From assembly GCF_005047635.1 (NCBI RefSeq), contig NZ_SUKC01000004.1, positions 124,001 through 188,000 of the forward strand: a stretch of DNA of 64,000 nt, given 5' to 3'. The notes under the pieces were generated by a model. It made no database searches. It saw nothing but the letters and a program-made list of their open reading frames with translations, and was not told where the DNA came from. This DNA comes from Arthrobacter sp. CAU 1506. GTDB taxonomy: Bacteria > Actinomycetota > Actinomycetes > Actinomycetales > Micrococcaceae. Shown piece by piece: positions 1-64,000 of the stretch; the first letter of the stretch is position 1, and each line of letters starts with the position of its first letter. A program made the position numbers and the translations under genes.

Positions 1-1517
1 GCGTCCCGCGCCTGCACCGAGATCTTCGGGCCGTAGAAGGCGGCTCCGCCCGGATCCGGCACCAGTTCCAGGCCGGATGCTTCGGCCACCTCGGCCAGGG
101 TGCGGGTGGCTTCGTCCCAGACCTCGTCGGAGCCCACGAACTTTTCCGGATCCTTGGTGGACAACTCCAGGAAGAAATCGTCCAGTCCGTAGTCCTTGAG
201 CAGGTCCAGCACGAAGTTCAGCGTGGTGGTCAGCTCGTCCTTCATCTGCTCGCGGGTGCAGTAGATGTGGGCGTCGTCCTGAGTCATGCCGCGCACTCGG
301 GTCAATCCGTGGATCACACCGGATTTCTCGTACCGGTAGACCGAACCGAACTCGAACAACCGCAACGGCAGCTCACGGTAGGACCGTCCGCGGGAGCGGA
401 AGATCAGGTTGTGCATGGGGCAGTTCATCGGCTTCAGGTAGTAGTCCTGGCCGGGCTTGACTACCTCGCCGGTCTCCGGGTCCCGGGTTTCGTCCACGTG
501 CATCGGAGGGAACATGCCGTCCCGGTACCAGTCCAGGTGGCCGGACACCTCGTACAGATTGCTCTTGGTGATGTGCGGGGTGTAGACGAATTCGTAGCCG
601 GCCTCGGTGTGCCGCTGCCGCGAGTAGTCTTCCATCGACTTGCGGACAATCCCGCCCTTGGGGTGGAAAACGGGCAGGCCGGAACCCAGTTCGTCCGGGA
701 AGGAGAACAGGTCCAGTTCGGCTCCCAGCCGGCGGTGGTCGCGGCGCTCGGCCTCCGCCAGCCGCTCCTGGTAGGCCTTCAGGTCGTCCTTGGTGGGCCA
801 AGCGGTGCCGTAGATGCGCTGCAGCTGCTTGTTCTTCTCGTTGCCGCGCCAGTAAGCGGCGGCCGAACGGGTCAGCGCGTACGCGTTGGAGATCAGCTTG
901 GTGTTGGGCAGGTGCGGGCCGCGGCAGAGGTCCTTCCAGACCACTTCGCCGCTCTTGGCGTCCACGTTGTCGTAGATGGTCAGCTCGCCGGCGCCAACTT
1001 CGATGTTGGCTCCTTCACCGGCCTCATCGGAGTGGCCCTTGAGCCCGATCAGCTCTTCCTTGTACGGCTCCCCGGCCATCTCGGCCAAGGCCTCGGTCTC
1101 GGAGACGCTGCGGCGGACGAATCGCTGGTTGGAATTGACGATCTTGAGCATCATCTTTTCCAGCTGCTTCAGGTCCTCCGGAGTGAAGGGCTCATCGACG
1201 TCGAAATCGAAGTAGAAGCCGTCGGTGATGTACGGCCCGATGCCAAGCTTGGAGTCTTTGCGCAGCTGCTGCACGGCCTGGGCCATGACGTGGGCGGTGG
1301 AATGGCGCAGCACGTTCAGCCCGTCGGGCGAATCGATGGTCACGGCTTCCACCTTGGCGCCGGCCGGAATGGGCTGGTCCAGGTCTTTCAGCTCGCCGTC
1401 AACGCGGACGACGACGACCTCCCGCCGGGTGCCGAAAAGGTCGGCTCCCGTCGTGCCCTCGGTCACCTGGTTCTCTTCGCCGTCGACGATGAGGGTGATG
1501 TTCTGGGGCGCTGACAC
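1..1517 (-). CDS. thrS: Threonyl-tRNA synthetase, C-terminus cut by window edge
   Basis: This gene charges tRNA-Thr with threonine in the cytoplasm. The reading frame begins [15 protein letters not shown], the N-terminal TGS domain, followed by the second additional domain containing [11 protein letters not shown] (the HxxxH-type editing motif) and the class II aminoacylation core with [10 protein letters not shown] and [14 protein letters not shown]. The start is a GTG at 1517, preceded by AGGAG at a 6-nt spacing, which is why an ATG-only search would miss it. About 505 codons are present; the family is usually 640-680 residues, so the end of the catalytic core and the anticodon-binding domain lie outside the window. 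Confidence 0.95.
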
Positions 1518-1728
1518 AGAGGTCTCCTAAATGTTTGGCTGCGGCCGTCACTGCAGCGACATACGTGGGCGCTGCAAGCCTCTACGATCGTATCCGCTGA
1601 CGAGTTGCCGGACCAACATCGGCGCGGCCAGACCGGGGACGACCACCGCGCCGCATCACGGGGCCTGTCATACGCGAGGCCGGTTCGCTGCAAGGCATGT
1701 TCGTCGCAGCATCAAGGCCAGGCGGAGC

Positions 1729-3549
1729 CTAGAAGGGCGGTGTCTGCGGCTGAGCTGGCCAACCTTCAAAGGGACTCGACGTCCTGTCCGGGCTGGCGGA
1801 TTCGGCGGGGTCCCGCATGCTGATAGCGAGTTCTTCCTGCCTCGGGGCCTGCGGCGCACTGACCCTGTCAGCCGAGGGATCCGGGGCATTCGGCCGCAAA
1901 GTTGGCTCGCTTCCCGGCAAAGGACCGCCGGAGTGCCCGGCCCCTTGCCCATCCGTTGCCGGTCCCGGCTGGCGTTCGGGCAGTTGGGCGTGTTTGAGCC
2001 AGACGTGGTTGCGTAGTGGTTTTTGCGTAGGATCCACATCGGGCGGCGGGAAGAACCATGCGATGCCATTGATGACTTCGATCCGCCAGTGTCCTTCGTG
2101 GATGAGGTGGTGGTGGTGACTGCACAGCAGGACGCCGTTGTCGGTGGATGTCGGGCCGCCCTTTTCGAACCATTGGATGTGGTGCACTTCTGTCCACGTT
2201 GAGGGTGCGGTGCATCCGGGGAAGGCACAGCCTCCGTCCCTGGCGATGATTGCCAGCCGCATGTACTTCGGAAACAGTCGCTGGGACTGGCCGACGTCGA
2301 GGATCAGGCCCATGCCGGCGAGGACCACCGGAATGATGTCCGCATCGCAGGCCATGCGGCGGATGGTCTTTGCGCTGAGCGGGCCGGAGAATGTGCTGGC
2401 TCCCGGTCTGCCGAGGTCGGAGGCTAGGTCCTGGTAGTCAATGGTGACCAGCAGTTGGGGACGGAGTCCGCCCGCCGCCGGCAGCAGGTCCGTGGCAAGA
2501 GCGACGTTGCAGGCACCGACCAAACCGTCAAGGTGCCGCTGCTGTCGGGTCCGACCGTCTAGCTCCTGGCCAGATGCGGCGTCGGGATCAGTATCGTCCG
2601 GGTGGTTCGCGTCCCCGATGACGCTGCGCGGATCGGCGGCTGTCGGCCGGAGCGCAGGCGCGTTTCCGACACAAGCGTCTTCGCCGGCTGCGTCTTCACC
2701 GGTAGCAGGGCTGGCGCCGGTACCGAACCCGATAGTGCCGGCGGTAGCAGTGCCTTCCCGCAGGCGGGGATTGGTAGCCGTGTTGTACACGGTTGCCAGG
2801 ACCTCATTCTGCTCATCGGTGGCGTTGATTTCGTAGCAGTGCAGGCCGTTGCGTCGGCCTCGGTAGAACAAGCCCTGACGCGCCTTCAGCTCCGCTGCCG
2901 TCAGATCGGTGCCGCCGGGATGTAGGCCACCCTCCCACTGCCGGATCAAGAGCCTCAGGGAGTCGACATCGTAATCGGCCGCGTGCTTGACCAATGCCTC
3001 TTCCATCTGGCGCAGCTGGTCGGGTGCAGCGATCCGACGCAGCCCGTCCACGGCCCTCCGGATCAGGTTCGCGGCCTGGCCGGACACCTGCCCTTCATCC
3101 AGCGCACGGGCCAAGACCGGCAACCGGGGCGGCGGGGCCGGTGTGCCTTCGGGAACCGGCCGCGGTTCCGTAGCCTCAGCCAGCTGAAACCTGCGCGCGG
3201 CCTCCTGCCGGCCAATGCCGAGCTTCGCCCGCAGAAAATCCTCATTCGACTTGAAGGCGCCACGCTTCGGCCGGTGCGGGTCGTCCGGATCATGTGGCTG
3301 ATCTGTTTCTCCCACAGCCGCGATGTTCTGCGCCTTGATAATCCGGGCCAGGATCAGCTGGGTCTGGGCCACTGTATTGGCCAGCTCTTCCACCTGCGCT
3401 GCTGTGCTGGCCACCCATTTGGTGCTGCGGGTCAGGCCGTCAGCACGGAGCCGATCATTAACACCGGCGACCTCGGCACGCAGTCGGACCAACAGAGCGG
3501 AATCATCCTGCCCTGCTCCCGGAGCCGCATCCAGCACTTCGATCGCCAT
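1729..3549 (-). CDS. DUF222 / HNH endonuclease domain protein
   Basis: The protein has 606 residues. The N-terminal three quarters match the DUF222 (13E12-repeat) type common in actinomycetes. A C-terminal HNH nuclease motif follows: RDGGCAFPGC, then WTEVHHIQWFEKGG, then CSHHHHLIHEG, with paired cysteines and histidines for a metal-bound fold. About 110 proline-rich residues of low complexity trail after the HNH. These proteins are multicopy in many actinomycetes and have been discussed as selfish or recombination-related nucleases, but no firm role is known. It stands alone between thrS and dnaE2. No strong ribosome binding site precedes the ATG. Confidence 0.85.
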   Translation of the reverse strand: MAIEVLDAAPGAGQDDSALLVRLRAEVAGVNDRLRADGLTRSTKWVASTAAQVEELANTVAQTQLILARIIKAQNIAAVGETDQPHDPDDPHRPKRGAFKSNEDFLRAKLGIGRQEAARRFQLAEATEPRPVPEGTPAPPPRLPVLARALDEGQVSGQAANLIRRAVDGLRRIAAPDQLRQMEEALVKHAADYDVDSLRLLIRQWEGGLHPGGTDLTAAELKARQGLFYRGRRNGLHCYEINATDEQNEVLATVYNTATNPRLREGTATAGTIGFGTGASPATGEDAAGEDACVGNAPALRPTAADPRSVIGDANHPDDTDPDAASGQELDGRTRQQRHLDGLVGACNVALATDLLPAAGGLRPQLLVTIDYQDLASDLGRPGASTFSGPLSAKTIRRMACDADIIPVVLAGMGLILDVGQSQRLFPKYMRLAIIARDGGCAFPGCTAPSTWTEVHHIQWFEKGGPTSTDNGVLLCSHHHHLIHEGHWRIEVINGIAWFFPPPDVDPTQKPLRNHVWLKHAQLPERQPGPATDGQGAGHSGGPLPGSEPTLRPNAPDPSADRVSAPQAPRQEELAISMRDPAESASPDRTSSPFEGWPAQPQTPPF

Positions 3550-3879
3550 AAATCCAGCCTATGAAGCGCTGGAAAGCGGCAGCAGTGGCGTGAGCACTGA
3601 TGTGGACGCGCTGCAGCAAAAAGGCGGATGTGTAGGTAGGGTGGGCGCGGTTCGAGCTACCGGTGGCGTGGGGAGTCCGCTCCACGGGCTCGATCCTGAT
3701 GGTCAGGGTAAAGACGAACAGCAGCAACAGTCACGCCAACCTCTGGCAACATCACGGAGCAGCATAAACAGGGGCGTTGCGCCGCGCCTTGGAGCAGTAC
3801 CGCCAGAACCCACGCGGCACCCATCATCCGCCCGGCCTTTACCCGGCCACCTGACCCGCCAGACTCCGTCCGGCCGGCT
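3550..3879. other. Intergenic region, no gene seen
   Basis: This 330-base stretch separates the start of the DUF222/HNH gene from the end of dnaE2. It presumably holds the promoter of the DUF222 gene. A GGTTCGAG string near 3650 resembles a tRNA T-loop, but no acceptor stem or anticodon arm fits around it. The last part, near 3830-3900, is rich in CCGGC/CCCGG runs that could fold at the 3' end of the dnaE2 message, without a clear T-tract. Confidence 0.5.
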
Positions 3880-6800
3880 TCACCCGGCCCGGGACGGACG
3901 GCTTCCGGCCAGCCAGGGTTCTGCCGGGCCGCGGTTGTCGAGGCCTTCCTCGGCCATGCGGCGGGCGAGCTCGGCGGTACTCAGTGGTCTGGAAGGGTGT
4001 GCTGCCGGCGGTGCGTCAGGGGCCCGAACGTGCGTCGGTTCGGGACGGACCGTGTTTCCCGGCAGCGGCAGACGGGCAGTATCGGATAGGTCCCAGGCCT
4101 CAAGTGCCTGCAACCCGAGTCCCTTGGGGCCGGTCCGGCGAGTGAGCCCGCGGATGAGCAGCAGCTCGGTCCCGAACAGCAGTGGGCCGGAGCGTTCCTG
4201 TGCCTCCTGGAAAAACGTGGCGTCTACACAGCCGGTGCCGTCGTCCACACTGATGAAAACCACCCGGCGGCCGCCGCGCATAGGCGGGGTTTGGGTAGCG
4301 ACCCGGATGCCGGCCACCATCACTTCGCTTCCGTTGCGCAAGCCCAGCAGGTCCTTGGCCGGTGTGACCCCTAGTTGTGCCAGCAGCGGCGCGTAGCTCT
4401 CCATCAAATGGGAGCTGGCGTCGATCGAGAGCAGGTCGAGTTCGGTGCGCACCATGTCCACCGCCGTCGGTTCGGGGAAGACCGGGACCAGGTTGCGCAG
4501 CTCCAGATCACCCAGCGGCAAGGACAGCTGGCCTTCGCTGGGCTGGTAGCGCTTGGGCACCGGGCGCGCGGCTGGCTGGTCCAGGTGATAAACCAGGTCC
4601 GTCCGGCTGGCAGCTCGTCCGCCGCGTTGGCCGGTAGCCCGGTTCAGTTCATCGAAGGCTCCCAGCTGGGCCAGGCGTTTTAGCGCAGGTTTGCTGACCT
4701 TGCCCCGGGCCCGGAGGTCGGCCAAAGATTCGTACGGCTGTCCGGCGACAATGCGCCGGAGCTCTGTAGCTGAGAGCCCGTAGATGCCGGCAAGGCTGAG
4801 CCGGATGCCCAGCTTTTCTCCGGCAGCTGACGAAACACGTTCCACCCGGTAGCGGTCAGTGCTGCGGTTGATGTCCAACGGCAGAATCGGAATACCGAGG
4901 CGCCGCGCCTCGGCCACCAACAGGCGGCGCGGATACATCCCCGGGTCGTGCTCCCAGAGCCCGGCAAGGAAGGCCTCCGGATGGTGTGCTTTCAACCACG
5001 CGGTCTGGTAGGTGGGGACGGCGAAAGCGGCACCGTGGGCTTTGCAGAAGCCGAAGCTGCCGAAGGACTTCAAGGTGGTCCAAACCGTATCCACTACGTC
5101 CGGCGGGTATCCCCGGTCCAGCGAAGCTTTGCGGAAATAATCCTCCACCGCCGGTTCCGCTTCCTCGTTGCCCAGCAGCCGGCGGAATTCGTCCGCCTTG
5201 GCCAGCCCGCATCCGGTAAAGACATCAAAGGTCCTCAGGACTTGTTCGTGGAAAACAGTCACTCCATGGGTTTCTTTCAAAACCGGGATCAGGTCCGGAT
5301 GAGGGAAGCGCTCCGGAGCCCAACCGTGGCGCTGCTCCAGGAACGGCCGGACCATGTCAGATTGCATGGGTCCTGGCCTGAACAGCGAAATGTCGATGAT
5401 CAGGTCGTTAAAGTCCCGCGGCGCCATCTTGCCCACCAGTTCGCGCTGGCCCGGGGATTCGATCTGGAAGCATCCCAGAGTGTGGGTGCTGCGGATCAGC
5501 TCGTAGGTCGGCTCGTCGTCCAGCGGGACCTGTTCCAGGTTGATTGTCCCGTCCGCGGCAATGTACCCGGGCCCTTCCCCGTCCTCATCCACCGGATGTT
5601 TTCCGGCCGCTGTCACAGCTTCCTTGGTGGGGTGAATGCGGGCGATTTCGGCGAGCGCGTAAGCCATCGAGCTCTGCATCCGCACACCCAGCACATCCAG
5701 TTTGAGCATGCCCATCGGGTCCATATCGTGTTTGTCGAACTGGCTCATCGGCAGTCCCAGTCCGCTGGGCTGGGTTGGGGTACGGTCCAGCAGCGAGGTG
5801 TCTCCCAGGATTACCCCGCAAGGGTGCATGGAGATATGCCGGGGCAGCCGGTCCAGCCGTTCGGTCAGATCCACCAGCAGATCCAGTTGCTGGTTCTGCT
5901 CAACCTGGGCCGAGAACTCGCGCAGTTCAGGCTTCTCTGCCATTGCCTCACGGAATTTGCGCGCGGAGAACCGCCAGAGCTGCTTGGCGATACCTGAGAT
6001 TTCGTCCTCCGGCAGACCAAGTGCAAGGCCGGCGTCACGGACCGCTCCGCGGGCGCGGTAGCCGTTCTGCATACTCATCAGCGTGACCCGCTCGCTGCCG
6101 AATCGGTCGAAGATCTTCTGGTAGACGTTGTGCCGTTCTGCGCTTTCCACATCAATGTCTATGTCCGGCAGGGTTGAGCGGTCCTGGGAGAGGAAGCGTT
6201 CGAAGATCAGCCCGTGGTCCAGCGGGTTTACGTGACTGATATAGAGCAGGTAGTTCACCAGGCTGGAGGCGCCGGAGCCCCGGGCTGAAGCCCGCACGCC
6301 CATGCCGGTAATCATTCGCGACACTTCGGCCACCGTCAGGAAGTAGGAGGCGAAGCCCAGCCGGGAGATGATGCCCAGTTCATGTGTCAGCCGGTCCCGC
6401 AGTTCCTGTTCTGCCCGTCCGGACATTCCGCCAAAGCGCTCTGCGATGCCGGTTTCACAGCGCTGTAGCAGCTCGGCCATTGGCTCCCCGTCGATTCCGA
6501 TCACCGAGGCTTCCGGGACCACGGGATGTTTGAAGCCCATGTCTTGGTACGGGTCCATCCGGCACCGGTCCGCCACGGCTTCGGTCGTGGACAGCAGGCG
6601 GTGCACGTCCCGGCTACCGCCGCCGGCTGCCTGGACGATCTCCCGGGCCAGCGCCTGCATCTGGGCAGGCGATTTCAGCCAGCCCTGGGCGCTGGGCTGC
6701 AGGTCAGGCAGTTTGGACAAGGCGGTCAATGTCCTGGCCGAGTCCAGCACATCTGCGGTGGCTGCTCCGTCTTCTTCGCAGTAGCGCACGGCATTGGTCA

Positions 6801-7437
6801 ACACGGCTGGAATCTTCAGCTCGCCGGCAAGGTTGAGCATCCGCACGGCATGGGCGGTGCTCAGGTTCTCGCCGGGGGCACTGAGATGGGAGACGATCTC
6901 CATGGCCAGCGATCCGGCAGGCAGTACTGTGCGCCAGTGGCCGGCCAATCTGCGGGCTTCGGTGTAGCTGCGGCGGCGCAGTGCCTGACCGACCTCGGAC
7001 ATCGGACCCAACAGCACCGTAAGGGCAGTTCCGCCGTCCGGGGTACCGGCATGCCGGGCGAGTTGCTCCAGCGTCACCCCGGGCGTCCGGTGCCTGCTCC
7101 CCCGTCCGCTGCCAGCCGTACCGTCATGCGCTGCCGAAATCAGGCGGCAGAGCGCATGGTAGCCGCTGCCTTGGTTCCCACCATGTGCCAGCACCACAAC
7201 GCGCCCGGTGTCCCGGCCGCCGTCGTCCTGGACTGCCAGATCCACGCCGACTATCGGATCAATCCCTACGGCCAGGCAGGCCTTGAGGTGCTTGACCGTT
7301 CCGTAGAGCCCGTCACGGTCCGTGCAGGCCAATGCATCCGCCCCGAAGGAAGCGGCTGCATTGGCCAGCTCATCGGGCCAGGAGACACCGTAGTGGGCGC
7401 TGAACGCCGTGGAGACATGAAGATGGGTAAAGCTCAT
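3880..7437 (-). CDS. dnaE2: Error-prone DNA polymerase III alpha subunit DnaE2
   Basis: A 1185-residue C-family polymerase implicated in damage-induced translesion synthesis. The N-terminal PHP domain begins FTHLHVSTAFSAHYG and carries ACTDRDGLYG, where the usual TDHD metal motif has Arg for His, so PHP metal binding is probably degenerate. The palm has GSGASSLVNYLLY followed by LPDIDIDVESAER, containing the catalytic aspartates. The C-terminal OB fold has PPMRGGRRVVFISVDDGTG, typical of DnaE2 rather than replicative DnaE1. It lies about 100 nt downstream of a DUF6504 gene with an SOS box in front. No ImuB-type Y-family polymerase or ImuA' gene is adjacent, which is unusual for this cassette. 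Confidence 0.92.
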   Translation of the reverse strand: MSFTHLHVSTAFSAHYGVSWPDELANAAASFGADALACTDRDGLYGTVKHLKACLAVGIDPIVGVDLAVQDDGGRDTGRVVVLAHGGNQGSGYHALCRLISAAHDGTAGSGRGSRHRTPGVTLEQLARHAGTPDGGTALTVLLGPMSEVGQALRRRSYTEARRLAGHWRTVLPAGSLAMEIVSHLSAPGENLSTAHAVRMLNLAGELKIPAVLTNAVRYCEEDGAATADVLDSARTLTALSKLPDLQPSAQGWLKSPAQMQALAREIVQAAGGGSRDVHRLLSTTEAVADRCRMDPYQDMGFKHPVVPEASVIGIDGEPMAELLQRCETGIAERFGGMSGRAEQELRDRLTHELGIISRLGFASYFLTVAEVSRMITGMGVRASARGSGASSLVNYLLYISHVNPLDHGLIFERFLSQDRSTLPDIDIDVESAERHNVYQKIFDRFGSERVTLMSMQNGYRARGAVRDAGLALGLPEDEISGIAKQLWRFSARKFREAMAEKPELREFSAQVEQNQQLDLLVDLTERLDRLPRHISMHPCGVILGDTSLLDRTPTQPSGLGLPMSQFDKHDMDPMGMLKLDVLGVRMQSSMAYALAEIARIHPTKEAVTAAGKHPVDEDGEGPGYIAADGTINLEQVPLDDEPTYELIRSTHTLGCFQIESPGQRELVGKMAPRDFNDLIIDISLFRPGPMQSDMVRPFLEQRHGWAPERFPHPDLIPVLKETHGVTVFHEQVLRTFDVFTGCGLAKADEFRRLLGNEEAEPAVEDYFRKASLDRGYPPDVVDTVWTTLKSFGSFGFCKAHGAAFAVPTYQTAWLKAHHPEAFLAGLWEHDPGMYPRRLLVAEARRLGIPILPLDINRSTDRYRVERVSSAAGEKLGIRLSLAGIYGLSATELRRIVAGQPYESLADLRARGKVSKPALKRLAQLGAFDELNRATGQRGGRAASRTDLVYHLDQPAARPVPKRYQPSEGQLSLPLGDLELRNLVPVFPEPTAVDMVRTELDLLSIDASSHLMESYAPLLAQLGVTPAKDLLGLRNGSEVMVAGIRVATQTPPMRGGRRVVFISVDDGTGCVDATFFQEAQERSGPLLFGTELLLIRGLTRRTGPKGLGLQALEAWDLSDTARLPLPGNTVRPEPTHVRAPDAPPAAHPSRPLSTAELARRMAEEGLDNRGPAEPWLAGSRPSRAG

Positions 7438-7535
7438 TGGTCATTCCAAACGCCTCATTCAAGGCTCAGGATCGTTATCCGGCAGAAGCCGCAAACCGGG
7501 CGGGAAAATACTGTTTGGCACCAGCGTGTTTGCGC

Positions 7536-7850
7536 TCAGGCGCTCAGTTCCCGGACCGCATCATGTACACGGATCAGTCGCCAGCGGTCAGCATCCACCT
7601 GGTGGGAAAGATCCAAGGTGCGGATTTGGGATCTGCCGTTCAGCCGTGCCTGAACGCGCCAGATTTCATGGTCCACCAACCCGGCTCCCCTGCCCCGCTC
7701 TGCACGCAGCTCTTCCGCCCACCATTTGCGGCGTTCATACCAACGCACTGGCTCAGCGACGATCCGGTAGCTCCTGCCCTGCCACCGCAGCCGCAGCGGC
7801 TGTCCGGCAGGGGAACAAACAACTTCGACAGCTTCACTGAAAACACCCAT
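7536..7850 (-). CDS. DUF6504 family protein beside dnaE2
   Basis: About 104 residues, starting MGVFSEAVEVVCSPAG. The motif RWQGRSYRIVAEPVRWYERRKWW, followed by HEIWRVQAR and a basic C-terminus, is typical of the small DUF6504 proteins found next to dnaE2 and imuB in actinomycetes. An in-frame ATG lies upstream at 7868, but the ATG at 7850 has AAAGGTG placed about 7 nt before it and is preferred. The biochemical role is unknown; its position between the SOS box and dnaE2 suggests a mutasome accessory part. Confidence 0.8.
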   Translation of the reverse strand: MGVFSEAVEVVCSPAGQPLRLRWQGRSYRIVAEPVRWYERRKWWAEELRAERGRGAGLVDHEIWRVQARLNGRSQIRTLDLSHQVDADRWRLIRVHDAVRELSA

Positions 7851-7944
7851 GTCCCAGTCACCTTTCATCTGGACAACGGGTCAGAGCTTGCAGCACGCGC
7901 CCCTGCACCAACACGCCTGCCGTAAAACTTGACCCTTTTATTCT

Positions 7945-7964
7945 ATTCGAATATGTGTTCGAAT
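7945..7964 (-). promoter_or_regulatory. LexA-type SOS box upstream of DUF6504-dnaE2
   Basis: The core TCGAAT-ATGT-GTTCGA at 7947-7962 differs from the actinobacterial LexA consensus TCGAAC-N4-GTTCGA at one base, and two flanking bases on each side (AT) extend the symmetry. It lies about 95 nt upstream of the DUF6504 start codon. SOS control of dnaE2 is established in mycobacteria, so damage induction of this unit is a reasonable inference. Confidence 0.8.
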
Positions 7965-8025
7965 CCAAGATCAAGCGTAGGGTCAGGCACTGACAAAATC
8001 AGAGCGGGAAGAAGGCCCTGTGGAT

Positions 8026-8146
8026 GGACGCCGCGGGCCATCCTTAGCCTTCGACGGACGCCGCGGGCCATCCTTAGCCTTCGACGGACGCCGCGGGATC
8101 TTCCCCTGCCCTGGATGGACGCCGCGGGCCCCTCCCTAGCCTTGTT
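8026..8146. repeat. Four tandem copies of a 30-bp GC-rich repeat
   Basis: Units begin at 8026, 8056, 8086 and 8117, each opening GGACGCCGCGGG. The first two units are identical over all 30 bases; the third and fourth diverge after the shared 12-base core. The last copy overlaps the 3' end of the SRPBCC gene. Units contain CCGCGG, and the first and fourth copies also have flanking GGATGG, paired with CCATCC in the first. There is no spacer variation, so it is not a CRISPR array. Confidence 0.85.
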
Positions 8147-8567
8147 CGGCCAGGTACTTCACATCGCCCACCAGTTTGTCCCACATCAACTTGGAGTGTT
8201 CGGCATCTTCAGCACTGGCGTTGTTGTCCTGCGACAGCGTGAACTCGGTTCCGCCGGGAACCTCCTCCAGCGTCCAGACGAGGCGGTGGTAGTTCTCCGG
8301 CACGTCCTCCAACCCGGTCAGCGGGCTGAAGTGCGTGACGACCAGTCGCCTACCAGGTTCGAATTCCACCACCTGGCCCTTGTCTTCGTAGGCTTTGCCT
8401 TCCCACTCACCCCGCCAGCGGATGGGGCCGCCAACACTCCAGTCGGTCTGGACCTCGGTACCGAACATAAAACCCTTGATGGCTTCGGGGTCGGTAATTA
8501 CTGACCAGACGCGATCGCGCGGTGCCGCGATGGTCGTCGTCGAACTGGCGACAAATTTTCCCGTCAT
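8136..8567 (-). CDS. SRPBCC / AHSA1 family protein
   Basis: This is a 143-residue START-like protein beginning MTGKFVASSTTTIAAPRDRVW, the usual beta-strand plus helix opening of the family. It continues with GGPIRWRGEWEGKAYEDKG and a C-terminal helix around LMWDKLVGDVKYLAE. AHSA1/SRPBCC proteins bind hydrophobic ligands or client proteins; the ligand cannot be predicted. The ATG at 8567 has GGAGG six bases upstream, so the longer in-frame start at 8603 is rejected. Confidence 0.85.
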   Translation of the reverse strand: MTGKFVASSTTTIAAPRDRVWSVITDPEAIKGFMFGTEVQTDWSVGGPIRWRGEWEGKAYEDKGQVVEFEPGRRLVVTHFSPLTGLEDVPENYHRLVWTLEEVPGGTEFTLSQDNNASAEDAEHSKLMWDKLVGDVKYLAEQG

Positions 8568-8814
8568 GGGTTTCCTCCCGCAGACAGCGCCGAAGCAGTG
8601 CATCCGGCTATTCCCCAGCTTTCAGCAGAGGCGGCCGGTGCACAATAAGTCCGGCGCAAATGCTGCGGACAAACGCTGACAAAGGGGCGGCTGCTAACCG
8701 GGGCAGTACGCGGGATCGGAAAACCGCCAAAGGTCCCGCCGGTCGGAGCGAGCGATCAGGCCAACAGCGCGAGGTCGGCCGGAAAGCCGCTCCTCCGAAC
8801 CGCCGAAACCGCGC

Positions 8815-9522
8815 TCATGCTGCCTCGTCGATGAGATCGGGTCCGTTATTGCGCACATTGTTGACCTTGGAGCTGACCCTCCGCGGCACAAGGTGCGGCT
8901 CGGGCATGGCGGCCAGCAACTGCTGCACATCGGCCTCTGACGTTGTTTCCGGATCCAGCCAGTCCGCATAGAGGTCGCCCGGGACGATCAGCGGCGTCCT
9001 GTCGTGGATATGCCCCAGTGAATCGGAAGCCTGGGTGGTGATGATGGTACAGGTCCGCAGCCACTTGTCCGGATGATCCTCAGGCAACGCAGGATCGGGC
9101 CAGTTCTCAAAGAGAGCCGCGAAGGCCAACATCTCTTCGTGTTCGCCGTGCAGATAGGTCGGTATCTTGCCGTCCGAGGTCTTTTGCCACTCAAAGTACC
9201 CATCGGCAACGAGCAACCCGCGCTTTCTCGCCGCTGCCTTACGGAACGATGGTTTTTCCGTGACGGTCTCCATGCGCGCATTGATCAGGCGTGCGCCGGA
9301 ACGAGGATCCTTGGCCCACGGAGGCACCAGGCCCCAGCGTGCCATGATGAGTTTTCTGGACACCCCGTCACCGCTGGCCGCTCTTCGGTCGATAATCAGG
9401 GGAACTTGGTCGGTCGGTGCAATGTTGTACGAAGGCTGGATCTCTTCGACATAGGACTCATCGACGTCGAACGAAGCCACCAGGTCGCCGGTTCCCCGCG
9501 CCATCACGTATCTGCCACACAT
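8815..9522 (-). CDS. SOS response-associated peptidase (SRAP/YedK/HMCES family)
   Basis: A 235-residue protein that covalently caps abasic sites in single-stranded DNA. It starts MCGRYV, so Cys2 becomes the N-terminal nucleophile after methionine removal. Other family landmarks are SYNIAPTD, RWGLVPPWAKD, NARMETV, GYFEWQ and HDRTPLIV. Length is typical. It sits beside the SOS-linked dnaE2 region, but no SOS box was seen directly upstream. Confidence 0.92.
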   Translation of the reverse strand: MCGRYVMARGTGDLVASFDVDESYVEEIQPSYNIAPTDQVPLIIDRRAASGDGVSRKLIMARWGLVPPWAKDPRSGARLINARMETVTEKPSFRKAAARKRGLLVADGYFEWQKTSDGKIPTYLHGEHEEMLAFAALFENWPDPALPEDHPDKWLRTCTIITTQASDSLGHIHDRTPLIVPGDLYADWLDPETTSEADVQQLLAAMPEPHLVPRRVSSKVNNVRNNGPDLIDEAA

Positions 9523-9705
9523 GCCTCCATTATGATGCAGGTCAGCAGGCCCCGGGCGCGGAAGGGCCCCGGCATCCGATGGCAGGCCCCGGGCCCCGGC
9601 ACCGGCGCCAAGCCCCGGGCACCGGCCCCGCTATCCAGCACCGGGAATGGCCGCGGCCGGGGCAGCGTTGACATGTACACAAGCTTTCACACAGAAGGAG
9701 CCACC

Positions 9706-9963
9706 TTGGATTACACACCTGCTGCCGGAACCGTCACCATGTTCTCCACCACGTGGTGCGGCTACTGCCGTCGCCTGAAGACCCAGTTCGATGCGCAGGG
9801 CATCGGCTACACCGAGATCAACATCGAAGAGGTCCCGGGCACCGCCGAGCTGGTCGAGAAGCTCAACGACGGGAACCAGACGGTTCCCACCCTGCTCTTC
9901 CCTGATGGCAGCAGCGCAACGAATCCGCCGCTCTCGCTGGTCAAGGAGCGCCTGGGCGTCTAG
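9706..9963 (+). CDS. mrx1: Mycoredoxin (glutaredoxin-like, CGYC active site)
   Basis: A small thioredoxin-fold protein of about 85 residues that reduces mycothiol mixed disulfides. The active site is TTWCGYCRRLK, and the cis-proline region NQTVPTLLF follows. A TTG start at 9706 is chosen because AAGGAG lies 5 nt before it, giving MDYTPAAGTVTMFSTTWCGYC; the upstream ATG at 9673 has no good ribosome site. A strong intrinsic terminator follows. The mycothiol-dependent formaldehyde dehydrogenase is the next gene, and arsC elsewhere in the window could be a client. Confidence 0.88.
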   Translation: MDYTPAAGTVTMFSTTWCGYCRRLKTQFDAQGIGYTEINIEEVPGTAELVEKLNDGNQTVPTLLFPDGSSATNPPLSLVKERLGV

Positions 9964-10000
9964 CAACCCCAGGCTCTCCGCCGAAATCCGCCGTGTAGGC

Positions 10001-10059
10001 AACAGGGGCGCCACAGTTTTCATAACAATCGTTTTGGAAATTGTGGCGCCCCTGTTTTC
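10001..10059 (+). terminator. Intrinsic terminator after mycoredoxin
   Basis: Bases 10001-10021 pair with 10036-10056 to form a 21-bp stem with two G-U wobbles and a 14-nt loop. The outer 15 pairs (AACAGGGGCGCCACA) are perfect. A TTTTCTT tract follows. It cleanly separates mycoredoxin from the dehydrogenase operon. Confidence 0.85.
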
Positions 10060-10126
10060 TTCCTAGGATGGGCAAGGTGGCCGACGACGGCCCCGCCAGA
10101 CTTCGCTAGGAAGGAATCACTCCCGC

Positions 10127-11215
10127 ATGGTTCACAAGGTACGGGCAGTAGTGGCCCTGGAAAAGAATGCGCCGGTCTCCATCGAAACCATCCTGGTGCC
10201 GGACCCGGGCCCCGGCGAGGCACTGGTGGACATCCTCACCTGCGGCGTTTGTCATACCGACCTGCACTACAAGCAGGGCGGCATCAACGATGACTTCCCG
10301 TTCCTGCTTGGCCACGAAGCCACCGGCGTGGTCAGCGCCGTCGGCCCCGATGTCACCAACCTGGCGCCCGGCGACCGTGTGATCCTGAACTGGCGCGCGG
10401 TCTGCGGCGAGTGTCGGGCCTGCCAGCGCGGCCAGGCACAGTACTGCTTCAACACCCACAACGCCACCCAGAAGATGACGCTGGAGGACGGCACCGAGCT
10501 CTCCCCCGCCCTGGGCATCGGCGCCTTCGCCGAGAAGACCCTGGTGGCCGCGGGCCAGTGCACCAAGGTGGACGACAACGTCGATCCGGCCGCCGTCGGC
10601 CTGCTCGGCTGCGGAGTCATGGCGGGCATTGGCGCGGCCATCAACACCGGTGAGGTCAAGCGCGGCGAATCCGTCGCCGTGATTGGCTGCGGCGGAGTTG
10701 GCATCGCCGCCATCGCCGGCGCCAAACTGGCCGGGGCCACCACGATCATCGCCGTCGACATCGACGACAACAAGGTGGAGTTGGCCAAGTCGCTGGGTGC
10801 CACGCACGGCATCAACTCCAAGGAACAGGACCCGGTGGAGGCCATCCAGGCGCTGACCGGCGGCAACGGCGCCGACGTCGTGATTGAAGCCGTGGGCCGC
10901 CCGGAAACCTACAAGCAGGCCTTCTACGCCCGCGACCTGGCCGGCCGCGTTGTGCTGGTCGGCGTTCCCACCCCGGATATGAAGCTCGAACTGCCGCTGC
11001 TGGACGTGTTCGGCCGCGGCGGCTCGCTGAAGTCCTCCTGGTACGGCGACTGCCTGCCGTCCCGGGACTTCCCCATGCTGGTCAGCCACTACAAGCAGGG
11101 CAACCTGGACCTGGACGCCTTCGTCACCGAGCGGATCAAGCTGGAGGATGTGGAGGCCGCGTTCGACAAGATGCACGAGGGCAAGGTCCTGCGTTCGGTG
11201 GTGGAAGTAGCATGA
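10127..11215 (+). CDS. mscR: S-(hydroxymethyl)mycothiol dehydrogenase
   Basis: A 362-residue zinc-dependent medium-chain dehydrogenase that oxidises the formaldehyde-mycothiol adduct using NAD+, a cytoplasmic detoxification step. Visible are the catalytic zinc ligand [16 protein letters not shown], the four structural-zinc cysteines in [15 protein letters not shown], and the Rossmann glycine motif [10 protein letters not shown]. Length matches the family. It overlaps the downstream MBL-fold gene by ATGA, so the two are translationally coupled. The preceding mycoredoxin supports a mycothiol-based thiol system. Confidence 0.92.
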
Positions 11216-11841
11216 GCGCCACCATCGAAAACCTGGTCACCTCGGGCACCTTCTCGCTGGACGGCGGCACCTGGGATGTAGACAACAACGTCTGGATCGT
11301 CGGGGACGACGCCGAGGTGTTCGTCATCGACCCGGCACACGACCCGCAGGCCATCGCCGCCGCGGTCGGTTCCCGGACCGTGAAGGCCATCCTGCTGACC
11401 CACGGCCACGATGACCACATCCGCGCCGTCGGCGAATTCCGTAACCTGGTGAAGGCCCCGGTCTACCTGCACGACGACGACCGGATGCTCTGGGCCGCGG
11501 TCTTCCCGGACAGCACACCGGACCACTCGATCAAGGACGGCGACACGTTCGAGGTCGCGGGAACACAGCTGAAGGCCATCCACACCCCCGGCCACTCCCC
11601 CGGCTCGGTCTGCTTCCACCTGGAATCGGCAGGCGTGCTGTTCAGCGGCGACACGCTGTTCAACGGCGGCCCCGGCGCTACCGGCCGCAGCTACTCCAGC
11701 TTCGAGACGATCATCGAATCGATCAAGGACAGGCTGCTGACGCTGCCGGCCGACACCACGGTGAACACCGGCCACGGCGATGCCACCAGCATCGGAGCCG
11801 AAGCACCGCAGCTGGACGAGTGGATTGCCCGCGGTCACTGA
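11212..11841 (+). CDS. MBL-fold hydrolase coupled to mycothiol formaldehyde oxidation
   Basis: This is a 209-residue metallo-beta-lactamase fold protein. The metal-binding loop is [12 protein letters not shown], with further ligands in [16 protein letters not shown] and the terminal NTGHGD. It resembles glyoxalase II-type thioesterases. It overlaps the dehydrogenase by 4 nt, and by context it is the likely hydrolase of S-formylmycothiol, releasing formate and mycothiol. That role is inferred from gene order and fold, not from a substrate-specific motif. Confidence 0.85.
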
Positions 11842-11862
11842 TCAGACCGCAAAACCTTGACG

Positions 11863-11906
11863 CACCGCCCGTGCTCAATCCGGCTTCGGCTGGAGCACGG
11901 GCGGTG
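11863..11906. terminator. Hairpin between convergent genes
   Basis: CACCGCCCGTGCTC at 11863-11876 pairs perfectly with GAGCACGGGCGGTG at 11893-11906, giving a 14-bp stem and a 16-nt loop. The stem includes most of the DUF4262 stop codon. It can serve both the MBL gene and, on the other strand, DUF4262; the T-tracts on both sides are short. Confidence 0.65.
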
Positions 11907-12354
11907 TTCCATACAGGGGCTGGGTCAGCACGTCCGGGACGTCCTGTTGCCACGGAAACAGCCCTTGCTCATCCGCCCAGATAGCCTGCAGGCCGCGCAG
12001 CCGGCCTTTGTAAAGGTCCGCGGCGACCAGCAGCACATCCTGCGGCCGCTCAATCCTGGCCAGTGCCACTTTGCGCGGTCGCAGCGCTACTCCCATACCG
12101 GCAACCAACGTCAGGTTGTGGTGGAGCACCCGATGCACCAGCAGGCTGAGGAGGGCGTGCGTTTCCGCATGCATCCGTCCAGTGACAAGGATCTCGGGAT
12201 GCTGCTGCTGCGTCAGCCCGATGGTGTAGCCAAAAGCGGTGTTATCCGCATCGCCCTCGACGATCATGCACTGCCAGCCATACTTGTCGATGGTGCGCAA
12301 CGTCTTCTCTCTGGCCTCCCGATGGGTCAGGCCATCGCATATGTCGCACACCAT
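11875..12354 (-). CDS. DUF4262 domain protein
   Basis: A 159-residue protein starting MVCDICDGLTHREA, the usual opening of DUF4262 proteins, with YTIGLTQQQHPEILV further on. The function of the family is unknown. The ATG at 12354 is preferred because AGAGGAG precedes it and because the family normally starts at the CDICDG motif. A longer reading from 12414 adds 20 residues without support. Two tandem DnaA-box-like sites lie upstream. Confidence 0.8.
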   Translation of the reverse strand: MVCDICDGLTHREAREKTLRTIDKYGWQCMIVEGDADNTAFGYTIGLTQQQHPEILVTGRMHAETHALLSLLVHRVLHHNLTLVAGMGVALRPRKVALARIERPQDVLLVAADLYKGRLRGLQAIWADEQGLFPWQQDVPDVLTQPLYGTPPVLQPKPD

Positions 12355-12424
12355 AGGCTCCTCTGGTCGGGTTGCTGTCCAGCCAGTCTGCGGCCGGATC
12401 CGCCCCGGGGACACCGCCGATTGC

Positions 12425-12452
12425 GCCGATGTGGATAAGCCGATGTGGATAA
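12425..12452 (-). repeat. Two tandem 14-bp repeats, each a perfect DnaA box
   Basis: GCCGATGTGGATAA occurs twice head to tail at 12425-12438 and 12439-12452. Each contains TGTGGATAA, the complement of the DnaA box TTATCCACA. They lie between the end of moaA and the start of DUF4262. The match to the box is direct; binding by DnaA is inference. Confidence 0.7.
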
Positions 12453-12459
12453 GTCACCC

Positions 12460-13569
12460 TCAGCCGCCGATATAGTGCATCTCCACTTTTCGCCCCGGCC
12501 AGCCGGCAGCCGGCGGAGCGCCCCTCCGGGCCGACGCGTCTCCGGGTGGGGCACCAACGCCCGGTGTCTCGGCGCTGCGCAGCTCCGAATAGCGGTCCGA
12601 CCGGCGGCGCCACACACCGGCAAGCACGCCGGCCAGTTCGTCGTCATCGGCGCCACCGCGCAGCAGAGCCCTCAAGTCGGTGCCTCCGACGCCGAACAGG
12701 CAGGTGAACAGCTTCCCGTCGGTACTCAGCCGCGCCCGGGTGCAGCCGTGGCAGAACGCCTGCGTGACACTGGAAATCGTTCCGATCTCGCCGCCGCCGT
12801 CGCGGTACCTGAACCGTGCTGCGGTCTCGCCTGCGTAGCGAGGGGCCAGCGGTTCCAGCGGGAACTCGACGTCGATCCGGCGCACCACGTCCGCCGAAGG
12901 GAGCACTTGGGCCAGGTTCCAGCCGTTGGTTGAACCGACGTCCATGTATTCGATGAACCGCACCACATGCCCCGTACCGCGGAAGTGCTGCGCCATGGCG
13001 AGGATGCCGTCGTCGTTCAGTCCGCGCTTGACCACCATGTTTACCTTCACCGGGCCCAGCCCGGCAGCTGCCGCGGCCCCAATCGCCTCCAGCACCGTGG
13101 CCACCGGGTAGTCGACGTCGTTCATCTGGCGGAAGGTGGCGTCATCGACGGAGTCCAGCGAGACCGTTACCCGTGACAGCCCTGCGGCTTTCAGTGCCTC
13201 CGCCTTGCGTGCCAGCACCGAACCGTTCGTGGTCATCGCGAGGTCCAGGGGCCGGCCTTCGGGCGTGCGCAGTTCGGCCAGCCCGGCCACCAGATGTTCG
13301 ATGCCACGCCGCAGCAGCGGTTCGCCGCCGGTCAGCCGGATCTTTTCCACCCCCAGTGCGGCCGCTATCCGGGCTACCCGGGTGATCTCTTCGAAGCTGA
13401 GCAGCTCGTCCTTCGGTAAGAAGACGAAGTCGCGCCCGAAGATTTCCTTGGGCATGCAGTAGACGCAGCGGAAGTTACACCGGTCGGTCACGGAGATCCG
13501 CAGATCCCGCAGCGGCCGGCCCAATGCGTCGTTCAGAATGTTCGGACCGTGCTGTGCTGGCCCGTCCAT
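12460..13569 (-). CDS. moaA: GTP 3',8-cyclase MoaA (molybdenum cofactor biosynthesis)
   Basis: A 369-residue radical-SAM enzyme for the first step of molybdopterin synthesis. The N-terminal cluster motif is [12 protein letters not shown] (C31, C35, C38); [11 protein letters not shown] binds SAM. The C-terminal cluster ligands are [19 protein letters not shown], and the chain ends in the catalytic Gly-Gly. A proline/alanine-rich stretch just before the end makes the tail slightly longer than usual. No other moa gene is adjacent. Confidence 0.95.
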
Positions 13570-13609
13570 GGTGCGCCTCCACCGTGCCGGGACTTGAAGT
13601 CCTTCCAGA

Positions 13610-14404
13610 CTAGGCGGGCTGCACCCGGACTACAACGGGCGCCGGCACCCGTCCGACCAGCTCGCCGAACGCCCCGTCCCGCACCTCGGCGTGGCCGGAG
13701 TAGGCGGTCCGCAGCGACTGTTCCACCGTGGCGACGCTCAGCCCGGGTACCAGGTCCTCGGCCGAGCCGGCGGTCGCCGGATCCCAGTCCAGTCCGAGCG
13801 CGTCGTAACTGGCCGTGAGCACTTCCCGCAGCGGAGCCGAATCCTGCACCACCACCACCGAGGAAAAGAGCCACGCCCCGGCAACTACCCGTTGGGCGGT
13901 CCCCACCAGCTTGACCCGTCGCAGCGGATCGAGGGCGTACGCGCCGTGAATACTGAACTCGCCGGGGCAGTACTCCCCCGGGATTTCGCCGACGGCGGCA
14001 AGCACCCCCGCGTCGCGCAAGCCACCGGCGATGAGCTCGCCGAACTGGCTGAAGCGCCGCTTCGCGCCGGCAATGGCGTCCGCCAGCGGTTCCACATGGT
14101 CCAGCACCAGGCAACCCTCGTGGTACGCCGCGGCACGGCCGCCTGCTTTGCGAACCAGCGGCTCGAAACCGAGCTCGCGGCAGCGCCGTGCTGCCTCCTG
14201 AAAACCGGGCAGGTGTGCGTCACGCTGGCCAAACGCCACCGTCGGCGCCGGACGGTAGACGCGCATTGTGGGGCCCAGCCGTCCCTGCTTCGCGGCGGCC
14301 AGCAGTTCCAGCCCGTACTGCAGGTCCGCTTCCGCACCGAACGATGCCGGCTGGTGGACCCATTCCAGTCCGCCAGCGGCCTGCGCTGCCTGCTCCAACG
14401 TCAT
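13610..14404 (-). CDS. Lipoate-protein ligase A family protein
   Basis: A 264-residue BPL/LplA/LipB-fold protein. Visible are [15 protein letters not shown], the ligand-binding loop [14 protein letters not shown] (a relaxed form of the RRxGGGAVYHD loop of LplA), and [13 protein letters not shown] with the conserved lysine. The ATG at 14404 follows GAGGA at a 7-nt spacing; the same frame stays open far upstream only because it mirrors the opposite-strand gene. The exact acyl donor and acceptor are not predictable, since the family includes ligases and octanoyltransferases. Confidence 0.8.
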
Positions 14405-14551
14405 GCCTGCTTCCTCAACGTGCTCATCCGCGTGCCGGGCGGGGCGGAATACCTTTGCCATCTTACGGCCCGGCCAGCCGCCCGCGCCCTCCTGCCCGCG
14501 TCCCGGCGCGTATGGATCCGTCCGGGGCGGCGGACACGGAATAATAGCCAT

Positions 14552-15175
14552 GTGCCTTCTCCCCAAACCCCGCTTATTTTGCTCGGCGGCGCCTCCGGTT
14601 CCGGCAAGTCCTATCTGGCGGCCCGGTTCGGCAACCCACACGTAGAGCTCGACGGGTTCTACCGGGAGATCGGCGAGCACACCGCTGCGTCGCCGCTGCC
14701 GCAGACACCTTACGGAGAGATCGACTGGGACCATCCCGGCACCTGGAACAGCGACGCCGCGGCCCGCGCGATGGTGCAGTTGCTGCAGACCGGGCACACC
14801 GAGATCCCCAACTACTCCATCGCCACTTCCAGCTACAGCGGATACCGCACGGTGGCTCTTGCCGCTGGCCCGGTGGTCGCCGAGGGCATTTTCGCCGATT
14901 CCGTCCTGGCCCCGCTGCGCGGCCTCGGCGTGGAGGTGGACGCCATCTTCATCAAGGTCCCTCCCATCACGACGGCGGTGCGCCGACTGGCCCGCGACCT
15001 GCGCGAGCACCGCAAACCGCTGCCGTTCCTGCTCAAGCGCGGCTGGGCCCTCTTCCGCTCCGAACGAGGCGTGCGGGAACGCTACCTGAAAGCAGGGTTC
15101 CGTGCCGTCGCTAAGCGGCAGGTGAAGAAGGAATTGGCCGCCTTGCAGCCGCTGTCGGTCGGCGGGCGGCAGTAA
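14552..15175 (+). CDS. Uridine kinase-like P-loop kinase
   Basis: A 207-residue P-loop NTPase starting at GTG 14552. The Walker A is GGASGSGKSYLA near residue 15, followed by VELDGFYREIG and the acidic EIDWDHPGTW, as in uridine kinases and phosphoribulokinase relatives. A basic helical region, REHRKPLPFLLKRGW, lies near the C-terminus. No clear ribosome binding site precedes the GTG, so the message may be close to leaderless. It is divergent from the lipoate-ligase-like gene. Substrate assignment is by family only. Confidence 0.8.
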   Translation: MPSPQTPLILLGGASGSGKSYLAARFGNPHVELDGFYREIGEHTAASPLPQTPYGEIDWDHPGTWNSDAAARAMVQLLQTGHTEIPNYSIATSSYSGYRTVALAAGPVVAEGIFADSVLAPLRGLGVEVDAIFIKVPPITTAVRRLARDLREHRKPLPFLLKRGWALFRSERGVRERYLKAGFRAVAKRQVKKELAALQPLSVGGRQ

Positions 15176-15185
15176 GCTACCGGAA

Positions 15186-15788
15186 CTACTCGGTGACGTC
15201 CCACATCCGGCGCCACCAGCGGCGCTTCGGCTCGGGCTCCGGGCTCTCTTCTGCCTCTGCTTCGGCCCTGACGGCCCGGCGTTCGCGCCAGCGTTCGACT
15301 TCATACTCCAGGTCGCGGGTCTTGGTGATGACCGGCGGGCCGCCCTGCAATTGGCGCCGCGCGTTGACCACGCGGGCGTTGAAATCCTCCAAGATCTCGC
15401 GCACCTGCCGTTCCGCGACCTGTTGGTCCAGCCGGCCATCCAGCTCTGCGTCCTCGGTGCGCAACAGCAGGGCTTCGGGTCCCAGCCCGGTGAGGTGTTC
15501 GCGCTCGATCAACCCCTTGAGCCACCAGTCGGGGTCGTATCCGTTTCCCAGGTTCGGGATCGGTTTTCCGGCATATTTCAGGTCGTCGAACTCGCCCCGC
15601 GCCATGGCCTCCCGGACCAGGTAATCGGCTCGCCGGGAGGCGTCCATCTCGCGGATTTTCCGCTGCTTCTCCTCTTCCGCAGCGGTCAGTTCTTCATCCT
15701 CCGGGCTGGCCTGGCCTTGTTCCCGCGCGGCGCGCAACTCGGCGGCCCGTTCCCATCGCCGGCTGTTGTCCTCCGCAGCCCTGCCCAT
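15186..15788 (-). CDS. DUF1992 / DnaJ-C28-like domain protein
   Basis: A 200-residue protein with the DUF1992 signature: REAMARGEFDDLKYAGKPIPN followed by DPDWWLKGLIERE. A charged coiled-coil region follows, and the C-terminus is EPEPKRRWWRRMWDVTE. The domain is named after DNAJC28 but lacks a J-domain here. Its function is unknown. It starts just upstream of, and divergent from, RNase Z, and converges closely on the kinase gene (10 bases apart). Confidence 0.85.
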   Translation of the reverse strand: MGRAAEDNSRRWERAAELRAAREQGQASPEDEELTAAEEEKQRKIREMDASRRADYLVREAMARGEFDDLKYAGKPIPNLGNGYDPDWWLKGLIEREHLTGLGPEALLLRTEDAELDGRLDQQVAERQVREILEDFNARVVNARRQLQGGPPVITKTRDLEYEVERWRERRAVRAEAEAEESPEPEPKRRWWRRMWDVTE

Positions 15789-15901
15789 CTCTCCTCACCG
15801 CCTCCGTAGAGCCTCTGCCCGGTTGCTCGGTCACCGAGCAATTGCTGATATTTTCCCAGCCCGGTCCACACGCGGCAATGTGCGGTGGCAGACTCGGAGC
15901 C

Positions 15902-16798
15902 ATGCGCACCTTCGTTGTCCTCGGCACCGCCTCGCAGGCCCCCACCCGGACCCGCAATCACAACGGCTACCTGTTGCGCTGGGACAGCGAAGGGCTCTTG
16001 TTCGATCCGGGCGAGGGAACGCAGCGGCAAATGATCCTGGCCGGAGTCTCGGCCAGCCGGATTACCCGGATCTGCATCACGCACGTGCACGGTGACCACT
16101 GCTACGGCCTGCCGGGCGTTCTCTCCCGGATGGTTCTGGATGGGGTTGAGCATCCGGTCCATCTGCACTACCCGGCCTCGGGCGAGGAGGTGGTTCGGGC
16201 GTTGGTCTCGCTCGCTACCCCGGGATTGGACCTCCACCTGCACCCGCACGGCGCGGCCGGCGCCGTTGCCGAAGGACTGGACGTACAACCGCTGGACCAC
16301 CGGATCGAGGCCTACGGTTACCGGTTGACGGAGCCCGAGGGCCGCAGCTTGGTGCCCGAACGGCTCGCAGCCGCCGGGATTGCCGGCCCCGACGTCGGAC
16401 GCCTCCAGTACCAGCGATCCCTGAACGGTGTGCGGCTGGAAGATGTGAGCGTACCGCGGCCGGGCCAGAGGTTCGCCTTCGTCATGGACACAGCAGTCTG
16501 TCCCGGTGCCGAGGAACTCGCGGACGGCGCTGACCTGTTGGTGGCCGAGTGCACCTTCAGCGACGACGACGGCGTGCTGGCGGCGCGATACCGTCACCTC
16601 ACGGCGGGACAGGCAGGCGATCTAGCTGCCCGCGGCGGTGTGGGCTTGCTGGTGCTCACGCACTTCTCGTCGCGCTATGCCAATGTGTCCCCGCTGGCTG
16701 AGCAAGCCGTCGCCCGTGCAGGGAACACCGCCGTCGTCATGGCGCAGGATTTGGACGTGATCCCCTTTCCGAAGCGCCGGGAGTCTGCCGCAACCTAA
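15902..16798 (+). CDS. rnz: Ribonuclease Z (tRNA 3' endonuclease)
   Basis: This is a 298-residue MBL-fold nuclease that trims tRNA 3' ends. The protein starts MRTFVVLGTASQAPTRTRNHN, and the metal-binding motif is ITHVHGDHCYGLPGVL. It then has FVMDTAVC, VAECTFSDDD and VLTHFSSRY, the usual C-terminal metal and product-binding elements. The ATG at 15902 gives the family's standard N-terminus; a longer in-frame opening at 15842 is rejected. Confidence 0.92.
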   Translation: MRTFVVLGTASQAPTRTRNHNGYLLRWDSEGLLFDPGEGTQRQMILAGVSASRITRICITHVHGDHCYGLPGVLSRMVLDGVEHPVHLHYPASGEEVVRALVSLATPGLDLHLHPHGAAGAVAEGLDVQPLDHRIEAYGYRLTEPEGRSLVPERLAAAGIAGPDVGRLQYQRSLNGVRLEDVSVPRPGQRFAFVMDTAVCPGAEELADGADLLVAECTFSDDDGVLAARYRHLTAGQAGDLAARGGVGLLVLTHFSSRYANVSPLAEQAVARAGNTAVVMAQDLDVIPFPKRRESAAT

Positions 16799-16908
16799 GG
16801 ACATGCGCCAGTACGGAGGCCTCGGTTGTCGCCGCCTCCGCCACTGAAGTGATTCTCGGTCAGCAATCCAGCACGCCTCGGCCGGCGGCACAGGACCAGT
16901 CCGTCTGC

Positions 16909-17550
16909 CTAGGGAAGGATCTTCAGCGCCGTATCCCAATTGAAGTGCTGATGCTCCGGATTCGTCTGCAGCGCCATGACCAGCAGCATGAACGCCTCCA
17001 GTTCCCGGGCCCACCGCAGCGGACCGGTATCTATCGGACGCATGCCCGAGCCAGCGACGAGAGCACTGACTTTCTCCTTCGCCTCTTCGGAATCACCCGC
17101 GATGAAGACGTCGAGGGGTTGGCCGGCCACGTTGCCGGCCAACAGGGTCTTGGCAAAGGTGGTGTTGAACGCCTTCACTACCTCTGCACGCCCGGCCAGC
17201 ATGGCCGCGGTTTCCTCGGCCGCCGAAGACCCGGGTGCCGTGGTGAGCCGGTCCATGGTGGCGAAGTCAACCGGGTTGCTGATGTCGACAACCACCTTCC
17301 CGTCCAGGCCGTCGCTGTATTCCAGAATCACTTCCCTGGCCGCGCCGTGGGGAACCGCCAGGATCACCACGTTGCTGGTCAAAGGGCTCCCCATATAGGC
17401 GCCGGTGACGCCTGCTCCAAGCGACTCGATCAGGTCCCGCATCTGGTTGTCGTTCCGGCCAATGATTCGCACGTTGTTTCGGCCGTGGAGCAGTCGAGTA
17501 GCAATACCGCGGGCCATTTGGCCGCTGCCAATGATGTCAATTTCCGCCAT
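16909..17550 (-). CDS. NADP-binding reductase of the F420-oxidoreductase type
   Basis: A 213-residue Rossmann protein. It opens MAEIDIIGSGQMARGIATRLL, the dinucleotide motif, with R-x-x in IIGRND suggesting NADPH. NVVILAVPHGA and KVVVDISNPVDF follow, then EVVKAFNTTFA, as in NADPH-dependent F420 reductases and related NADP oxidoreductases. The start is 22 nt after the hsp20 stop, so the two are probably cotranscribed. F420 use cannot be shown from this sequence. Confidence 0.8.
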   Translation of the reverse strand: MAEIDIIGSGQMARGIATRLLHGRNNVRIIGRNDNQMRDLIESLGAGVTGAYMGSPLTSNVVILAVPHGAAREVILEYSDGLDGKVVVDISNPVDFATMDRLTTAPGSSAAEETAAMLAGRAEVVKAFNTTFAKTLLAGNVAGQPLDVFIAGDSEEAKEKVSALVAGSGMRPIDTGPLRWARELEAFMLLVMALQTNPEHQHFNWDTALKILP

Positions 17551-17572
17551 GATGCTTCACTTCGAGGTTCGA

Positions 17573-18001
17573 TTAGTTAATCGGGATCCGCTGGTGCGGG
17601 GGCTCCTCGCCGGCCCGCGGAATGGGTGCCCGGATTTCAAGCACGCCGTCCTTGTAGGTCGCGGTGATGTCCTCACTCTTAACCCCCGGAGGCAGCGGCA
17701 CGCTGCGGAAGAAGGAGCCGTAGCGGAATTCGGACCGGTAGTTGCCTTTGTCCTTCTGCTCGGTCCGCTCCTGCCGTTCCGCACGAATCTGGAGCTGCCC
17801 CTCGGAAAGCGTGACTTGCACGTCCTTTGCCGGATCAACGCCTGGAAGTTCGGCGCGAATCGTCAAGGTGTCGTCCTTGACTTCCTCCTCGACGCGGATC
17901 ATGGATTTCTCCGTGTCGCCTTCGAAGAATCGGCGGAACGGCTCCATCAGTTCAAAGGGCGAACGGCGCTCAAACGGCGACCACCTCAGCAAATCACTCA
18001 T
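17573..18001 (-). CDS. Hsp20 / alpha-crystallin small heat-shock protein
   Basis: A 142-residue holdase chaperone. The N-terminus is MSDLLRWSPFERRSPFELMEPFRRFF; the alpha-crystallin domain follows, with LTIRAELPGVDPAKDVQVTL and GVLEIRAPIPRA, ending in a short RIPIN tail that fits the I-x-I motif. The ATG at 18001 is 8 nt after AGGAG; an in-frame GTG at 18010 overlaps this site. It resembles HspX/Acr-type proteins of actinomycetes. A perfect 10-bp inverted repeat lies about 65-95 nt upstream and may be an operator. Confidence 0.92.
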   Translation of the reverse strand: MSDLLRWSPFERRSPFELMEPFRRFFEGDTEKSMIRVEEEVKDDTLTIRAELPGVDPAKDVQVTLSEGQLQIRAERQERTEQKDKGNYRSEFRYGSFFRSVPLPPGVKSEDITATYKDGVLEIRAPIPRAGEEPPHQRIPIN

Positions 18002-18342
18002 TATCTTCACTCCTCAGGCACCAGGCGCAGACAGAGCGCCTGCGCTCAGATCTCGGTCCATGGTGCGGCCGTGAAAAGCTGAAAAATTCACGGCCGTAAC
18101 CGCTATCGTTTTTCTTGCCCCCTCAGATACGCATGGAGTTTATCCCTGCTCCCGCCTCGCGTGAAGGGCCCCATGAGAACTCGCAGGTCAGGTGCCTTGG
18201 TCGCAAGCTGCCGGACCGTGCACCCGCTGCACCGGTGCCTGCCCTGCAATCCGCATTCTGGCTAAACTGAAGGCCTGAGACTGGCCGACCAGCCACTCGA
18301 CGATGTCAGGCCAGCGCTGTCGGCAGCCCGTGAGGGGGAGGC
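18002..18342. promoter_or_regulatory. Divergent intergenic region with a 10-bp inverted repeat
   Basis: This 341-base gap separates the divergent hsp20 and alcohol dehydrogenase genes. CGGCCGTGAA at 18066-18075 and TTCACGGCCG at 18087-18096 form a perfect inverted repeat with an 11-base A-rich spacer. Because both neighbours start here, a terminator makes little sense and an operator is more likely. It matches neither HAIR (CTTGAGT-N7-ACTCAAG) nor CIRCE. No gene was seen in the gap. Confidence 0.55.
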
Positions 18343-19374
18343 ATGCGTGCTTGGTGGATCGATCGCCCGGGCCCCGTGTCCAGTGTCGGCAACGGAGCGT
18401 CGCTGGTTTTTGGCAGCCGCCCAGATCCCGTTCCCGGTGCCGGCGAGTTACTCATCAAGGTCCGGGTGTGCGGCGTCTGCCGGACCGACCTCCATCTTGC
18501 CGAAGGCGATCTGCCCGCGAAGAGAGAGCATGTGGTGCCAGGCCATGAGGTGGTTGGCGAGGTGGTCGGCACAGGGCCCGGCTGTGCCCGGTTTGAGATC
18601 GGCGAACGGGTAGGGATCGCTTGGCTCCGCGGGACGTGTGGCAGTTGTCGCTTCTGCTTGCGGGGGGACGAAAACCTCTGCCTTGAGCCACGGTTTACCG
18701 GCTGGGATGACGACGGCGGATATGCGGAACTAGCCACGGTGCCGGAAGCATTCGCCTATTCCATACCGGACGTCTTCTCCGACGATCAAGCAGCCCCACT
18801 GCTATGCGCAGGCATCATCGGTTACCGGTCGCTCCGCAGATCCCGAGTGAAGCCCGGCGGGAGGCTGGGCATCTACGGCTTCGGGGCCTCCGCCCACCTC
18901 GCCGCCCAGGTGGCGCTGTTTGAAGGCGCCGAGGTTTACGTCATGACCCGGTCCGAGGAAGCCCGCAGCTTGGCCAGAGACCTCGGTGCCACGTTCGTCG
19001 GAGACGCCGCGGCGGAACCTCCTGAGCTGCTGGATGCAGCAATTCTTTTCGCTCCAGCCGGGGACCTGGTCCCCAGTGCCCTGCGTGCCTTGGACCGCGG
19101 CGGAACGCTGGCGGTGGCCGGCATCTACCTGACCGACATTCCGCAGCTGAACTACGGCGCCGAGCTGTTTCAAGAACGCCAACTGCTGAGCGTGACCGCC
19201 AATACCCGCCAGGATGGCCGAGAATTCCTCGCTCTCGCGGCCCAAATTCCGCTTCGGCCAACCACGACGGCTTACCCCTTTGCACAAGCGGACACGGCCC
19301 TGTCAGATCTGGCAGCGGACCGGGTCAACGGGGCGGCCGTCCTCCACATCGCGGCCGATGACGATGCGTCCTGA
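18343..19374 (+). CDS. Zinc-dependent alcohol dehydrogenase (AdhA type)
   Basis: A 343-residue medium-chain dehydrogenase. It shows the catalytic zinc loop [25 protein letters not shown], four structural-zinc cysteines in [15 protein letters not shown], and the nucleotide motif [11 protein letters not shown], in which the last Gly of GxGxxG is Ala. A GGGGGAGG ribosome site precedes the ATG. The 3' end overlaps the HAD-GH65 gene by 17 nt, implying a two-gene operon. Substrate unknown; primary or aromatic alcohols are typical of the subgroup. Confidence 0.88.
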
Positions 19375-22300
19375 GTTGCCCTCGGCCTCACGCACACCGC
19401 AGGGCGAAGGAACCCCGTCGGATGCCGCCCGCTACATCGGCTCCCCCACCGTGGCGGGTGCCGTCTCACCTTTCGACGCCGTGATTTTCGACCTTGACGG
19501 TGTCGTCACAGATACTGCGTCGGTGCACCGTGCAGCGTGGAAGAGGCTGTTCGACAGCGTCCTCTCGGACGCCCGGGTTCCTGCTTCGGCACATGCCGCC
19601 CCGTATCACGAGGGCGACTACTTCACTTTTCTCGACGGCCGGCCCCGGGAACAAGGAATACTCGAATTCATGCGGTCCCGCAGCATCGATCTGCCGCCGG
19701 GCGAGCCGTCCGATCCGCCAGGCGCTTGGACCGCGGTTGGGCTGGGAAAAAGCAAGAACGCATTGTTCCTTGAGGAACTGGGACGGCATGGCGTGCAGAC
19801 CTTTCCGGGGACGGTGGACCTCATCACCCGGTTGCGGGCGAGCCAGGTGCCGATCGCCCTGGTGAGTTCGAGCCGCAACACCTCAGCGGTGTTGGCTGCT
19901 GCCGCTCTGGAGAACATGTTCACCGTCGTCGTCGATGGAACTGTAGCCTCACAACTCCATCTGCCCGGCAAGCCCGCCCCTGCGGCCTTTCTTGAGGCGG
20001 CCCGAAGGCTGAAGGTTCGGCCCGCCCGGATCGCAGTGGTGGAAGACGCAACGGCAGGCGTGGCAGCCGCCCGCCGGGGTGGTTTCGGACTCGTCGTGGG
20101 GATCGACCGGACCTCCCAGCGCACGAATTTGGAGGACGCCGGGGCTGACATAGTCCTCCACGATGTAAGCGAGCTCGACATCGGCCTGGTCATCACCCAC
20201 CCGTGGCGCCTCGTCTACAACGGTTATGATCCGTGGCACGAAGGTCACCGCGAAGCCCTGACCACGCTGGGCAATGGCCGGATGGCCACCCGAGGTGCTT
20301 CCCCGGAGGCGAGGGACGACGGCGTGCACTACCCCGGCACGTACCTTGCGGGTCTCTACAACAGGGTTCCCCAGGTAGTGAACGGTGAAACCACAGAGTC
20401 AGAGCACATGGTCAATCTGCCCAATTGGCTTCCTCTCGATCTCCGCTTCGGCGCAGCCGGGTGGTGGTCCGACGGAGGACCTAAGACTCTTCGTGAACGC
20501 CGGGAGCTGGACATGGAGGGTGCAGTTCTTTCCCGCCTCGTCCAGTTAGACGACGGGCAGGGTCTGCAGCTTGAGGTGTCGCAGCGCAGGATCGTTTCCA
20601 TGGCCCAGCCCCGGCTGGCAGTGTTGGAAACCACCCTCACCCCCCGAGGCTGGAGCGGCTCCGTTCAGCTGAGGACCGGCATCGACCGGGACATCATCAA
20701 CGCCAACGTAGTGGAAGATCCGGCGTGGGGAAGCCGCCACCTGACCGTCCATAGCGCCGCTGTTCAGGACGGGGTGGAGATCGTCGACGTCGAGACGAAC
20801 CAAAGCCAGATCCGCGTAGCCGTGGCGGTCAGGACGTCCTTCGCCGGGCCCACCGCCGGCACTGCGCGCAGCCGGCCCTCCCCCACGCCGGCAGAGGCCG
20901 CGGCCGGCAGCTCCTGCTGGCTCCAAGTGCACGTGGCTGACGTGGTCGACGGGGTACCGCTGGTGGTCTGCAAGACCGCGGCGATCGTCAGCTCCCGGGA
21001 CAGGGGCGTGTCCTCCGCCAAGGCCGGTGCCCGCGCGGCACTGGACCGGACTCCTGACAGTTTTGGCGCGCTGTTCGTCAGCCATGAAGCCACGTGGCGG
21101 CGGCTGCTCGACTTGTTCACGTTCGATCTGCACGCCGACCGGGAGACGCAACTGGTGCTGAATCTGCATGTGTTCCACCTGCTGCAGACGATTACGCCAA
21201 ACACGGAGGGCCTTGACGCTGGGGTGCCGGCGCGCGGGCTGCACGGCGAAGGCTACCGGGGACACATCTTCTGGGATGACCTTTTCGTATTGCCGCTGGT
21301 CACCTCCCGCACGCCTTCGGTCACCCGGTCCCTGCTCGATTACCGCTGGCACCGTCTCGATGCCGCCCGGGACGCGGCACGCGATGCCGGGCTGCCCGGA
21401 GCGATGTTCCCGTGGCGGAGCGGCAGTGACGGGACCGAGGAGACACCCAGATGGCTGTACAACCGCTTCTCCGGCCAATGGATGGCAGACCACTCCCGCC
21501 TCCAGCGCCACGGCGGTCTGGCCGTTGCTTACAACGTCTGGCAGTACTTCGAGGCAACGGCGGACCGCGACTGGATGATGGCCCGCGGCACGGAAATCAT
21601 TGTTGAAGTTGCCCGGCTTTTCGCTGCCATGGCGGAGCGCGGCCCGGATGGGCGGTTCCATCTCCGCGGTGTGATGGGTCCGGATGAGTATCACGACGGC
21701 TACCCGGAGCGCCCCGGCCAGGGGCTCGACGACAACGCCTACACGAACGTGATGGCGGCTTGGGTGTGTTCCCGCCCCGCCAAAATCCTGGCCGCCCTGC
21801 GAGGCCAAGACCGGCGGGACCTGCGTAAGAGCCTCGGGATATCCAGCGCCGAGCTTGGACACTGGGATTCGCTGGGGCGGTTCCTGCACGTCCCCTTCCA
21901 CGATGGAATTATCAGCCAGTTCGAAGGATTCGACCGGTTGCAGGACCTCGATTGGGAGCGCTACCGGCGGACCTACGGCAATATCGAACGGCTGGACTTG
22001 ATCCTGGCCGCAGAAGGCGACAGCACGAATCGGTACAAACTGTCCAAGCAGGCCGACGTCCTGATGCTTTTTTACGTCCTCGGCGAGGACCAATTGCTGC
22101 AGCGCCTGCGCAGGATGGGCTACAGCGCAACCGCCTCGCAGCTGGCCCGGACCGTCGATTACTACTTGGCGCGGACGGTGCACGGCTCCACCCTGAGCCG
22201 GGTGACCAACGCTTCGGTGCTGGCCGCATCCGATCCGGAGCAAGCCTGGGCCACCTTCCGGGACGCCCTGGACGCCGATCTCGACGACACGCAGGGCGGC

Positions 22301-22627
22301 ACCACACGCACCGGCATCCACTTGGGGGCAATGGCCGGAACCATCGACGTCGTACAGCGCAGTTTCGCCGGGCTCAGGATGAGTTCCGACACTCTCGTCT
22401 TTCATCCGCGTCTGCCAGCCGAGCTGAAAAAGGTCTCCTTCTGCATCAGGTACCGGGGACACTTGCTCGACGTCAGCTTGGAAGAATCCATCCTGCAGGT
22501 CGAGTCGGCCGAAGGCACGGCGGCTCCCATCCGCATCAAAGTGGGAAAAAATACCTCCCTGATGGCGCCCGGAGGCACCATCGCCATGCGCGTGCCTAAA
22601 CCCGCTCCGCGGCATGCTGGGGCTTGA
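19358..22627 (+). CDS. HAD phosphatase fused to GH65 glycoside phosphorylase
   Basis: About 1089 residues. The N-terminal 260 residues are a HAD/beta-phosphoglucomutase-type domain with [13 protein letters not shown] (nucleophile near D45), [12 protein letters not shown] and [16 protein letters not shown]. The rest is GH65, the family of maltose, trehalose and kojibiose phosphorylases, with the catalytic acid in MGPDEYHDG (about E777) and [13 protein letters not shown] in the phosphate-site region. It may combine disaccharide phosphorolysis with sugar-phosphate conversion. The arrangement resembles mycobacterial OtsB1. The start ATG 19358 overlaps the dehydrogenase; the 3' end overlaps the convergent ATPase by 32 nt. 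Confidence 0.88.
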
Positions 22628-25190
22628 ACTTCTTGTACAGATAGTCGGAGGCGAGCAAGGCCGGCATGGAAAGTACCGCGGTCAGCAACCCGATGGTGGT
22701 TGGTGGAGCCTGCCCCAGCATGGCCGCTATCGGAGGGATCGCAAGGAACGCCACCAAGGCAGCAAGCTCCACGACCACGGCCCACAGCAGCATCCGGTTG
22801 GTCCCCCACCCCAAGCGCCATGGTGGAACTGATTCGCTTCGGCAGGCAAAGGCGTTGGCCAACTGCGCCAGCACGACGGTGGTAAACGCAGCCCCGGACG
22901 CGGCAGCCAGCACCTCCCAATCCGGTAAGGCCGATCCTGGCCGCCAGCCGGCCAGCCAGATGGTCAGGGTGAATGCCGTCATTTCGCAGACCGCTTCAAC
23001 CGGCCCGAGCACCGCGAACACCCGAACCAGAAGTGCCGAGTCCATCAGATGGCGGCGCTCCGGCGGCCGCTGCAAGACGCCCTTGCCGGCTCGTTCGCTG
23101 CCGAGTGCCAATGCCGGCAACAGATCCGTCCCGATGTCCAAGAACAGGATTTGCAGCACACCAAGCGCCAGCGGGAAACTGCCGCCGGAAAGAGCCCAGA
23201 CCACAAACGGGGTGAGTTCCGCAACATTGTCCGTGAGGTGATAGGTGAGGAATCTGCGGATGTTAGCGTAGGTAGCCCTGCCTTGCTCGACCGCGGCGAT
23301 GATCGTGGCAAAATCGTCGTCCAGCAGGACCAGATCTGCCGCTTCTCTCGCAACATCTGTGCCGCTGGCGCCCATCGCGACGCCAATGTCCGCTTCCTGC
23401 AGCGCCGGGCCGTCGTTGACCCCGTCGCCGGTCATGGCCAGCACATGGCCGCGCAACTGCAGGGCCCGGGCCACCCGCAGCTTTTGCTCCGGCGAAACCC
23501 TGCTGACGACCACCCCGTCCCGGTCCAGCAGCGCCCCAAGCATATGGTCGTCGTCGGGAAGATCCTTTCCCTCAACGACCCTTTTCTCGGGTCCCAGCAG
23601 CCCGATCTCTGCGGCGATGGCAGCCGCCGTCGAGGGGTGGTCGCCGGTGACCATGGCGACTTTCACGCCAGCCGTCCGTGCCGCCCTGAGCGCTGCCGGC
23701 ACCGACTCCCGCGGTGGGTCGTGCAAGCCCACAAGCCCCAGCAGCGTCAGCTGGTTCTCATACGTCAGGGCTTCGTCGGAAGAGAACTGCTCCTCCCCCG
23801 CGTGAAGGTCCGCGAGCGCTCGCTCGGCCACCGCGAGGACCCGAAGTCCGCGGGCCGCCATGTCTTCCAAGGCCCGCTGACAGGCCGCAGCATCCGTGGA
23901 TGCCACGCAGAGCGGCAAAACGCTCTCGGGTGCGCCTTTGACCAGGAGCTCAGCGCCGGCGGCAACGGATTCCCGTTTGCGCACGGGGTCAAAACTCCAG
24001 CGGAAGTCCACCGGAACCTCCTCGATGGCCGCACCGCGTGCCAACCGGTGGGCCAGAGCGTCCAAAGCTGCCTCCATCGGGTCCCCGTCCGCGGTCCAGC
24101 GCTCCTGACGCCGGACGATGCGCCCCCGTGAAGCTGCTCGCGCCGCACGTGCCAGGCGGCGTGCTTGTTGCACTGCGAGCGCGCTTCCGGTGATCTCCGC
24201 CGTCGGGGAATACCCCTCGCCGTTGAGCCTGACGATCCCCGCTTGTGTCCACGTTTCGACGGCGCTCATGCGGTTCTGCGTCAGCGTTCCCGTTTTGTCG
24301 GTGCAGATGAACGTGGTGGACCCCAACGTTTCGACTGCCTGCAGATGTCGAACCAGGGCATTGCGACGCGCCATCCGCTGGGCACCCATCGCCAGCGAAA
24401 GCGTCACGGTCGGCAGCAGGCCCTCCGGTATCAAGGCGACCGCAACACCGATGGCAAACAGAAACGCGTCCCGCCACGAAAGACCGGTCAGCAGCGAAAC
24501 GGCAAAAAACACGCCTCCGAAACTCAGCGCCACGACCGAGATCAGCCGGACAACCCGTCGCAGTTCCTTGTTGAGCGGACTTTGCGGCGGCTGCGCGGTT
24601 GCCGTCAACGACGCAATGGAAGCCAATCTTGTCCGCGAGCCGGTGGCAGTGATCAGCGCCTCGGCGTTCCCATTCACCAGGAACGTACCGCCATAACCAC
24701 CATCACCACGGTTCTTCGCCACCGGTTCGCTCTCGCCGGACAGCATTGACTCGTCAACGGTGCAGGATTCGGCCACGGCGAACTCGACATCACCCGGAAT
24801 CCTGTCCCCCGCGGTCAGCAGCACAACGTCGCCGCGCACAATCTCAGCGGCCGCCACCTGCACCGCTTGGCCGTCCCGTTTGACCAGGACCTGTGCGGGC
24901 AGCATGGCCCGTAGCTTGGACGCAGCCTGCGCGGCCCTCGCTTCCTGCACGTAGGAGAACGTTCCATTGATGACAACGACGACGACGACCGCGGTACCCA
25001 GCTGGGCCATTCCGGCGAGAAAAGCCAGCGCAGCGGCGACCCACAGCATCAGGGCAAAGAAATGAGTGAACTGTGCCGAGACCTGGCGCCACTTCGGGAC
25101 CGTGTTCATCAGCGGCAGGAGGTTAGGCCCATCCGACGATAGCTGCCGGGCAGCATCAGCTGTGCTGAGGCCAGCTGCCACCGTCGTCAT
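22596..25190 (-). CDS. Cation-translocating P-type ATPase (P2-like, CtpF type)
   Basis: A membrane pump of about 864 residues. It has the actuator loop LSGESEP, PEGLLPTVTLSLAMG in the membrane region, the phosphorylation site CTDKTGTLTQNRM, and TGDGVNDGPALQEADIGVAMG in the hinge. There are about ten predicted membrane segments, including a C-terminal set, as in calcium- or alkali-cation P2 ATPases. The start ATG at 25190 lies 4 nt after the stop of the upstream ATPase gene, so the pair is translationally coupled. An alternative start at 25361 would lie inside that gene. The ion is not predictable. Confidence 0.9.
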   Translation of the reverse strand: MTTVAAGLSTADAARQLSSDGPNLLPLMNTVPKWRQVSAQFTHFFALMLWVAAALAFLAGMAQLGTAVVVVVVINGTFSYVQEARAAQAASKLRAMLPAQVLVKRDGQAVQVAAAEIVRGDVVLLTAGDRIPGDVEFAVAESCTVDESMLSGESEPVAKNRGDGGYGGTFLVNGNAEALITATGSRTRLASIASLTATAQPPQSPLNKELRRVVRLISVVALSFGGVFFAVSLLTGLSWRDAFLFAIGVAVALIPEGLLPTVTLSLAMGAQRMARRNALVRHLQAVETLGSTTFICTDKTGTLTQNRMSAVETWTQAGIVRLNGEGYSPTAEITGSALAVQQARRLARAARAASRGRIVRRQERWTADGDPMEAALDALAHRLARGAAIEEVPVDFRWSFDPVRKRESVAAGAELLVKGAPESVLPLCVASTDAAACQRALEDMAARGLRVLAVAERALADLHAGEEQFSSDEALTYENQLTLLGLVGLHDPPRESVPAALRAARTAGVKVAMVTGDHPSTAAAIAAEIGLLGPEKRVVEGKDLPDDDHMLGALLDRDGVVVSRVSPEQKLRVARALQLRGHVLAMTGDGVNDGPALQEADIGVAMGASGTDVAREAADLVLLDDDFATIIAAVEQGRATYANIRRFLTYHLTDNVAELTPFVVWALSGGSFPLALGVLQILFLDIGTDLLPALALGSERAGKGVLQRPPERRHLMDSALLVRVFAVLGPVEAVCEMTAFTLTIWLAGWRPGSALPDWEVLAAASGAAFTTVVLAQLANAFACRSESVPPWRLGWGTNRMLLWAVVVELAALVAFLAIPPIAAMLGQAPPTTIGLLTAVLSMPALLASDYLYKKFKPQHAAERV

Positions 25191-25194
25191 CACG

Positions 25195-27075
25195 TCACCG
25201 TGCCGACCGTGGAAAGACACGCTCGGGGCGTGCCGGGGCACTGGCTGCGGCGCGGCGCGTCGGCGATAGGGCGCGAAGGGAATTGAGGATGGTGGCGAGG
25301 TCGACCAGTTCCTGCGAAAGAGCCCCGGCCACGGCGGGAATATGACCGAAAGCGGCGGCAATCATCAACGCGACGCTGAATGCCACCCCTACCCAGATGC
25401 TTTGGAGCGCCACCCGCACCGTACGCTTGCCGATGGCGACGGCCTCGGCCACCTTGGACAGGTCATCGAGCATGACGACGACGTCCGCAGACTCGCTGGC
25501 CGCCGTCGACCCCTTGGCGCCCATCGCCACTCCGATGTCGGCCACCGCCAACACGGGTGCGTCGTTGACCCCATCACCGACCATCATCACCGGCCGGTAC
25601 GGCAGGGCTTTGACCAGTTCCACTTTGTCCGTTGGCGTGCATTCGGCCTCAACCTGCTCGATTCCCAGTTCCATGCCGATATGTTCGGCGGTCTCCCGGG
25701 CGTCACCGGTGAGCATCAGGGTTTCCCCGACGCCCAGTTCCCGCAACTGGTGCAGCGTCGTTCCCGCCTCCGGCCGGGCGGCGTCGCTCATGATCAACGA
25801 ACCGGCGTAAACGCCGTCGACCGCTATATAAACAGCCATTTGTCCGCCGGAAAGTTCCGTCTTGTCCACGGAAGCGGCGTGTTGCGATACGAAAGCGAAC
25901 TTTCCCACGCTCACCTCCCGGCTGGGGAAGACAGCGTGGACACCCTGCGTCGCATATTCATCTGCCTGGTCTGCCGGCATCAGGACCAGACCCCGATCGG
26001 TAGCAGCCGCGATGACAGACCCGGCTAGGACATGCGAGGAGTACTGTTCGGCCGATGCGGCGAGCTGCAACAGTTCCTCGCTCCGAATCCGGGGAGGGTT
26101 TCCGGCGGGACGGATTTCCAGGAGTACCGGCTTGCCGCCGGTGAGCGTGCCCGTCTTATCGAAAGCAGCCGACTTCACCCGGCTCAGCTTCTCCAGTGTC
26201 CCGCCATTCTTGATGATGATGCCCGATCGGGAGGCGCGGCTCATTCCGGCGACAAGGGCCACCGGGGCGGCGATCAGCAGCGGGCAGGGTGTGGCCACCA
26301 CAAGAACTTCGGCGAACCGCACGGGATCGCCGCTGATCCACCACGCTCCAGCAGCAAGGGACAGCGCAAAAATGGTGAATGGCACGGCGAAACGGTCCGC
26401 CAACCGGACCACCGGAGCCCGGCTCGCGGACGCTTCTCGAACGAGCGTCACTATTCGGCTGTACTGCGAGTCGGCCGCTGGCGCCGTGGCTTGGACGCGA
26501 ACTGCCGCCTCGCCATTGACCGACCCGCTCATCACCGCGTCGCCCGCGGACTTTTCGGCCGGCAAGCTCTCGCCGGTCAGTGCCGACTCGTCGAAAGAGG
26601 CAAAATCCGAGATCAGCAGGCCGTCCACGGGCACAACCTCAGCCGGCCGGACCAGAACCACGTCCCCCACACGGATCTCATCCACGCCCACGTCTTCCGG
26701 CGTACCGTCCGTTTCACGATGCGCGGTCTGTGGTGCCAACTCCAGGAGGGCGGTCAACTCACGCTGCGCCCGGCCCTGCGCATAATCTTCCAGTGCCCTG
26801 CCGCCCGACAGCATCAGCACGATGATCATCGAGGCCAGGTACTCGCCAACGGCTACCGTGCTGACGACGGCCAACAAGGCCAACAGATCCATCCCCCGGC
26901 GCCCACGGGCAGCCGCCCGCACCATTCCCACAGCCAGCCAGGCCGCCACGAGCAGAGCGAAAACGGTGGCCAACCACTGAGCCGCCGCCGCAGCCCCGCC
27001 CAGCAGCAGCCCAAGCACAGCGAGCAAACACAGCAGCGTGGCCAAAACCAGCGGGTACCGGCGAGCGAACCCCAT
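25195..27075 (-). CDS. Heavy-metal-type P-type ATPase with a TPC membrane motif
   Basis: A P1B-like ATPase of about 626 residues, beginning MGFARRYPLVLATLL, with GGAGG five bases before the ATG at 27075. It lacks an N-terminal metal-binding domain. The actuator loop is LTGESLPAEKS, the phosphorylation site AFDKTGTLTGGKP, and the hinge VGDGVNDAPVLAVADIGVAMG. The ion-site motif in the membrane is TPCPLL instead of the usual CPC/CPH. The region where the N-domain His-Pro pair is expected reads SSHVLAG, with Val in place of Pro. The metal is therefore uncertain. The second ATPase follows directly. Confidence 0.88.
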   Translation of the reverse strand: MGFARRYPLVLATLLCLLAVLGLLLGGAAAAAQWLATVFALLVAAWLAVGMVRAAARGRRGMDLLALLAVVSTVAVGEYLASMIIVLMLSGGRALEDYAQGRAQRELTALLELAPQTAHRETDGTPEDVGVDEIRVGDVVLVRPAEVVPVDGLLISDFASFDESALTGESLPAEKSAGDAVMSGSVNGEAAVRVQATAPAADSQYSRIVTLVREASASRAPVVRLADRFAVPFTIFALSLAAGAWWISGDPVRFAEVLVVATPCPLLIAAPVALVAGMSRASRSGIIIKNGGTLEKLSRVKSAAFDKTGTLTGGKPVLLEIRPAGNPPRIRSEELLQLAASAEQYSSHVLAGSVIAAATDRGLVLMPADQADEYATQGVHAVFPSREVSVGKFAFVSQHAASVDKTELSGGQMAVYIAVDGVYAGSLIMSDAARPEAGTTLHQLRELGVGETLMLTGDARETAEHIGMELGIEQVEAECTPTDKVELVKALPYRPVMMVGDGVNDAPVLAVADIGVAMGAKGSTAASESADVVVMLDDLSKVAEAVAIGKRTVRVALQSIWVGVAFSVALMIAAAFGHIPAVAGALSQELVDLATILNSLRALSPTRRAAASAPARPERVFPRSAR

Positions 27076-27580
27076 TGCTGCCTCCACTATGACCAAGGCA
27101 TTTTGCAGCCGGCCCTGCGCCTATCACCGGCAGCAGCAGCCTTCCTGCATCGGTTCGGCGGCCCCAAAGCGAACGGACGCAGCTCTTTGGCATTCTCCGC
27201 TCCGCCCGGCCCCAGGACAGCCGGCACATCTCCCTCCAGTATCCACGTCCGGCCCGAGGATGGTAGGCCCCTCGACACTCCTTTCAGGCGGGCAGCGCCG
27301 CCTACCACCGGTCCTGCAGTCGTTCGCCAGATTCTCTGGTGCCGCTGCGGCACGGCGAGTAGATTATGAGCGCATACCGGCCTGATTGGGGAGGCTCGCG
27401 TGACTGACCGACGGAATGATCGGGTCGTCGACGGTGTTGATGGTCCGGCCGCCTGGGAAACGCTCTGCCCGGCTCCCAGACTCGCCCTTGCGGCGAGGGG
27501 GCCAACGACGGCGGTAAAGCGGACTGGCGTAGCCCATCCCGGATCTGAACGTGAGCGACCGACGCTTGACTGGAGGCAGC
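27076..27580. promoter_or_regulatory. Divergent promoter region between ATPases and ppsA
   Basis: A gap of 505 bases without a convincing gene. It must hold promoters for both the ATPase pair and ppsA. TGGTAGGC at 27261-27268 and GCCTACCA at 27300-27307 form an 8-bp inverted repeat with a long spacer. GTGCCG-CTG-CGGCAC at 27339-27353 is a tight hairpin or operator. An AT-rich TAGATTAT lies near 27360 and could be a -10 element. No match to the mycobacterial dormancy box was found by eye. Confidence 0.4.
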
Positions 27581-29971
27581 ATGGAACAGCGCTACGCAGT
27601 GTGGTTCGAAGAGACCGGGATTCAGGACATTGGGATAGTCGGGGGGAAAAACGCGTCTCTCGGCGAAATGCAGCGTGCCTTGGCCGGCCAAGGCGTCCGC
27701 GTGCCCGACGGATTCGCCACCACCTCGGCGGCATATCGCGAATTCGTCACCGCCAACGGTCTTGAGACGGCGATCAAAGAACACCTCGAGCTGTACAGAC
27801 GCGGCGAAAAACCGTTAAGCACGGTCGGCGAAACAATCCGCCGCCTCATTCTCGCCGGCAAGTTTCCGGACAGAATGTCCGACTCCATCCTGGAGTTCTA
27901 CGGCCAGCTCGGGACACGCGCCGGAACCGGCAACCTCCCCGTGGCCGTTCGCAGCAGCGCTACCGCCGAGGACCTTCCCGATGCCAGCTTCGCCGGACAG
28001 CAGGAAACCTTCCTCAACGTCAGCGGGAACGACGCCCTGCTGGATGCTTGCCGGCATTGTTTCGCGTCCTTGTTTACTGACCGGGCGATCAGCTACCGCG
28101 CCATGAAAGGGTTCTCCGATCTGGATGTGGCACTCTCGATCGGCGTCCAGCGAATGGTCCGTGCAGACGTAGGTGCCTCCGGCGTCATGTTCTCGCTGGA
28201 CACGGAAACGGGCTTCCCTGACGTGGCGGTGATCAGCGCGACCTGGGGGCTCGGCGAAACGGTTGTCCAGGGAACCGTAAACCCGGACAAGTACGTGGTC
28301 TTCAAACCCCTGCTCGACACGGCAGGATGCTTCCCGATCATCGAAAAAACGTGCGGCGCCAAAGAACGGAAACTCATATACGGGCGAGGCGGCACCGCCC
28401 GTACCCGCATGGTCCAAACCACGGAACGGGAGCGGACCTCACTGGTCCTCTCCGACGACGACATCCTGCAATTGGGTCGATGGGCCGCAGTCATCGAGGA
28501 GCACTACGGCCGGCCGATGGACATGGAGTGGGCCAAGGATGGCCTGACCAGCGAACTGTTCGTCGTCCAGGCACGTCCGGAGACGGTGCAGGCAAGCCGG
28601 AGCAATACTGTCTTTACCACGCACCGTCTCACGGGACGCGGTCCGGTTCTCGCCGCCGGGGCCGCCATCGGCGACTCGATTGCCACTGGTCCTGCCTGCG
28701 TCATCCGCAGCACAGCTGAGATCGATCGGTTTCGTGACGGCTCCATCTTGGTGACGGAGATGACCGACCCGGACTGGGTTCCCATCATGCGGCGCGCGGC
28801 CGGAATCGTCACCGAGCACGGCGGACCCACCAGCCACGCGGCCATTATCAGCAGGGAATTGGGCGTGCCGGCCGTCGTGGGCACCGGTAACGCAACGGAA
28901 AGCATCCAGGACTCAGAGATGCTCACCATCTCCTGTGCCGAAGGCGATGAGGGGCATGTTTTCCAAGGTGCGCTCGAGTTCCACACCGAACAGGTCGATT
29001 TGAAGGCGCTTCCTCCAACAACCACCAGGGTGATGACCAACGTCGCCAGTCCGTCCTCCGCCTTCAAATGGTGGCGGCTGCCCGTGGCCGGCGTCGGTCT
29101 GGCCCGGATGGAATTCATCATCAACGAACTGATCAGGATCCATCCCATGGCGCTGGCTGAACCCCAACGTGTCACTGATCCAGACGAAGCAGCGCAAATC
29201 AGGTCCCGCACCAGGTCCTTCTCCGACCCACGCGACTACTTCGTCGAAACGCTGGCATCAGGGCTGGCCAAGATCAGCGCCCCCTTCTACCCGGACCCGG
29301 TCATCGTGCGTCTCAGCGATTTCAAAAGCAACGAATACGCGCGGCTGCTGGGCGGCAGCGCTTTTGAGGAGGCAGAGGAAAACCCCATGCTCGGGTTCCG
29401 CGGAGCCTCCCGCTACTACAACGATCGCTACCGTCAGGGCTTCGACCTGGAATGCCGGGCACTGAAACGGGTCAGGGAGCATTTGGGCTTTCGGAACGTC
29501 ATCATCATGGTCCCGTTTTGCCGAACGGTAGCCGAAGCAGACCGGGTTTTGGCAGCCATGGCCGAGAACGGCTTGGCCCGGGGGGAAGCCGGATTGCAGG
29601 TCTACATGATGTGCGAGATACCCTCCAACGTCATTCTGGCGGCTGAATTCGCCACCCGGTTCGATGGCTTTTCCATCGGCTCCAACGACTTGACGCAGCT
29701 TGTCCTCGGCGTTGACCGCGACTCCGAGTTGCTGGCGCCGCTGTTCGACGAACGGGATGACGCGGTCAAACACATGATCCGGGACGTCATTGCCCAGGCC
29801 CACCACGCCGGAATCAAGATTGGAATTTGCGGACAAGGACCGAGCAACCACGCCGACTTCGCCGAGTTCCTCATTGAGCTCGGAATCGACTCTGTTTCGC
29901 TGAATCCGGACACCGTGCTCAAGACCATCCCGGTCATCGCCGCTGCCGAACGCCGGAGGGAAGGCTCCTGA
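27581..29971 (+). CDS. ppsA: Phosphoenolpyruvate synthase
   Basis: A 796-residue pyruvate, water dikinase that makes PEP from pyruvate and ATP for gluconeogenesis. The ATP-grasp part has GGKNASLGEM and AVRSSATAEDLPDASFAGQQETFL; the phosphohistidine domain has EHGGPTSHAAI with the catalytic His at about residue 419; the C-terminal PEP-binding part has MVPFCRTVAEA, FSIGSNDLTQL and GICGQGPSNH. The ATG at 27581 follows GGAGGCAGC; an upstream GTG at 27551 is less likely. It lies among genes with stress and carbohydrate roles. Confidence 0.95.
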   Translation: MEQRYAVWFEETGIQDIGIVGGKNASLGEMQRALAGQGVRVPDGFATTSAAYREFVTANGLETAIKEHLELYRRGEKPLSTVGETIRRLILAGKFPDRMSDSILEFYGQLGTRAGTGNLPVAVRSSATAEDLPDASFAGQQETFLNVSGNDALLDACRHCFASLFTDRAISYRAMKGFSDLDVALSIGVQRMVRADVGASGVMFSLDTETGFPDVAVISATWGLGETVVQGTVNPDKYVVFKPLLDTAGCFPIIEKTCGAKERKLIYGRGGTARTRMVQTTERERTSLVLSDDDILQLGRWAAVIEEHYGRPMDMEWAKDGLTSELFVVQARPETVQASRSNTVFTTHRLTGRGPVLAAGAAIGDSIATGPACVIRSTAEIDRFRDGSILVTEMTDPDWVPIMRRAAGIVTEHGGPTSHAAIISRELGVPAVVGTGNATESIQDSEMLTISCAEGDEGHVFQGALEFHTEQVDLKALPPTTTRVMTNVASPSSAFKWWRLPVAGVGLARMEFIINELIRIHPMALAEPQRVTDPDEAAQIRSRTRSFSDPRDYFVETLASGLAKISAPFYPDPVIVRLSDFKSNEYARLLGGSAFEEAEENPMLGFRGASRYYNDRYRQGFDLECRALKRVREHLGFRNVIIMVPFCRTVAEADRVLAAMAENGLARGEAGLQVYMMCEIPSNVILAAEFATRFDGFSIGSNDLTQLVLGVDRDSELLAPLFDERDDAVKHMIRDVIAQAHHAGIKIGICGQGPSNHADFAEFLIELGIDSVSLNPDTVLKTIPVIAAAERRREGS

Positions 29972-30046
29972 CAGGTCAAGCCTCATCGCAAAAACCGTCC
30001 AACCCGGCACTGGCTCGCCCCTTGGGTTCGGAGTAGGCTCGCCGCC

Positions 30047-30517
30047 ATGGAAAACAAGTCCGCACCGCCCACAGTTGAAGTTTTGGAAGCAGAGGACTGC
30101 TGGCGGCTGCTTCGAGGTGTTGCACTGGGCCGTCTTGCTGTCTGGGTCAACGACCACCCGGAACTGTTTCCGCTTAACTTCCGGATCGACAAAGAGACCA
30201 TCGTTTTTCGCACTGCACCCGGCACTAAACTGTCCGCGGCATTGGAGGGAAAACCGGTGGCCTTGGAAGCCGACCACATCAATGGCCACACCAATGTGGC
30301 GTGGAGTGTCGTCGTCAAAGGACAAGCGGCAGAGGTGGAACAGACCGAAGAATTCCGGACCAACGTTGCCCAACTCCTGTTTCCCTGGAGTCCGGGCGCC
30401 AAGGACCATTTCGTTCGGATCACCCCCGACGCCATCACTGGCCGCCGCTTCACCATCGCTCCCCCGCAGACATGGGAAATCACCCTGGACAACGCGACGA
30501 GGGCGGGATTCGAATAG
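30047..30517 (+). CDS. Pyridoxamine 5'-phosphate oxidase-family flavin-binding protein
   Basis: A 156-residue split-barrel protein typical of the PPOX-like group: VLEAEDCWRLLRGVALGRLAV, then PLNFRIDKETIVFRTAPGTKL, then VAWSVVVKGQAAEVEQTEE. Such proteins bind FMN or F420, and many are stress-induced in actinomycetes. The catalytic features of true PdxH are absent. It is 75 nt downstream of ppsA and may be cotranscribed with it. Confidence 0.85.
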   Translation: MENKSAPPTVEVLEAEDCWRLLRGVALGRLAVWVNDHPELFPLNFRIDKETIVFRTAPGTKLSAALEGKPVALEADHINGHTNVAWSVVVKGQAAEVEQTEEFRTNVAQLLFPWSPGAKDHFVRITPDAITGRRFTIAPPQTWEITLDNATRAGFE

Positions 30518-30753
30518 GGTGCTGGTGTTCCCCCGACTCGACAACCGGTGATCCCCGTCCCCCACTACATGGGCGGTTTAGTGAGGCCGGACGATGAATT
30601 CTCCCCTCCGACAGGCCGCTTCGCTGACCGGCACAAAACCGGCTGTGCAGGCCGACCCGCCCTTCACTTGAAGCCCATTCCCGGCGCATTGACCCGCTCC
30701 CGGGAGGCTGCCACACTTTGACCATTGCACCTTTTGGTTCAAAGGAGATCCTC

Positions 30754-31122
30754 ATGGCTGGCATGATCCGCAAGAGCCTGAACGAACCCGAAGAAACTCG
30801 GCCCTTCGAGGATGGCAAAGGAAAATTAGACCTGGTCCATCTTGAGGCCGGCGGCGTCGGGCGGGCCGTATTCGAACCCGGCTGGCAATGGTCCAAGCAC
30901 GTGAAGCCCATCGCCAAGACCGACAGTTGCCAGGCAAACCATGCCGGCTACGTGCTGTCCGGACGGATGAAGATCGTCATGGACGACGGCGAAGAAAGCG
31001 AATTCTCCGCTGGTGATTACATGTCGGTCCCGCCAGGCCACGATGCATGGGTCATCGGCGACGAGCAATGCGTCGTCATCGACTGGGCCGGCTACGCCGA
31101 CTACGCCAAGCGACGCGACTGA
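30754..31122 (+). CDS. Cupin domain protein
   Basis: A 122-residue single-domain cupin. The first conserved motif is GWQWSKHVKPIAKTDSC and the second GDYMSVPPGHDAWVIGDEQ, with NHAGYVLSGRMKIVMDDG between them. Several metal-ligand positions are non-standard, so it may be a small-molecule binding cupin rather than an oxygenase. The ATG at 30754 has AAAGGAG six bases upstream and is chosen over an earlier in-frame start at 30718. Confidence 0.82.
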   Translation: MAGMIRKSLNEPEETRPFEDGKGKLDLVHLEAGGVGRAVFEPGWQWSKHVKPIAKTDSCQANHAGYVLSGRMKIVMDDGEESEFSAGDYMSVPPGHDAWVIGDEQCVVIDWAGYADYAKRRD

Positions 31123-31575
31123 GTTTTCCCGCGCTTCCGGGCGACACCATAGAACGGGCTGCCCCTTCCTGTCGGCCCGGACAAGTGCGCCTATCCTCCG
31201 CCATCCATCGACACGGCACCGAGTCCATCGCCAGTCACGTCTGGCGGCCACCGACGGTTACTGATGCACCGGATCCCCGCGCGCGGGCGGCGATCCCCCA
31301 AGCGCGGGCGGCGCGCTGAAGCTGTTCGCGCCGAAGCTGTTGAGGCCGAGCGGCGCCGGCTGAGTGCATTCCGGGGCACTGGTTTCCGAGAAAGCTGCAG
31401 TGGCGCATCAGCTGGTTGCTCATCCTCAGGGGATGATGACACCGGCCGCGGACGCCCAGACCATTAAGACGAGTCGCCAAGATTCCAGCCTGACGTCACG
31501 ATGCCGCCACGCTCTTCCTTCCCCCAGCATCCGACGTCAGCACAGCCTCAGTTAACTGACGAAAAGGTCTTCGTG
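31123..31575. other. Intergenic region with short direct repeats, no gene seen
   Basis: This stretch of about 450 bases precedes the GH15 gene. GCGCGGGCGGCG occurs twice near 31280-31315, and GAAGCTGTT twice near 31318-31343. Open frames here have no family resemblance and no ribosome sites. The downstream half presumably holds the GH15 promoter. Confidence 0.4.
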
Positions 31576-33432
31576 ATGAACACACACCCACTGATTGCCG
31601 ACCATGGTCTTATCGGTGACCTGCAGACGGCAGCGCTGGTTGCAACCGACGGCACGCTTGATTGGTTCTGCAGCCCACGCTTCGATTCGCCCAGCATTTT
31701 CGCTTCCCTGCTTGACCCGGCGCGTGGGGGCTACTTCACCACGCGGCCCCGCGAAGAGGCATTCGAGACAAAACAGCTCTACTTCCCCGACACAGCGATC
31801 CTGATTACGCGTTTCCTGACGGAGGCAGGGGTCGGGGAACTCATGGATTTCATGCCAACGACCGGCACCGACCCCAGCCAAAAGCACGACCTGGTGCGAA
31901 TGATCCGATGCGTTCGAGGAAGGATTTCATTCGACATTGAGGTTGCACCCCGGTTTGACTACGGGCGGAAGAGCCACGAGCTGACGGTCTCCGAAGCAGG
32001 CGCCGTCTTCGACGCGGGGGACATGCGTCTGAGCCTCAGCCTCATCCGGGAGGAGGGCGACGAACAGCTAGGCCGTCAAGTCTCCACCACTGACGAAGGT
32101 TCGCTGCGGGCTGTCCTCACTTTGGAGGAAGGTCAAATGCGCGGCGTCGTGCTGGAGACAGGTCCGGATGTAGCACCCAAGATGATGCGGCCTGCCGAGG
32201 CTCAGCAATTGGCGGACGACACAGCGCACTTTTGGCATGACTGGCTTAGTCAGTCCACGTATACGGGAAGGTGGCGGGCGGTGCTGGAGCGGTCGGCCAT
32301 CACGCTAAAGCTGCTGACCTATGCTCCCAGCGGAAGCCTGGTGGCTGCTCCCACAGCAGGGCTTCCCGAAGAGGTCGGCGGGGAACGCAACTGGGACTAC
32401 AGATTCACCTGGGTCCGCGACGGCTCCTTTTCGGTTCATGCACTGCTGCGAATGGGGTTCATCGATGAGGCTGTCGCCTTCAGCCGATGGCTCCACGACC
32501 GCGTTAGCGAGTCCCGGCCCGAAGGCTCTTACCCGCTGGATATCATGTATCGCGTTGACGGCAGCACAGACCTCCACGAGGAAGTCCTGACGGATTGGAA
32601 AGGTTATCGCGGTTCATACCCGGTGCGAATCGGAAACGGAGCCGCTGATCAACTGCAGCTGGACATTTACGGCGAAGCGCTCGACGCGGTGTACTACCTC
32701 GACGGGGTGGGCGTCGGCATCGGACAAGCTGGCTGGATTGCCATCTCCGACTTGCTCACTTGGCTAGCCGATAACTGGGACCAACCGGAGGAAGGAATCT
32801 GGGAGACCAGGGGCGGCCGTAAGGACTTCACATACGGAAGACTCATGTGTTGGGTCGCGTTTGACCGCGGAATCCGACTCGCAACGTCGCATGGACGGCC
32901 GGCGCCAATCGACCGGTGGATAGCTGAACGAGACGCCATCTACCAGCAGATCATGGAAAAGGGGTGGAGCAGCGAACGCCAAGCGTTCGTCCAGCAGTAC
33001 GGAGACAATGTCCTCGACGCCGCCCTGCTGAAGATGCCTCAAGTCGGCTTCGTGTCCGCGCACGATCCCATGTGGCAGTCGACCCTCCGCGCAATGGATG
33101 CCGAGTTAGTCTCAGATAGCTTGGTCTACCGTTACGACCCGAGCGCCTCCCCTGACGGGCTGCGCGGTTCGGAGGGGACGTTCTCGCTCTGTACATTCCT
33201 CTATGTAGACGCCTTGGCCAGATCAAACCGGCTCGAAGAGGCACGATTGACCTTCGACAAAATGCTCACCTACGCGAACCACGTCGGGTTGTACTCCGAG
33301 GAGATCGCTGCCACCGGGGAACAGATTGGCAACTTTCCGCAGGCGTTCACTCACCTGGCACTGATCGACGCCGCTATCACTCTTAACGAGCGCCTGGACG
33401 CCGCGCAGAAAGGCCGTCGATTCCGCGGCTAG
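31576..33432 (+). CDS. GH15 family glucoamylase / trehalase-like enzyme
   Basis: A 618-residue protein. The N-terminal domain (MNTHPLIADHGLIGDLQTAALV...GTLDWFCSPRFDSPSIF) is the beta-sandwich typical of bacterial GH15 enzymes. The (alpha/alpha)6 barrel contains GGERNWDYRFTWVRDGSF, the substrate-binding motif, and later GLRGSEGTFSLCTF. Members cleave alpha-glucosidic bonds; mycobacterial relatives act as trehalases. There is no signal peptide, so it should be cytoplasmic. With the HAD-GH65 fusion it points to alpha-glucan or trehalose turnover. The start codon ATG 31576 follows AAAAGG. Confidence 0.9.
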   Translation: MNTHPLIADHGLIGDLQTAALVATDGTLDWFCSPRFDSPSIFASLLDPARGGYFTTRPREEAFETKQLYFPDTAILITRFLTEAGVGELMDFMPTTGTDPSQKHDLVRMIRCVRGRISFDIEVAPRFDYGRKSHELTVSEAGAVFDAGDMRLSLSLIREEGDEQLGRQVSTTDEGSLRAVLTLEEGQMRGVVLETGPDVAPKMMRPAEAQQLADDTAHFWHDWLSQSTYTGRWRAVLERSAITLKLLTYAPSGSLVAAPTAGLPEEVGGERNWDYRFTWVRDGSFSVHALLRMGFIDEAVAFSRWLHDRVSESRPEGSYPLDIMYRVDGSTDLHEEVLTDWKGYRGSYPVRIGNGAADQLQLDIYGEALDAVYYLDGVGVGIGQAGWIAISDLLTWLADNWDQPEEGIWETRGGRKDFTYGRLMCWVAFDRGIRLATSHGRPAPIDRWIAERDAIYQQIMEKGWSSERQAFVQQYGDNVLDAALLKMPQVGFVSAHDPMWQSTLRAMDAELVSDSLVYRYDPSASPDGLRGSEGTFSLCTFLYVDALARSNRLEEARLTFDKMLTYANHVGLYSEEIAATGEQIGNFPQAFTHLALIDAAITLNERLDAAQKGRRFRG

Positions 33433-33442
33433 GCAGGCCACG

Positions 33443-33486
33443 TCTCGCACCAGTGCCTCGCTCCAGGGCGAGGCACTGGTGCGAGA
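33443..33486 (+). terminator. Perfect 19-bp hairpin after the GH15 gene
   Basis: TCTCGCACCAGTGCCTCGC at 33443-33461 pairs fully with 33468-33486 across a TCCAGG loop, 11 nt after the GH15 stop. There is no T-tract on the plus strand (AAGAAAAAC follows). It may work as a factor-assisted terminator or a bidirectional barrier against the opposing SHOCT gene. Confidence 0.65.
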
Positions 33487-33574
33487 AAGAAAAACTCACT
33501 GGTAACTCACTTGGTGCAGAAATCAAACCCAGATTTAGGCCGTCTTGCCCCGCGAATGACATCGTCCTGGGTCT

Positions 33575-33847
33575 TCAGGACAGGAGCCGCGCTTTCGCAG
33601 CAGCGAATTCCCTATCCGTCAGCACGTGGGCGGCATGAAGCTCCGCAAGAATTTCGAGCTGATCGGCCAGCCACTCTTTACCGGCAGGTGATGCTGACGG
33701 GACTCCCGGTGCGCGTTGCTCTGCAGCCCGACGGGAACGTACACGCTCATCGAGGGAACCTGCCGCTACGCGCGCGGCGCCCGAGATCGCAGCGGATCTC
33801 GCAATGGTTCCGAGCAGCCCGGGGAGGCCGCTTCTAGCAAAAGTCAT
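33575..33847 (-). CDS. SHOCT domain protein
   Basis: A 90-residue protein whose last 30 residues, EWLADQLEILAELHAAHVLTDREF, form the SHOCT (short C-terminal) domain. The basic N-terminal half is of unknown fold. It lies 25 nt downstream of the DUF6325 gene on the same strand, a pairing that supports one operon. SHOCT domains are thought to mediate oligomerisation; no specific function can be assigned. Confidence 0.75.
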   Translation of the reverse strand: MTFARSGLPGLLGTIARSAAISGAARVAAGSLDERVRSRRAAEQRAPGVPSASPAGKEWLADQLEILAELHAAHVLTDREFAAAKARLLS

Positions 33848-33872
33848 CGGAATTCTCGGGGTCGATGTGTGT

Positions 33873-34301
33873 TCAGGTCGCTGAAATGCCGGCGGCTTCG
33901 ACGGCGGCGACCACTGTTTCGTGGGGAATTCTCGCGTAAAGGGTGGTCACTCCTCCTGAATCCTGTACCGCATCAGATAGGTGCTGTGCCCAACGATGTT
34001 CTAAAGCCAACACCAAAGCTGTTTCGTCATTTCCTATTGATTCGGCTGCGACTTCGAGGTCCGCGTCACTGAGCAGCGTCAGCAGCTGCGGATAATCCAC
34101 GAGGCCGGACCAAGCCTCCTGAAGGTGGTCTTCCAGATCACGAACATGCACAACTCCATGCCGGTCTCTCGATAGCAATACCAGATCGATGATGGCCACC
34201 GCACCGGGCCGGACCGCTTCCCTCAGGGCATCGATGACTCGAGCGTCGACCTCCGATCGCCGAAACGCACAAATCATCACTTCAACCGGTCCGACTTTCA
34301 T
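33873..34301 (-). CDS. DUF6325 family protein
   Basis: A 142-residue protein: MKVGPVEVMICAFRRSEVDARVIDAL, then VAIIDLVLLSRDRHGVVHV, then a C-terminal ARIPHETVVAAVEAAG. These match the DUF6325 type, often found next to SHOCT proteins and transporters in actinomycetes. The ATG at 34301 has AGGAG six bases before it; the longer frame from 34370 has no such support. The AT-rich GAATATTTATAG about 40 nt upstream may be part of its promoter. Confidence 0.8.
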   Translation of the reverse strand: MKVGPVEVMICAFRRSEVDARVIDALREAVRPGAVAIIDLVLLSRDRHGVVHVRDLEDHLQEAWSGLVDYPQLLTLLSDADLEVAAESIGNDETALVLALEHRWAQHLSDAVQDSGGVTTLYARIPHETVVAAVEAAGISAT

Positions 34302-34489
34302 CTGTGACTCCTGTGTGCCGGAACTGCAGGTCCTATAAATATTCCCCGTACCGACCCGGTCCGACCTCACCCACCCCGGATGATCTGTAGACGATGCGGC
34401 CTTGCGATCCTCCGCTTCCCCCGACCGGCAGGATGACGCATTTTGGAAACAGCGTAAGCCCTTGTTGTATCTCGGGGACTGCGCCTACC

Positions 34490-37117
34490 ATGAGCGACGT
34501 GGGACATACCTCACCCAGTCCCCAGTTCAAGATCAAGCCTCCGCGGCGCGTGGAGTTGGCCATCGAACGTCCACGTTTGTGCGAGGCCCTTTCGCTTGCC
34601 GCCGATTCCCACAGGCTCATCCTCGTCGAAGCTCCGGCTGGTTACGGGAAGTCCACCATCTTGAGCGACTGGGCTCGGAATGGAACCATGCGTTCAGCGT
34701 GGCTCACCCTCGACCGTTTTGACGCGCGGCCCGAGCGCTTGTTCCACGGTGTGCTAGCCGCTATACAGTCGGCAGCCGCAGGAATGTCCTCCACCGTGGA
34801 CGAAGTCCTGCTGGCCGCGGATCGGACTCAGGCCCACGACCAGGTCGCTGCCTATGACCATCTGCTCGCGGCGCTCGACCTGCTTGAGGAACCGCTTGCC
34901 CTGGTCATCGATGACCTGCATTTGGCCGGATCTGGACTCGCCGACGGAATTGTGGGCATCCTCACCGGCTCAGCGCCTCCGGCATTACGGCTAGTTCTCT
35001 CCGGCCGTGACCATTCTTCGCTGCGCTTGGAGAAACTCCGCTATGGCGATGGGCTGAAGGAGTTCCGCACGTCGGATTTAGCTTTTACGTTGCCGGAGGC
35101 CATGGAGCTGGCGCGTAACCTTGCACCATCTGCCGAAGTGGACGTGGAAGCGGTCTGGAGGGCCGCCTCCGGGTGGCCGGTGGCCCTTCACGCCGGCTTT
35201 GTTGGCCCGGCCGTCTACAAAGACCAGGAAGGCGGTTCCGGCGGCGTCGTACCGGGGCGAGCCTTCACCGAATACATTGCCGAAGAAGTTCTCGGCCAAC
35301 TTGACCCATCTCTCGCCGACTTCGTCCTGCGGGCCACAACCTGCGACTGGCTCGAGCACGAACTCGCTATCGCGCTGTCCGGGGCGCAAAGTGGCGGTGT
35401 CCTCCTCCAAGAATGCATTAGAAAGGGCCTGTTCATCGAGGAGAAAGACGTCCGATCAGACGGGCCCGTCTATCAATGGCAGGCCCTGTTTGCGGCCCAA
35501 TGCCGGGAGATTTTGGAGGAACGCAATCGGGTTCTCGCAGAGCAGCTCCACCGCGTTGCTGCACGCTTCTACCAGGACTTCGACGTTACCGAGAGCGTCA
35601 GCCAAGCCCTGCAAGGACGAGAACCTCAGCAGGCTGTGACCTCCCTTGTAGCCCATTGGCAGGACTATCTGCTGCGCAACGGCCTTTCCTCCCTCGAACA
35701 GCTGTGTCTCGACTTGCCGGGCCCGTGGTCTGATCACGCCGGAGTCCTGATGATCAGATCCATCTGCCGTGCCCTTTCGGGCGATTCCCCGTCAGCCGTG
35801 GACCTTGCGCACCGCGCGTTCACCGGGCTGTCTGCACTGGAGTCTGGCCGTCGGAGGCGGTTCGAGCTGTATGTGGACTTGCTGGGTCTGATGCCCAACG
35901 ATGGCAGTTTTGAAGTGTACGGGATTTCCGGGAGCCCCCTTGAAGACCCACAGGCTACAGGGCGCCAGCCGGCCGCGCTGGACAGCAGCCGGCCGCTTCT
36001 AGGAGGCCCCGGATTCAGCGAGCAGGAGGAAGAGCCCCTCACCCTCCTGGCCTCCCCGACCGCAGACGTTGCCGACCGAGACCATCAGGCTGTGGCTGAT
36101 GAGGTCATCATTACCTCGGAGATCGCGTTGGCGTACGTATTGGCGGGCGATTTCGTGGCGGCGGATGAGCGCGTGGTGGACGCTATAAACGGAGCCGATG
36201 AACTCGGGTGGAGTCCGGACGGCCAGATGCCCGGCCTTTGGCTGGCGCAGGGTATCTCGAGTTACTGGATCAACGATCTGGCGGCCGCCCGAACCCACTT
36301 GGACAAGGTTTTGCCGGCGGGGGGCCGGGAAACCTCAATCGACAAATTGTGCGCCGTCTACCGTGTCCTGGTCGATTGCGCGCGGGGTGAACCGACCCAG
36401 ATCCCCGATACAACCCACCTGCTGACCTCCCTCCGAGACACTGGACTGAACGGACCTTCGTGGAGTGCGCTGTCGACGATAGCAAAGGCCAAAATCGCTG
36501 AAGCCGAAGGAGACCTGACCGGTGCGCTGGCGATGGCAAAGCCCCTTGAGGACCGCGAAAATCCTGCTCTAGTGGACGCCCTGCTGGCTGAGTTACTCCG
36601 GCGCGGCGGAAGATTTGCCGAAGCACTGAACCGCACAAAGGCCGTGACGGAGCGGCAGCGTGTTTCCTACACGGGCACAAGCATCGCTCTGACCGAGGCG
36701 CTATTGGCCTCCAAAGACGGTGACATGGCCGCAGCGCACGAACGCGTTGAATACGCGGTCGCCCTCGCGGAACCGCAACACATCATCCGTCCATTCGCAG
36801 AACGCAGAGACGAGCTTGCCGGACTTCTCACGCAGCACGCGGTCTGGGGAACAGCCCACGAGGCTTTTGTTGCGGCACAGTTGAAGGAGAATACGCACAG
36901 CGACAATCTGACGACCTTCCTCTACTGGCGTCTCACGGAGCGTGAACTCGAAGTCCTTGCGTACATGCGCTCGATGATGACCGCGGCCGACATTGGAAAG
37001 GCACTGTTCATCTCTGTGAACACCGTCAAGACGCACCAACGATCTATTTACCGCAAACTCGGCGCGGCAAGCCGGCGGGATGTGCTCAAAATTGCCGCAG
37101 CCCGCGGGATCATCTAA
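34490..37117 (+). CDS. Large ATP-binding LuxR-type transcriptional regulator (MalT-like)
   Basis: About 875 residues. The N-terminal STAND-type ATPase has Walker A EAPAGYGKSTIL (residues 48-58) and Walker B LALVIDDLHLAG. A long helical repeat region fills the middle, and the C-terminus is a LuxR helix-turn-helix, LTERELEVLAYMRSM followed by ISVNTVKTHQRSIYRKLG. This is the MalT/LAL architecture, in which an effector and ATP drive oligomerisation and activation. The start is uncertain: ATG 34490 gives MSDVGHTS; an in-frame ATG at 34433 with GGCAGG before it is possible. The target operon is not evident; the effector is unknown. Confidence 0.88.
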   Translation: MSDVGHTSPSPQFKIKPPRRVELAIERPRLCEALSLAADSHRLILVEAPAGYGKSTILSDWARNGTMRSAWLTLDRFDARPERLFHGVLAAIQSAAAGMSSTVDEVLLAADRTQAHDQVAAYDHLLAALDLLEEPLALVIDDLHLAGSGLADGIVGILTGSAPPALRLVLSGRDHSSLRLEKLRYGDGLKEFRTSDLAFTLPEAMELARNLAPSAEVDVEAVWRAASGWPVALHAGFVGPAVYKDQEGGSGGVVPGRAFTEYIAEEVLGQLDPSLADFVLRATTCDWLEHELAIALSGAQSGGVLLQECIRKGLFIEEKDVRSDGPVYQWQALFAAQCREILEERNRVLAEQLHRVAARFYQDFDVTESVSQALQGREPQQAVTSLVAHWQDYLLRNGLSSLEQLCLDLPGPWSDHAGVLMIRSICRALSGDSPSAVDLAHRAFTGLSALESGRRRRFELYVDLLGLMPNDGSFEVYGISGSPLEDPQATGRQPAALDSSRPLLGGPGFSEQEEEPLTLLASPTADVADRDHQAVADEVIITSEIALAYVLAGDFVAADERVVDAINGADELGWSPDGQMPGLWLAQGISSYWINDLAAARTHLDKVLPAGGRETSIDKLCAVYRVLVDCARGEPTQIPDTTHLLTSLRDTGLNGPSWSALSTIAKAKIAEAEGDLTGALAMAKPLEDRENPALVDALLAELLRRGGRFAEALNRTKAVTERQRVSYTGTSIALTEALLASKDGDMAAAHERVEYAVALAEPQHIIRPFAERRDELAGLLTQHAVWGTAHEAFVAAQLKENTHSDNLTTFLYWRLTERELEVLAYMRSMMTAADIGKALFISVNTVKTHQRSIYRKLGAASRRDVLKIAAARGII

Positions 37118-37238
37118 AGCTCTGGCAGGCCGATCAACCCGGATTAAGGTTTCATACTCAAGGGGTGAGGCCTCGGTTCCATCCAAGAGACTCTGCCTTG
37201 CCGGCATCGTCCGCGGGGCGCAACCAGAGGTGCTCCGC

Positions 37239-37472
37239 TCAGCTGCTTTTGGCAGGAGGCCGGAGAGTGAGCGCGAGTTTCGGACAGAGGATCACGGCCT
37301 CTCTGGCAGCTTCTTCGTGGCCGGGGGCGATCGGCACCTCTCCCCTGATCCCATCGCCTCGGCGGGAGATGGGATAGCCCCAGTCGTCGCGTGTCAACAA
37401 AGTGGCCAGTAGCTCGGTGCAGAGGCCTCTGCCGTCGCACCGCGTCCAGTCAATATGAAGGGAACCAGTCAT
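37239..37472 (-). CDS. Small ferredoxin, three-cysteine type
   Basis: A 77-residue ferredoxin. Its ligands are Cys12 and Cys18 in TRCDGRGLCTE and Cys63 followed by Pro in VILCPKLAL. That C-x5-C...CP pattern fits a [3Fe-4S] cluster of the kind used by actinomycete oxidoreductases. The start overlaps the NuoF-like stop by ATGA, so it closes a five-gene operon running from 40573. It is the likely soluble electron carrier for that set. Confidence 0.82.
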   Translation of the reverse strand: MTGSLHIDWTRCDGRGLCTELLATLLTRDDWGYPISRRGDGIRGEVPIAPGHEEAAREAVILCPKLALTLRPPAKSS

Positions 37473-38722
37473 CGCGTGCCCCGCTGAATTCTGGTGCAGC
37501 GGCCGATGAGGTGTTCCCTGACGTCGTCGGAAAAGGTTTCCAGGGCGCTGCTGACCATCCGGACGGTGCCGTCCGGATGGTGGCACGACCCGCGCCCGGA
37601 CACTATGCGACCCAGCCGTTCGAGCTCAGCTACCAGCCTGGGGTCCCGCTCGCCATCGGCAAGCCGGTTCAACACGTCTGCCATTGCCCGAAGGCCGAAC
37701 ATGCATGGGCCGCATTGCCTGGCGCTTTGACCGGCCAGGTATTCGGTGATCTGTGCCGTGACTGCGAGCCCGCACTGATCCGGGGACAATACGTAGATGA
37801 CGCCCACTCCCGGCCGAACCAAAGTTTCGGGCGAACCGGCGGGTGAGAGTCGGTAGTCCAATGGCCTCACCCACCGGCCGTGGTATCCGCCAACGAGGAC
37901 GGCAGACAGCTCCTCTGGATGAATCCCGGAACTGCGGAGAATGCCGTGTAGGGACGCGTCGCCGGGTACTTCAAGTACCTGGTCCGTCCCCGCACCTGCC
38001 ACGGTCACCAGCCGAGTGCCCGGATCCCGTGCCGTGCCGACGCTTCTGAACCAGTCAACACCAAAGCGCGCAAGCAGCCCGATGTGGGCCAGCGTTTCAA
38101 CGTTCAGCACAAGCGTTGGGCGTCCTCTGAGCCCTGCATCGCTGAGCCGGCGGAGCTTGTCCAGCGGAAGCGACGGGCCTCCCTGGATTTTGTTCACTAC
38201 CGCGCTCGCTTCGCCGGAGATGAATGTATCGTCGGCCTCCACCGGCCGGATATGGCGCGCGTCGGTGCGCTCCGCGAGGGCCGATTGTACTGAGGGCATG
38301 GTTTCCGCGGTGACGTATATGTACGCGTGGGATGTCTGCAACGCGGCAGCCGCCACTAAAACTCCGTCCAGCACCACATGGGGTGCGTGCGCCAAGAGGG
38401 CAGCGTCTTTATGACTCAGCGGTTCCCCCTCGGCACCGTTGGCTATCACCACTGGGCGCGCTGAAAACAATCCGCGGCCGCCCGCTTGGGCCGCGGCGGC
38501 CATCTTCCGCCACGAAGCAAAAGCAGCTCCGCCGCGGCCGGTGAGGCCGGATGCCTCCACCACGTCTAGGAAGCCCGGGGCCACGGCTCCGACGTCGATG
38601 CTTCCGTAGGCCTGCAGATGCTGGGAGTAACCGGCACGGGAACCGGCCAGGAAAAGCCGTGCCGCACCAGCCGGAGGCGGCACGGGGTGAACGTTCCGGA
38701 GGGCCGCCGAGGGCGTTGTCAT
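37469..38722 (-). CDS. NuoF-like NADH:acceptor flavoprotein with SLBB and Fe-S domains
   Basis: A 417-residue protein related to complex I subunit F. The FMN/NADH part has GLTGRGGAAFASW and NGAEGEPLSHKDAALL; an SLBB region precedes the C-terminal cluster domain, QCGPCMFGLRAM followed by GSCHHPDGT. Canonical NuoF has four cluster cysteines (CGxCxPC...C); here the first position reads Ala, leaving three. The start ATG 38722 is preferred over the frame opening at 38902, which lies inside the upstream gene. It overlaps both neighbours by 4 nt. Confidence 0.82.
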   Translation of the reverse strand: MTTPSAALRNVHPVPPPAGAARLFLAGSRAGYSQHLQAYGSIDVGAVAPGFLDVVEASGLTGRGGAAFASWRKMAAAAQAGGRGLFSARPVVIANGAEGEPLSHKDAALLAHAPHVVLDGVLVAAAALQTSHAYIYVTAETMPSVQSALAERTDARHIRPVEADDTFISGEASAVVNKIQGGPSLPLDKLRRLSDAGLRGRPTLVLNVETLAHIGLLARFGVDWFRSVGTARDPGTRLVTVAGAGTDQVLEVPGDASLHGILRSSGIHPEELSAVLVGGYHGRWVRPLDYRLSPAGSPETLVRPGVGVIYVLSPDQCGLAVTAQITEYLAGQSARQCGPCMFGLRAMADVLNRLADGERDPRLVAELERLGRIVSGRGSCHHPDGTVRMVSSALETFSDDVREHLIGRCTRIQRGTR

Positions 38723-39291
38723 CGGGGTCTTTCCTCTCCGGCCAGACTTTGACGCGCCCGGGCCGTTTCCAGGAAGGTGGGCGACAGCCGCCACAGGACG
38801 GCTCCGGCGACCGCCGCTACCGAAGCGGCTGCGGAGACCAAAAAGAGCTTGTCGGTTCCGTTGGTGCCGTTGCCGACGGCATGGGCCAGCGCGACTGGCC
38901 ACGCTACATAGGTGAACCAGTGCGCGGCTTTGAACGCACGTTGTCCAATGCGGTGACGTAGGAATGCGGTGATCACCACCGCCAGCACCAGATCCAGTGC
39001 TACGGTCCCCAGGCCCTGCCAGAACGGGCGGAACGCCCCCAGGAATGGAACCAGCAAGTCGATGGGATTGAGCCGGGCCAGTGGATCCAGCAGCAAGGTG
39101 CCCACGTGCAACGCCAGGAAGACGGTCCCCAACAACGCGACATTGCGGTGCAACAAAGTCACCGAGAACCTCGGTAGGCCAAATACCGGCCGTCCGGAAC
39201 GTGAGGCGATACCCAGGAGAACGGAGCCGGTGAACAGAAACAGTGCTACAAAGCCGCTCACTCGTCCAACCGCCCAGGCTGCTTCATTCAT
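38719..39291 (-). CDS. Ferric-reductase-like heme membrane protein
   Basis: A 190-residue integral membrane protein with about five or six hydrophobic helices. Two helices each carry a His-x13-His pair: LLHRNVALLGTVFLALHVG and AAHWFTYVAWPVALAHAVG. That spacing is typical of bis-heme b ferric reductase-like/MsrQ-type domains that pass electrons across the membrane. It lies between the NuoF-like and ApbE genes with 4-nt overlaps, so it may link cytoplasmic NADH oxidation to an extracytoplasmic flavin. Confidence 0.82.
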   Translation of the reverse strand: MNEAAWAVGRVSGFVALFLFTGSVLLGIASRSGRPVFGLPRFSVTLLHRNVALLGTVFLALHVGTLLLDPLARLNPIDLLVPFLGAFRPFWQGLGTVALDLVLAVVITAFLRHRIGQRAFKAAHWFTYVAWPVALAHAVGNGTNGTDKLFLVSAAASVAAVAGAVLWRLSPTFLETARARQSLAGEERPR

Positions 39292-40283
39292 GACAGCCGC
39301 TCCCCTGCCACGTGTTGCTGGTCGGAAGGCCAGTCTCCGGTCGTCGTCGTCCGCCCGTGGCTATCCACAAAACGCCCTGAAATTCCGCGACGGTGGAACC
39401 ATCCCACCGCGCCAAGGCCTCGCACGACGGCGGCAGTACTGAAGGCATTCGCCACAAGGCAGGAGGGCGCAGCCACCGTGACTGATCGCCACACCGCCTC
39501 GGCAGGAAGGCCGAAGCGGGGATCCAATATATGGTGCACGGACGTTCCCGACTGTTGCCAACGCCGCTTCTGCGTGCTGGAGGTTGCCATGCCGCAGCCG
39601 GTCGGCAGGGAGACCTGCTGGGCAGGATCCGCTGGCATGTCCTGCACCAAAATCTGCCAGCCGCCTTCCGGCGCTGGGCCGGCGGCGGTCAGATCCCCGC
39701 CCAAGGAAACCAATGCGCCGGTCCCAAGGTCGGCGAATATTTGGGAAGACGCCCGATCCGCGGCGACGGCTTTTGCTGTGGCACCCAAGTCCAGCCGGAC
39801 GTCGTCGGGAACCGTCAGAATGCCATTTTGGAGAGTTATCCGGGACCAGCCGGAGACATTTCTTTTCCGCAGCGGTTTCACCGGCTCCGGGTCTGCCCCC
39901 TGGTTGCTGGTTCCAGCTGGCCAGATATGGATTTCGCCAATGTCCCGGTCGTAGCCGAGCGCTTCAAGATCCTTTCCGAGAGTAGGATCCACATCGCCGT
40001 CCGTCCATTGGGCAGCGGCGAGGGCACTCTTGACCAGGCTGCCCAGCAAGGGGCTGACCGCAGCCCCGGCCGCTAAACGCGGCTGAAGCCGGGCCAACTC
40101 CGAGTCGGACCGGAACCGACTACATGCCTCGTCCACCGATGCCGTGACAGCCCGGACAATTTCCTCGGCCGCGCCCACAACGCCGGATTCGCACACTACT
40201 ACGGAGGCTTCCACGCCCCACACGGACCAATCGGAGCGGAACGTTGCCGGCCCTGATGGTGCTGGCTGATGCAACATGTTCAC
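39288..40283 (-). CDS. apbE: FAD:protein FMN transferase (ApbE family)
   Basis: A 331-residue ApbE-type enzyme, which covalently attaches FMN to Ser/Thr of target proteins. Landmarks are DEACSRFRSDSELARL, VRLDLGATAKAVAADRA, LVSLGGDLTAAG and VHHILDPRFGLP. The late metal motif normally read as ADALST appears as VANAFSTAAVV, with Asn for Asp. No lipoprotein signal is evident. No FMN-binding-domain target is encoded next to it, so its substrate is unknown. It overlaps both neighbours by 4 nt. Confidence 0.85.
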   Translation of the reverse strand: MNMLHQPAPSGPATFRSDWSVWGVEASVVVCESGVVGAAEEIVRAVTASVDEACSRFRSDSELARLQPRLAAGAAVSPLLGSLVKSALAAAQWTDGDVDPTLGKDLEALGYDRDIGEIHIWPAGTSNQGADPEPVKPLRKRNVSGWSRITLQNGILTVPDDVRLDLGATAKAVAADRASSQIFADLGTGALVSLGGDLTAAGPAPEGGWQILVQDMPADPAQQVSLPTGCGMATSSTQKRRWQQSGTSVHHILDPRFGLPAEAVWRSVTVAAPSCLVANAFSTAAVVRGLGAVGWFHRRGISGRFVDSHGRTTTTGDWPSDQQHVAGERLS

Positions 40284-40573
40284 GATCCCGAGGAAAGGCC
40301 GTGGACGTTTCCGCCGTTGCCGGGCTGGACCGGGCTGGCCCCAAAATCCCCGCCAGGCGCGGGAAGCCCGGTGCCGGAGTCGTCGCCGTCGCCATTATTT
40401 GTCCCTTGGCTCTGGTTGTCAGAGGTCCCGGGAGTGGTCGTGATGGTGCTCGTGCTCGGCTGCGTCGCCGCATAGACCACGGCTGAACCAATACCGAGGA
40501 CGGCCACGCTTCCCAGACTGACGGCCACCGTCACGGCGTTCGCCAGCCGTTTCCCTCTGCTTCGTGTATCCAC
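40280..40573 (-). CDS. Small membrane-anchored, Ser/Thr/Gly-rich protein
   Basis: A 97-residue protein with a basic N-terminus (MDTRSRGKRLAN), one hydrophobic segment (AVTVAVSLGSVAVLGIGSAVVYA) and a low-complexity extracytoplasmic tail rich in Thr, Ser, Gly and Asn. It overlaps ApbE by 4 nt and leads the electron-transfer operon. It lacks a recognisable FMN-binding domain, yet its position and secretion make it a possible flavinylation target or anchor. No family was recognised. Confidence 0.7.
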   Translation of the reverse strand: MDTRSRGKRLANAVTVAVSLGSVAVLGIGSAVVYAATQPSTSTITTTPGTSDNQSQGTNNGDGDDSGTGLPAPGGDFGASPVQPGNGGNVHGLSSGS

Positions 40574-40812
40574 GATCCGATCCCCTCATCCGCGCTGCTT
40601 GCCTCGATTCCATCCTGGGCGCGGTTGCTGTGAAGATCCTCTGGTCAGTCTGTGGGCGCTCCCTCGGTTTGCTGCCAGAATCCTGGGAACATTCCCGGAC
40701 CCGGCTGGAGATGAGTATTGCTGCTGGCAGGGAGCATTATTGCGGAAGGAAGGGCCGGCAATCGGAACAGGTGCCGATCATCGAAAATGGACGTCTGCGC
40801 TGCTCATCATGC

Positions 40813-41868
40813 TCACTGGGTGAGGACTACTTTGAGGGCTTTCGTTTCCGCGGCACGCGAGAAGGTGTCGTAAGCATCCACTATTTCCGTGAGTCGGAAA
40901 TGATGCGTCGCGAACTTTTCCGCTGGAATCCGGTGTTGGGCAACCAGTTTCAGCAGCATGGGAGTGGTGTTCGCATTAACTAATCCCATGCTGATGTTGA
41001 TGTTCTGGATCCACAGATTCTCCAGATGAAGTTCTACTGATCGCCCGTGAACGCCAACGTTTGCTACGTTTCCTCCCGGGCGCACTAGCTCCACGGCCAT
41101 CTCGAAGGTTTCGGGGATTCCGACGGCTTCTATGGCGACGTCGGCCCCATGCCCCTCGGTCAGCGCGAATACCTGCTCTTTCCAGTCCGACGCCCGCGAC
41201 GAGATGGCGCTGGTGGCACCGAAGTCCCGTGCTTGCTGTAGACGGTGCTCGTCCACGTCGATGGCAATGACCGACGCTGCTCCGTACAGGCCTGCTGTGG
41301 CGATTGCAGCCAAGCCGACCGGGCCTGCTCCGACCACCACGACCGTGTCTCCCGGCTTGACCCGACCGTATTGGACTCCGATTTCAAACCCGGTGGGCAG
41401 GATGTCCGACAGCATCACGGCTTGTTCGTCCGTCACCCCCTCGGGGAGCTTGTGCAGCGAGTTGTCGGCGTAAGGGACGCGGACGTACTCGGCCTGCGTA
41501 CCGTCAATCAAATGACCGAAGATCCATCCGATACCGGGCGCCCCTTCTTCACCCTGACAGTGAGAATAGAGCCCGGTCTTGCAACTGCTGCAGTGACCGC
41601 AGGATTTGATACACGAGATGATGACACGGTCCCCGGCGCGGAGGCCCGTAACGGAGGACCCGGTCGCTACGACCGTTCCTACACCTTCATGCCCGAGAAT
41701 TCTTCCGCTCTGAACGGCGGGGACATCGCCTTTGAGGATGTGAAGATCCGTTCCGCAGATGGTGGTGGTATCCACCCGGACGATGGCATCGGTCGGGTTT
41801 TGGACGGAGGGATCAGGAACGTCGGTCCAGGATTTCTGCCCGGGACCGTCGAATACCAGTGCTTTCAC
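40813..41868 (-). CDS. Zinc-dependent alcohol dehydrogenase family protein
   Basis: A 351-residue medium-chain dehydrogenase. It carries TICGTDLHILKGD, LGHEGVGTVV, structural-zinc cysteines in CIKSCGHCSSCKTGLYSHC, and VVVGAGPVGLAAI in the Rossmann fold. The short conserved tail HHFRLTEIVDAYDTFSRA resembles alcohol dehydrogenases acting on short or medium-chain alcohols. It stands alone, so its substrate is unknown. It is one of three medium-chain dehydrogenases in the window. Confidence 0.88.
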   Translation of the reverse strand: MKALVFDGPGQKSWTDVPDPSVQNPTDAIVRVDTTTICGTDLHILKGDVPAVQSGRILGHEGVGTVVATGSSVTGLRAGDRVIISCIKSCGHCSSCKTGLYSHCQGEEGAPGIGWIFGHLIDGTQAEYVRVPYADNSLHKLPEGVTDEQAVMLSDILPTGFEIGVQYGRVKPGDTVVVVGAGPVGLAAIATAGLYGAASVIAIDVDEHRLQQARDFGATSAISSRASDWKEQVFALTEGHGADVAIEAVGIPETFEMAVELVRPGGNVANVGVHGRSVELHLENLWIQNINISMGLVNANTTPMLLKLVAQHRIPAEKFATHHFRLTEIVDAYDTFSRAAETKALKVVLTQ

Positions 41869-41939
41869 TTTCTCTTCCTTTCTCAGGGAAATTCCGGTTG
41901 ATCAGTAACCAGCGCGGTTCGGCCGCGCAGATCGTGGCG

Positions 41940-42404
41940 TCAAGTGCGAGGAGAAAGCCGTCGCGATAAGCGAATCAGCAAGACCACTTGGACGATGATG
42001 CTGATGCAGCATCCGACTAACGCGAACCCGAGCAGGACCCGGGTCACCAGGTCCCAGGTCACGGTAGAACCATGGAAGTCGAACGGGAACACTGCCCAGG
42101 TACGCAGGATGACGGCTGCTGCGAGCGCGGACGTCACGAGTTCACCGAGGATCTTGAGCTTCTCCGAGTCGAAGACCAAGTTGAGGACGTTGCTGACGAC
42201 GCCGACGACGAGCGAGGCATTGAAGATCGGCAAGACTTGGGGCGTCTCATCGGTCAGAATGGGCACGGACTGCCAGCCGGGCCAACCGTTGACCGCGCCG
42301 AGCAGGGCCGCGTTGACGACGACCGCTACTGTGTAGCCCATTCGACGCTGATTCTTACCGGGCTTGGCTTTCCGCTTTCTAGACCACGGCTCCTCTCCAG
42401 CCAT
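41940..42404 (-). CDS. Four-helix membrane protein, unknown
   Basis: A 154-residue protein with a basic N-terminus (SRKRKAKPGKNQRR) and about four hydrophobic segments: MGYTVAVVVNAALLGAV, LPIFNASLVVGVVSNVLNLV, LVTSALAAAVILRTWAV and LLGFALVGCCISIIVQVVLL. It ends in RLSRRLSPRT. It is not recognised beyond a general resemblance to small actinobacterial membrane proteins. It lies upstream of the alcohol dehydrogenase on the same strand. Confidence 0.65.
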   Translation of the reverse strand: MAGEEPWSRKRKAKPGKNQRRMGYTVAVVVNAALLGAVNGWPGWQSVPILTDETPQVLPIFNASLVVGVVSNVLNLVFDSEKLKILGELVTSALAAAVILRTWAVFPFDFHGSTVTWDLVTRVLLGFALVGCCISIIVQVVLLIRLSRRLSPRT

Positions 42405-42497
42405 GGTTAGATTTTGGCCCGAACTGACGGACGTGCCTAGAGGGCAATGTCGCTTGTTCCTTCTGGTGCAGGACGGCGACGGCGAGCTGGCGGAACG

Positions 42498-43766
42498 TTA
42501 GGTGGCCAAGCGCGCCAGCTCGTCGCCCATGGCCGCAGCGAAAATTCTTCCGGGCACGTTACCCGCGTCGAAATGGATGCCGCAGCGGAGCCGTCCCACG
42601 TAGGAGACGGCGGCGACTCCGAGTCGGACGTTGGCGGCGAGCACGGCCACCGGCCAGATCGCGACAACGGGAGCGCCTGCGAGGCGGAAAATGTCCGTCT
42701 GACCCGGCACATTAGTGACGAACCCGGCGACAAGATGCTGCCGTCGGCCGATACGGTCCATCATGCGCGCGCCGACCGGGCCACGCATGAACTCCAGCGT
42801 TCCCTGCTCCCTGGCCAGGGCCTTCTCCTCCCGGGTCTGTCCAGCAATGACCCGGGCCCGAACGTCTGGATCGATTTCGCCGAGGGGCAGCCGCACGAGC
42901 ATGACCCCGACCTGATTCCCTGCTGTCCCACGGCGCTGCAGCGCCACCGGCACCGAGACAGGCAGCCGCGCGGGGATCCGCTCGCCAGCGGCAGACAGCA
43001 CCGCTCGGTACCCCGCCGACACTGCAGCGAGCAGGCCATCGTTGACGGTGGCCCCGAGCGGCCGAACATGTGACTCGAGCACAGCTAGGTCGACGTCGAG
43101 GAATTCGACCCCGCGATGCGGACTCAGCGCACCGAGCAGCACTGTGGGGCCAACCTCACGACCGCTAACGGTCATGCTGATGCGCCGTAGACCGTACCGA
43201 AGCCTCCCGAGGACACGCCGCACGTCGCGGCTGGCAAACTTCGCCGTTGATCGGACAAGTGGCACGTACGAAGTCGCAGACAGGGCTCCCGCGGGATCGA
43301 AGAGCTGCTGCACGATCGCGGCCGCCGCCATCCCATCGGCGACCGCATGGTGGATGCGCAGCACGATCCCGAGAGCCCCCGCCGCGGCACCCGGCACCAC
43401 CAGAATTTCCCAGAGCGGGCGCTCCAGTCCCATCGGAACATTCATCAGCTCTCCGCACGTGCGTTCCAAGCCAGTGAGTCCGTCGACGGCACTGACGAGC
43501 CGGATGTGGTAGTCCAGGTCGGGCTGGGCTTCGACCCAGCGGTGCCGGCGGCCCGTGGGCAACGGTATCTTCCGGAGCTGCGGCAACGTCTTGATCCGCT
43601 CCCGAAGGCAGGTGCGCAGCGCTTTCAGATCAGGGCTGCCATCGGACCCAACGAAGCCGCCCGGCATCATCAGCCCGGCAACGAGAAACACATTGACCTG
43701 GCCGGCATGGTCAAGCACCAAATTCGCCTCATCGACCGCCGCGAGCCGGCGGGCCACCGGGCACAT
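42498..43766 (-). CDS. Wax ester synthase / diacylglycerol acyltransferase family
   Basis: A 422-residue WS/DGAT-family protein, which esterifies acyl-CoA to fatty alcohols or diacylglycerol for storage lipid. It opens VARRLAAVDEANLVLDHAGQVNVF, and the active-site HHxxxDG motif is LRIHHAVADGMAAA. Near the C-terminus FVTNVPGQTDIFRLAG is the conserved N-V-P-G segment. Length is slightly shorter than the 450-470 usual in mycobacteria. Such enzymes belong to the dormancy gene set in mycobacteria. Whether it makes wax, TAG or neither is unknown. Confidence 0.85.
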   Translation of the reverse strand: MCPVARRLAAVDEANLVLDHAGQVNVFLVAGLMMPGGFVGSDGSPDLKALRTCLRERIKTLPQLRKIPLPTGRRHRWVEAQPDLDYHIRLVSAVDGLTGLERTCGELMNVPMGLERPLWEILVVPGAAAGALGIVLRIHHAVADGMAAAAIVQQLFDPAGALSATSYVPLVRSTAKFASRDVRRVLGRLRYGLRRISMTVSGREVGPTVLLGALSPHRGVEFLDVDLAVLESHVRPLGATVNDGLLAAVSAGYRAVLSAAGERIPARLPVSVPVALQRRGTAGNQVGVMLVRLPLGEIDPDVRARVIAGQTREEKALAREQGTLEFMRGPVGARMMDRIGRRQHLVAGFVTNVPGQTDIFRLAGAPVVAIWPVAVLAANVRLGVAAVSYVGRLRCGIHFDAGNVPGRIFAAAMGDELARLAT

Positions 43767-43841
43767 GCCAACAGAGTAGCAGCCGGTCCTTCCGCCTGAT
43801 GAGGGCGGAAACTGCTCGGGGGATGCTTCGCGAAGGTATTG

Positions 43842-45296
43842 CTAGCGGGCTTCGACGACCCCCATCATGCCCCTGTCTTCATGGTCCAGAATGTGGCAGT
43901 GGAAAACCGAGCGCCCAGGAAAGTCATCGAAGGCGACGAGGACTTTGACTTCGCTGCGGGCCGGGATGTTGACGACGTCCTGCCACCTGGGGCCGGGAAT
44001 GCTTTGGCCGTCCTGCTGAATGACCTGCATCGGCCATACGTGCAGATGCATGGGATGGTCCATCGGGCTGCTGTTGGTGAGAGTCCATTCCTCCACGCTG
44101 CCTACGCTGACTATCTCGTCGATACGCCCTGCATCAAAAACCTCGCCGTTGATGGTGAAGCTCATGCCGCCCGGGCCCATCCCGGACCCCATGCCCATTC
44201 CCATCGAAAAGTCGAGCCTGCGGCGCGCTGCCACCGGTTCCTTCCGAAGATCCCTCGGACGTCCGGTACCGGTGACCGGAGGCAGGCCGCTCCGTTGTGT
44301 TCCACTCGTATCCAACGAGAGCAGGTCCACGGGTTCGGTACGCGGGCCCTGGCCGCTGCCCATCATGCCGGTCATACTTCCGCGGTCAAAGGACGCAGCT
44401 CGCAGGGTCGTCGTTCCGTAGACCGCCTCTACCAGCAGATCCGTCCGGTTTCCCGGCGCCAAGACGACCTCGTCCACCGGTGCAGGAGCGGCCAGCGAAC
44501 GACCATCAAAAGCCAGCACCTGAAGCTGGCTTCCCTCGAGCTGAAGCCGAAGGTAGCGGGCAGGGCAGGCGTTGATGACGCGCCAACGCTCTCGGTCACC
44601 GGCTGTTGCAGAGAGCAACGGCCGGACCTGCCCGTTCACCAGCACGATCTCCCCCTCGCGGCCCATCACCTGCTCTGCCGCCGAGGGTGGCCGAAGACTG
44701 CCGGAGCCGGTCAGGCTGATGTCGGAGACGACGAGGAGCCGCTCGCGGGTGACCGGAAACCGCTCCGGGTCTTCCACGACAATCGCCCCGTACAAGCCAG
44801 CCGCAAGCTGATCCGCCACGCTCCCGTGATGATGCGGGTGGTACCAGAAGGTGCCAGATGGGTGGTTGGCCGGAAGGTCGTACTCATAATCGAAGGATTC
44901 TCCCTGCTCGACCCTGACAAAGGAGTTATCGCCGTTCCCCGTCGGTGAGACATGCAGTCCATGCACATGCAGGTTCGTAGCCATGTCGAGCCTATTGACC
45001 AGGACGACCCGGAGCCGGTCCCCCGGCCGCAGGCGAAGCGTCGGTCCGGGGAGGGAACCGTTGTAGGCGGCCACGGACGCCGGCCTGCCAGCGACCATGA
45101 TTCGCGCCGGTGCGGCCTCAAGACGCAGCTTCAGCACTCTTCCCTGGCTGCTGAGATTCCCCGGTTCTTTCAGCCGCTCACCAGTTTCAGCACGGAACGG
45201 TGCTTGGGCCCAGAGCAGACCTCCGCCTCCGACGGCGACAGCCGCAGTCCCGGCGGCGCCGAGGACTAGGGCTTGCCTGCGGCTGAGGGTCTTCAT
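43842..45296 (-). CDS. Multicopper oxidase with Tat signal (CopA/CueO-like)
   Basis: A 484-residue exported oxidase. The N-terminus KTLSRRQALVLGAAG carries a twin-arginine signal. Copper ligands appear in order: LHVHGLHVSP, FWYHPHHHGS, HPMHLHVWPMQ and the type 1/3 motif VFHCHILDHEDRGMMG. A Met-rich stretch, FSMGMGMGSGMGPGGM, lies near residue 370 and may bind Cu(I), as in CueO. It overlaps the SHOCT gene by 4 nt and likely protects against copper. A 7-bp inverted repeat (43790-43796 and 43804-43810) follows the stop as a weak terminator. Confidence 0.92.
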   Translation of the reverse strand: MKTLSRRQALVLGAAGTAAVAVGGGGLLWAQAPFRAETGERLKEPGNLSSQGRVLKLRLEAAPARIMVAGRPASVAAYNGSLPGPTLRLRPGDRLRVVLVNRLDMATNLHVHGLHVSPTGNGDNSFVRVEQGESFDYEYDLPANHPSGTFWYHPHHHGSVADQLAAGLYGAIVVEDPERFPVTRERLLVVSDISLTGSGSLRPPSAAEQVMGREGEIVLVNGQVRPLLSATAGDRERWRVINACPARYLRLQLEGSQLQVLAFDGRSLAAPAPVDEVVLAPGNRTDLLVEAVYGTTTLRAASFDRGSMTGMMGSGQGPRTEPVDLLSLDTSGTQRSGLPPVTGTGRPRDLRKEPVAARRRLDFSMGMGMGSGMGPGGMSFTINGEVFDAGRIDEIVSVGSVEEWTLTNSSPMDHPMHLHVWPMQVIQQDGQSIPGPRWQDVVNIPARSEVKVLVAFDDFPGRSVFHCHILDHEDRGMMGVVEAR

Positions 45297-45571
45297 CCCC
45301 CGGTCTCACCGAGAGTCCGGAGTGCCTCACGGTACTCCTCTGCCGTGAGTTCTCCCCGAGCGTAGCGCTCCGCCAGTATTTCCCGGGCCCGGGTGTCTCC
45401 AGCAGTCCTGACGCCGTCAGCTCCGCGGTCCGGCATTCCGGCGCCGCGGCCCGGCATGCCGCCCCCAATCAGCCGGACCAACAGGATGATGAGCAGGACC
45501 AGTCCAACGATGAGCAGGACCCAGAAGATCCACATCCAGCCCATGCCCGACCAGCCGTAGGAATCCATCAT
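45293..45571 (-). CDS. SHOCT-domain membrane protein, copper-oxidase partner
   Basis: A 92-residue protein: one transmembrane helix (WMWIFWVLLIVGLVLLIILLV), a glycine/methionine-rich linker, and a C-terminal SHOCT domain (REILAERYARGELTAEEYREALRTL). This form often accompanies multicopper oxidases in actinomycetes. AGGAG precedes the ATG at 45571 with 7 nt spacing, and its stop overlaps the oxidase start by 4 nt, so the two are one operon. Confidence 0.8.
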   Translation of the reverse strand: MMDSYGWSGMGWMWIFWVLLIVGLVLLIILLVRLIGGGMPGRGAGMPDRGADGVRTAGDTRAREILAERYARGELTAEEYREALRTLGETGG

Positions 45572-45609
45572 GGCTTCACTCCTGACACTGGGCCACCGCT
45601 GCCGGCCTC

Positions 45610-45630
45610 ATTTCAGCCTGCACCTGAAAT
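45610..45630. promoter_or_regulatory. Inverted repeat upstream of the SHOCT-oxidase operon
   Basis: ATTTCAG-CCTGCAC-CTGAAAT is a perfect 7-bp inverted repeat with a 7-nt spacer, 39-59 nt upstream of the SHOCT start codon. The spacing and position suit a dimeric repressor site. It does not match the CsoR or CopY operators known to me. Confidence 0.5.
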
Positions 45631-45714
45631 TAGGTCGATAGTAAGCCCAAATTGCCCTTCTGCAACGCTAAAAGAGCGGAAATGTCTCGCCGCCACCGGC
45701 GCCGGTCTGAAGGG

Positions 45715-46176
45715 TCAGCAACAGCTATCGGTGACCGCCTGAGAACTTGATGTTGGAGTGCTGCTGCAGCATCCCATCGCTTCGCCTCGGGGAACCGCGG
45801 AGAATGTTTGGCTGTCGGCCAGCACGGTGTAAATTTCCCACTGTTCGCCGTTCGGGGTGTTCTGGACCCAGAATTTGTCCTGCTTGGCGTAGCAGCACGT
45901 GCTTTCTCGCTCATCGGTGGTGGCGAAACCGTGTACTGCCAGCCGGTTCTGCTCGGCATTGACTGCATCGGTGTCGGGCACTTCCACACCCAGATGGTTG
46001 AGCGATCCTCCCTTGCCGGGGTTCTCGATGAGCACGAGTTTCAGCGGCGGTTGGGCTACTGCGAAGTTGGCGTAGCCGGGCCGCCGCTTGGCCGGTTCGG
46101 TACCGAAGAGCCGGGAGTAGAAAGCGACGGACTCATCGAGGTCATTGACGTTGATGGCAAGTTGCAGGCGGGACAT
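45715..46176 (-). CDS. cadI: CadI/ArsI-type metal resistance lyase
   Basis: A 153-residue vicinal-oxygen-chelate fold protein. It opens MSRLQLAINVNDLDESVAFYSRLFG and has the paired cysteines of the family in ESTCCYAKQDKFWVQ. ArsI enzymes break C-As bonds of organoarsenicals; CadI was named for cadmium induction. The C-terminus adds a cysteine-rich tail with two CC pairs (GCCSS and SCC). AGGAG precedes the ATG. It diverges from the arsR operon across a shared operator region. Confidence 0.9.
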   Translation of the reverse strand: MSRLQLAINVNDLDESVAFYSRLFGTEPAKRRPGYANFAVAQPPLKLVLIENPGKGGSLNHLGVEVPDTDAVNAEQNRLAVHGFATTDERESTCCYAKQDKFWVQNTPNGEQWEIYTVLADSQTFSAVPRGEAMGCCSSTPTSSSQAVTDSCC

Positions 46177-46190
46177 GGCGTCTCCTAGAG

Positions 46191-46246
46191 ATAGATGAAT
46201 GTCTATATCTGGCAGATTGCCACCTGATATTGATATCTGTCAATAT
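46191..46246. promoter_or_regulatory. Two ArsR/SmtB-type operators between cadI and arsR
   Basis: ATATTGA-TATCTG-TCAATAT at 46227-46246 is a perfect 7-bp inverted repeat with a 6-nt spacer, ending 6 nt before the arsR GTG. A second site, ATAGA-TGAATG-TCTAT at 46191-46206, has the same 6-nt spacer and lies closer to cadI. Their AT-rich form suits ArsR-family dimers, implying joint control of both divergent units. Confidence 0.7.
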
Positions 46247-46252
46247 TGATGG

Positions 46253-46612
46253 GTGTCTAATTCTCTTCTCGAACTGACCCCCGTTGAGGCGGTTGCATGC
46301 TGCACGCCAATGACCCGTGAACCGATGACGAGCGAGCAGGCTGATCGTGTCTCCGGGCTAATGAAGGCCTTGGCGGATCCGGTCCGCCTGCAGCTGCTCT
46401 CCCTGGTCGCGTCCCACGAAGGCGGTGAGGCCTGCGTGTGCGACCTGACAGAAGCCTTCGACCTGTCCCAGCCCACGATCAGCCACCACCTGAAGGTGCT
46501 GCACCGGAGCGGGCTGTTGGAGCGCAGCAAGCGGGGCGTGTGGGTCTACTACAAGGTACAGGCAGACGTGCTGGACTCGCTGGGGAAACTGATCTCCAGC
46601 GCGGGGGCATGA
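46253..46612 (+). CDS. arsR: ArsR-family arsenic-responsive repressor
   Basis: A 119-residue winged-helix repressor beginning at a GTG. The N-terminus holds VACCTPM, with adjacent cysteines; the core is LMKALADPVRLQLLSLVASHEGGEACVCDLTEAFDLSQPTISHHLKVL cut across helices, including the CVCDL metal-sensing motif at the start of the DNA-binding helix. The wing reads SKRGVWVYYKV. It overlaps the aquaporin start by ATGA. Autoregulation via the upstream palindromes is likely. Confidence 0.92.
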   Translation: MSNSLLELTPVEAVACCTPMTREPMTSEQADRVSGLMKALADPVRLQLLSLVASHEGGEACVCDLTEAFDLSQPTISHHLKVLHRSGLLERSKRGVWVYYKVQADVLDSLGKLISSAGA

Positions 46613-47313
46613 GCGCACTCGCCCGGCGGGCACTGGCTGAACTGGTCGGGACTGCACTGCTGGTGGCCACGGTGGTGGGCTCGGGCATCGCGGCCACCCG
46701 CCTGTCTCCAGACGACGTCGGTCTGCAGCTGCTGGAAAACTCCTTGGCCACCGGGGCGGTCCTGGTCGCCCTGATCATCGCCCTGCAACCGGTTTCCGCG
46801 GCCTTCAACCCTGTGGTGACCTTGGTTGAACGATGGCTCGGTGTCATCGGCTGGCGCGAGGCTGCGGCCCTAATTGCAGCCCAAATGGCCGGCGGCATCG
46901 CGGGCAGTGTCTTGGCGAACCTGATGTTTGAACTGCCCGCCGTCACCATCGCAGCCAAGGAGCGCACCGGGTCCGGGCTTTGGCTGGCCGAAGTCGTCGC
47001 GACGGCCGGGCTGCTGCTGGTGATCTTCGGCGCCGCCCGGTCCGGACGCAAGGACATGGTTGCCGTGGCGGTCGGTGGCTACATCACCGCCGCCTACTGG
47101 TTCACCAGCTCCACCAGCTTCGCCAACCCCGCGGTGACGGTGGCGCGCATGTTCTCCGACACTTTCGCCGGAATCGCCCCGACCTCGGTCCTGCCGTTCA
47201 TCGCCATGCAGCTGATCGGCGGCGCCCTCGCAGCCGGGCTGATCCACCTCCTATACCCCCGCGCCGAACGGGCAGCGGCCGAATTCACCACCATCGAAGG
47301 ACAGACCCGATGA
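46609..47313 (+). CDS. MIP/aquaporin-family channel in the ars operon
   Basis: A 234-residue channel with six hydrophobic segments and two pore motifs: SAAFNPVVTLVERW (an NPV variant of NPA) and SFANPAVTVARMF (canonical NPA). It sits between arsR and arsC with 4-nt overlaps on both sides. In Sinorhizobium, AqpS in the same place lets arsenite made by ArsC leave the cell, and this is the likely role here. No ArsB or Acr3 pump is present in the window. Confidence 0.88.
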   Translation: MSALARRALAELVGTALLVATVVGSGIAATRLSPDDVGLQLLENSLATGAVLVALIIALQPVSAAFNPVVTLVERWLGVIGWREAAALIAAQMAGGIAGSVLANLMFELPAVTIAAKERTGSGLWLAEVVATAGLLLVIFGAARSGRKDMVAVAVGGYITAAYWFTSSTSFANPAVTVARMFSDTFAGIAPTSVLPFIAMQLIGGALAAGLIHLLYPRAERAAAEFTTIEGQTR

Positions 47314-47708
47314 CCAGCAAACCCACCGTCCTCTTCGTCTGCGTGCACAACGCGGGACGCTCGCAAATGGCCGCCGGTTATCTGCAGCACCTGGCCGGCG
47401 ACCGCATCACCGTCCTCTCGGCAGGCTCCGCACCCGGCAACCAGATCAACCCTGTCGCCGTGCAGGCCATGGCCGAGGAAGGCATCGACATCAGCCGCGC
47501 CGTCCCCAAAATCCTCACCACCGGCGCCGTCCAGGAATCCGACGTCGTCATCACCATGGGCTGCGGAGACACCTGCCCCTACTTCCCCGGCAAACGCTAC
47601 GAGGACTGGGTGTTGGACGACCCAGCAGGCCAGGAAATCGACATGGTCCGCGGCGTCCGCGACGACATCAAGAACCGCGTGCAGGCCCTCATCCGCAGCT
47701 TGGCCTAG
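47310..47708 (+). CDS. arsC: Arsenate reductase ArsC (LMW phosphatase-like)
   Basis: A 132-residue enzyme with the phosphatase-type P-loop FVCVHNAGRSQMAAGYL (nucleophile Cys11), then VITMGCGDTCPYFPGKRYEDWVLDDPAG. This GCGDTCP...KRYEDW form is typical of actinobacterial ArsC, where mycothiol and mycoredoxin can act as the reductant. It converts arsenate to arsenite, which would exit through the aquaporin encoded just before it. It overlaps that gene by 4 nt. Confidence 0.9.
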   Translation: MTSKPTVLFVCVHNAGRSQMAAGYLQHLAGDRITVLSAGSAPGNQINPVAVQAMAEEGIDISRAVPKILTTGAVQESDVVITMGCGDTCPYFPGKRYEDWVLDDPAGQEIDMVRGVRDDIKNRVQALIRSLA

Positions 47709-47840
47709 AAGGCTGTCTTAGTCCGGTGGAACTCGCCGCGTCCGCCTCGCAGAGACCGACTTTCGGCCGCTCGGGATAAATGGGCGGGCTGGCGCAGCAC
47801 GATGGATGAGTTGGTTGATCTCGGCTGATGGATATGCAAC

Positions 47841-47862
47841 TATCTACGCATGAATGCAGATA
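47841..47862. promoter_or_regulatory. Imperfect palindrome over the smtB-type start codon
   Basis: TATCT at 47841-47845 and AGATA at 47858-47862 flank a 12-nt spacer containing CGCATGAATGC. The site overlaps the ATG at 47850, so repressor binding here would block expression of its own gene and the coupled exporter. The match to known operators is only general. Confidence 0.45.
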
Positions 47863-48215
47863 AGCAGAAATGCGGGCTAAGCGTGGACAGCCAATACGTT
47901 GAGCTGGCGGTGGAAGTCTTTTCCATGCTGGCCGACGCAACCCGCGTCCGCATTATCCTGGCCCTGCGCGATCGGGAGCTGCCGGTCAACGATCTGGCTG
48001 AAATGGTGGGCAAATCCCCGGCAGCGGTGTCGCAGCATCTGGCGAAGCTTCGGTTGGGCCGTATCGTGGCAACCCGCCAGGAAGGGACAAGGGTCTTCTA
48101 CAGGCTGGAAAATGAACATGCCCGGCAATTGGTCACCGATGCGATTTTCCAAGCGGAGCACAGCCTCGGCGGAACGCCTTGGCACCACCGAGTCACCCCG
48201 GTCCAGGACTCATGA
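47850..48215 (+). CDS. ArsR/SmtB-family metal-sensing repressor
   Basis: A 121-residue winged-helix protein: FSMLADATRVRIILALRDRELPV, then VGKSPAAVSQHLAKLRLGRIV, then TRQEGTRVFYRLENEH. The C-terminal helix has HARQLVTDAIFQAEHS with His and Asp/Glu residues suited to the alpha-5 zinc/nickel/cobalt site of CzrA or NmtR-type sensors, followed by TPWHHRV. It overlaps the CDF exporter by ATGA, so that exporter's substrate (Zn, Co, Ni or Cd) is the probable effector. Confidence 0.9.
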   Translation: MNADKQKCGLSVDSQYVELAVEVFSMLADATRVRIILALRDRELPVNDLAEMVGKSPAAVSQHLAKLRLGRIVATRQEGTRVFYRLENEHARQLVTDAIFQAEHSLGGTPWHHRVTPVQDS

Positions 48216-49348
48216 GCGGGCCACGGGAGGAGGCCGCACTGCAGACCTCGCATCATCATGATCAGACCCATGGCCATGACAATCACGGGCACGGGCACGG
48301 GCCTGACGATCACGGCCACGGCCACGGGCCTGACAATCACGGGCACGGGCCAGACGATCACGGGCACGGCCACGAGCACGTGCACCCCAAGGGCATCCGC
48401 GGATTCTTCCACGACCTGTTCGTCCCTCACAGCCACGACACAGCAGATTCCATTGACGACGCCTTGGAATCGAGCGCCCGCGGCATCCGTGCTGTCAAAA
48501 TCAGCTTGGTCGTTCTGGGCCTTACCGCCCTGCTACAGCTGGCCGTGGTGGTCATCAGCGGATCGGTGGCGCTGCTGGCGGACACGATCCATAATTTTTC
48601 GGACGCCCTCACTGCCATTCCGCTGTGGATCGCATTCCTGCTGGGAAGGCGCAAGGCAACGCGTCGCTACACTTTCGGATTTGGCCGGGCCGAAGACCTT
48701 GCCGGACTGTTCATCGTAGCCATGATCGCTGTCTCGGCCGTCGGTGCAGCGTGGCAGTCGATCGACAGGCTGCTAAACCCCCAACCACTGCACAACCTGG
48801 GTTGGGTCCTCGTCGCGGGTCTTATTGGCTTTGCCGGCAATGAACTCGTGGCCGCCTACCGGATCAGGGTCGGCCGCAGCATCGGCTCCGCCGCGCTGGT
48901 GGCCGACGGGATCCATGCCAGAACCGACGGTTTCACTTCGCTTGCCGTCATTCTGGGCGTCATCGGCGTTTGGGCCGGCTTCCCGCTGGCCGATCCGATC
49001 ATCGGGCTGATCATCACTGCGGCCATCGTGGTACTGCTGTGGGGCACCGGCCGCGATATTTGCCGCCGATTGATGGACGGGGTGGACCCGGATCTTGTCG
49101 ACCGCACAGAAAGCATCCTGCGTGCCGCTGACGACGTCAGGGACCTGAACGAAGTGCGACTGCGGTGGAACGGGCACCGGCTTGAGGTCAGCGCCACCTT
49201 GGCGGTGGACCCCAGGATGTCCGTCGACGGCTACCACCGGCTCGAAGCCACCTTGGTCAGCCGGCTACGCGGCGAACTCCCCGGGGTGGGCCACATCACC
49301 CTCACTCCCGGCCCTGCCGCACACCGGTTCATCAGCCCCGGCGAATAG
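48212..49348 (+). CDS. Cation diffusion facilitator with His-rich N-terminal repeats
   Basis: A 378-residue CDF exporter. The first 50 residues are a His/Gly/Asp-rich region made of repeated DHGHGHGPD units, encoded by a tandem GGGCACGG-type minisatellite at about 48275-48375. The membrane part has six helices; metal site residues are in ADTIHNFSDALTAIP and ADGIHARTDGFTS. A C-terminal cytoplasmic domain follows. It should export zinc, cobalt or related ions using protons. It is cotranscribed with the SmtB-type repressor. Confidence 0.92.
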   Translation: MSGPREEAALQTSHHHDQTHGHDNHGHGHGPDDHGHGHGPDNHGHGPDDHGHGHEHVHPKGIRGFFHDLFVPHSHDTADSIDDALESSARGIRAVKISLVVLGLTALLQLAVVVISGSVALLADTIHNFSDALTAIPLWIAFLLGRRKATRRYTFGFGRAEDLAGLFIVAMIAVSAVGAAWQSIDRLLNPQPLHNLGWVLVAGLIGFAGNELVAAYRIRVGRSIGSAALVADGIHARTDGFTSLAVILGVIGVWAGFPLADPIIGLIITAAIVVLLWGTGRDICRRLMDGVDPDLVDRTESILRAADDVRDLNEVRLRWNGHRLEVSATLAVDPRMSVDGYHRLEATLVSRLRGELPGVGHITLTPGPAAHRFISPGE

Positions 49349-49360
49349 ACTCGGCCGGAC

Positions 49361-49570
49361 GCATGCCGGGCAGGTCCAGCAGTGGCTCAATCCCGACGTC
49401 CCGCAACTCCTCTGCGGGGCCGATGCCGGAACGCAGCAACTACTCGGGCGAATTTATGGCGCCGGCGGCGAGCACGGTCTCCCCCGCGACGAGGGTGTGA
49501 AGTTGACCATCCTTCTCGTATTCAACGCCGGTACGGCGCAAACAGTAGCGTCTGTCTTCCTCCCGTGTTT
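49361..49570 (-). pseudogene. GMC oxidoreductase (choline dehydrogenase-like) remnant
   Basis: Read on the minus strand, this segment gives RRTGVEYEKDGQLHTLV, then VLAAGAINSPE, an in-frame TAG at about 49440, then LLRSGIGPAEELRDVGIEP and LLDLPGM. These are the central signature of GMC-type FAD oxidoreductases (AGAINSPxLLLRSGIGP). Both the FAD-binding N-terminus and the C-terminal domain are missing, so only a nonfunctional 70-residue piece is left. Confidence 0.75.
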
Positions 49571-50112
49571 CATGGTCAGCGAAACACATAGTCCACCGCC
49601 GTGCCGCTGGGCGTTTCAAGCTACCCGGCCCCATACAGCCCTGCCGGCCCGCCAGCCCAAATTCCAGCGGTGTCCGACTCTTGACAGCAGCGGTGAGCAG
49701 TAGGAGCGTGGAGGGACGTTATTACAGTTCTATTGGCCCAAACTTAAAGTTTCATTAGAGGTTTGGCCACTAACTGTTAACCCGCAATCACCCAGCACCA
49801 AACGATCCCGGCAGCAGGTCGGCAGGGGCTTCCGGAGCCGTTCCGGAAGACGTCGCCGTTACCCCGAGCGTTCTTGAGGTCCGCATCGGCAAGTCGCGAA
49901 CGGATGGCGGCAGGTGGCATGGAGCGGGACACTGAATCGTCCTTGTGGAGCGGTCCGAGGGTCACATTCGCCTCGGAGCATCACTGTTCGCGCCAGGCCC
50001 AGCCGCGGTGTGTCAGCGAGCAACTGAGCTGGCACGGCACCCTGGTCCACACCCACGCATTCGCCGGTGGCCCGGTTTCGGCCGCCGGAGCACGGTTGGA
50101 GGCGGCCCGGCC
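49571..50112. other. Junction region upstream of the glycogen-synthase/APH locus
   Basis: About 540 bases without a recognised intact gene. An AT-rich patch at 49718-49780 is unlike its surroundings and could carry the locus promoter. It includes GGCCCAAAC and GTTTGGCC arms that pair with one bulge, enclosing the palindrome ACTTAAAGT. The stretch 49780-50110 has open frames on both strands but none with family signatures; it may be decayed coding DNA. Confidence 0.4.
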
Positions 50113-50353
50113 ATGAAGATCGCCTTCCTCGTGCGCAGGCCCGCTGAGGAGGGCCCGTCCATCACCCGGGATGTCGCGCAGCTGCTGCGGGCCTGGCGGG
50201 CCGGGGTCGACCTGATCAAACTGGACCCCCCGGCCCGGCAGCCTCGCCGACATCCGGCCGGAGCACGATGTCTACGTGCTGCGGACCGTGACCGATGCTT
50301 CGCTCAGCGTGGCCGACATCCTGGAGCGGCAGGGGCCCGCTGCGTCAACCTAA
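50113..50353 (+). pseudogene. Truncated, frameshifted ATP-grasp (RimK-like) gene
   Basis: The frame starts MKIAFLVRRPAEEGPSITRD and continues VAQLLRAWRAGVDLIKLD, the Rossmann-like pre-ATP-grasp opening of RimK-type ligases. A shift near the CCCCCCGG run at about 50226-50233 then moves the sense into another frame: LADIRPEHDVYVLRTVTDAS, LSVADILERQG, then a stop. The ATP-binding domain is absent. Only about 80 codons remain of a gene usually near 300. It lies directly before the glycogen-synthase fusion on the same strand, so it was probably once the first gene of that operon. Confidence 0.6.
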
Positions 50354-50435
50354 CGATCACGTCGGCCCGTAATGGCACGAGACGCGATGAGGTCATGACA
50401 GCGGTAGCCATAGGACCAGGACCGGCGGGTATACC

Positions 50436-52799
50436 GTGATCCGCAGCAACGGAACTACAGGCAGCGCGGTGTCCCAAACCGACCCTGCAGAGGAACTCCC
50501 AACTGTCCTGCCGCACCGGGCGCGGCGCATTATGTTCGCCAGTGCCGAGGCGTACCCGTTCATGAAGGTAGGCGGGCTGGCTGATGTCAGCAGCGCGCTT
50601 CCGCAGCGGCTGGCTCAGCTGGGCGTCGACGTGCGCCTAGTGATCCCGGCGTACCCGGGACTCAACGGAGACCCGTTGTTGACGTTCGACATGGACTATG
50701 GCCCCGTCGCCCAGATGGTCGTCGTCCGCAGCCTCCCGCCGCTGGGCGGAGTGGAGGTCCTCGCGCTCGACCTTCCGGGGTGGTTCGAACGGGCGGTCCC
50801 CTACAGCTATCAGGACGACGACGTGATGCCGTTCGTGCTGTTCTCGAAGGCAATCGCCGCTTTGGCGGCGCAAGGCCCTTGGCGTCCCGACGTCATCCAT
50901 TGCAATGACTGGCACTGCGGTTTGATCGCCCAGGAAGCCCGTCAGGGACCCCATCAGCGAGAACTGGCAGACACGGGCATCGTCTTCACGATCCACAATA
51001 TTGCCTATCAGGGGCGGGTCGGGGCCGCCACCGACCGGCTGATCGGGTTGCCCCCCGCAGGAACTCTCCTCGAGCGGGGCATCGCTTTCGCCGACAGGGT
51101 CAACACCGTCAGCCCCCACTACATGCAGGAAATCCTGACCCCAGCACACGGAGCGGGTGTTGACGGGCTGCTTCGTGCGAGGGTCGAAACCGTGCGGGGC
51201 ATTCTCAACGGGGTCGATTACGAGGAGTTCAACCCCTGCCGGGACCCGTGGATCGAGACCCACTATGACAATTCCTTCATCGCCGGCAAGCGCGCAAACA
51301 AGGTGGCCCTGCAGCGAATCAGCGACTTGGAGCCCGCACCGGACCGCCCGCTGTTTGGCATGGTCGCCAGGCTTGTTGCGCAGAAGGGCATAGGGCTGTT
51401 GTCATCGGCCCTCGACCAGTTCGTAGCGCGCGGGGCGCAAGTCGTCGTGATGGGCGAGGGGGCGCACCGGTACCGGCGCGAACTGAAAGCAGCGGTCCGG
51501 CGTTTCCGCGGCAGTGTGGCATTCCATCCCACGTCGCGAGAGTCCCTGGCCCGGCAGGTCTATGCGGGTTCGGACCTCTTCCTTGCTCCGTCCGTTTTCG
51601 AGCCCTGTGGGCTCACGCCGCTGATCGCCCTTCGGTACGGCACCATCCCCGTTGTCCGCCGAACGGGAGGACTGGCGGACACTGTGAAGGATTACGTCGA
51701 GGATCCAGCCGAGGGGCTGGGGTTCGTCTTCGTGCAGCGCCGTGTCTCCTCCATGCTGTCGGCTGTGGATAACGGACTGGCGGTGTACCGGCGAGCGCCG
51801 GAGTGGAATCGGCTGCAGCAACGGGCGATGAGGGCTGACTTCTCCTGGCGGGGACCTGCACGTGAATACGTGGCGCTGTACGAGGAGGCTGTGAACTCCC
51901 GCCGGGCAGGGAACGTCGTCAGCAGCGCCGAATCACCCGCCATCGCGATGTCCCGGTCGCGGCAGCGTTCCACTCCACTACCACTGGCGCTCGTCCAGCA
52001 TGCAAATCAGTTCCTGGTCACCGACGGCTATCGGGACCGGGAAGGCCTGACTGCGCTCGTAACCGGTTACGCCGCCCTGCTGCGGCTGCATGAAAAGTAC
52101 CGCGTCCCACTCAACCTCCATCTGTCCGGGACGATGGTCGAAGCAGCCGCCTGGCACGATCCCTGGTTCCTCGCGGAAGTCCGCCGGCTGCGCGACGTCG
52201 GCCTGATCTCACTCATCGGCGGAACGTACTCCGAAAGCATCCTCACGGTCTTCGACCGGGAGTTTATCCGGCGGCAGCTGCATGAACTGTTCTGGCTTTA
52301 CCGGCGCCACCTTGGATGTCCCCCGGCGGATTTGGAAATCTGCTGGATTCCCGAACGGGTGTGGGACACGGACCGCGTCGCGAAGGTGCTGACTGACCCG
52401 GCCCTGCCGAATGGCGGCTACCGGTATGTCCTGCTCGACGACCGGCTGCTGTACCCCACAGATGGCGCCCACGGCGGCAGTGACAGGGCGGACTTTGACG
52501 GCGCCGACCCAGCCAGTCCCCCTCCAGCCGACGCCCTGCGCCCTTACCGCATCGAAGGCGGCCACGGCCTGCAGGTGGTGCCGATGTCCACCCGGTGCGC
52601 TACTGGATTCCTCCGGATGACCGGAGCCACTGGCGCAGCCTGTCCCGGACAGCCGATCTTCCAACCGCCCCCGGTGACGACACCATTCTGGTTTATGCCG
52701 ACGACATGGAAAAGAGCGCCGGAGTGGGCCCATGGCACCCCAGCGCCCTTGGGAGGTACGAGGAGTTCCTCCGCTGGCTGGCCACCCAGCCGAACCTGA
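50436..52799 (+). CDS. glgA: GT5 glycogen synthase fused to a GH57 domain, 5' part of a frameshifted gene
   Basis: The reading frame starts at GTG 50436. Residues 30-480 are a GT5 glycogen/starch synthase: EAYPFMKVGGLADVSSALP (ADP-glucose-binding KVGGL at 44-48), HCNDWHCGL, FTIHNIAYQG, LNGVDYEEFNP, and FEPCGLTPLIALRYG near residue 389. From about residue 505 a GH57 glucanotransferase/amylase domain begins, with LVQHANQFLVTDGY and ICWIPERVWDTD (nucleophile about E640). At about 52593 one G appears missing in CCCGG/GTGCGC; the last 68 residues after that are out of frame. The GH57 continuation is in the next entry. Confidence 0.85.
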   Translation: MIRSNGTTGSAVSQTDPAEELPTVLPHRARRIMFASAEAYPFMKVGGLADVSSALPQRLAQLGVDVRLVIPAYPGLNGDPLLTFDMDYGPVAQMVVVRSLPPLGGVEVLALDLPGWFERAVPYSYQDDDVMPFVLFSKAIAALAAQGPWRPDVIHCNDWHCGLIAQEARQGPHQRELADTGIVFTIHNIAYQGRVGAATDRLIGLPPAGTLLERGIAFADRVNTVSPHYMQEILTPAHGAGVDGLLRARVETVRGILNGVDYEEFNPCRDPWIETHYDNSFIAGKRANKVALQRISDLEPAPDRPLFGMVARLVAQKGIGLLSSALDQFVARGAQVVVMGEGAHRYRRELKAAVRRFRGSVAFHPTSRESLARQVYAGSDLFLAPSVFEPCGLTPLIALRYGTIPVVRRTGGLADTVKDYVEDPAEGLGFVFVQRRVSSMLSAVDNGLAVYRRAPEWNRLQQRAMRADFSWRGPAREYVALYEEAVNSRRAGNVVSSAESPAIAMSRSRQRSTPLPLALVQHANQFLVTDGYRDREGLTALVTGYAALLRLHEKYRVPLNLHLSGTMVEAAAWHDPWFLAEVRRLRDVGLISLIGGTYSESILTVFDREFIRRQLHELFWLYRRHLGCPPADLEICWIPERVWDTDRVAKVLTDPALPNGGYRYVLLDDRLLYPTDGAHGGSDRADFDGADPASPPPADALRPYRIEGGHGLQVVPMSTRCATGFLRMTGATGAACPGQPIFQPPPVTTPFWFMPTTWKRAPEWAHGTPAPLGGTRSSSAGWPPSRT

Positions 52800-53947
52800 T
52801 ACCGGTGGATCTGCCGTCTTGGCTCGATCAACGCCGGAGGTCAGCCGGCGCCCGTGTCGTCGAACGCGGCACATTTGTGGAACTGGCCCAGGACTGGCAC
52901 GCGGGAGAAGACTATGGTGGCTGGAACCGGGACGAGGCGTGGTGCCCCTACCAGAAGCACCTCGCCCGGGCACGCCGTGCAGTGGCCGAGGCAGAGGGGG
53001 CAGGGGCCGAACCACGGCTGACGGCACTGGCCTGGAAGCACCTGCTTGCTTCGGCATATGAGACGGCCTGGCACGACGTCGACCGCCCGGACCGGCCGCC
53101 TGCAGCCTGGGCCAAGGCAGTCGCGAGCCATGGGCGCGCAACCGGCGTGTTGGTTGCCGCCGCCCAATGGTTTGGCAGCCAGGCGCGCTCCCTCGGGGCC
53201 GAGCTGGTCGATATCGACGACGACGGCATTGAGGAACTGGTTCTGAGAAGCGAGCACCTGTTCGCTGTGCTGGCCCCGGCTCACGGCGGTCGGCTGGTCT
53301 ACCTCGCGTGGCACGGCCCCGACGGCGGCGTCCTGACGGTCGGAAACCCGACCGACGACTGGAACCGCCAAGAGGAAATGAACAGCTACATGGAAGTACC
53401 CGCCAACCATCCAGGCGGGCTCGCCGACAGCGGCGGGGTGCACGACCGCCACGAAGTGACCCTCCACCGCGAAGACGGGGTGCTCCGGGCCGAGCTGACC
53501 AACGTGCAAGAGGGCAGCCAGTTTCACGGCCTCCGCAAAGAGATCGTCTTGGACAACGTCAGCCCTTCCTTGCTGGTGGCCTACCATCTGCCTGCGGCCG
53601 TACCTGCGATCACCGTCGATACGTGTCTGTCACCCGACTACTGCGGATTGCTCCGCTACGGCGCGGCAGAGCTGCAGCGCCAGGGAGGACCGAACTGGCG
53701 TGGTGTCCGCAACTGTGGGACGGCGGTGTGGGTTGCGCTGCCCGGCGACGAAGGCACCACCTGGTGCGACCCGGACGGTCCGGATCCCGGGCACGGCGTG
53801 CTTGTCCGCATGTGCGCCGAGGCGCGGTCGTTCCATCTGCTCATCGGGATCGGCGACATTGGCGACGATACCGCTGAACGGGCGGTGAGAGCCGGACGGG
53901 AACGGCTCTCCTACCTGGCTGCGGAAACGACGGGAGACCTGACATGA
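52595..53947 (+). CDS. GH57 C-terminal part, continuation of the fusion after a frameshift
   Basis: This frame continues the GH57 domain directly: VRYWIPPDDRSHWRSL, then ILVYADDMEKSAGVGPW, which holds the GH57 acid/base Asp (DDxEKxG-type motif). A helical region and a C-terminal beta-domain follow (LVDIDDDGIEELVLRSEHL ... GGRLVYLAWHGPDGG). There is no ribosome site at GTG 52595, so independent translation is unlikely. Together with the previous entry it would make a protein of about 1170 residues. The stop overlaps the first APH-fold kinase start by ATGA. The break could be a sequencing error, a real mutation, or recoding. Confidence 0.8.
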   Translation: MRYWIPPDDRSHWRSLSRTADLPTAPGDDTILVYADDMEKSAGVGPWHPSALGRYEEFLRWLATQPNLIPVDLPSWLDQRRRSAGARVVERGTFVELAQDWHAGEDYGGWNRDEAWCPYQKHLARARRAVAEAEGAGAEPRLTALAWKHLLASAYETAWHDVDRPDRPPAAWAKAVASHGRATGVLVAAAQWFGSQARSLGAELVDIDDDGIEELVLRSEHLFAVLAPAHGGRLVYLAWHGPDGGVLTVGNPTDDWNRQEEMNSYMEVPANHPGGLADSGGVHDRHEVTLHREDGVLRAELTNVQEGSQFHGLRKEIVLDNVSPSLLVAYHLPAAVPAITVDTCLSPDYCGLLRYGAAELQRQGGPNWRGVRNCGTAVWVALPGDEGTTWCDPDGPDPGHGVLVRMCAEARSFHLLIGIGDIGDDTAERAVRAGRERLSYLAAETTGDLT

Positions 53948-54969
53948 GCTACACCGGCGCGGCCGCGCCTGCCACTGCTACTGGGGCCGAACGGCTCGCG
54001 ATCGCCGAATCATTGCTTGCCTCACCTCCGCCACTCGATGCCCTGCCGCCCAGCCGGGTAAAGGTGCTGACCCGCTCCGTCGTACATGCCTCCCGGAGCC
54101 GGCCGGTCGTCCGGTGGACGGTGACGCTCGACCCAGGATCCGGCCCCTCAGCACCGCTCCCGGTAATCGGCAAGGCCTACCGCATGGGTGGCGGCGAGCA
54201 AGCTTGGCAACTGCTCAACGGCCTGCGCCATGCCGGCTTCGACGCTCCCCAACTTCGCGTTCCCGCACCGTACGGCTTCGATCCCGCCCGCCAACTCTTC
54301 GCACAGGAGGAGGCACCGGCCACCATCCTGCACTCGCTTCTAGAGGGCGATCCACAGGCAACAGCGCTTGAGGCCAGCCGGGCGGGCCGCTGGCTCGCCC
54401 GGCTGCACAGTATCCCGGATATGCGGGGCCTTCGGATCCCTGTCCTGGCGGAGGACTTCGAACACGCCAAGCTCACCGAGTACACCAGGGCATTGGCCGA
54501 CCTGCTGCCGCAGGCCGCCGTCCGGCTGGGAAGGCTCGCCGCGGGGACTTTGGCGGGACTTCAGCGGGTCGATGGAGGCCGCGTGATGACCCACGGTGAC
54601 TTCCAGCCTAAAAACATCCATTTGGACCGGCACAGCGTTGTTGTCATCGATTTCGACCGGGCCGCCTGGGCCCCTGCCGCACGCGACCTTGGTCACTTCA
54701 TCGGGCAGACCCTCACGATGGGCGCCGCGCGCCATGGGACCCTGCGAGCCGCCGCACCCTGGGTTGAGGCGTTCGAGGACGGCTATATCACGAGCGGTGG
54801 CGATGCGGGTGCCGTCAGTACAGCTCCTGCCTACGTTGCCCGTACTTTCGCAGAGGTGCTCTTCTACCGCCTTGTAGTCCGCCCTGTCAGGAACTCGTCG
54901 TTCGTGCCGGACTGGCTTGACGCGTGGGAAGCAGCCGTTGAGGCCGCATCGGGGTGTGGGTACCGGTGA
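53944..54969 (+). CDS. APH-fold phosphotransferase 1, catalytic loop intact
   Basis: A 341-residue protein of the aminoglycoside/choline kinase fold. The Brenner loop VMTHGDFQPKNIHLD has H217, D219 and N224; the metal motif VVIDFDRAAW has D236. AGRWLARLHSIP is the usual helix before the loop. It is the only one of four APH-fold proteins in this locus with all catalytic residues. The gene begins inside the GH57 stop (ATGA). The fold includes maltokinase, so a sugar or oligosaccharide substrate is plausible given the neighbours, but is not demonstrated. Confidence 0.85.
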   Translation: MSYTGAAAPATATGAERLAIAESLLASPPPLDALPPSRVKVLTRSVVHASRSRPVVRWTVTLDPGSGPSAPLPVIGKAYRMGGGEQAWQLLNGLRHAGFDAPQLRVPAPYGFDPARQLFAQEEAPATILHSLLEGDPQATALEASRAGRWLARLHSIPDMRGLRIPVLAEDFEHAKLTEYTRALADLLPQAAVRLGRLAAGTLAGLQRVDGGRVMTHGDFQPKNIHLDRHSVVVIDFDRAAWAPAARDLGHFIGQTLTMGAARHGTLRAAAPWVEAFEDGYITSGGDAGAVSTAPAYVARTFAEVLFYRLVVRPVRNSSFVPDWLDAWEAAVEAASGCGYR

Positions 54970-55046
54970 GGCGGTCCCGTTCGGGGGCCAGAGGGCCCGG
55001 CACCGCCTCTCGTCGCCACCCATCGGGTACCCCGGGCGAGCCGGTC

Positions 55047-56909
55047 ATGAGTGCCCGGCTGATCCTAAAGACCTTCGGACCGTTCCTGCGGCCGCAGTGG
55101 CTCGGGTGCGTGCTGGCCGCGTTGCTGGCAATTGCCGGCGCGGGTGTGGCGCTGCTCAAACCATGGCCGCTGAAGTACCTTTTCGACAAGGTACTGTTTC
55201 CCAGCGGTAGTCCGGCTCCCCAGAACGTGCAAACCATCCTTCTCCTCGTCATCGCTGCGTTGGGCGGCATCGCCATTCTGGACTCGCTGGTCAGCTCCGC
55301 GCGGAGCTACGTTCTCACGGTGGTCGGCGAACGTGTCGCAGCCTCCGTCCGGACGAAGCTGTACGACCGTCTCCAGCGGCTCCCGCTCCGCTACCACGAG
55401 CGGATGCCAACCGGTGAACTGACCACCCGCCTCACCGGAGACGTCGATAAAGTGCAGGCGCTGCTCACCGGAACGCTCGTGGACGCTTCGACGAATATCA
55501 TGACGCTGGCGGGCATGGCAGGGGTGCTGCTGATCCTTGACTGGCAGTTGAGTCTGGGGCTTCTGCTCACCCTGCCGCTGCTCCTGCTGACCGTCGCCGG
55601 TTTCCGCGCCCGTATCCGGGCTGTTGAGGAAAAATCCCGTGTAGTTGAGGGCGACATGGCCGCCGTGGCGCAGGAGGCGTTGGTGGCGATTAAACTCATC
55701 AAAGCCACGGGGAAGGAAGATCACGAGTCCCGGCGCTTCCGGGACCGTTCCAACGATTCTGTCGCCGCAGTGCTTCGCTCTGCGCGCACCAGCGCCGTCT
55801 TCGGAGCCGCGGTGGATGCTGTGGTGGCCACGGCCACGGCTGGTCTCATCTGGCTCGGCGCCCAGCGCGTACTGACGGGTGACCTTACCCCGGGCGATCT
55901 GGTGATCTTCACGTCGTACCTGCGTGACTTCTTCAGCCCAACGCGGGCCTTGTCTAAACTGCCGGCCCAGTTGACCCGGGCCGGTGTCCGCGCAGCACGC
56001 ATCGCGGACACTCTGCAACGCCCCCTGGAGCTGCAGGACAAGCCCGGGGCCCGTCCCGCGGCTCCGCCAAAGGAGAAGCTGAGCCTTGAGCGCGTAAGTT
56101 TCGCCTACACTGCAGACCGCCTCGTTTTGCGAAGCGTGGATTTGACCGTCCCCGTGGGCACCACTCTAGCTGTCGTCGGCCCCACGGGTGCGGGCAAATC
56201 GACGATCGCGGCCCTGATGTGCAGGCTTCAGGATCCCACCAGCGGCCGCGTCCTGCTCGACGACGCGGACTTACGCGACCTGACAGGCGAGAGCGTGCAC
56301 ACCCACGTCGGGCTCGTCACGCAGGAGGCATTGCTGTTCCGGGCGACGATCCGGGAGAACATTGCGTATGGGCGTCCTGACGCCTCACTGGACGAGATCA
56401 AGCGAGCCGCCCGTGCTGCCCTTGCCCATGACTTCGTGACAGCCCTCCCGCACGGCTACGACACGGTGCTGTCCGAGCGCGGGGCGACGCTGTCCGGAGG
56501 CCAAAGACAGCGGCTGGCGCTGGCACGCGCGGTCCTGCAGGACTGTCCGATCCTTGTTCTCGACGAGCCCACCACCGGCCTTGATGCCCGCTCCGAGCAT
56601 TCCGTGCTGCGCGCACTTCGCCAGGTCGCCTCCGGACGGACGTCAGTAATTATCACGCACCGGATGACCGCAGCAATGGCAGCCGACGATATCGTTGTCC
56701 TTGACGGCGGGCAGGTGGTGGAACACGGCACGCACCGCACACTCATAGCGGCGGGCGGACTCTACGCCGAGATGTGCCTGCTACAGGGCATCACAGGTCC
56801 ACGGCCGGTGCTGAAACGCAAGGGCGCCGGCTACAGACGCCCCGCTAACCCTCCCCGCGAAATCGAAGCGGACGAGCCCACTACCCATTTAGGGGAGTCC
56901 CGGCCATGA
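55047..56909 (+). CDS. ABC exporter, fused membrane and ATPase domains
   Basis: A 620-residue half-transporter. Six transmembrane helices occupy residues 15-300, beginning LILKTFGPFLRPQWLGCVLAALLAI. The nucleotide-binding domain has Walker A VGPTGAGKSTIAAL, the signature LSGGQRQRLALARAV, Walker B ILVLDEPTTGLDARS and the H-loop VIITHRMT. It is of the lipid/peptide/glycan exporter type and would act as a homodimer. The ATG at 55047 is preferred; the frame is open back into the previous gene. Its 3' end overlaps the next APH-fold gene by ATGA, so its cargo is probably made or modified by this locus. Confidence 0.88.
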   Translation: MSARLILKTFGPFLRPQWLGCVLAALLAIAGAGVALLKPWPLKYLFDKVLFPSGSPAPQNVQTILLLVIAALGGIAILDSLVSSARSYVLTVVGERVAASVRTKLYDRLQRLPLRYHERMPTGELTTRLTGDVDKVQALLTGTLVDASTNIMTLAGMAGVLLILDWQLSLGLLLTLPLLLLTVAGFRARIRAVEEKSRVVEGDMAAVAQEALVAIKLIKATGKEDHESRRFRDRSNDSVAAVLRSARTSAVFGAAVDAVVATATAGLIWLGAQRVLTGDLTPGDLVIFTSYLRDFFSPTRALSKLPAQLTRAGVRAARIADTLQRPLELQDKPGARPAAPPKEKLSLERVSFAYTADRLVLRSVDLTVPVGTTLAVVGPTGAGKSTIAALMCRLQDPTSGRVLLDDADLRDLTGESVHTHVGLVTQEALLFRATIRENIAYGRPDASLDEIKRAARAALAHDFVTALPHGYDTVLSERGATLSGGQRQRLALARAVLQDCPILVLDEPTTGLDARSEHSVLRALRQVASGRTSVIITHRMTAAMAADDIVVLDGGQVVEHGTHRTLIAAGGLYAEMCLLQGITGPRPVLKRKGAGYRRPANPPREIEADEPTTHLGESRP

Positions 56910-58123
56910 CGGAGCCTAGCTTCCAGCCAGTGCCGGGTCGCGTCGCGGGTTCCACCGGCGGCTCCGCGTCGGACCCCGCCTCCATTGGCGGCGTCGGCAA
57001 CGCGCCCTCCGGCAAGGCGGAGCCGGGTGCCGGCCTGACCGGCCGGCGGCTGCACAACTCGGTGCCCCGCCAAGACTGGCGCTTGACGGCGGCGGCGGAC
57101 GAACCACTGCTGTTCCGCGTGTTGGAGGCCGCGTACGACCTTGGCCGCTGGCGGGTGTGGCACCGCGCCAAAAGGGGTACCTCAAACCTCAGTTGGTTTG
57201 TCAGCACGGACGCGGGTGAGGTCGTGCTGCGCCGCTCGCACAACCTGAAGACGGTGGCGGGCGCACAGTTCGAGTGTTCGCTCATCGATCACCTGCGCCG
57301 CCACGGCTACCCGGCCCCGCCCATCCAGCGCAGCCGTGACGGCGCGATCTGTGTCCAAGTCGGGGGTGTCCTGCATACGGTCATGCACCTGATGCCCGGC
57401 CATGCTTTCGATCCCGGCAACACCGACCAACTGGCCGCCGCTGCGCAGGGTCTTGCCCGATACCACGCCATCGTGTCCAAGCTGACGCCGGCGGAGCAGG
57501 ACCGCTCCTCGGGCCTGGCTGCCCTTGGGCACATGGGCCAGGAGCATCTGTTCGCCGCGATCGACGTCGTGTCGCCACTGCTGGACGTCAACGCCGGAGC
57601 GGAGGTGCAGGAAGAAGCCCGCTATCTGGCCGGCAGAATGGAGCAACTGAACATCGGGCTCGGGCAGCGGCAGAAGGACCTAACCGCTCTGGCGATCCAC
57701 GGATCCTACGGCCAGTCGGCTCTGCTGTTCGACGGGGGCCTGCTGACCGGTGTGCTTGACTTCGACAGGTCAGCCCATGACCTGCTTACTCTGGATCTGG
57801 CCTATGCAGTGAGGTCATTCTGCCGCCAAGACCCGGTCGGCGGCCCCGGGGACGACATCGATAAAGACCTCTGCCGGACCTTCCTCCGGCATTACCGCAG
57901 CCACACCCCGCTGGCGGACACGGACTTGGCCGCCCTGCCGGAAGTCTTCCAAGCCCACCGGCTGATCAGGATCGCCAAGAAGTGCAACAACTTGCTGATC
58001 AAGCAGGTGATCGCGCCCCGGCAGCCCAAGGACGCCCACAGTTTCGCGCGGTTGCTGAAGCGCGAGGGCGCACTGGTGCGCTGGCTCACCGAAAATCCCA
58101 TCACCTTAGCGGAGGACGCATGA
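56906..58123 (+). CDS. APH-fold protein 2, catalytic Asp and Asn replaced
   Basis: A 405-residue protein with a 60-residue low-complexity N-terminus, then an APH/choline-kinase fold: FVSTDAGEVVLRRSHNL (N-lobe lysine position is Arg), LAAAAQGLARYHAIVSKL, and the catalytic loop LAIHGSYGQSALLFDGG. Where active kinases have HxDxxxxN this has H265, S267 and A272. The later metal motif GVLDFDRSAHD (D285) is kept. AGGGGAG lies before the ATG. It may be a pseudokinase or carbohydrate-binding scaffold. Four-nt overlaps join it to both neighbours. Confidence 0.82.
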   Translation: MTEPSFQPVPGRVAGSTGGSASDPASIGGVGNAPSGKAEPGAGLTGRRLHNSVPRQDWRLTAAADEPLLFRVLEAAYDLGRWRVWHRAKRGTSNLSWFVSTDAGEVVLRRSHNLKTVAGAQFECSLIDHLRRHGYPAPPIQRSRDGAICVQVGGVLHTVMHLMPGHAFDPGNTDQLAAAAQGLARYHAIVSKLTPAEQDRSSGLAALGHMGQEHLFAAIDVVSPLLDVNAGAEVQEEARYLAGRMEQLNIGLGQRQKDLTALAIHGSYGQSALLFDGGLLTGVLDFDRSAHDLLTLDLAYAVRSFCRQDPVGGPGDDIDKDLCRTFLRHYRSHTPLADTDLAALPEVFQAHRLIRIAKKCNNLLIKQVIAPRQPKDAHSFARLLKREGALVRWLTENPITLAEDA

Positions 58124-59154
58124 ACCGCACCGAAATCCGAGCCCAGAGCCGTCAAGTCAAAGAGGAACAGGTCAGCCGTGCAGCATGGGTCTGCACACCA
58201 GAGTTCCTTGACCGCTACATCCGCCCGCACCTCGGCGCTGCAGGCGCAGACGCCACGGCCGACGGCGGCACCTGGACCACAAACGTGATTCAGCTGGACG
58301 GCTCGGGGGCCGCCACGGTACAGGTCGAACTCGACGGCAGCGCCCCCGTCTTCGCCAAGCTGTTCCCCTTCGACGACGGACCTGCGGTGCACGCAAAACT
58401 GCAGACGATGCGTCACGCCGGGCTGGGAGCAGGGTCACCGTATCAGGTCGTCGAGCCCCTGGCCTGGTACGGGACAGAGAAGATCCTGCTGTGTCAGGGA
58501 GCCCCCGGCCGGCCGCTCTCGGCGCTGCTCGACGACGGCGCTGGACTCGTCGAGGGGTGCGCCCGTGCGGGAGCGTGGCTTGCCCACCTGCACGGCATGG
58601 AACCGCGGATCGGTGCCCCCCAATCCCTCCTGGTGACGGGGGAACTGACGAGCCTGGCCAAACGCCTCGCCAAAGTGGTGACCGAGCGCCCGGATTATAT
58701 CGATACGGCTCTGGGCATGCTCAGCCGCCTGGACGCCCTCAGCCACGACACCGTGGACGGCATCCTGGCACAAAGCCACGGGCAGTACCGCCCTATCCAT
58801 GTTTTCCTCACCGACGACACGGTCACCGTGATCGACCTCGACCGCAGCGCGCCGGCAGACCCCGCCCGCGACGTGGCCGAGTTCCTGCACCGGGTGCGCC
58901 AAGGCGTTCACGCTGCCACCGGCGACTTTTCCCGCGCCGATCAGCCATGCGCCGCGTTCCTCGACGCATACCGGGCGGCCGCCGGCGGTGAACGGCTGGC
59001 GAATTTGCGCTTCCACTGGGCGCGATACATCTTCCACAGCCTCAACCGGGAGATCAAGAGCGGCGAAGCTGACTGGCGGAACGGCGGTAACACCGCATTC
59101 CGGCACTACCGGGACGAGTTCTATCGGGTGGCGGAAGGACGGGCAGGAGCATGA
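58120..59154 (+). CDS. APH-fold protein 3, catalytic Asp and Asn replaced
   Basis: A 344-residue APH-fold protein starting MNRTEIRAQSRQVKEEQ, with GGAGG six bases before... the start ATG at 58120 (GGAGGACGCATG). The N-lobe has APVFAKLFPFDDG, keeping a lysine; the helix ARAGAWLAHLHGME leads to the loop ILAQSHGQYRPIHVFLTDD, where H220 is kept but Asp is Gln222 and Asn is His227. TVIDLDRSAPADPARD retains the metal aspartate D239. The frame opens earlier (57982) but that part lies in the preceding gene. The function is unknown; the catalytic loop argues against ordinary kinase chemistry. Confidence 0.82.
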   Translation: MNRTEIRAQSRQVKEEQVSRAAWVCTPEFLDRYIRPHLGAAGADATADGGTWTTNVIQLDGSGAATVQVELDGSAPVFAKLFPFDDGPAVHAKLQTMRHAGLGAGSPYQVVEPLAWYGTEKILLCQGAPGRPLSALLDDGAGLVEGCARAGAWLAHLHGMEPRIGAPQSLLVTGELTSLAKRLAKVVTERPDYIDTALGMLSRLDALSHDTVDGILAQSHGQYRPIHVFLTDDTVTVIDLDRSAPADPARDVAEFLHRVRQGVHAATGDFSRADQPCAAFLDAYRAAAGGERLANLRFHWARYIFHSLNREIKSGEADWRNGGNTAFRHYRDEFYRVAEGRAGA

Positions 59155-60188
59155 CGCCCTCTGTGAGCATGCTGCTGGACCGTGCCGGGCAGGAGTTCCC
59201 GCTGGCCGAGCTCGCGAATTTATGGCCCCTGGGCGGCTGGACGTCCGTTACGCCGGTCACAGGCGGCAAAAACGAGCACCTGCGCGTCACCGCCGGAAAC
59301 GGCATCCACTACCTGCGCCGCTCGTACCGGTCCAAACCGCATGAGGAACTCACCCGTCAGTTGTATTTGATGCGGCTGCTCCGGGACAGGGGATTCCCGG
59401 CACCGGAGGTGGTGCCCGCCTGCTCCGGAGAGAATCACGTCGACCTTGCCGGTCGTCTGTGGATTGCTACCCGGGCCGTCGAGGGGACGCCGTTCGACAA
59501 CGAGTCGCCGGCCCATGTGCGCGCCTTGGGACAGACGCTCGCAAGGTACCACCAGATCGTTGCCGACCTGCCCGCTGTGGTGATCGAGCCGCCGGTACTC
59601 ATCGAGTTGCGCAGGCTGAGCAAGGAAGAGGGGGTGGATCCGTCACTGCGTGCCCGGACGGCGCACTTGGTGGAGCGGCTGACCTGCCTGTTGCCGGGCC
59701 TGCCCCGGGTGGTGGTGCACGGCGGCGCCCGGCGCGGCAGTCTCATCTTCAACGGCGATCAGCTGGCAGGAGTTCTGGATTTCGACAGTTCCCACCCGGA
59801 CGTGCGGGTTCTCGATCTTGCGGTCGCCGTCCATGATGTCAGCAAGGTGTACACGAGCCAGGGGCAGGAGGACCACAAAGTGGCGCTCAACCTCAACCGG
59901 GTTACCGACCTGTTGGCCGCCTATAGCCGGGAGATGCGGCCGACGGCTGCCGAGGTGGAGGCGCTGCCGCTGCTGCTGGAGGCCAAACGCCTGAAGCGGG
60001 ACCTGGGGCGCCGCAGCCGGGCCCGGAGCGGAGAAGCCCTCTCCGAAAACGATCATGCAAAGATCCGGCTGGAAGACCAGCGGCTCGCCTGGCTTGACGG
60101 GCATCGGGACGCTCTGTTGGCCGCCTGCGACAGTGCGCTAGCACGGGTCCCCGAGTCATCCCAGGCACGCCCTCGCGAAATCCGCTAG
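59151..60188 (+). CDS. APH-fold protein 4, catalytic Asp and Asn replaced
   Basis: A 345-residue APH-fold protein, last in the operon. The N-lobe has VTGGKNEHLRVTAGNGIHYLRRSYR with Arg at the usual lysine; ALGQTLARYHQIVADL precedes the loop RVVVHGGARRGSLIFNGD, where H190 is kept, Asp is Gly192 and Asn is Ser197. GVLDFDSSHPDVRVLDLA keeps the D-x-D motif (D210). GCAGGAGC precedes the ATG, which overlaps the previous stop by 4 nt. No terminator with a T-tract follows before the decayed aldehyde dehydrogenase. Confidence 0.82.
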   Translation: MTPSVSMLLDRAGQEFPLAELANLWPLGGWTSVTPVTGGKNEHLRVTAGNGIHYLRRSYRSKPHEELTRQLYLMRLLRDRGFPAPEVVPACSGENHVDLAGRLWIATRAVEGTPFDNESPAHVRALGQTLARYHQIVADLPAVVIEPPVLIELRRLSKEEGVDPSLRARTAHLVERLTCLLPGLPRVVVHGGARRGSLIFNGDQLAGVLDFDSSHPDVRVLDLAVAVHDVSKVYTSQGQEDHKVALNLNRVTDLLAAYSREMRPTAAEVEALPLLLEAKRLKRDLGRRSRARSGEALSENDHAKIRLEDQRLAWLDGHRDALLAACDSALARVPESSQARPREIR

Positions 60189-60269
60189 TGACAGATTTCT
60201 GGTTGGGTGACTAGTTGTGTGACGTCATCCACCTTGACAGTTAGGTTCCCTCTGCCCGTCTCATAGGGT

Positions 60270-60655
60270 TTAGCCGGCGATGACCTGCGGCGAGCCGAGC
60301 TGCTTGAGGCCCTCGACGCCGAACTCCCGGCCGCAGCCGGACTGCTTGGCACCGCCGAACGGCACGCGCGGGTCGATCGCACCGTGCTTGTTGATCCAGA
60401 CCGTGCCGGCCTCGATCCGGGCCGCTACCTCGCGGGCCTTGGCCGGCTCGGAAGGCCAGACCGAGGCACCCAGGCCCACCTTGAGTCCGTTGCCATCTGC
60501 ACGGCCTCATCCACCGTGGAGTACTTGATGACCGGCAGCGCCGGACCGAACTGCTACTCGGCCACCAGCGTGGCCGGGTAGAAGCTGCCGGCCTGGCCCT
60601 CCCCCGGGTTACCGCCGGTCAGCACGCGGGCACCGGAATCCTGCGCGGCCTGTCA
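60270..60655 (-). pseudogene. Aldehyde dehydrogenase remnant
   Basis: On the minus strand, the segment reads SGARVLTGGNPGEGQAGSF, then YPATLVAE, an in-frame TAG at about 60567, then QFGPALPVIKYSTVDEAVQMA. A one-base deletion near 60497 follows, and the sense continues in another frame as VGLGASVWPSEPAKAREVAARI, EAGTVWINKHG, VPFGGAKQSGCGREFG and LGSPQVIAG with a natural stop at 60270. This is the C-terminal third of a NAD-dependent aldehyde dehydrogenase (betaine/aminobutyraldehyde type). The catalytic Cys region and N-terminus are missing. Confidence 0.8.
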
Positions 60656-61027
60656 GGATCCGGAACTTCTCAGGTTTGCGGACATTCTCAAGCGGGACTT
60701 TATTGATAAGGGTCGAATGGGACGAGCCACCGGAAGCAGGTTCTACGACTACGCGTAGTCCCGACGGGACCGGCCTGTCTGAGCGATGTTCAAAAGTCTT
60801 GTTGTTCAAACAGGTCGGCGTTTCACGGCGAGGAGGGGACCTGCGACGAGGACTGTAGTTGCCAGGCCATTTGGTCCCAAGGACCATTCCGCTCCCCGCG
60901 TTGACGCGGCGGCACGAGCCCGGCCATATCTTCCCGTGGTCAAACTAAAGGAGATTCATTCGACAGCTGCGACCTCGATGTTGCGCAACGGCGTGCGGCG
61001 GGCCGGCCGGAGCCGTACGGTAGCCGG
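60656..61027. other. Intergenic region, no intact gene seen
   Basis: About 370 bases between the aldehyde dehydrogenase remnant and the next gene. The minus-strand reading LINKVPLENVRKPEKF near 60670-60715 looks like a protein tail but was not assigned. TGGTCC-CAA-GGACCA near 60874-60888 is a short palindrome. The last 100 bases presumably hold the promoter of the following gene. Confidence 0.35.
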
Positions 61028-61678
61028 ATGGAACGCTTTACGGGGTTCATCACGGGTCTGGGCACCAGCGCGGGTCGCAGGCTGGTGGTCGGGCACTGGG
61101 TGGACTCGCCGCTCGGCCCCTTCACGGACGTCATGACCGAGGACCGCGACGGGCTGCGGACGCTGCTGGCCCCTAACCGGGCGGTCGCCGACTATGTGTC
61201 CGCGACCTACCGCTTCGACGAGGTGGTGGTGGCGCCGCTGGACGCCAGCCTGAGTCCCGCCGGGGAACGGAGGGCGGAACCGGGGAACGAACCTTGGACC
61301 GCCGCACTGATCCTCCGCGTTAACGGCGGCCCGCTGGAGCTGCGCGCTGAACTTGGCCCCGTGACAGCGCTGGGCTGGATCCTGCAATTGGTCCCCGCCC
61401 GGATCGCCGTCCACCCGGCGTGGCTGACAGCCGTGAACCGCGCCGCGGGCATCCTGCTCCCGGGTGTGTCCACCGCTGGCTCCGCCGGAAGCGGACGTCG
61501 GGAATACTATGGCGTGCGCTCCATCCGTGGCGTCGAGCGCGCGGAGGCGAGCTGGAACGGGGCCGGCCTCGGGCCCCTCACGCCAGTGGATCCGCCCGTG
61601 CACTTCGGCTTCAGTTCCGTCCCCCGCACGCCGCAGGCCGTGGCCGTTACGACGACGATCCTCTCTGCCCGCCGCTGA
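61028..61678 (+). CDS. Conserved hypothetical protein
   Basis: A 216-residue protein beginning MERFTGFITGLGTSAGRRLVVGHW. It contains DSPLGPFTDVMTEDRDGLRTLLAP and ADYVSATYRFDEVVV, then a region of mixed beta strands, ending GFSSVPRTPQAVAVTTTILSA. No signal peptide or membrane helix is seen. The opening and the phrase GPFTDVMTE are of a type seen as uncharacterised proteins in Micrococcaceae, but no function is known to me. The ribosome site is weak (GTAGCCGG). Confidence 0.7.
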   Translation: MERFTGFITGLGTSAGRRLVVGHWVDSPLGPFTDVMTEDRDGLRTLLAPNRAVADYVSATYRFDEVVVAPLDASLSPAGERRAEPGNEPWTAALILRVNGGPLELRAELGPVTALGWILQLVPARIAVHPAWLTAVNRAAGILLPGVSTAGSAGSGRREYYGVRSIRGVERAEASWNGAGLGPLTPVDPPVHFGFSSVPRTPQAVAVTTTILSARR

Positions 61679-61835
61679 GGCGGGACCGGTTGCGGAAGGG
61701 TTGGTGGCGTTCGTCGTCGACGGGGCCACGGCGCTGCTTTCGCTTACGTCGTCGCCGCTGCCGCCCCGACAACCGTCGGACCTCCCGACGGCTCTAGGCC
61801 GCCGGGAGGAGACAATGGCAGAGGCTAGTCACGAC

Positions 61836-61853
61836 CGACGACGATCGTCGTCG
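61836..61853. terminator. Perfect 18-bp palindrome beside the nrdF stop
   Basis: CGACGACGATCGTCGTCG reads the same on both strands and lies 2 nt beyond the nrdF stop codon. With no loop bases it would form at best a 7-bp hairpin in RNA; it could also be a protein-binding palindrome. No T-tract follows on the nrdF strand. Confidence 0.4.
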
Positions 61854-61855
61854 AC

Positions 61856-62995
<1,140 letters not shown>

Positions 62996-64000
62996 CTACA
63001 GCATGCAGCTGACGCAGCCTTCCACTTCGGTTCCTTCCAGCGCGAGCTGGCGGAGACGGATGTAGTAGATGGTCTTGATGCCCTTGCGCCACGCGTAGAT
63101 CTGCGCCTTGTTGATGTCGCGGGTGGTGGCGGTGTCCTTGAAGAACAGCGTCAGCGACAGGCCCTGGTCCACGTGCTGGGTAGCGGCCGCGTAGGTGTCG
63201 ATGATCTTCTCGTAGCCGATCTCGTACGCATCCTGGTAGTACTCCAGGTTGTCGTTGGTCAGGTACGGGGCCGGGTAGTACACGCGGCCCAGCTTCCCTT
63301 CCTTGCGGATCTCGATCTTGGACGCCACCGGGTGGATCGAGGAGGTGGAGTTGTTGATGTAGGAGATCGAGCCGGTCGGCGGCACGGCCTGCAGGTTCTG
63401 GTTGTAGATGCCGTGCTCCATCACCGAAGCCTTCAGCTCCCGCCAGTCGTCCTGGCTGGGGATGTCCACGTTGGCGAACAGTTCCTTGACCCGCTCGGTC
63501 TTCGGCAGCCACTCCTGCTCGGTGTACTTGTCGAAGAACTCGCCCGAGGCGTACTTGGACTTCTCGAAGCCGCCGAAGGTCTGGCGGTGTTCGATCGCCA
63601 GCTTGTTCGAAGCCCGCAGGGCGTGGAACAGCACCGTGTAGAAGTAGATGTTGGTGAAGTCCAGGCCCTCTTCGGAACCGTAGTGGACCCGTTCGCGGGC
63701 CAGGTAGCCGTGCAGGTTCATCTGGCCCAGGCCGATGGCGTGCGACTGCAGGTTGCCTTCGGCGATCGAGGGCACCGAGTTGATGTAGGACATGTCCGAC
63801 ACCGCGGTCAACGCCCGGATGGCGGTCTCGATGGAGGTGCCGAAGTCGGGCGAGTCCATGGTCTTGGCGATGTTCATCGACCCGAGGTTGCAGGAGATGT
63901 CCTTGCCGATCTCGGAGTAGGTCAGGTCCTCGTTGTACAGCGACGGCGAGGAAACCTGCAGGATCTCCGAGCACAGGTTGGACATGATGACCTTGCCGTC
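62996..64000 (-). CDS. nrdE: Ribonucleotide reductase class Ib alpha subunit, N-terminus cut by window edge
   Basis: The last 334 residues of NrdE, the catalytic subunit. Visible are [21 protein letters not shown] with an active-site cysteine, [20 protein letters not shown], the radical/active-site loop region [18 protein letters not shown], and the C-terminal redox pair in EGCVSCML, which is re-reduced by NrdH. The frame is open through base 64000, so about 370-390 residues lie outside. The stop is at 62996. Confidence 0.95.

Follow-up and report, generated by a model that had tools for sequence, protein, structure and literature searches.

The window analysed here, a stretch of 64,000 nucleotides, contains a six-gene operon (50436-60188, all genes on the plus strand) in which Pfam recognises a GT5-GH57 enzyme, an APH-fold protein (APH1), an ABC exporter and three further APH-fold proteins (APH2, APH3 and APH4). 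The same genes recur in this order and on one strand in eight named actinobacteria, a conservation that is more than chance, and their motifs predict APH1 to be a kinase and APH2, APH3 and APH4 to be conserved pseudokinases. Our searches found no description of this arrangement: an earlier note on this DNA had proposed an undescribed system, and no paper on the gene set was among those listed by the literature search. With somewhat less than even confidence, we suggest that the operon is complete in itself and serves to synthesise and export a phosphorylated glycan or glycoconjugate derived from alpha-glucan, the pseudokinases acting as a scaffold or presenting the substrate. The sequence itself shows which genes are present, their conserved order, the motif state of each protein and their co-occurrence; all that is said below on reactions, acceptor, product and site of action is prediction.

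Table 1. Features of the operon, with positions in the window
Feature	Position	Strand	Basis
GT5 domain (ADP-glucose-type glucan synthase) fused to N-terminal part of GH57 4-alpha-glucanotransferase-like domain	50436..52599	+	TIGR02095, PF08323, PF03065
Remainder of GH57 (DDxE region) and C-terminal domain, different frame	52595..53947	+	
APH1, predicted active kinase, HGD....N and DxD intact	53944..54969	+	PF01636 48.6 bits
ABC exporter, fused TMD-NBD half transporter	54966..56909	+	PF00664 174.9, PF00005 110.5 bits
APH2, predicted pseudokinase, HGS....A, homoserine kinase / YtaA branch	56906..58123	+	Pfam, motifs, profiles
APH3, predicted pseudokinase, HG[QR]....H, APH1 paralogue	58120..59154	+	Pfam, motifs
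APH4, predicted pseudokinase, HGG....S, APH2 paralogue	59151..60188	+	Pfam, motifs

The gene order given in the earlier note is borne out by the Pfam matches, which place GT5 first and then GH57 (both in the ORF 50436-52796), the APH family at 53944-54966, 56906-58120, 58120-59151 and 59151-60185, and ABC_membrane together with ABC_tran in one chain, as is characteristic of an ABC exporter, at 55044-56906. The ATGA overlaps at 53944, 56906, 58120 and 59151 are likewise present in the sequence. As for the gap reported ahead of the exporter, 55044 is indeed a possible start; the frame is open upstream, however, and a GTGA at 54966 overlaps the APH1 stop. Since in L043, L046, L047 and L048, too, the rule used for picking starts lets the exporter begin at the stop of APH1, the gap may be unreal. 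An ‘ATP-grasp remnant’ found no support as part of the set: of the two frames tried, 50113-50436 and 50240-50350, neither has a Pfam match at E≤10, and the former yielded no tblastn match at 1e-5 across the 83 loci searched. Within 49000-61000 no RNA element reached the Rfam gathering thresholds, and neither Pfam nor NCBIfam recognised a gene for attaching glycan to lipid or to the wall among the operon genes.

The GT5 domain scores 442.7 bits against the GlgA family TIGR02095 (cut-off 328.45) and can thus be assigned to it, and the GH57 domain matches PF03065 with 44.6 bits. The motifs KVGGLADV, EPCGL and WIPERVW, as well as VYADDMEKSA of the second GH57 part, are kept among relatives; more generally, WxPER[VI]W and DDxE of GH57 are retained wherever covered, as are the GT5 motifs, all of these having catalytic roles. 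The proposed fusion is seen in relatives, the domains being joined in a single ORF of 1166-1277 aa in 12 of the 13 named ones that carry it (L042-L052 and L055; in the thirteenth, L056, GT5 and GH57 are in pieces), but not as one intact frame in the window, where the two catalytic motifs of GH57 are present yet split over two frames. The switch of frame falls near 52595 and thus within the catalytic domain of GH57; the first frame stays open to 52799, and homology to G338 stops near residue 719, that is, at about 52592. With GH57 broken, the pathway may be inactive in this particular genome. On the second GH57 part, AmyA-gluTrfs_C is matched below cut-off only (E 0.04), and the solved GH57 structure closest to the G338 homologue is the 4-alpha-glucanotransferase 1k1w (E 1.3e-4). 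Beside GlgA and 1k1w, the operon enzyme has the GT5 and GH57 motifs and differs in that the two domains are fused and set among a kinase, pseudokinases and an exporter. A term search of the first 300,000 of 445,374 characters of a 2024 review (PMC11046441) did not find a GT5-GH57 fusion in that part.

Around the homologues of the GT5-GH57 enzyme, the neighbourhood recurs and scattering of the homologous genes was not seen. Among 32 close GH57 relatives (L041-L069, L072, L073 and L078), 26 have an APH match in the locus and 28 an ABC exporter match longer than 400 aa, the full-length exporter being the commonest neighbour of GH57; among 48 distant GH57 loci (20 of which are 15 kb or longer), there is neither an APH nor a full ABC match, and four have a partial ABC ATPase match. 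Reduced versions also occur: L064, L066, L067 and L068 combine GH57 and ABC with no APH match, L062 has APH and GH57 with no ABC match, and GT5 is missing from the loci of Acidobacteriota, Chloroflexota and one deltaproteobacterial MAG. GlgA is found above cut-off elsewhere in the genome in 7 of the 11 GT5-less carriers tested and nowhere in the genomes of L057, L062, L063 and L069. Alpha-glucan made by GT5 is thus not essential to the wider module, given the distant versions lacking GT5 and these four genomes lacking GlgA above cut-off. Two natural fusions were encountered, namely of an APH4-type domain with a UDP-Glc/GDP-Man dehydrogenase (L044) and of APH1 with APH3 in a single ORF of 828 aa (L078). 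The distances obtained with one operon gene correlate with those of another at 0.94-0.98 (15-25 loci), which is no proof of co-inheritance since the comparison did not include unrelated control genes. Weak APH3-profile matches in G188 and G448 were set aside, the APH-like ORFs in those stretches being built differently. When plasmid-borne relatives were sought at the protein level in PLSDB, APH1 had no match, and GT5-GH57 was not covered to 80% by any record.

These data also bear on the possibility that the locus serves intracellular glycogen turnover, with GT5-GH57 acting as a storage enzyme, the APH and ABC proteins as sensors or regulators, and no product being exported. The operon GT5 is the sole strong PF08323 match in the genome, and glgC is present there, as it is above cut-off in 12 of 14 carriers (G338 has weak glgC matches only). 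Nonetheless, the seven carriers from Acidobacteriota, Chloroflexota and the deltaproteobacterial MAG that have GlgA elsewhere still group GH57, APH and ABC, and no neighbour is more frequent than a full-length exporter. We consider such a role quite unlikely.

The four APH-fold proteins had invited the idea of four kinases, which their motifs do not support. The combination of an HxD aspartate with DxD, expected for an active APH-type kinase, is found in APH1 and in none of the others. In APH1 (alignment A6), the catalytic Asp and the first D of DxD are present in 24 of 24 rows, and the Asn of the motif is kept in 20 and replaced by His in four; the structure model has a pLDDT of 90.5. The catalytic Asp is absent from all rows of APH2 (Ser in 8 of 8), APH3 (Gln in 15, Arg in six and Ser in one of 22) and APH4 (Gly in 11 and Ser in one of 12), while all three keep the metal-binding Asp, and the metal Asp and Lys80 of APH3 are invariant in alignment A5. 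The tallies agree with what is seen when the APH2 and APH4 profiles are aligned to the homoserine kinase 2ppq. Since APH1 alone keeps the catalytic Asp, one kinase and three conserved pseudokinases are predicted, and the residues found where the Asp was lost (HGQ/HGR....H, HGS....A and HGG....S) are specific to each APH position. In a small control, read by eye, of eight other APH-like matches in the genome, Asp is present in seven (L133, L136, L137, L139, L142, L143 and L144, the last of which reads as a protein kinase) and replaced by Glu in L135.

The hint that a maltokinase might be among the four found no support, their profiles matching other solved APH-fold proteins and no entry of that name at E≤0.01. 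A kinase with HGDYHLGQVL, which we take to be a maltokinase-like motif, was located by eye elsewhere, in an ORF running on into GlgB-like sequence. The homoserine kinase ThrB (HSK2; 2ppq) is the best solved match of the APH2 (E 7.3e-17) and APH4 (E 3.5e-19) profiles, which also match NahK entries. However, the catalytic Asp and metal Asn of ThrB are replaced in APH2 and APH4, and the ThrB cut-off of 271 bits, compared with scores of 78.2 and 72.7, places them outside the family.

The closest precedent is provided by the spore-coat clusters of CotS and YtaA/CotI with CotSA/YtcC and ytcA/ytcB/ytdA, in which APH-fold kinases and pseudokinases lie beside glycosyltransferases and nucleotide-sugar genes; the dehydrogenase fused in L044 parallels the latter. 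YtaA (2q83) is among the matches of the APH2 profile, with E 1.5e-11, and APH2 matches the CotS model, although at 44.4 bits (cut-off 172.7, TIGR02906) and, for CotI NF053880, 33.6 bits (cut-off 550) it belongs to neither family, and the L078 relative likewise reaches 60.8 of 172.7 bits on TIGR02906. In the spore kinases, the same catalytic Asp was lost independently, as described in an excerpt of PMC2860764. Unlike the spore clusters, the operon has an ABC exporter and GT5/GH57 in place of CotSA-type transferases, and one kinase with three pseudokinases in fixed order.

APH-fold proteins also act in RiPP tailoring, and we regard it as very unlikely that those of the operon modify a ribosomal peptide, as LxmK, RosX and TvaE do, for secretion by the exporter. 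The fold is common to both groups, Foldseek lists LxmKY for the APH1 and APH3 models and TvaE for APH3, and the four APH3-type relatives tested match the LxmK model weakly, three of them with it as their best hit; TM-scores of about 0.5-0.6 are, however, reached by many kinases of the APH fold that Foldseek lists here. APH1 and APH3 match the LxmK model weakly (37.6 and 25.7 bits) and fall short of its cut-off of 315, no lyase is found among the six operon genes, and we know of no place for GT5 and GH57 in RiPP pathways. Excerpts of PMC12291118 describe RosX and TvaE as kinase-fold proteins devoid of catalytic residues, and RosX as nevertheless an enzyme of another kind; RosX also lacks the Mg-binding residues, whereas the operon pseudokinases keep the metal Asp.

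For the operon itself, an exported product derived from glucan, as envisaged in the earlier note, is still the best reading, albeit with three of the four APH-fold proteins predicted to be pseudokinases and with no support for ATP-grasp as a member of the set. GT5 would extend an alpha-1,4-glucan chain from ADP-glucose (glgC being in the genome), and the fused GH57, of 4-alpha-glucanotransferase type, would trim the chain or move a piece of it onto an acceptor. APH1 would then phosphorylate acceptor or product; APH2, APH3 and APH4, rather than transferring phosphate, may hold substrate or enzymes, or run an altered reaction; and the product would leave the cell through the exporter, its probable destination being the surface. 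More specifically, one may picture glycan export by an assembly of dedicated pseudokinases with only one active kinase among them. The APH1/APH3 and APH2/APH4 lineages would have been duplicated, and the inactive copies fixed across phyla with residues of their own, owing to a role in presenting the acceptor or the glucan under construction to GT5-GH57, kinase and exporter, or in catalysing a non-kinase step on it; this elaboration is possible, though doubtful.

The adjacency of a kinase to transferase and exporter would also suit a small phosphorylated pseudo-oligosaccharide, that is, a secreted inhibitor or antibiotic that APH1 keeps harmless inside, the exporter expels and a phosphatase activates outside. 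Acarbose and streptomycin are handled in this manner, being phosphorylated inside the cell and activated outside. Among the solved structures related to the APH1 profile are kinases that act on antibiotics, corramycin phosphotransferase being one; phosphodiesterase and sulfatase folds lie near the G338 locus (L037), and a PTP-type phosphatase is found in L072. Yet the six operon genes include no cyclitol, aminosugar or nucleotide-sugar gene, the PTP-type gene cluster was seen only in L058 and L072 and the G338 pair only in that group, and three conserved pseudokinases would be left unexplained, which makes a product of this type unlikely.

Spore coats and peptide antibiotics are the settings in which bacterial APH-fold pseudokinases have been described. 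The operon adds a compact case from soil actinobacteria, with fixed order, an intact APH1 as internal control and natural APH1-APH3 and APH4-dehydrogenase fusions. The role of APH pseudokinases in glycan assembly thereby becomes testable, as do the alpha-glucan product exported by these bacteria and the pump used.

As to the exporter, none of the 25 NCBIfam families listed (of 187) is matched above cut-off, and its tree has several long branches and does not fix the exact place of the window's protein. Anti-phage defence found no support, PADLOC matching the ABC protein only (mad3, mad8 and AriA) and none of the other five proteins given. Finally, the 1-kb blocks in 50000-59999 have a G+C content of 65-68%, a value that is not diagnostic beside the 61.5-65.4% of the other blocks of 42000-63999, a single block at 70% excepted.

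The operon is real and conserved, and undescribed as far as our searches reach. Pfam searches of the window (contig 34, 124001-188000; genome size 4.24 Mb) bear out the gene series that the earlier note had read from the sequence alone, namely GT5, GH57, APH, ABC exporter and three further APH genes on one strand (Table). GT5 exceeds the TIGR02095 GlgA cut-off (442.7 versus 328.45 bits), and none of APH1-APH4 exceeds that of any NCBIfam family among those listed for each. The four ATGA overlaps at operon junctions stand; the gap claimed at the exporter start has to be qualified, since a GTGA at 54966 overlaps the APH1 stop and the exporter may thus also be coupled. The proposed ATP-grasp remnant finds no support: neither of the two frames tried has a Pfam match at E ≤ 10, and the frame at 50113 yields zero tblastn matches at 1e-5 across the 83 loci searched.

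Table. Operon genes and their positions in the window
Feature	Position	Strand	Basis
GT5 + GH57	50436-52796	+	Pfam
APH (APH1)	53944-54966	+	Pfam
ABC_membrane + ABC_tran (exporter)	55044-56906	+	Pfam
APH (APH2)	56906-58120	+	Pfam
APH (APH3)	58120-59151	+	Pfam
APH (APH4)	59151-60185	+	Pfam

A GH57-profile scan of genome contigs gave 158 confirmed relatives; the best 80 were used, which an E-value gap divides into 32 close loci (≤4e-77; L041-L069, L072, L073 and L078) and 48 distant ones (≥3e-31). Among these 80, tblastn with the window genes recovered the full order GT5-GH57, APH1, ABC, APH2, APH3, APH4 in eight loci, from Pseudonocardia alaniniphila (L042), Nocardioides jiangsuensis (L045), Arthrobacter and Pseudarthrobacter (L046-L050) and Geodermatophilus ruber (L051), so that the exporter and multiple APH genes are indeed recurring neighbours of the fusion. 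By the same search APH2 is fragmented in L043 and was not found in L052, L055 and L056, and of the APH and ABC genes L044 (Cellulomonas aerilata) holds APH1, ABC and APH4 only. Within the best 80, an APH match is present in 26 of the 32 close loci; the contigs of L060 and L061 stop within GH57, and in L064, L066, L067 and L068 no APH was found despite sequence beyond GH57. An ABC match above 400 aa is present in 28 of the 32, the misses being L053, L060, L061 (contig stops in GH57) and L062. The 48 distant loci yielded neither APH nor full ABC, with a partial ABC ATPase match in four (L082, L090, L098, L116), a partial control given that just 20 of them are at least 15 kb long. Among ten genes tested from the flanks or nearby, those of the fusion carriers (luciferase-like, peroxidase, DUF4232, MDMPI, one without match) differ between loci; hence the six-gene operon looks self-contained.

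Among the best 80 of 158, the fusion occupies a single ORF in 12 of the 13 named relatives that carry it (L042-L052, L055, L056), the exception being L056, with several genes in pieces. In the window, GH57 is split: the first half shares the frame of GT5, and the second half, together with the C-terminal domain, follows in another from ~52595, inside the catalytic domain; G338, a second genome of the phylum, changes frame elsewhere, ahead of the C-terminal domain. The window break could reflect a sequencing error or an operon that is decaying in this strain.

A fusion-length match occurs in two of 396 genomes of the phylum, our own and G338 (two candidates scored per genome), and the APH3 profile scores strongly in these two and weakly in G188 and G448 (five candidates scored). 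Within the genus, one of ten genomes has the system, our own; among 148 relatives there are, besides it, a GH57-only match in G064 and GT5-only matches in three more. The exporter tree leaves the copies of Pseudonocardia, Geodermatophilus and Arthrobacter together in a single unresolved group, which fits, without proving, transfer between actinobacteria.

GT5-less loci recur. Listed in gene order, GH57, three APH and ABC make up four acidobacterial loci (L058, L065, L072, L073), GH57, five APH and ABC the locus of a Chloroflexota MAG (L054), and GH57, APH and ABC that of an acidobacterial MAG (L059); in L041 (Chloroflexota), L057, L063 and L069 the order is APH, GH57, ABC. L078 comes from a deltaproteobacterial MAG, which the exporter tree labels Myxococcota, and has GH57, an APH1-APH3 fusion, APH2 and ABC; the fusion is a single 828-aa ORF (11239-13722) joining APH1, with kinase motifs, to APH3, with motifs lost.

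Alignment tallies set APH1 apart. The catalytic Asp of HxD is present in 24/24 APH1 rows; APH2 has Ser there (8/8), APH3 Gln 15, Arg 6 and Ser 1 (n=22), and APH4 Gly 11 and Ser 1 (n=12). At the metal Asn position APH1 has Asn 20 and His 4, APH2 Ala 7 and Ser 1, APH3 His (22/22) and APH4 Ser (12/12), and the first Asp of DxD is present in all rows of all four. Outside the tallies were APH1 of L037 (the G338 operon), L047 and L078, APH2 of L048 and L050, APH3 of L039, L047 and L050, APH4 of L042, L044 and L051, and fragments in L043 and L056; the whole genes among them have the Asp in APH1 and have lost it in APH2, APH3 and APH4, L044 APH4 departing in that Asp is lost (Gly) yet Asn kept. In profile alignments, HAD and N of homoserine kinase 2ppq fall opposite the residues replaced in APH2 and APH4, and eight other APH-like matches in our own genome, taken as control, have Asp (7/8) or Glu (1/8). 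By hhalign, APH1 pairs with APH3 as paralogues (E 1.2e-39), and APH2 with APH4 (9e-46). APH3 has an invariant Lys80, which we take to be the ATP-binding lysine. Confident models of APH3 and APH1 (pLDDT 89.9 and 90.5) match APH-fold kinases in general (query TM-scores ~0.45-0.61 among the 50 matches listed for each). On this sequence evidence we predict APH1 to be a kinase and APH2, APH3 and APH4 to be pseudokinases, loss of the Asp being no proof of inactivity. The joining of APH1 and APH3 in one ORF of L078 speaks for a complex of kinase and pseudokinase.

GH57 and GT5 motifs with catalytic roles are conserved wherever covered in relatives, and among solved GH57 structures the G338 protein comes closest to 4-alpha-glucanotransferase 1k1w (E 1.3e-4). 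Of 14 carriers searched, 12 have a glgC above cut-off; it lies slightly below in the L044 genome (422.9 versus 424.9 bits), and gives weak matches only in G338; a GlgA over cut-off is encoded elsewhere in the genome in 7 of 11 carriers searched with a GT5-less locus, and none in those of L057, L062, L063 and L069. We infer function in outline only: GT5 would extend an alpha-1,4-glucan using ADP-glucose, GH57 would trim it or transfer it to an acceptor, APH1 would phosphorylate acceptor or product, the three pseudokinases might hold substrate or partners or perform a changed reaction, and the exporter would move the product out.

Conceptually, the nearest known counterpart is the bacterial spore kinase family, in which, according to PMC2860764, the same Asp is lost in five members, and ytaA and cotS lie in clusters with genes for glycosyltransferases and nucleotide sugars. 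The profile of APH2 matches YtaA (2q83, E 1.5e-11), but APH2 itself falls below both the CotS and CotI cut-offs, and is therefore not filed in that family. Kinase-fold proteins without kinase residues, RosX and TvaE, work in lanthipeptide pathways (PMC12291118); LxmK is an APH-like kinase partnering a lyase (PMC12141560). Extracellular alpha-glucan is known from Mycobacterium tuberculosis and Aeromonas (PMC11046441), made and exported with genes other than those of the operon. APH-fold kinase/pseudokinase sets beside glycan enzymes are a known kind, of which this operon is a new form with an exporter and a GT5-GH57 fusion; no publication on this gene set was found in the literature searched, which did not extend to bioRxiv preprints or to the majority of subscription journals.

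Several loci show further peculiarities, those of L044 and G338 being additional links to glycans. In L044 a 763-aa ORF (15004-17292) carries an APH4-type domain followed by a UDP-glucose/GDP-mannose dehydrogenase. The G338 gene run includes phosphodiesterase-fold and sulfatase-fold genes, adjoined by an ELWxxDGTAxGT-type repeat protein (by eye; L037:1751-3418) without Pfam match at E ≤ 0.001. A near-identical ORF pair (by eye; L038:5432-6193 and 14307-15032) flanks the APH-GH57-ABC triplet region of an uncultured Arthrobacter and may be a sign of duplication or a mobile unit. Downstream of ABC, at about 17200-21200, L058, L065, L072 and L073 encode a large protein, which in L072 is an outer-membrane beta-barrel carrying a carboxypeptidase-regulatory domain; a PTP-type phosphatase gene lies in between in L058 and L072 (tested in L072). 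L064, L066, L067 and L068, possibly natural-product clusters, have ABC exporter units behind GH57, two per ORF (tested in L064). Close by are a gene for a response regulator of LuxR type (tested in L067) and others that, judged solely by eye, are SARP-like, FAD-monooxygenase-like and cyclase-like. L128 (G188; 8459-15999) combines a GT4-type glycosyltransferase, a 1289-aa ORF uniting ABC exporter and APH domain, and an ORF that is APH-like by eye without Pfam match; this is a further set of ABC, APH and glycosyltransferase, here lacking GH57. Upstream of the operon, window 43842-49348 contains a cation efflux protein (Pfam) and multicopper oxidase-like, ArsR-like and arsenate-reductase-like genes (by eye), and looks like an adjoining metal-resistance island. 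Elsewhere in our own genome (G000:C8, L142), the ORF of a kinase with an HGDYHLGQVL motif runs on into GlgB-like sequence (by eye) and is possibly the genome's maltokinase-branching enzyme.
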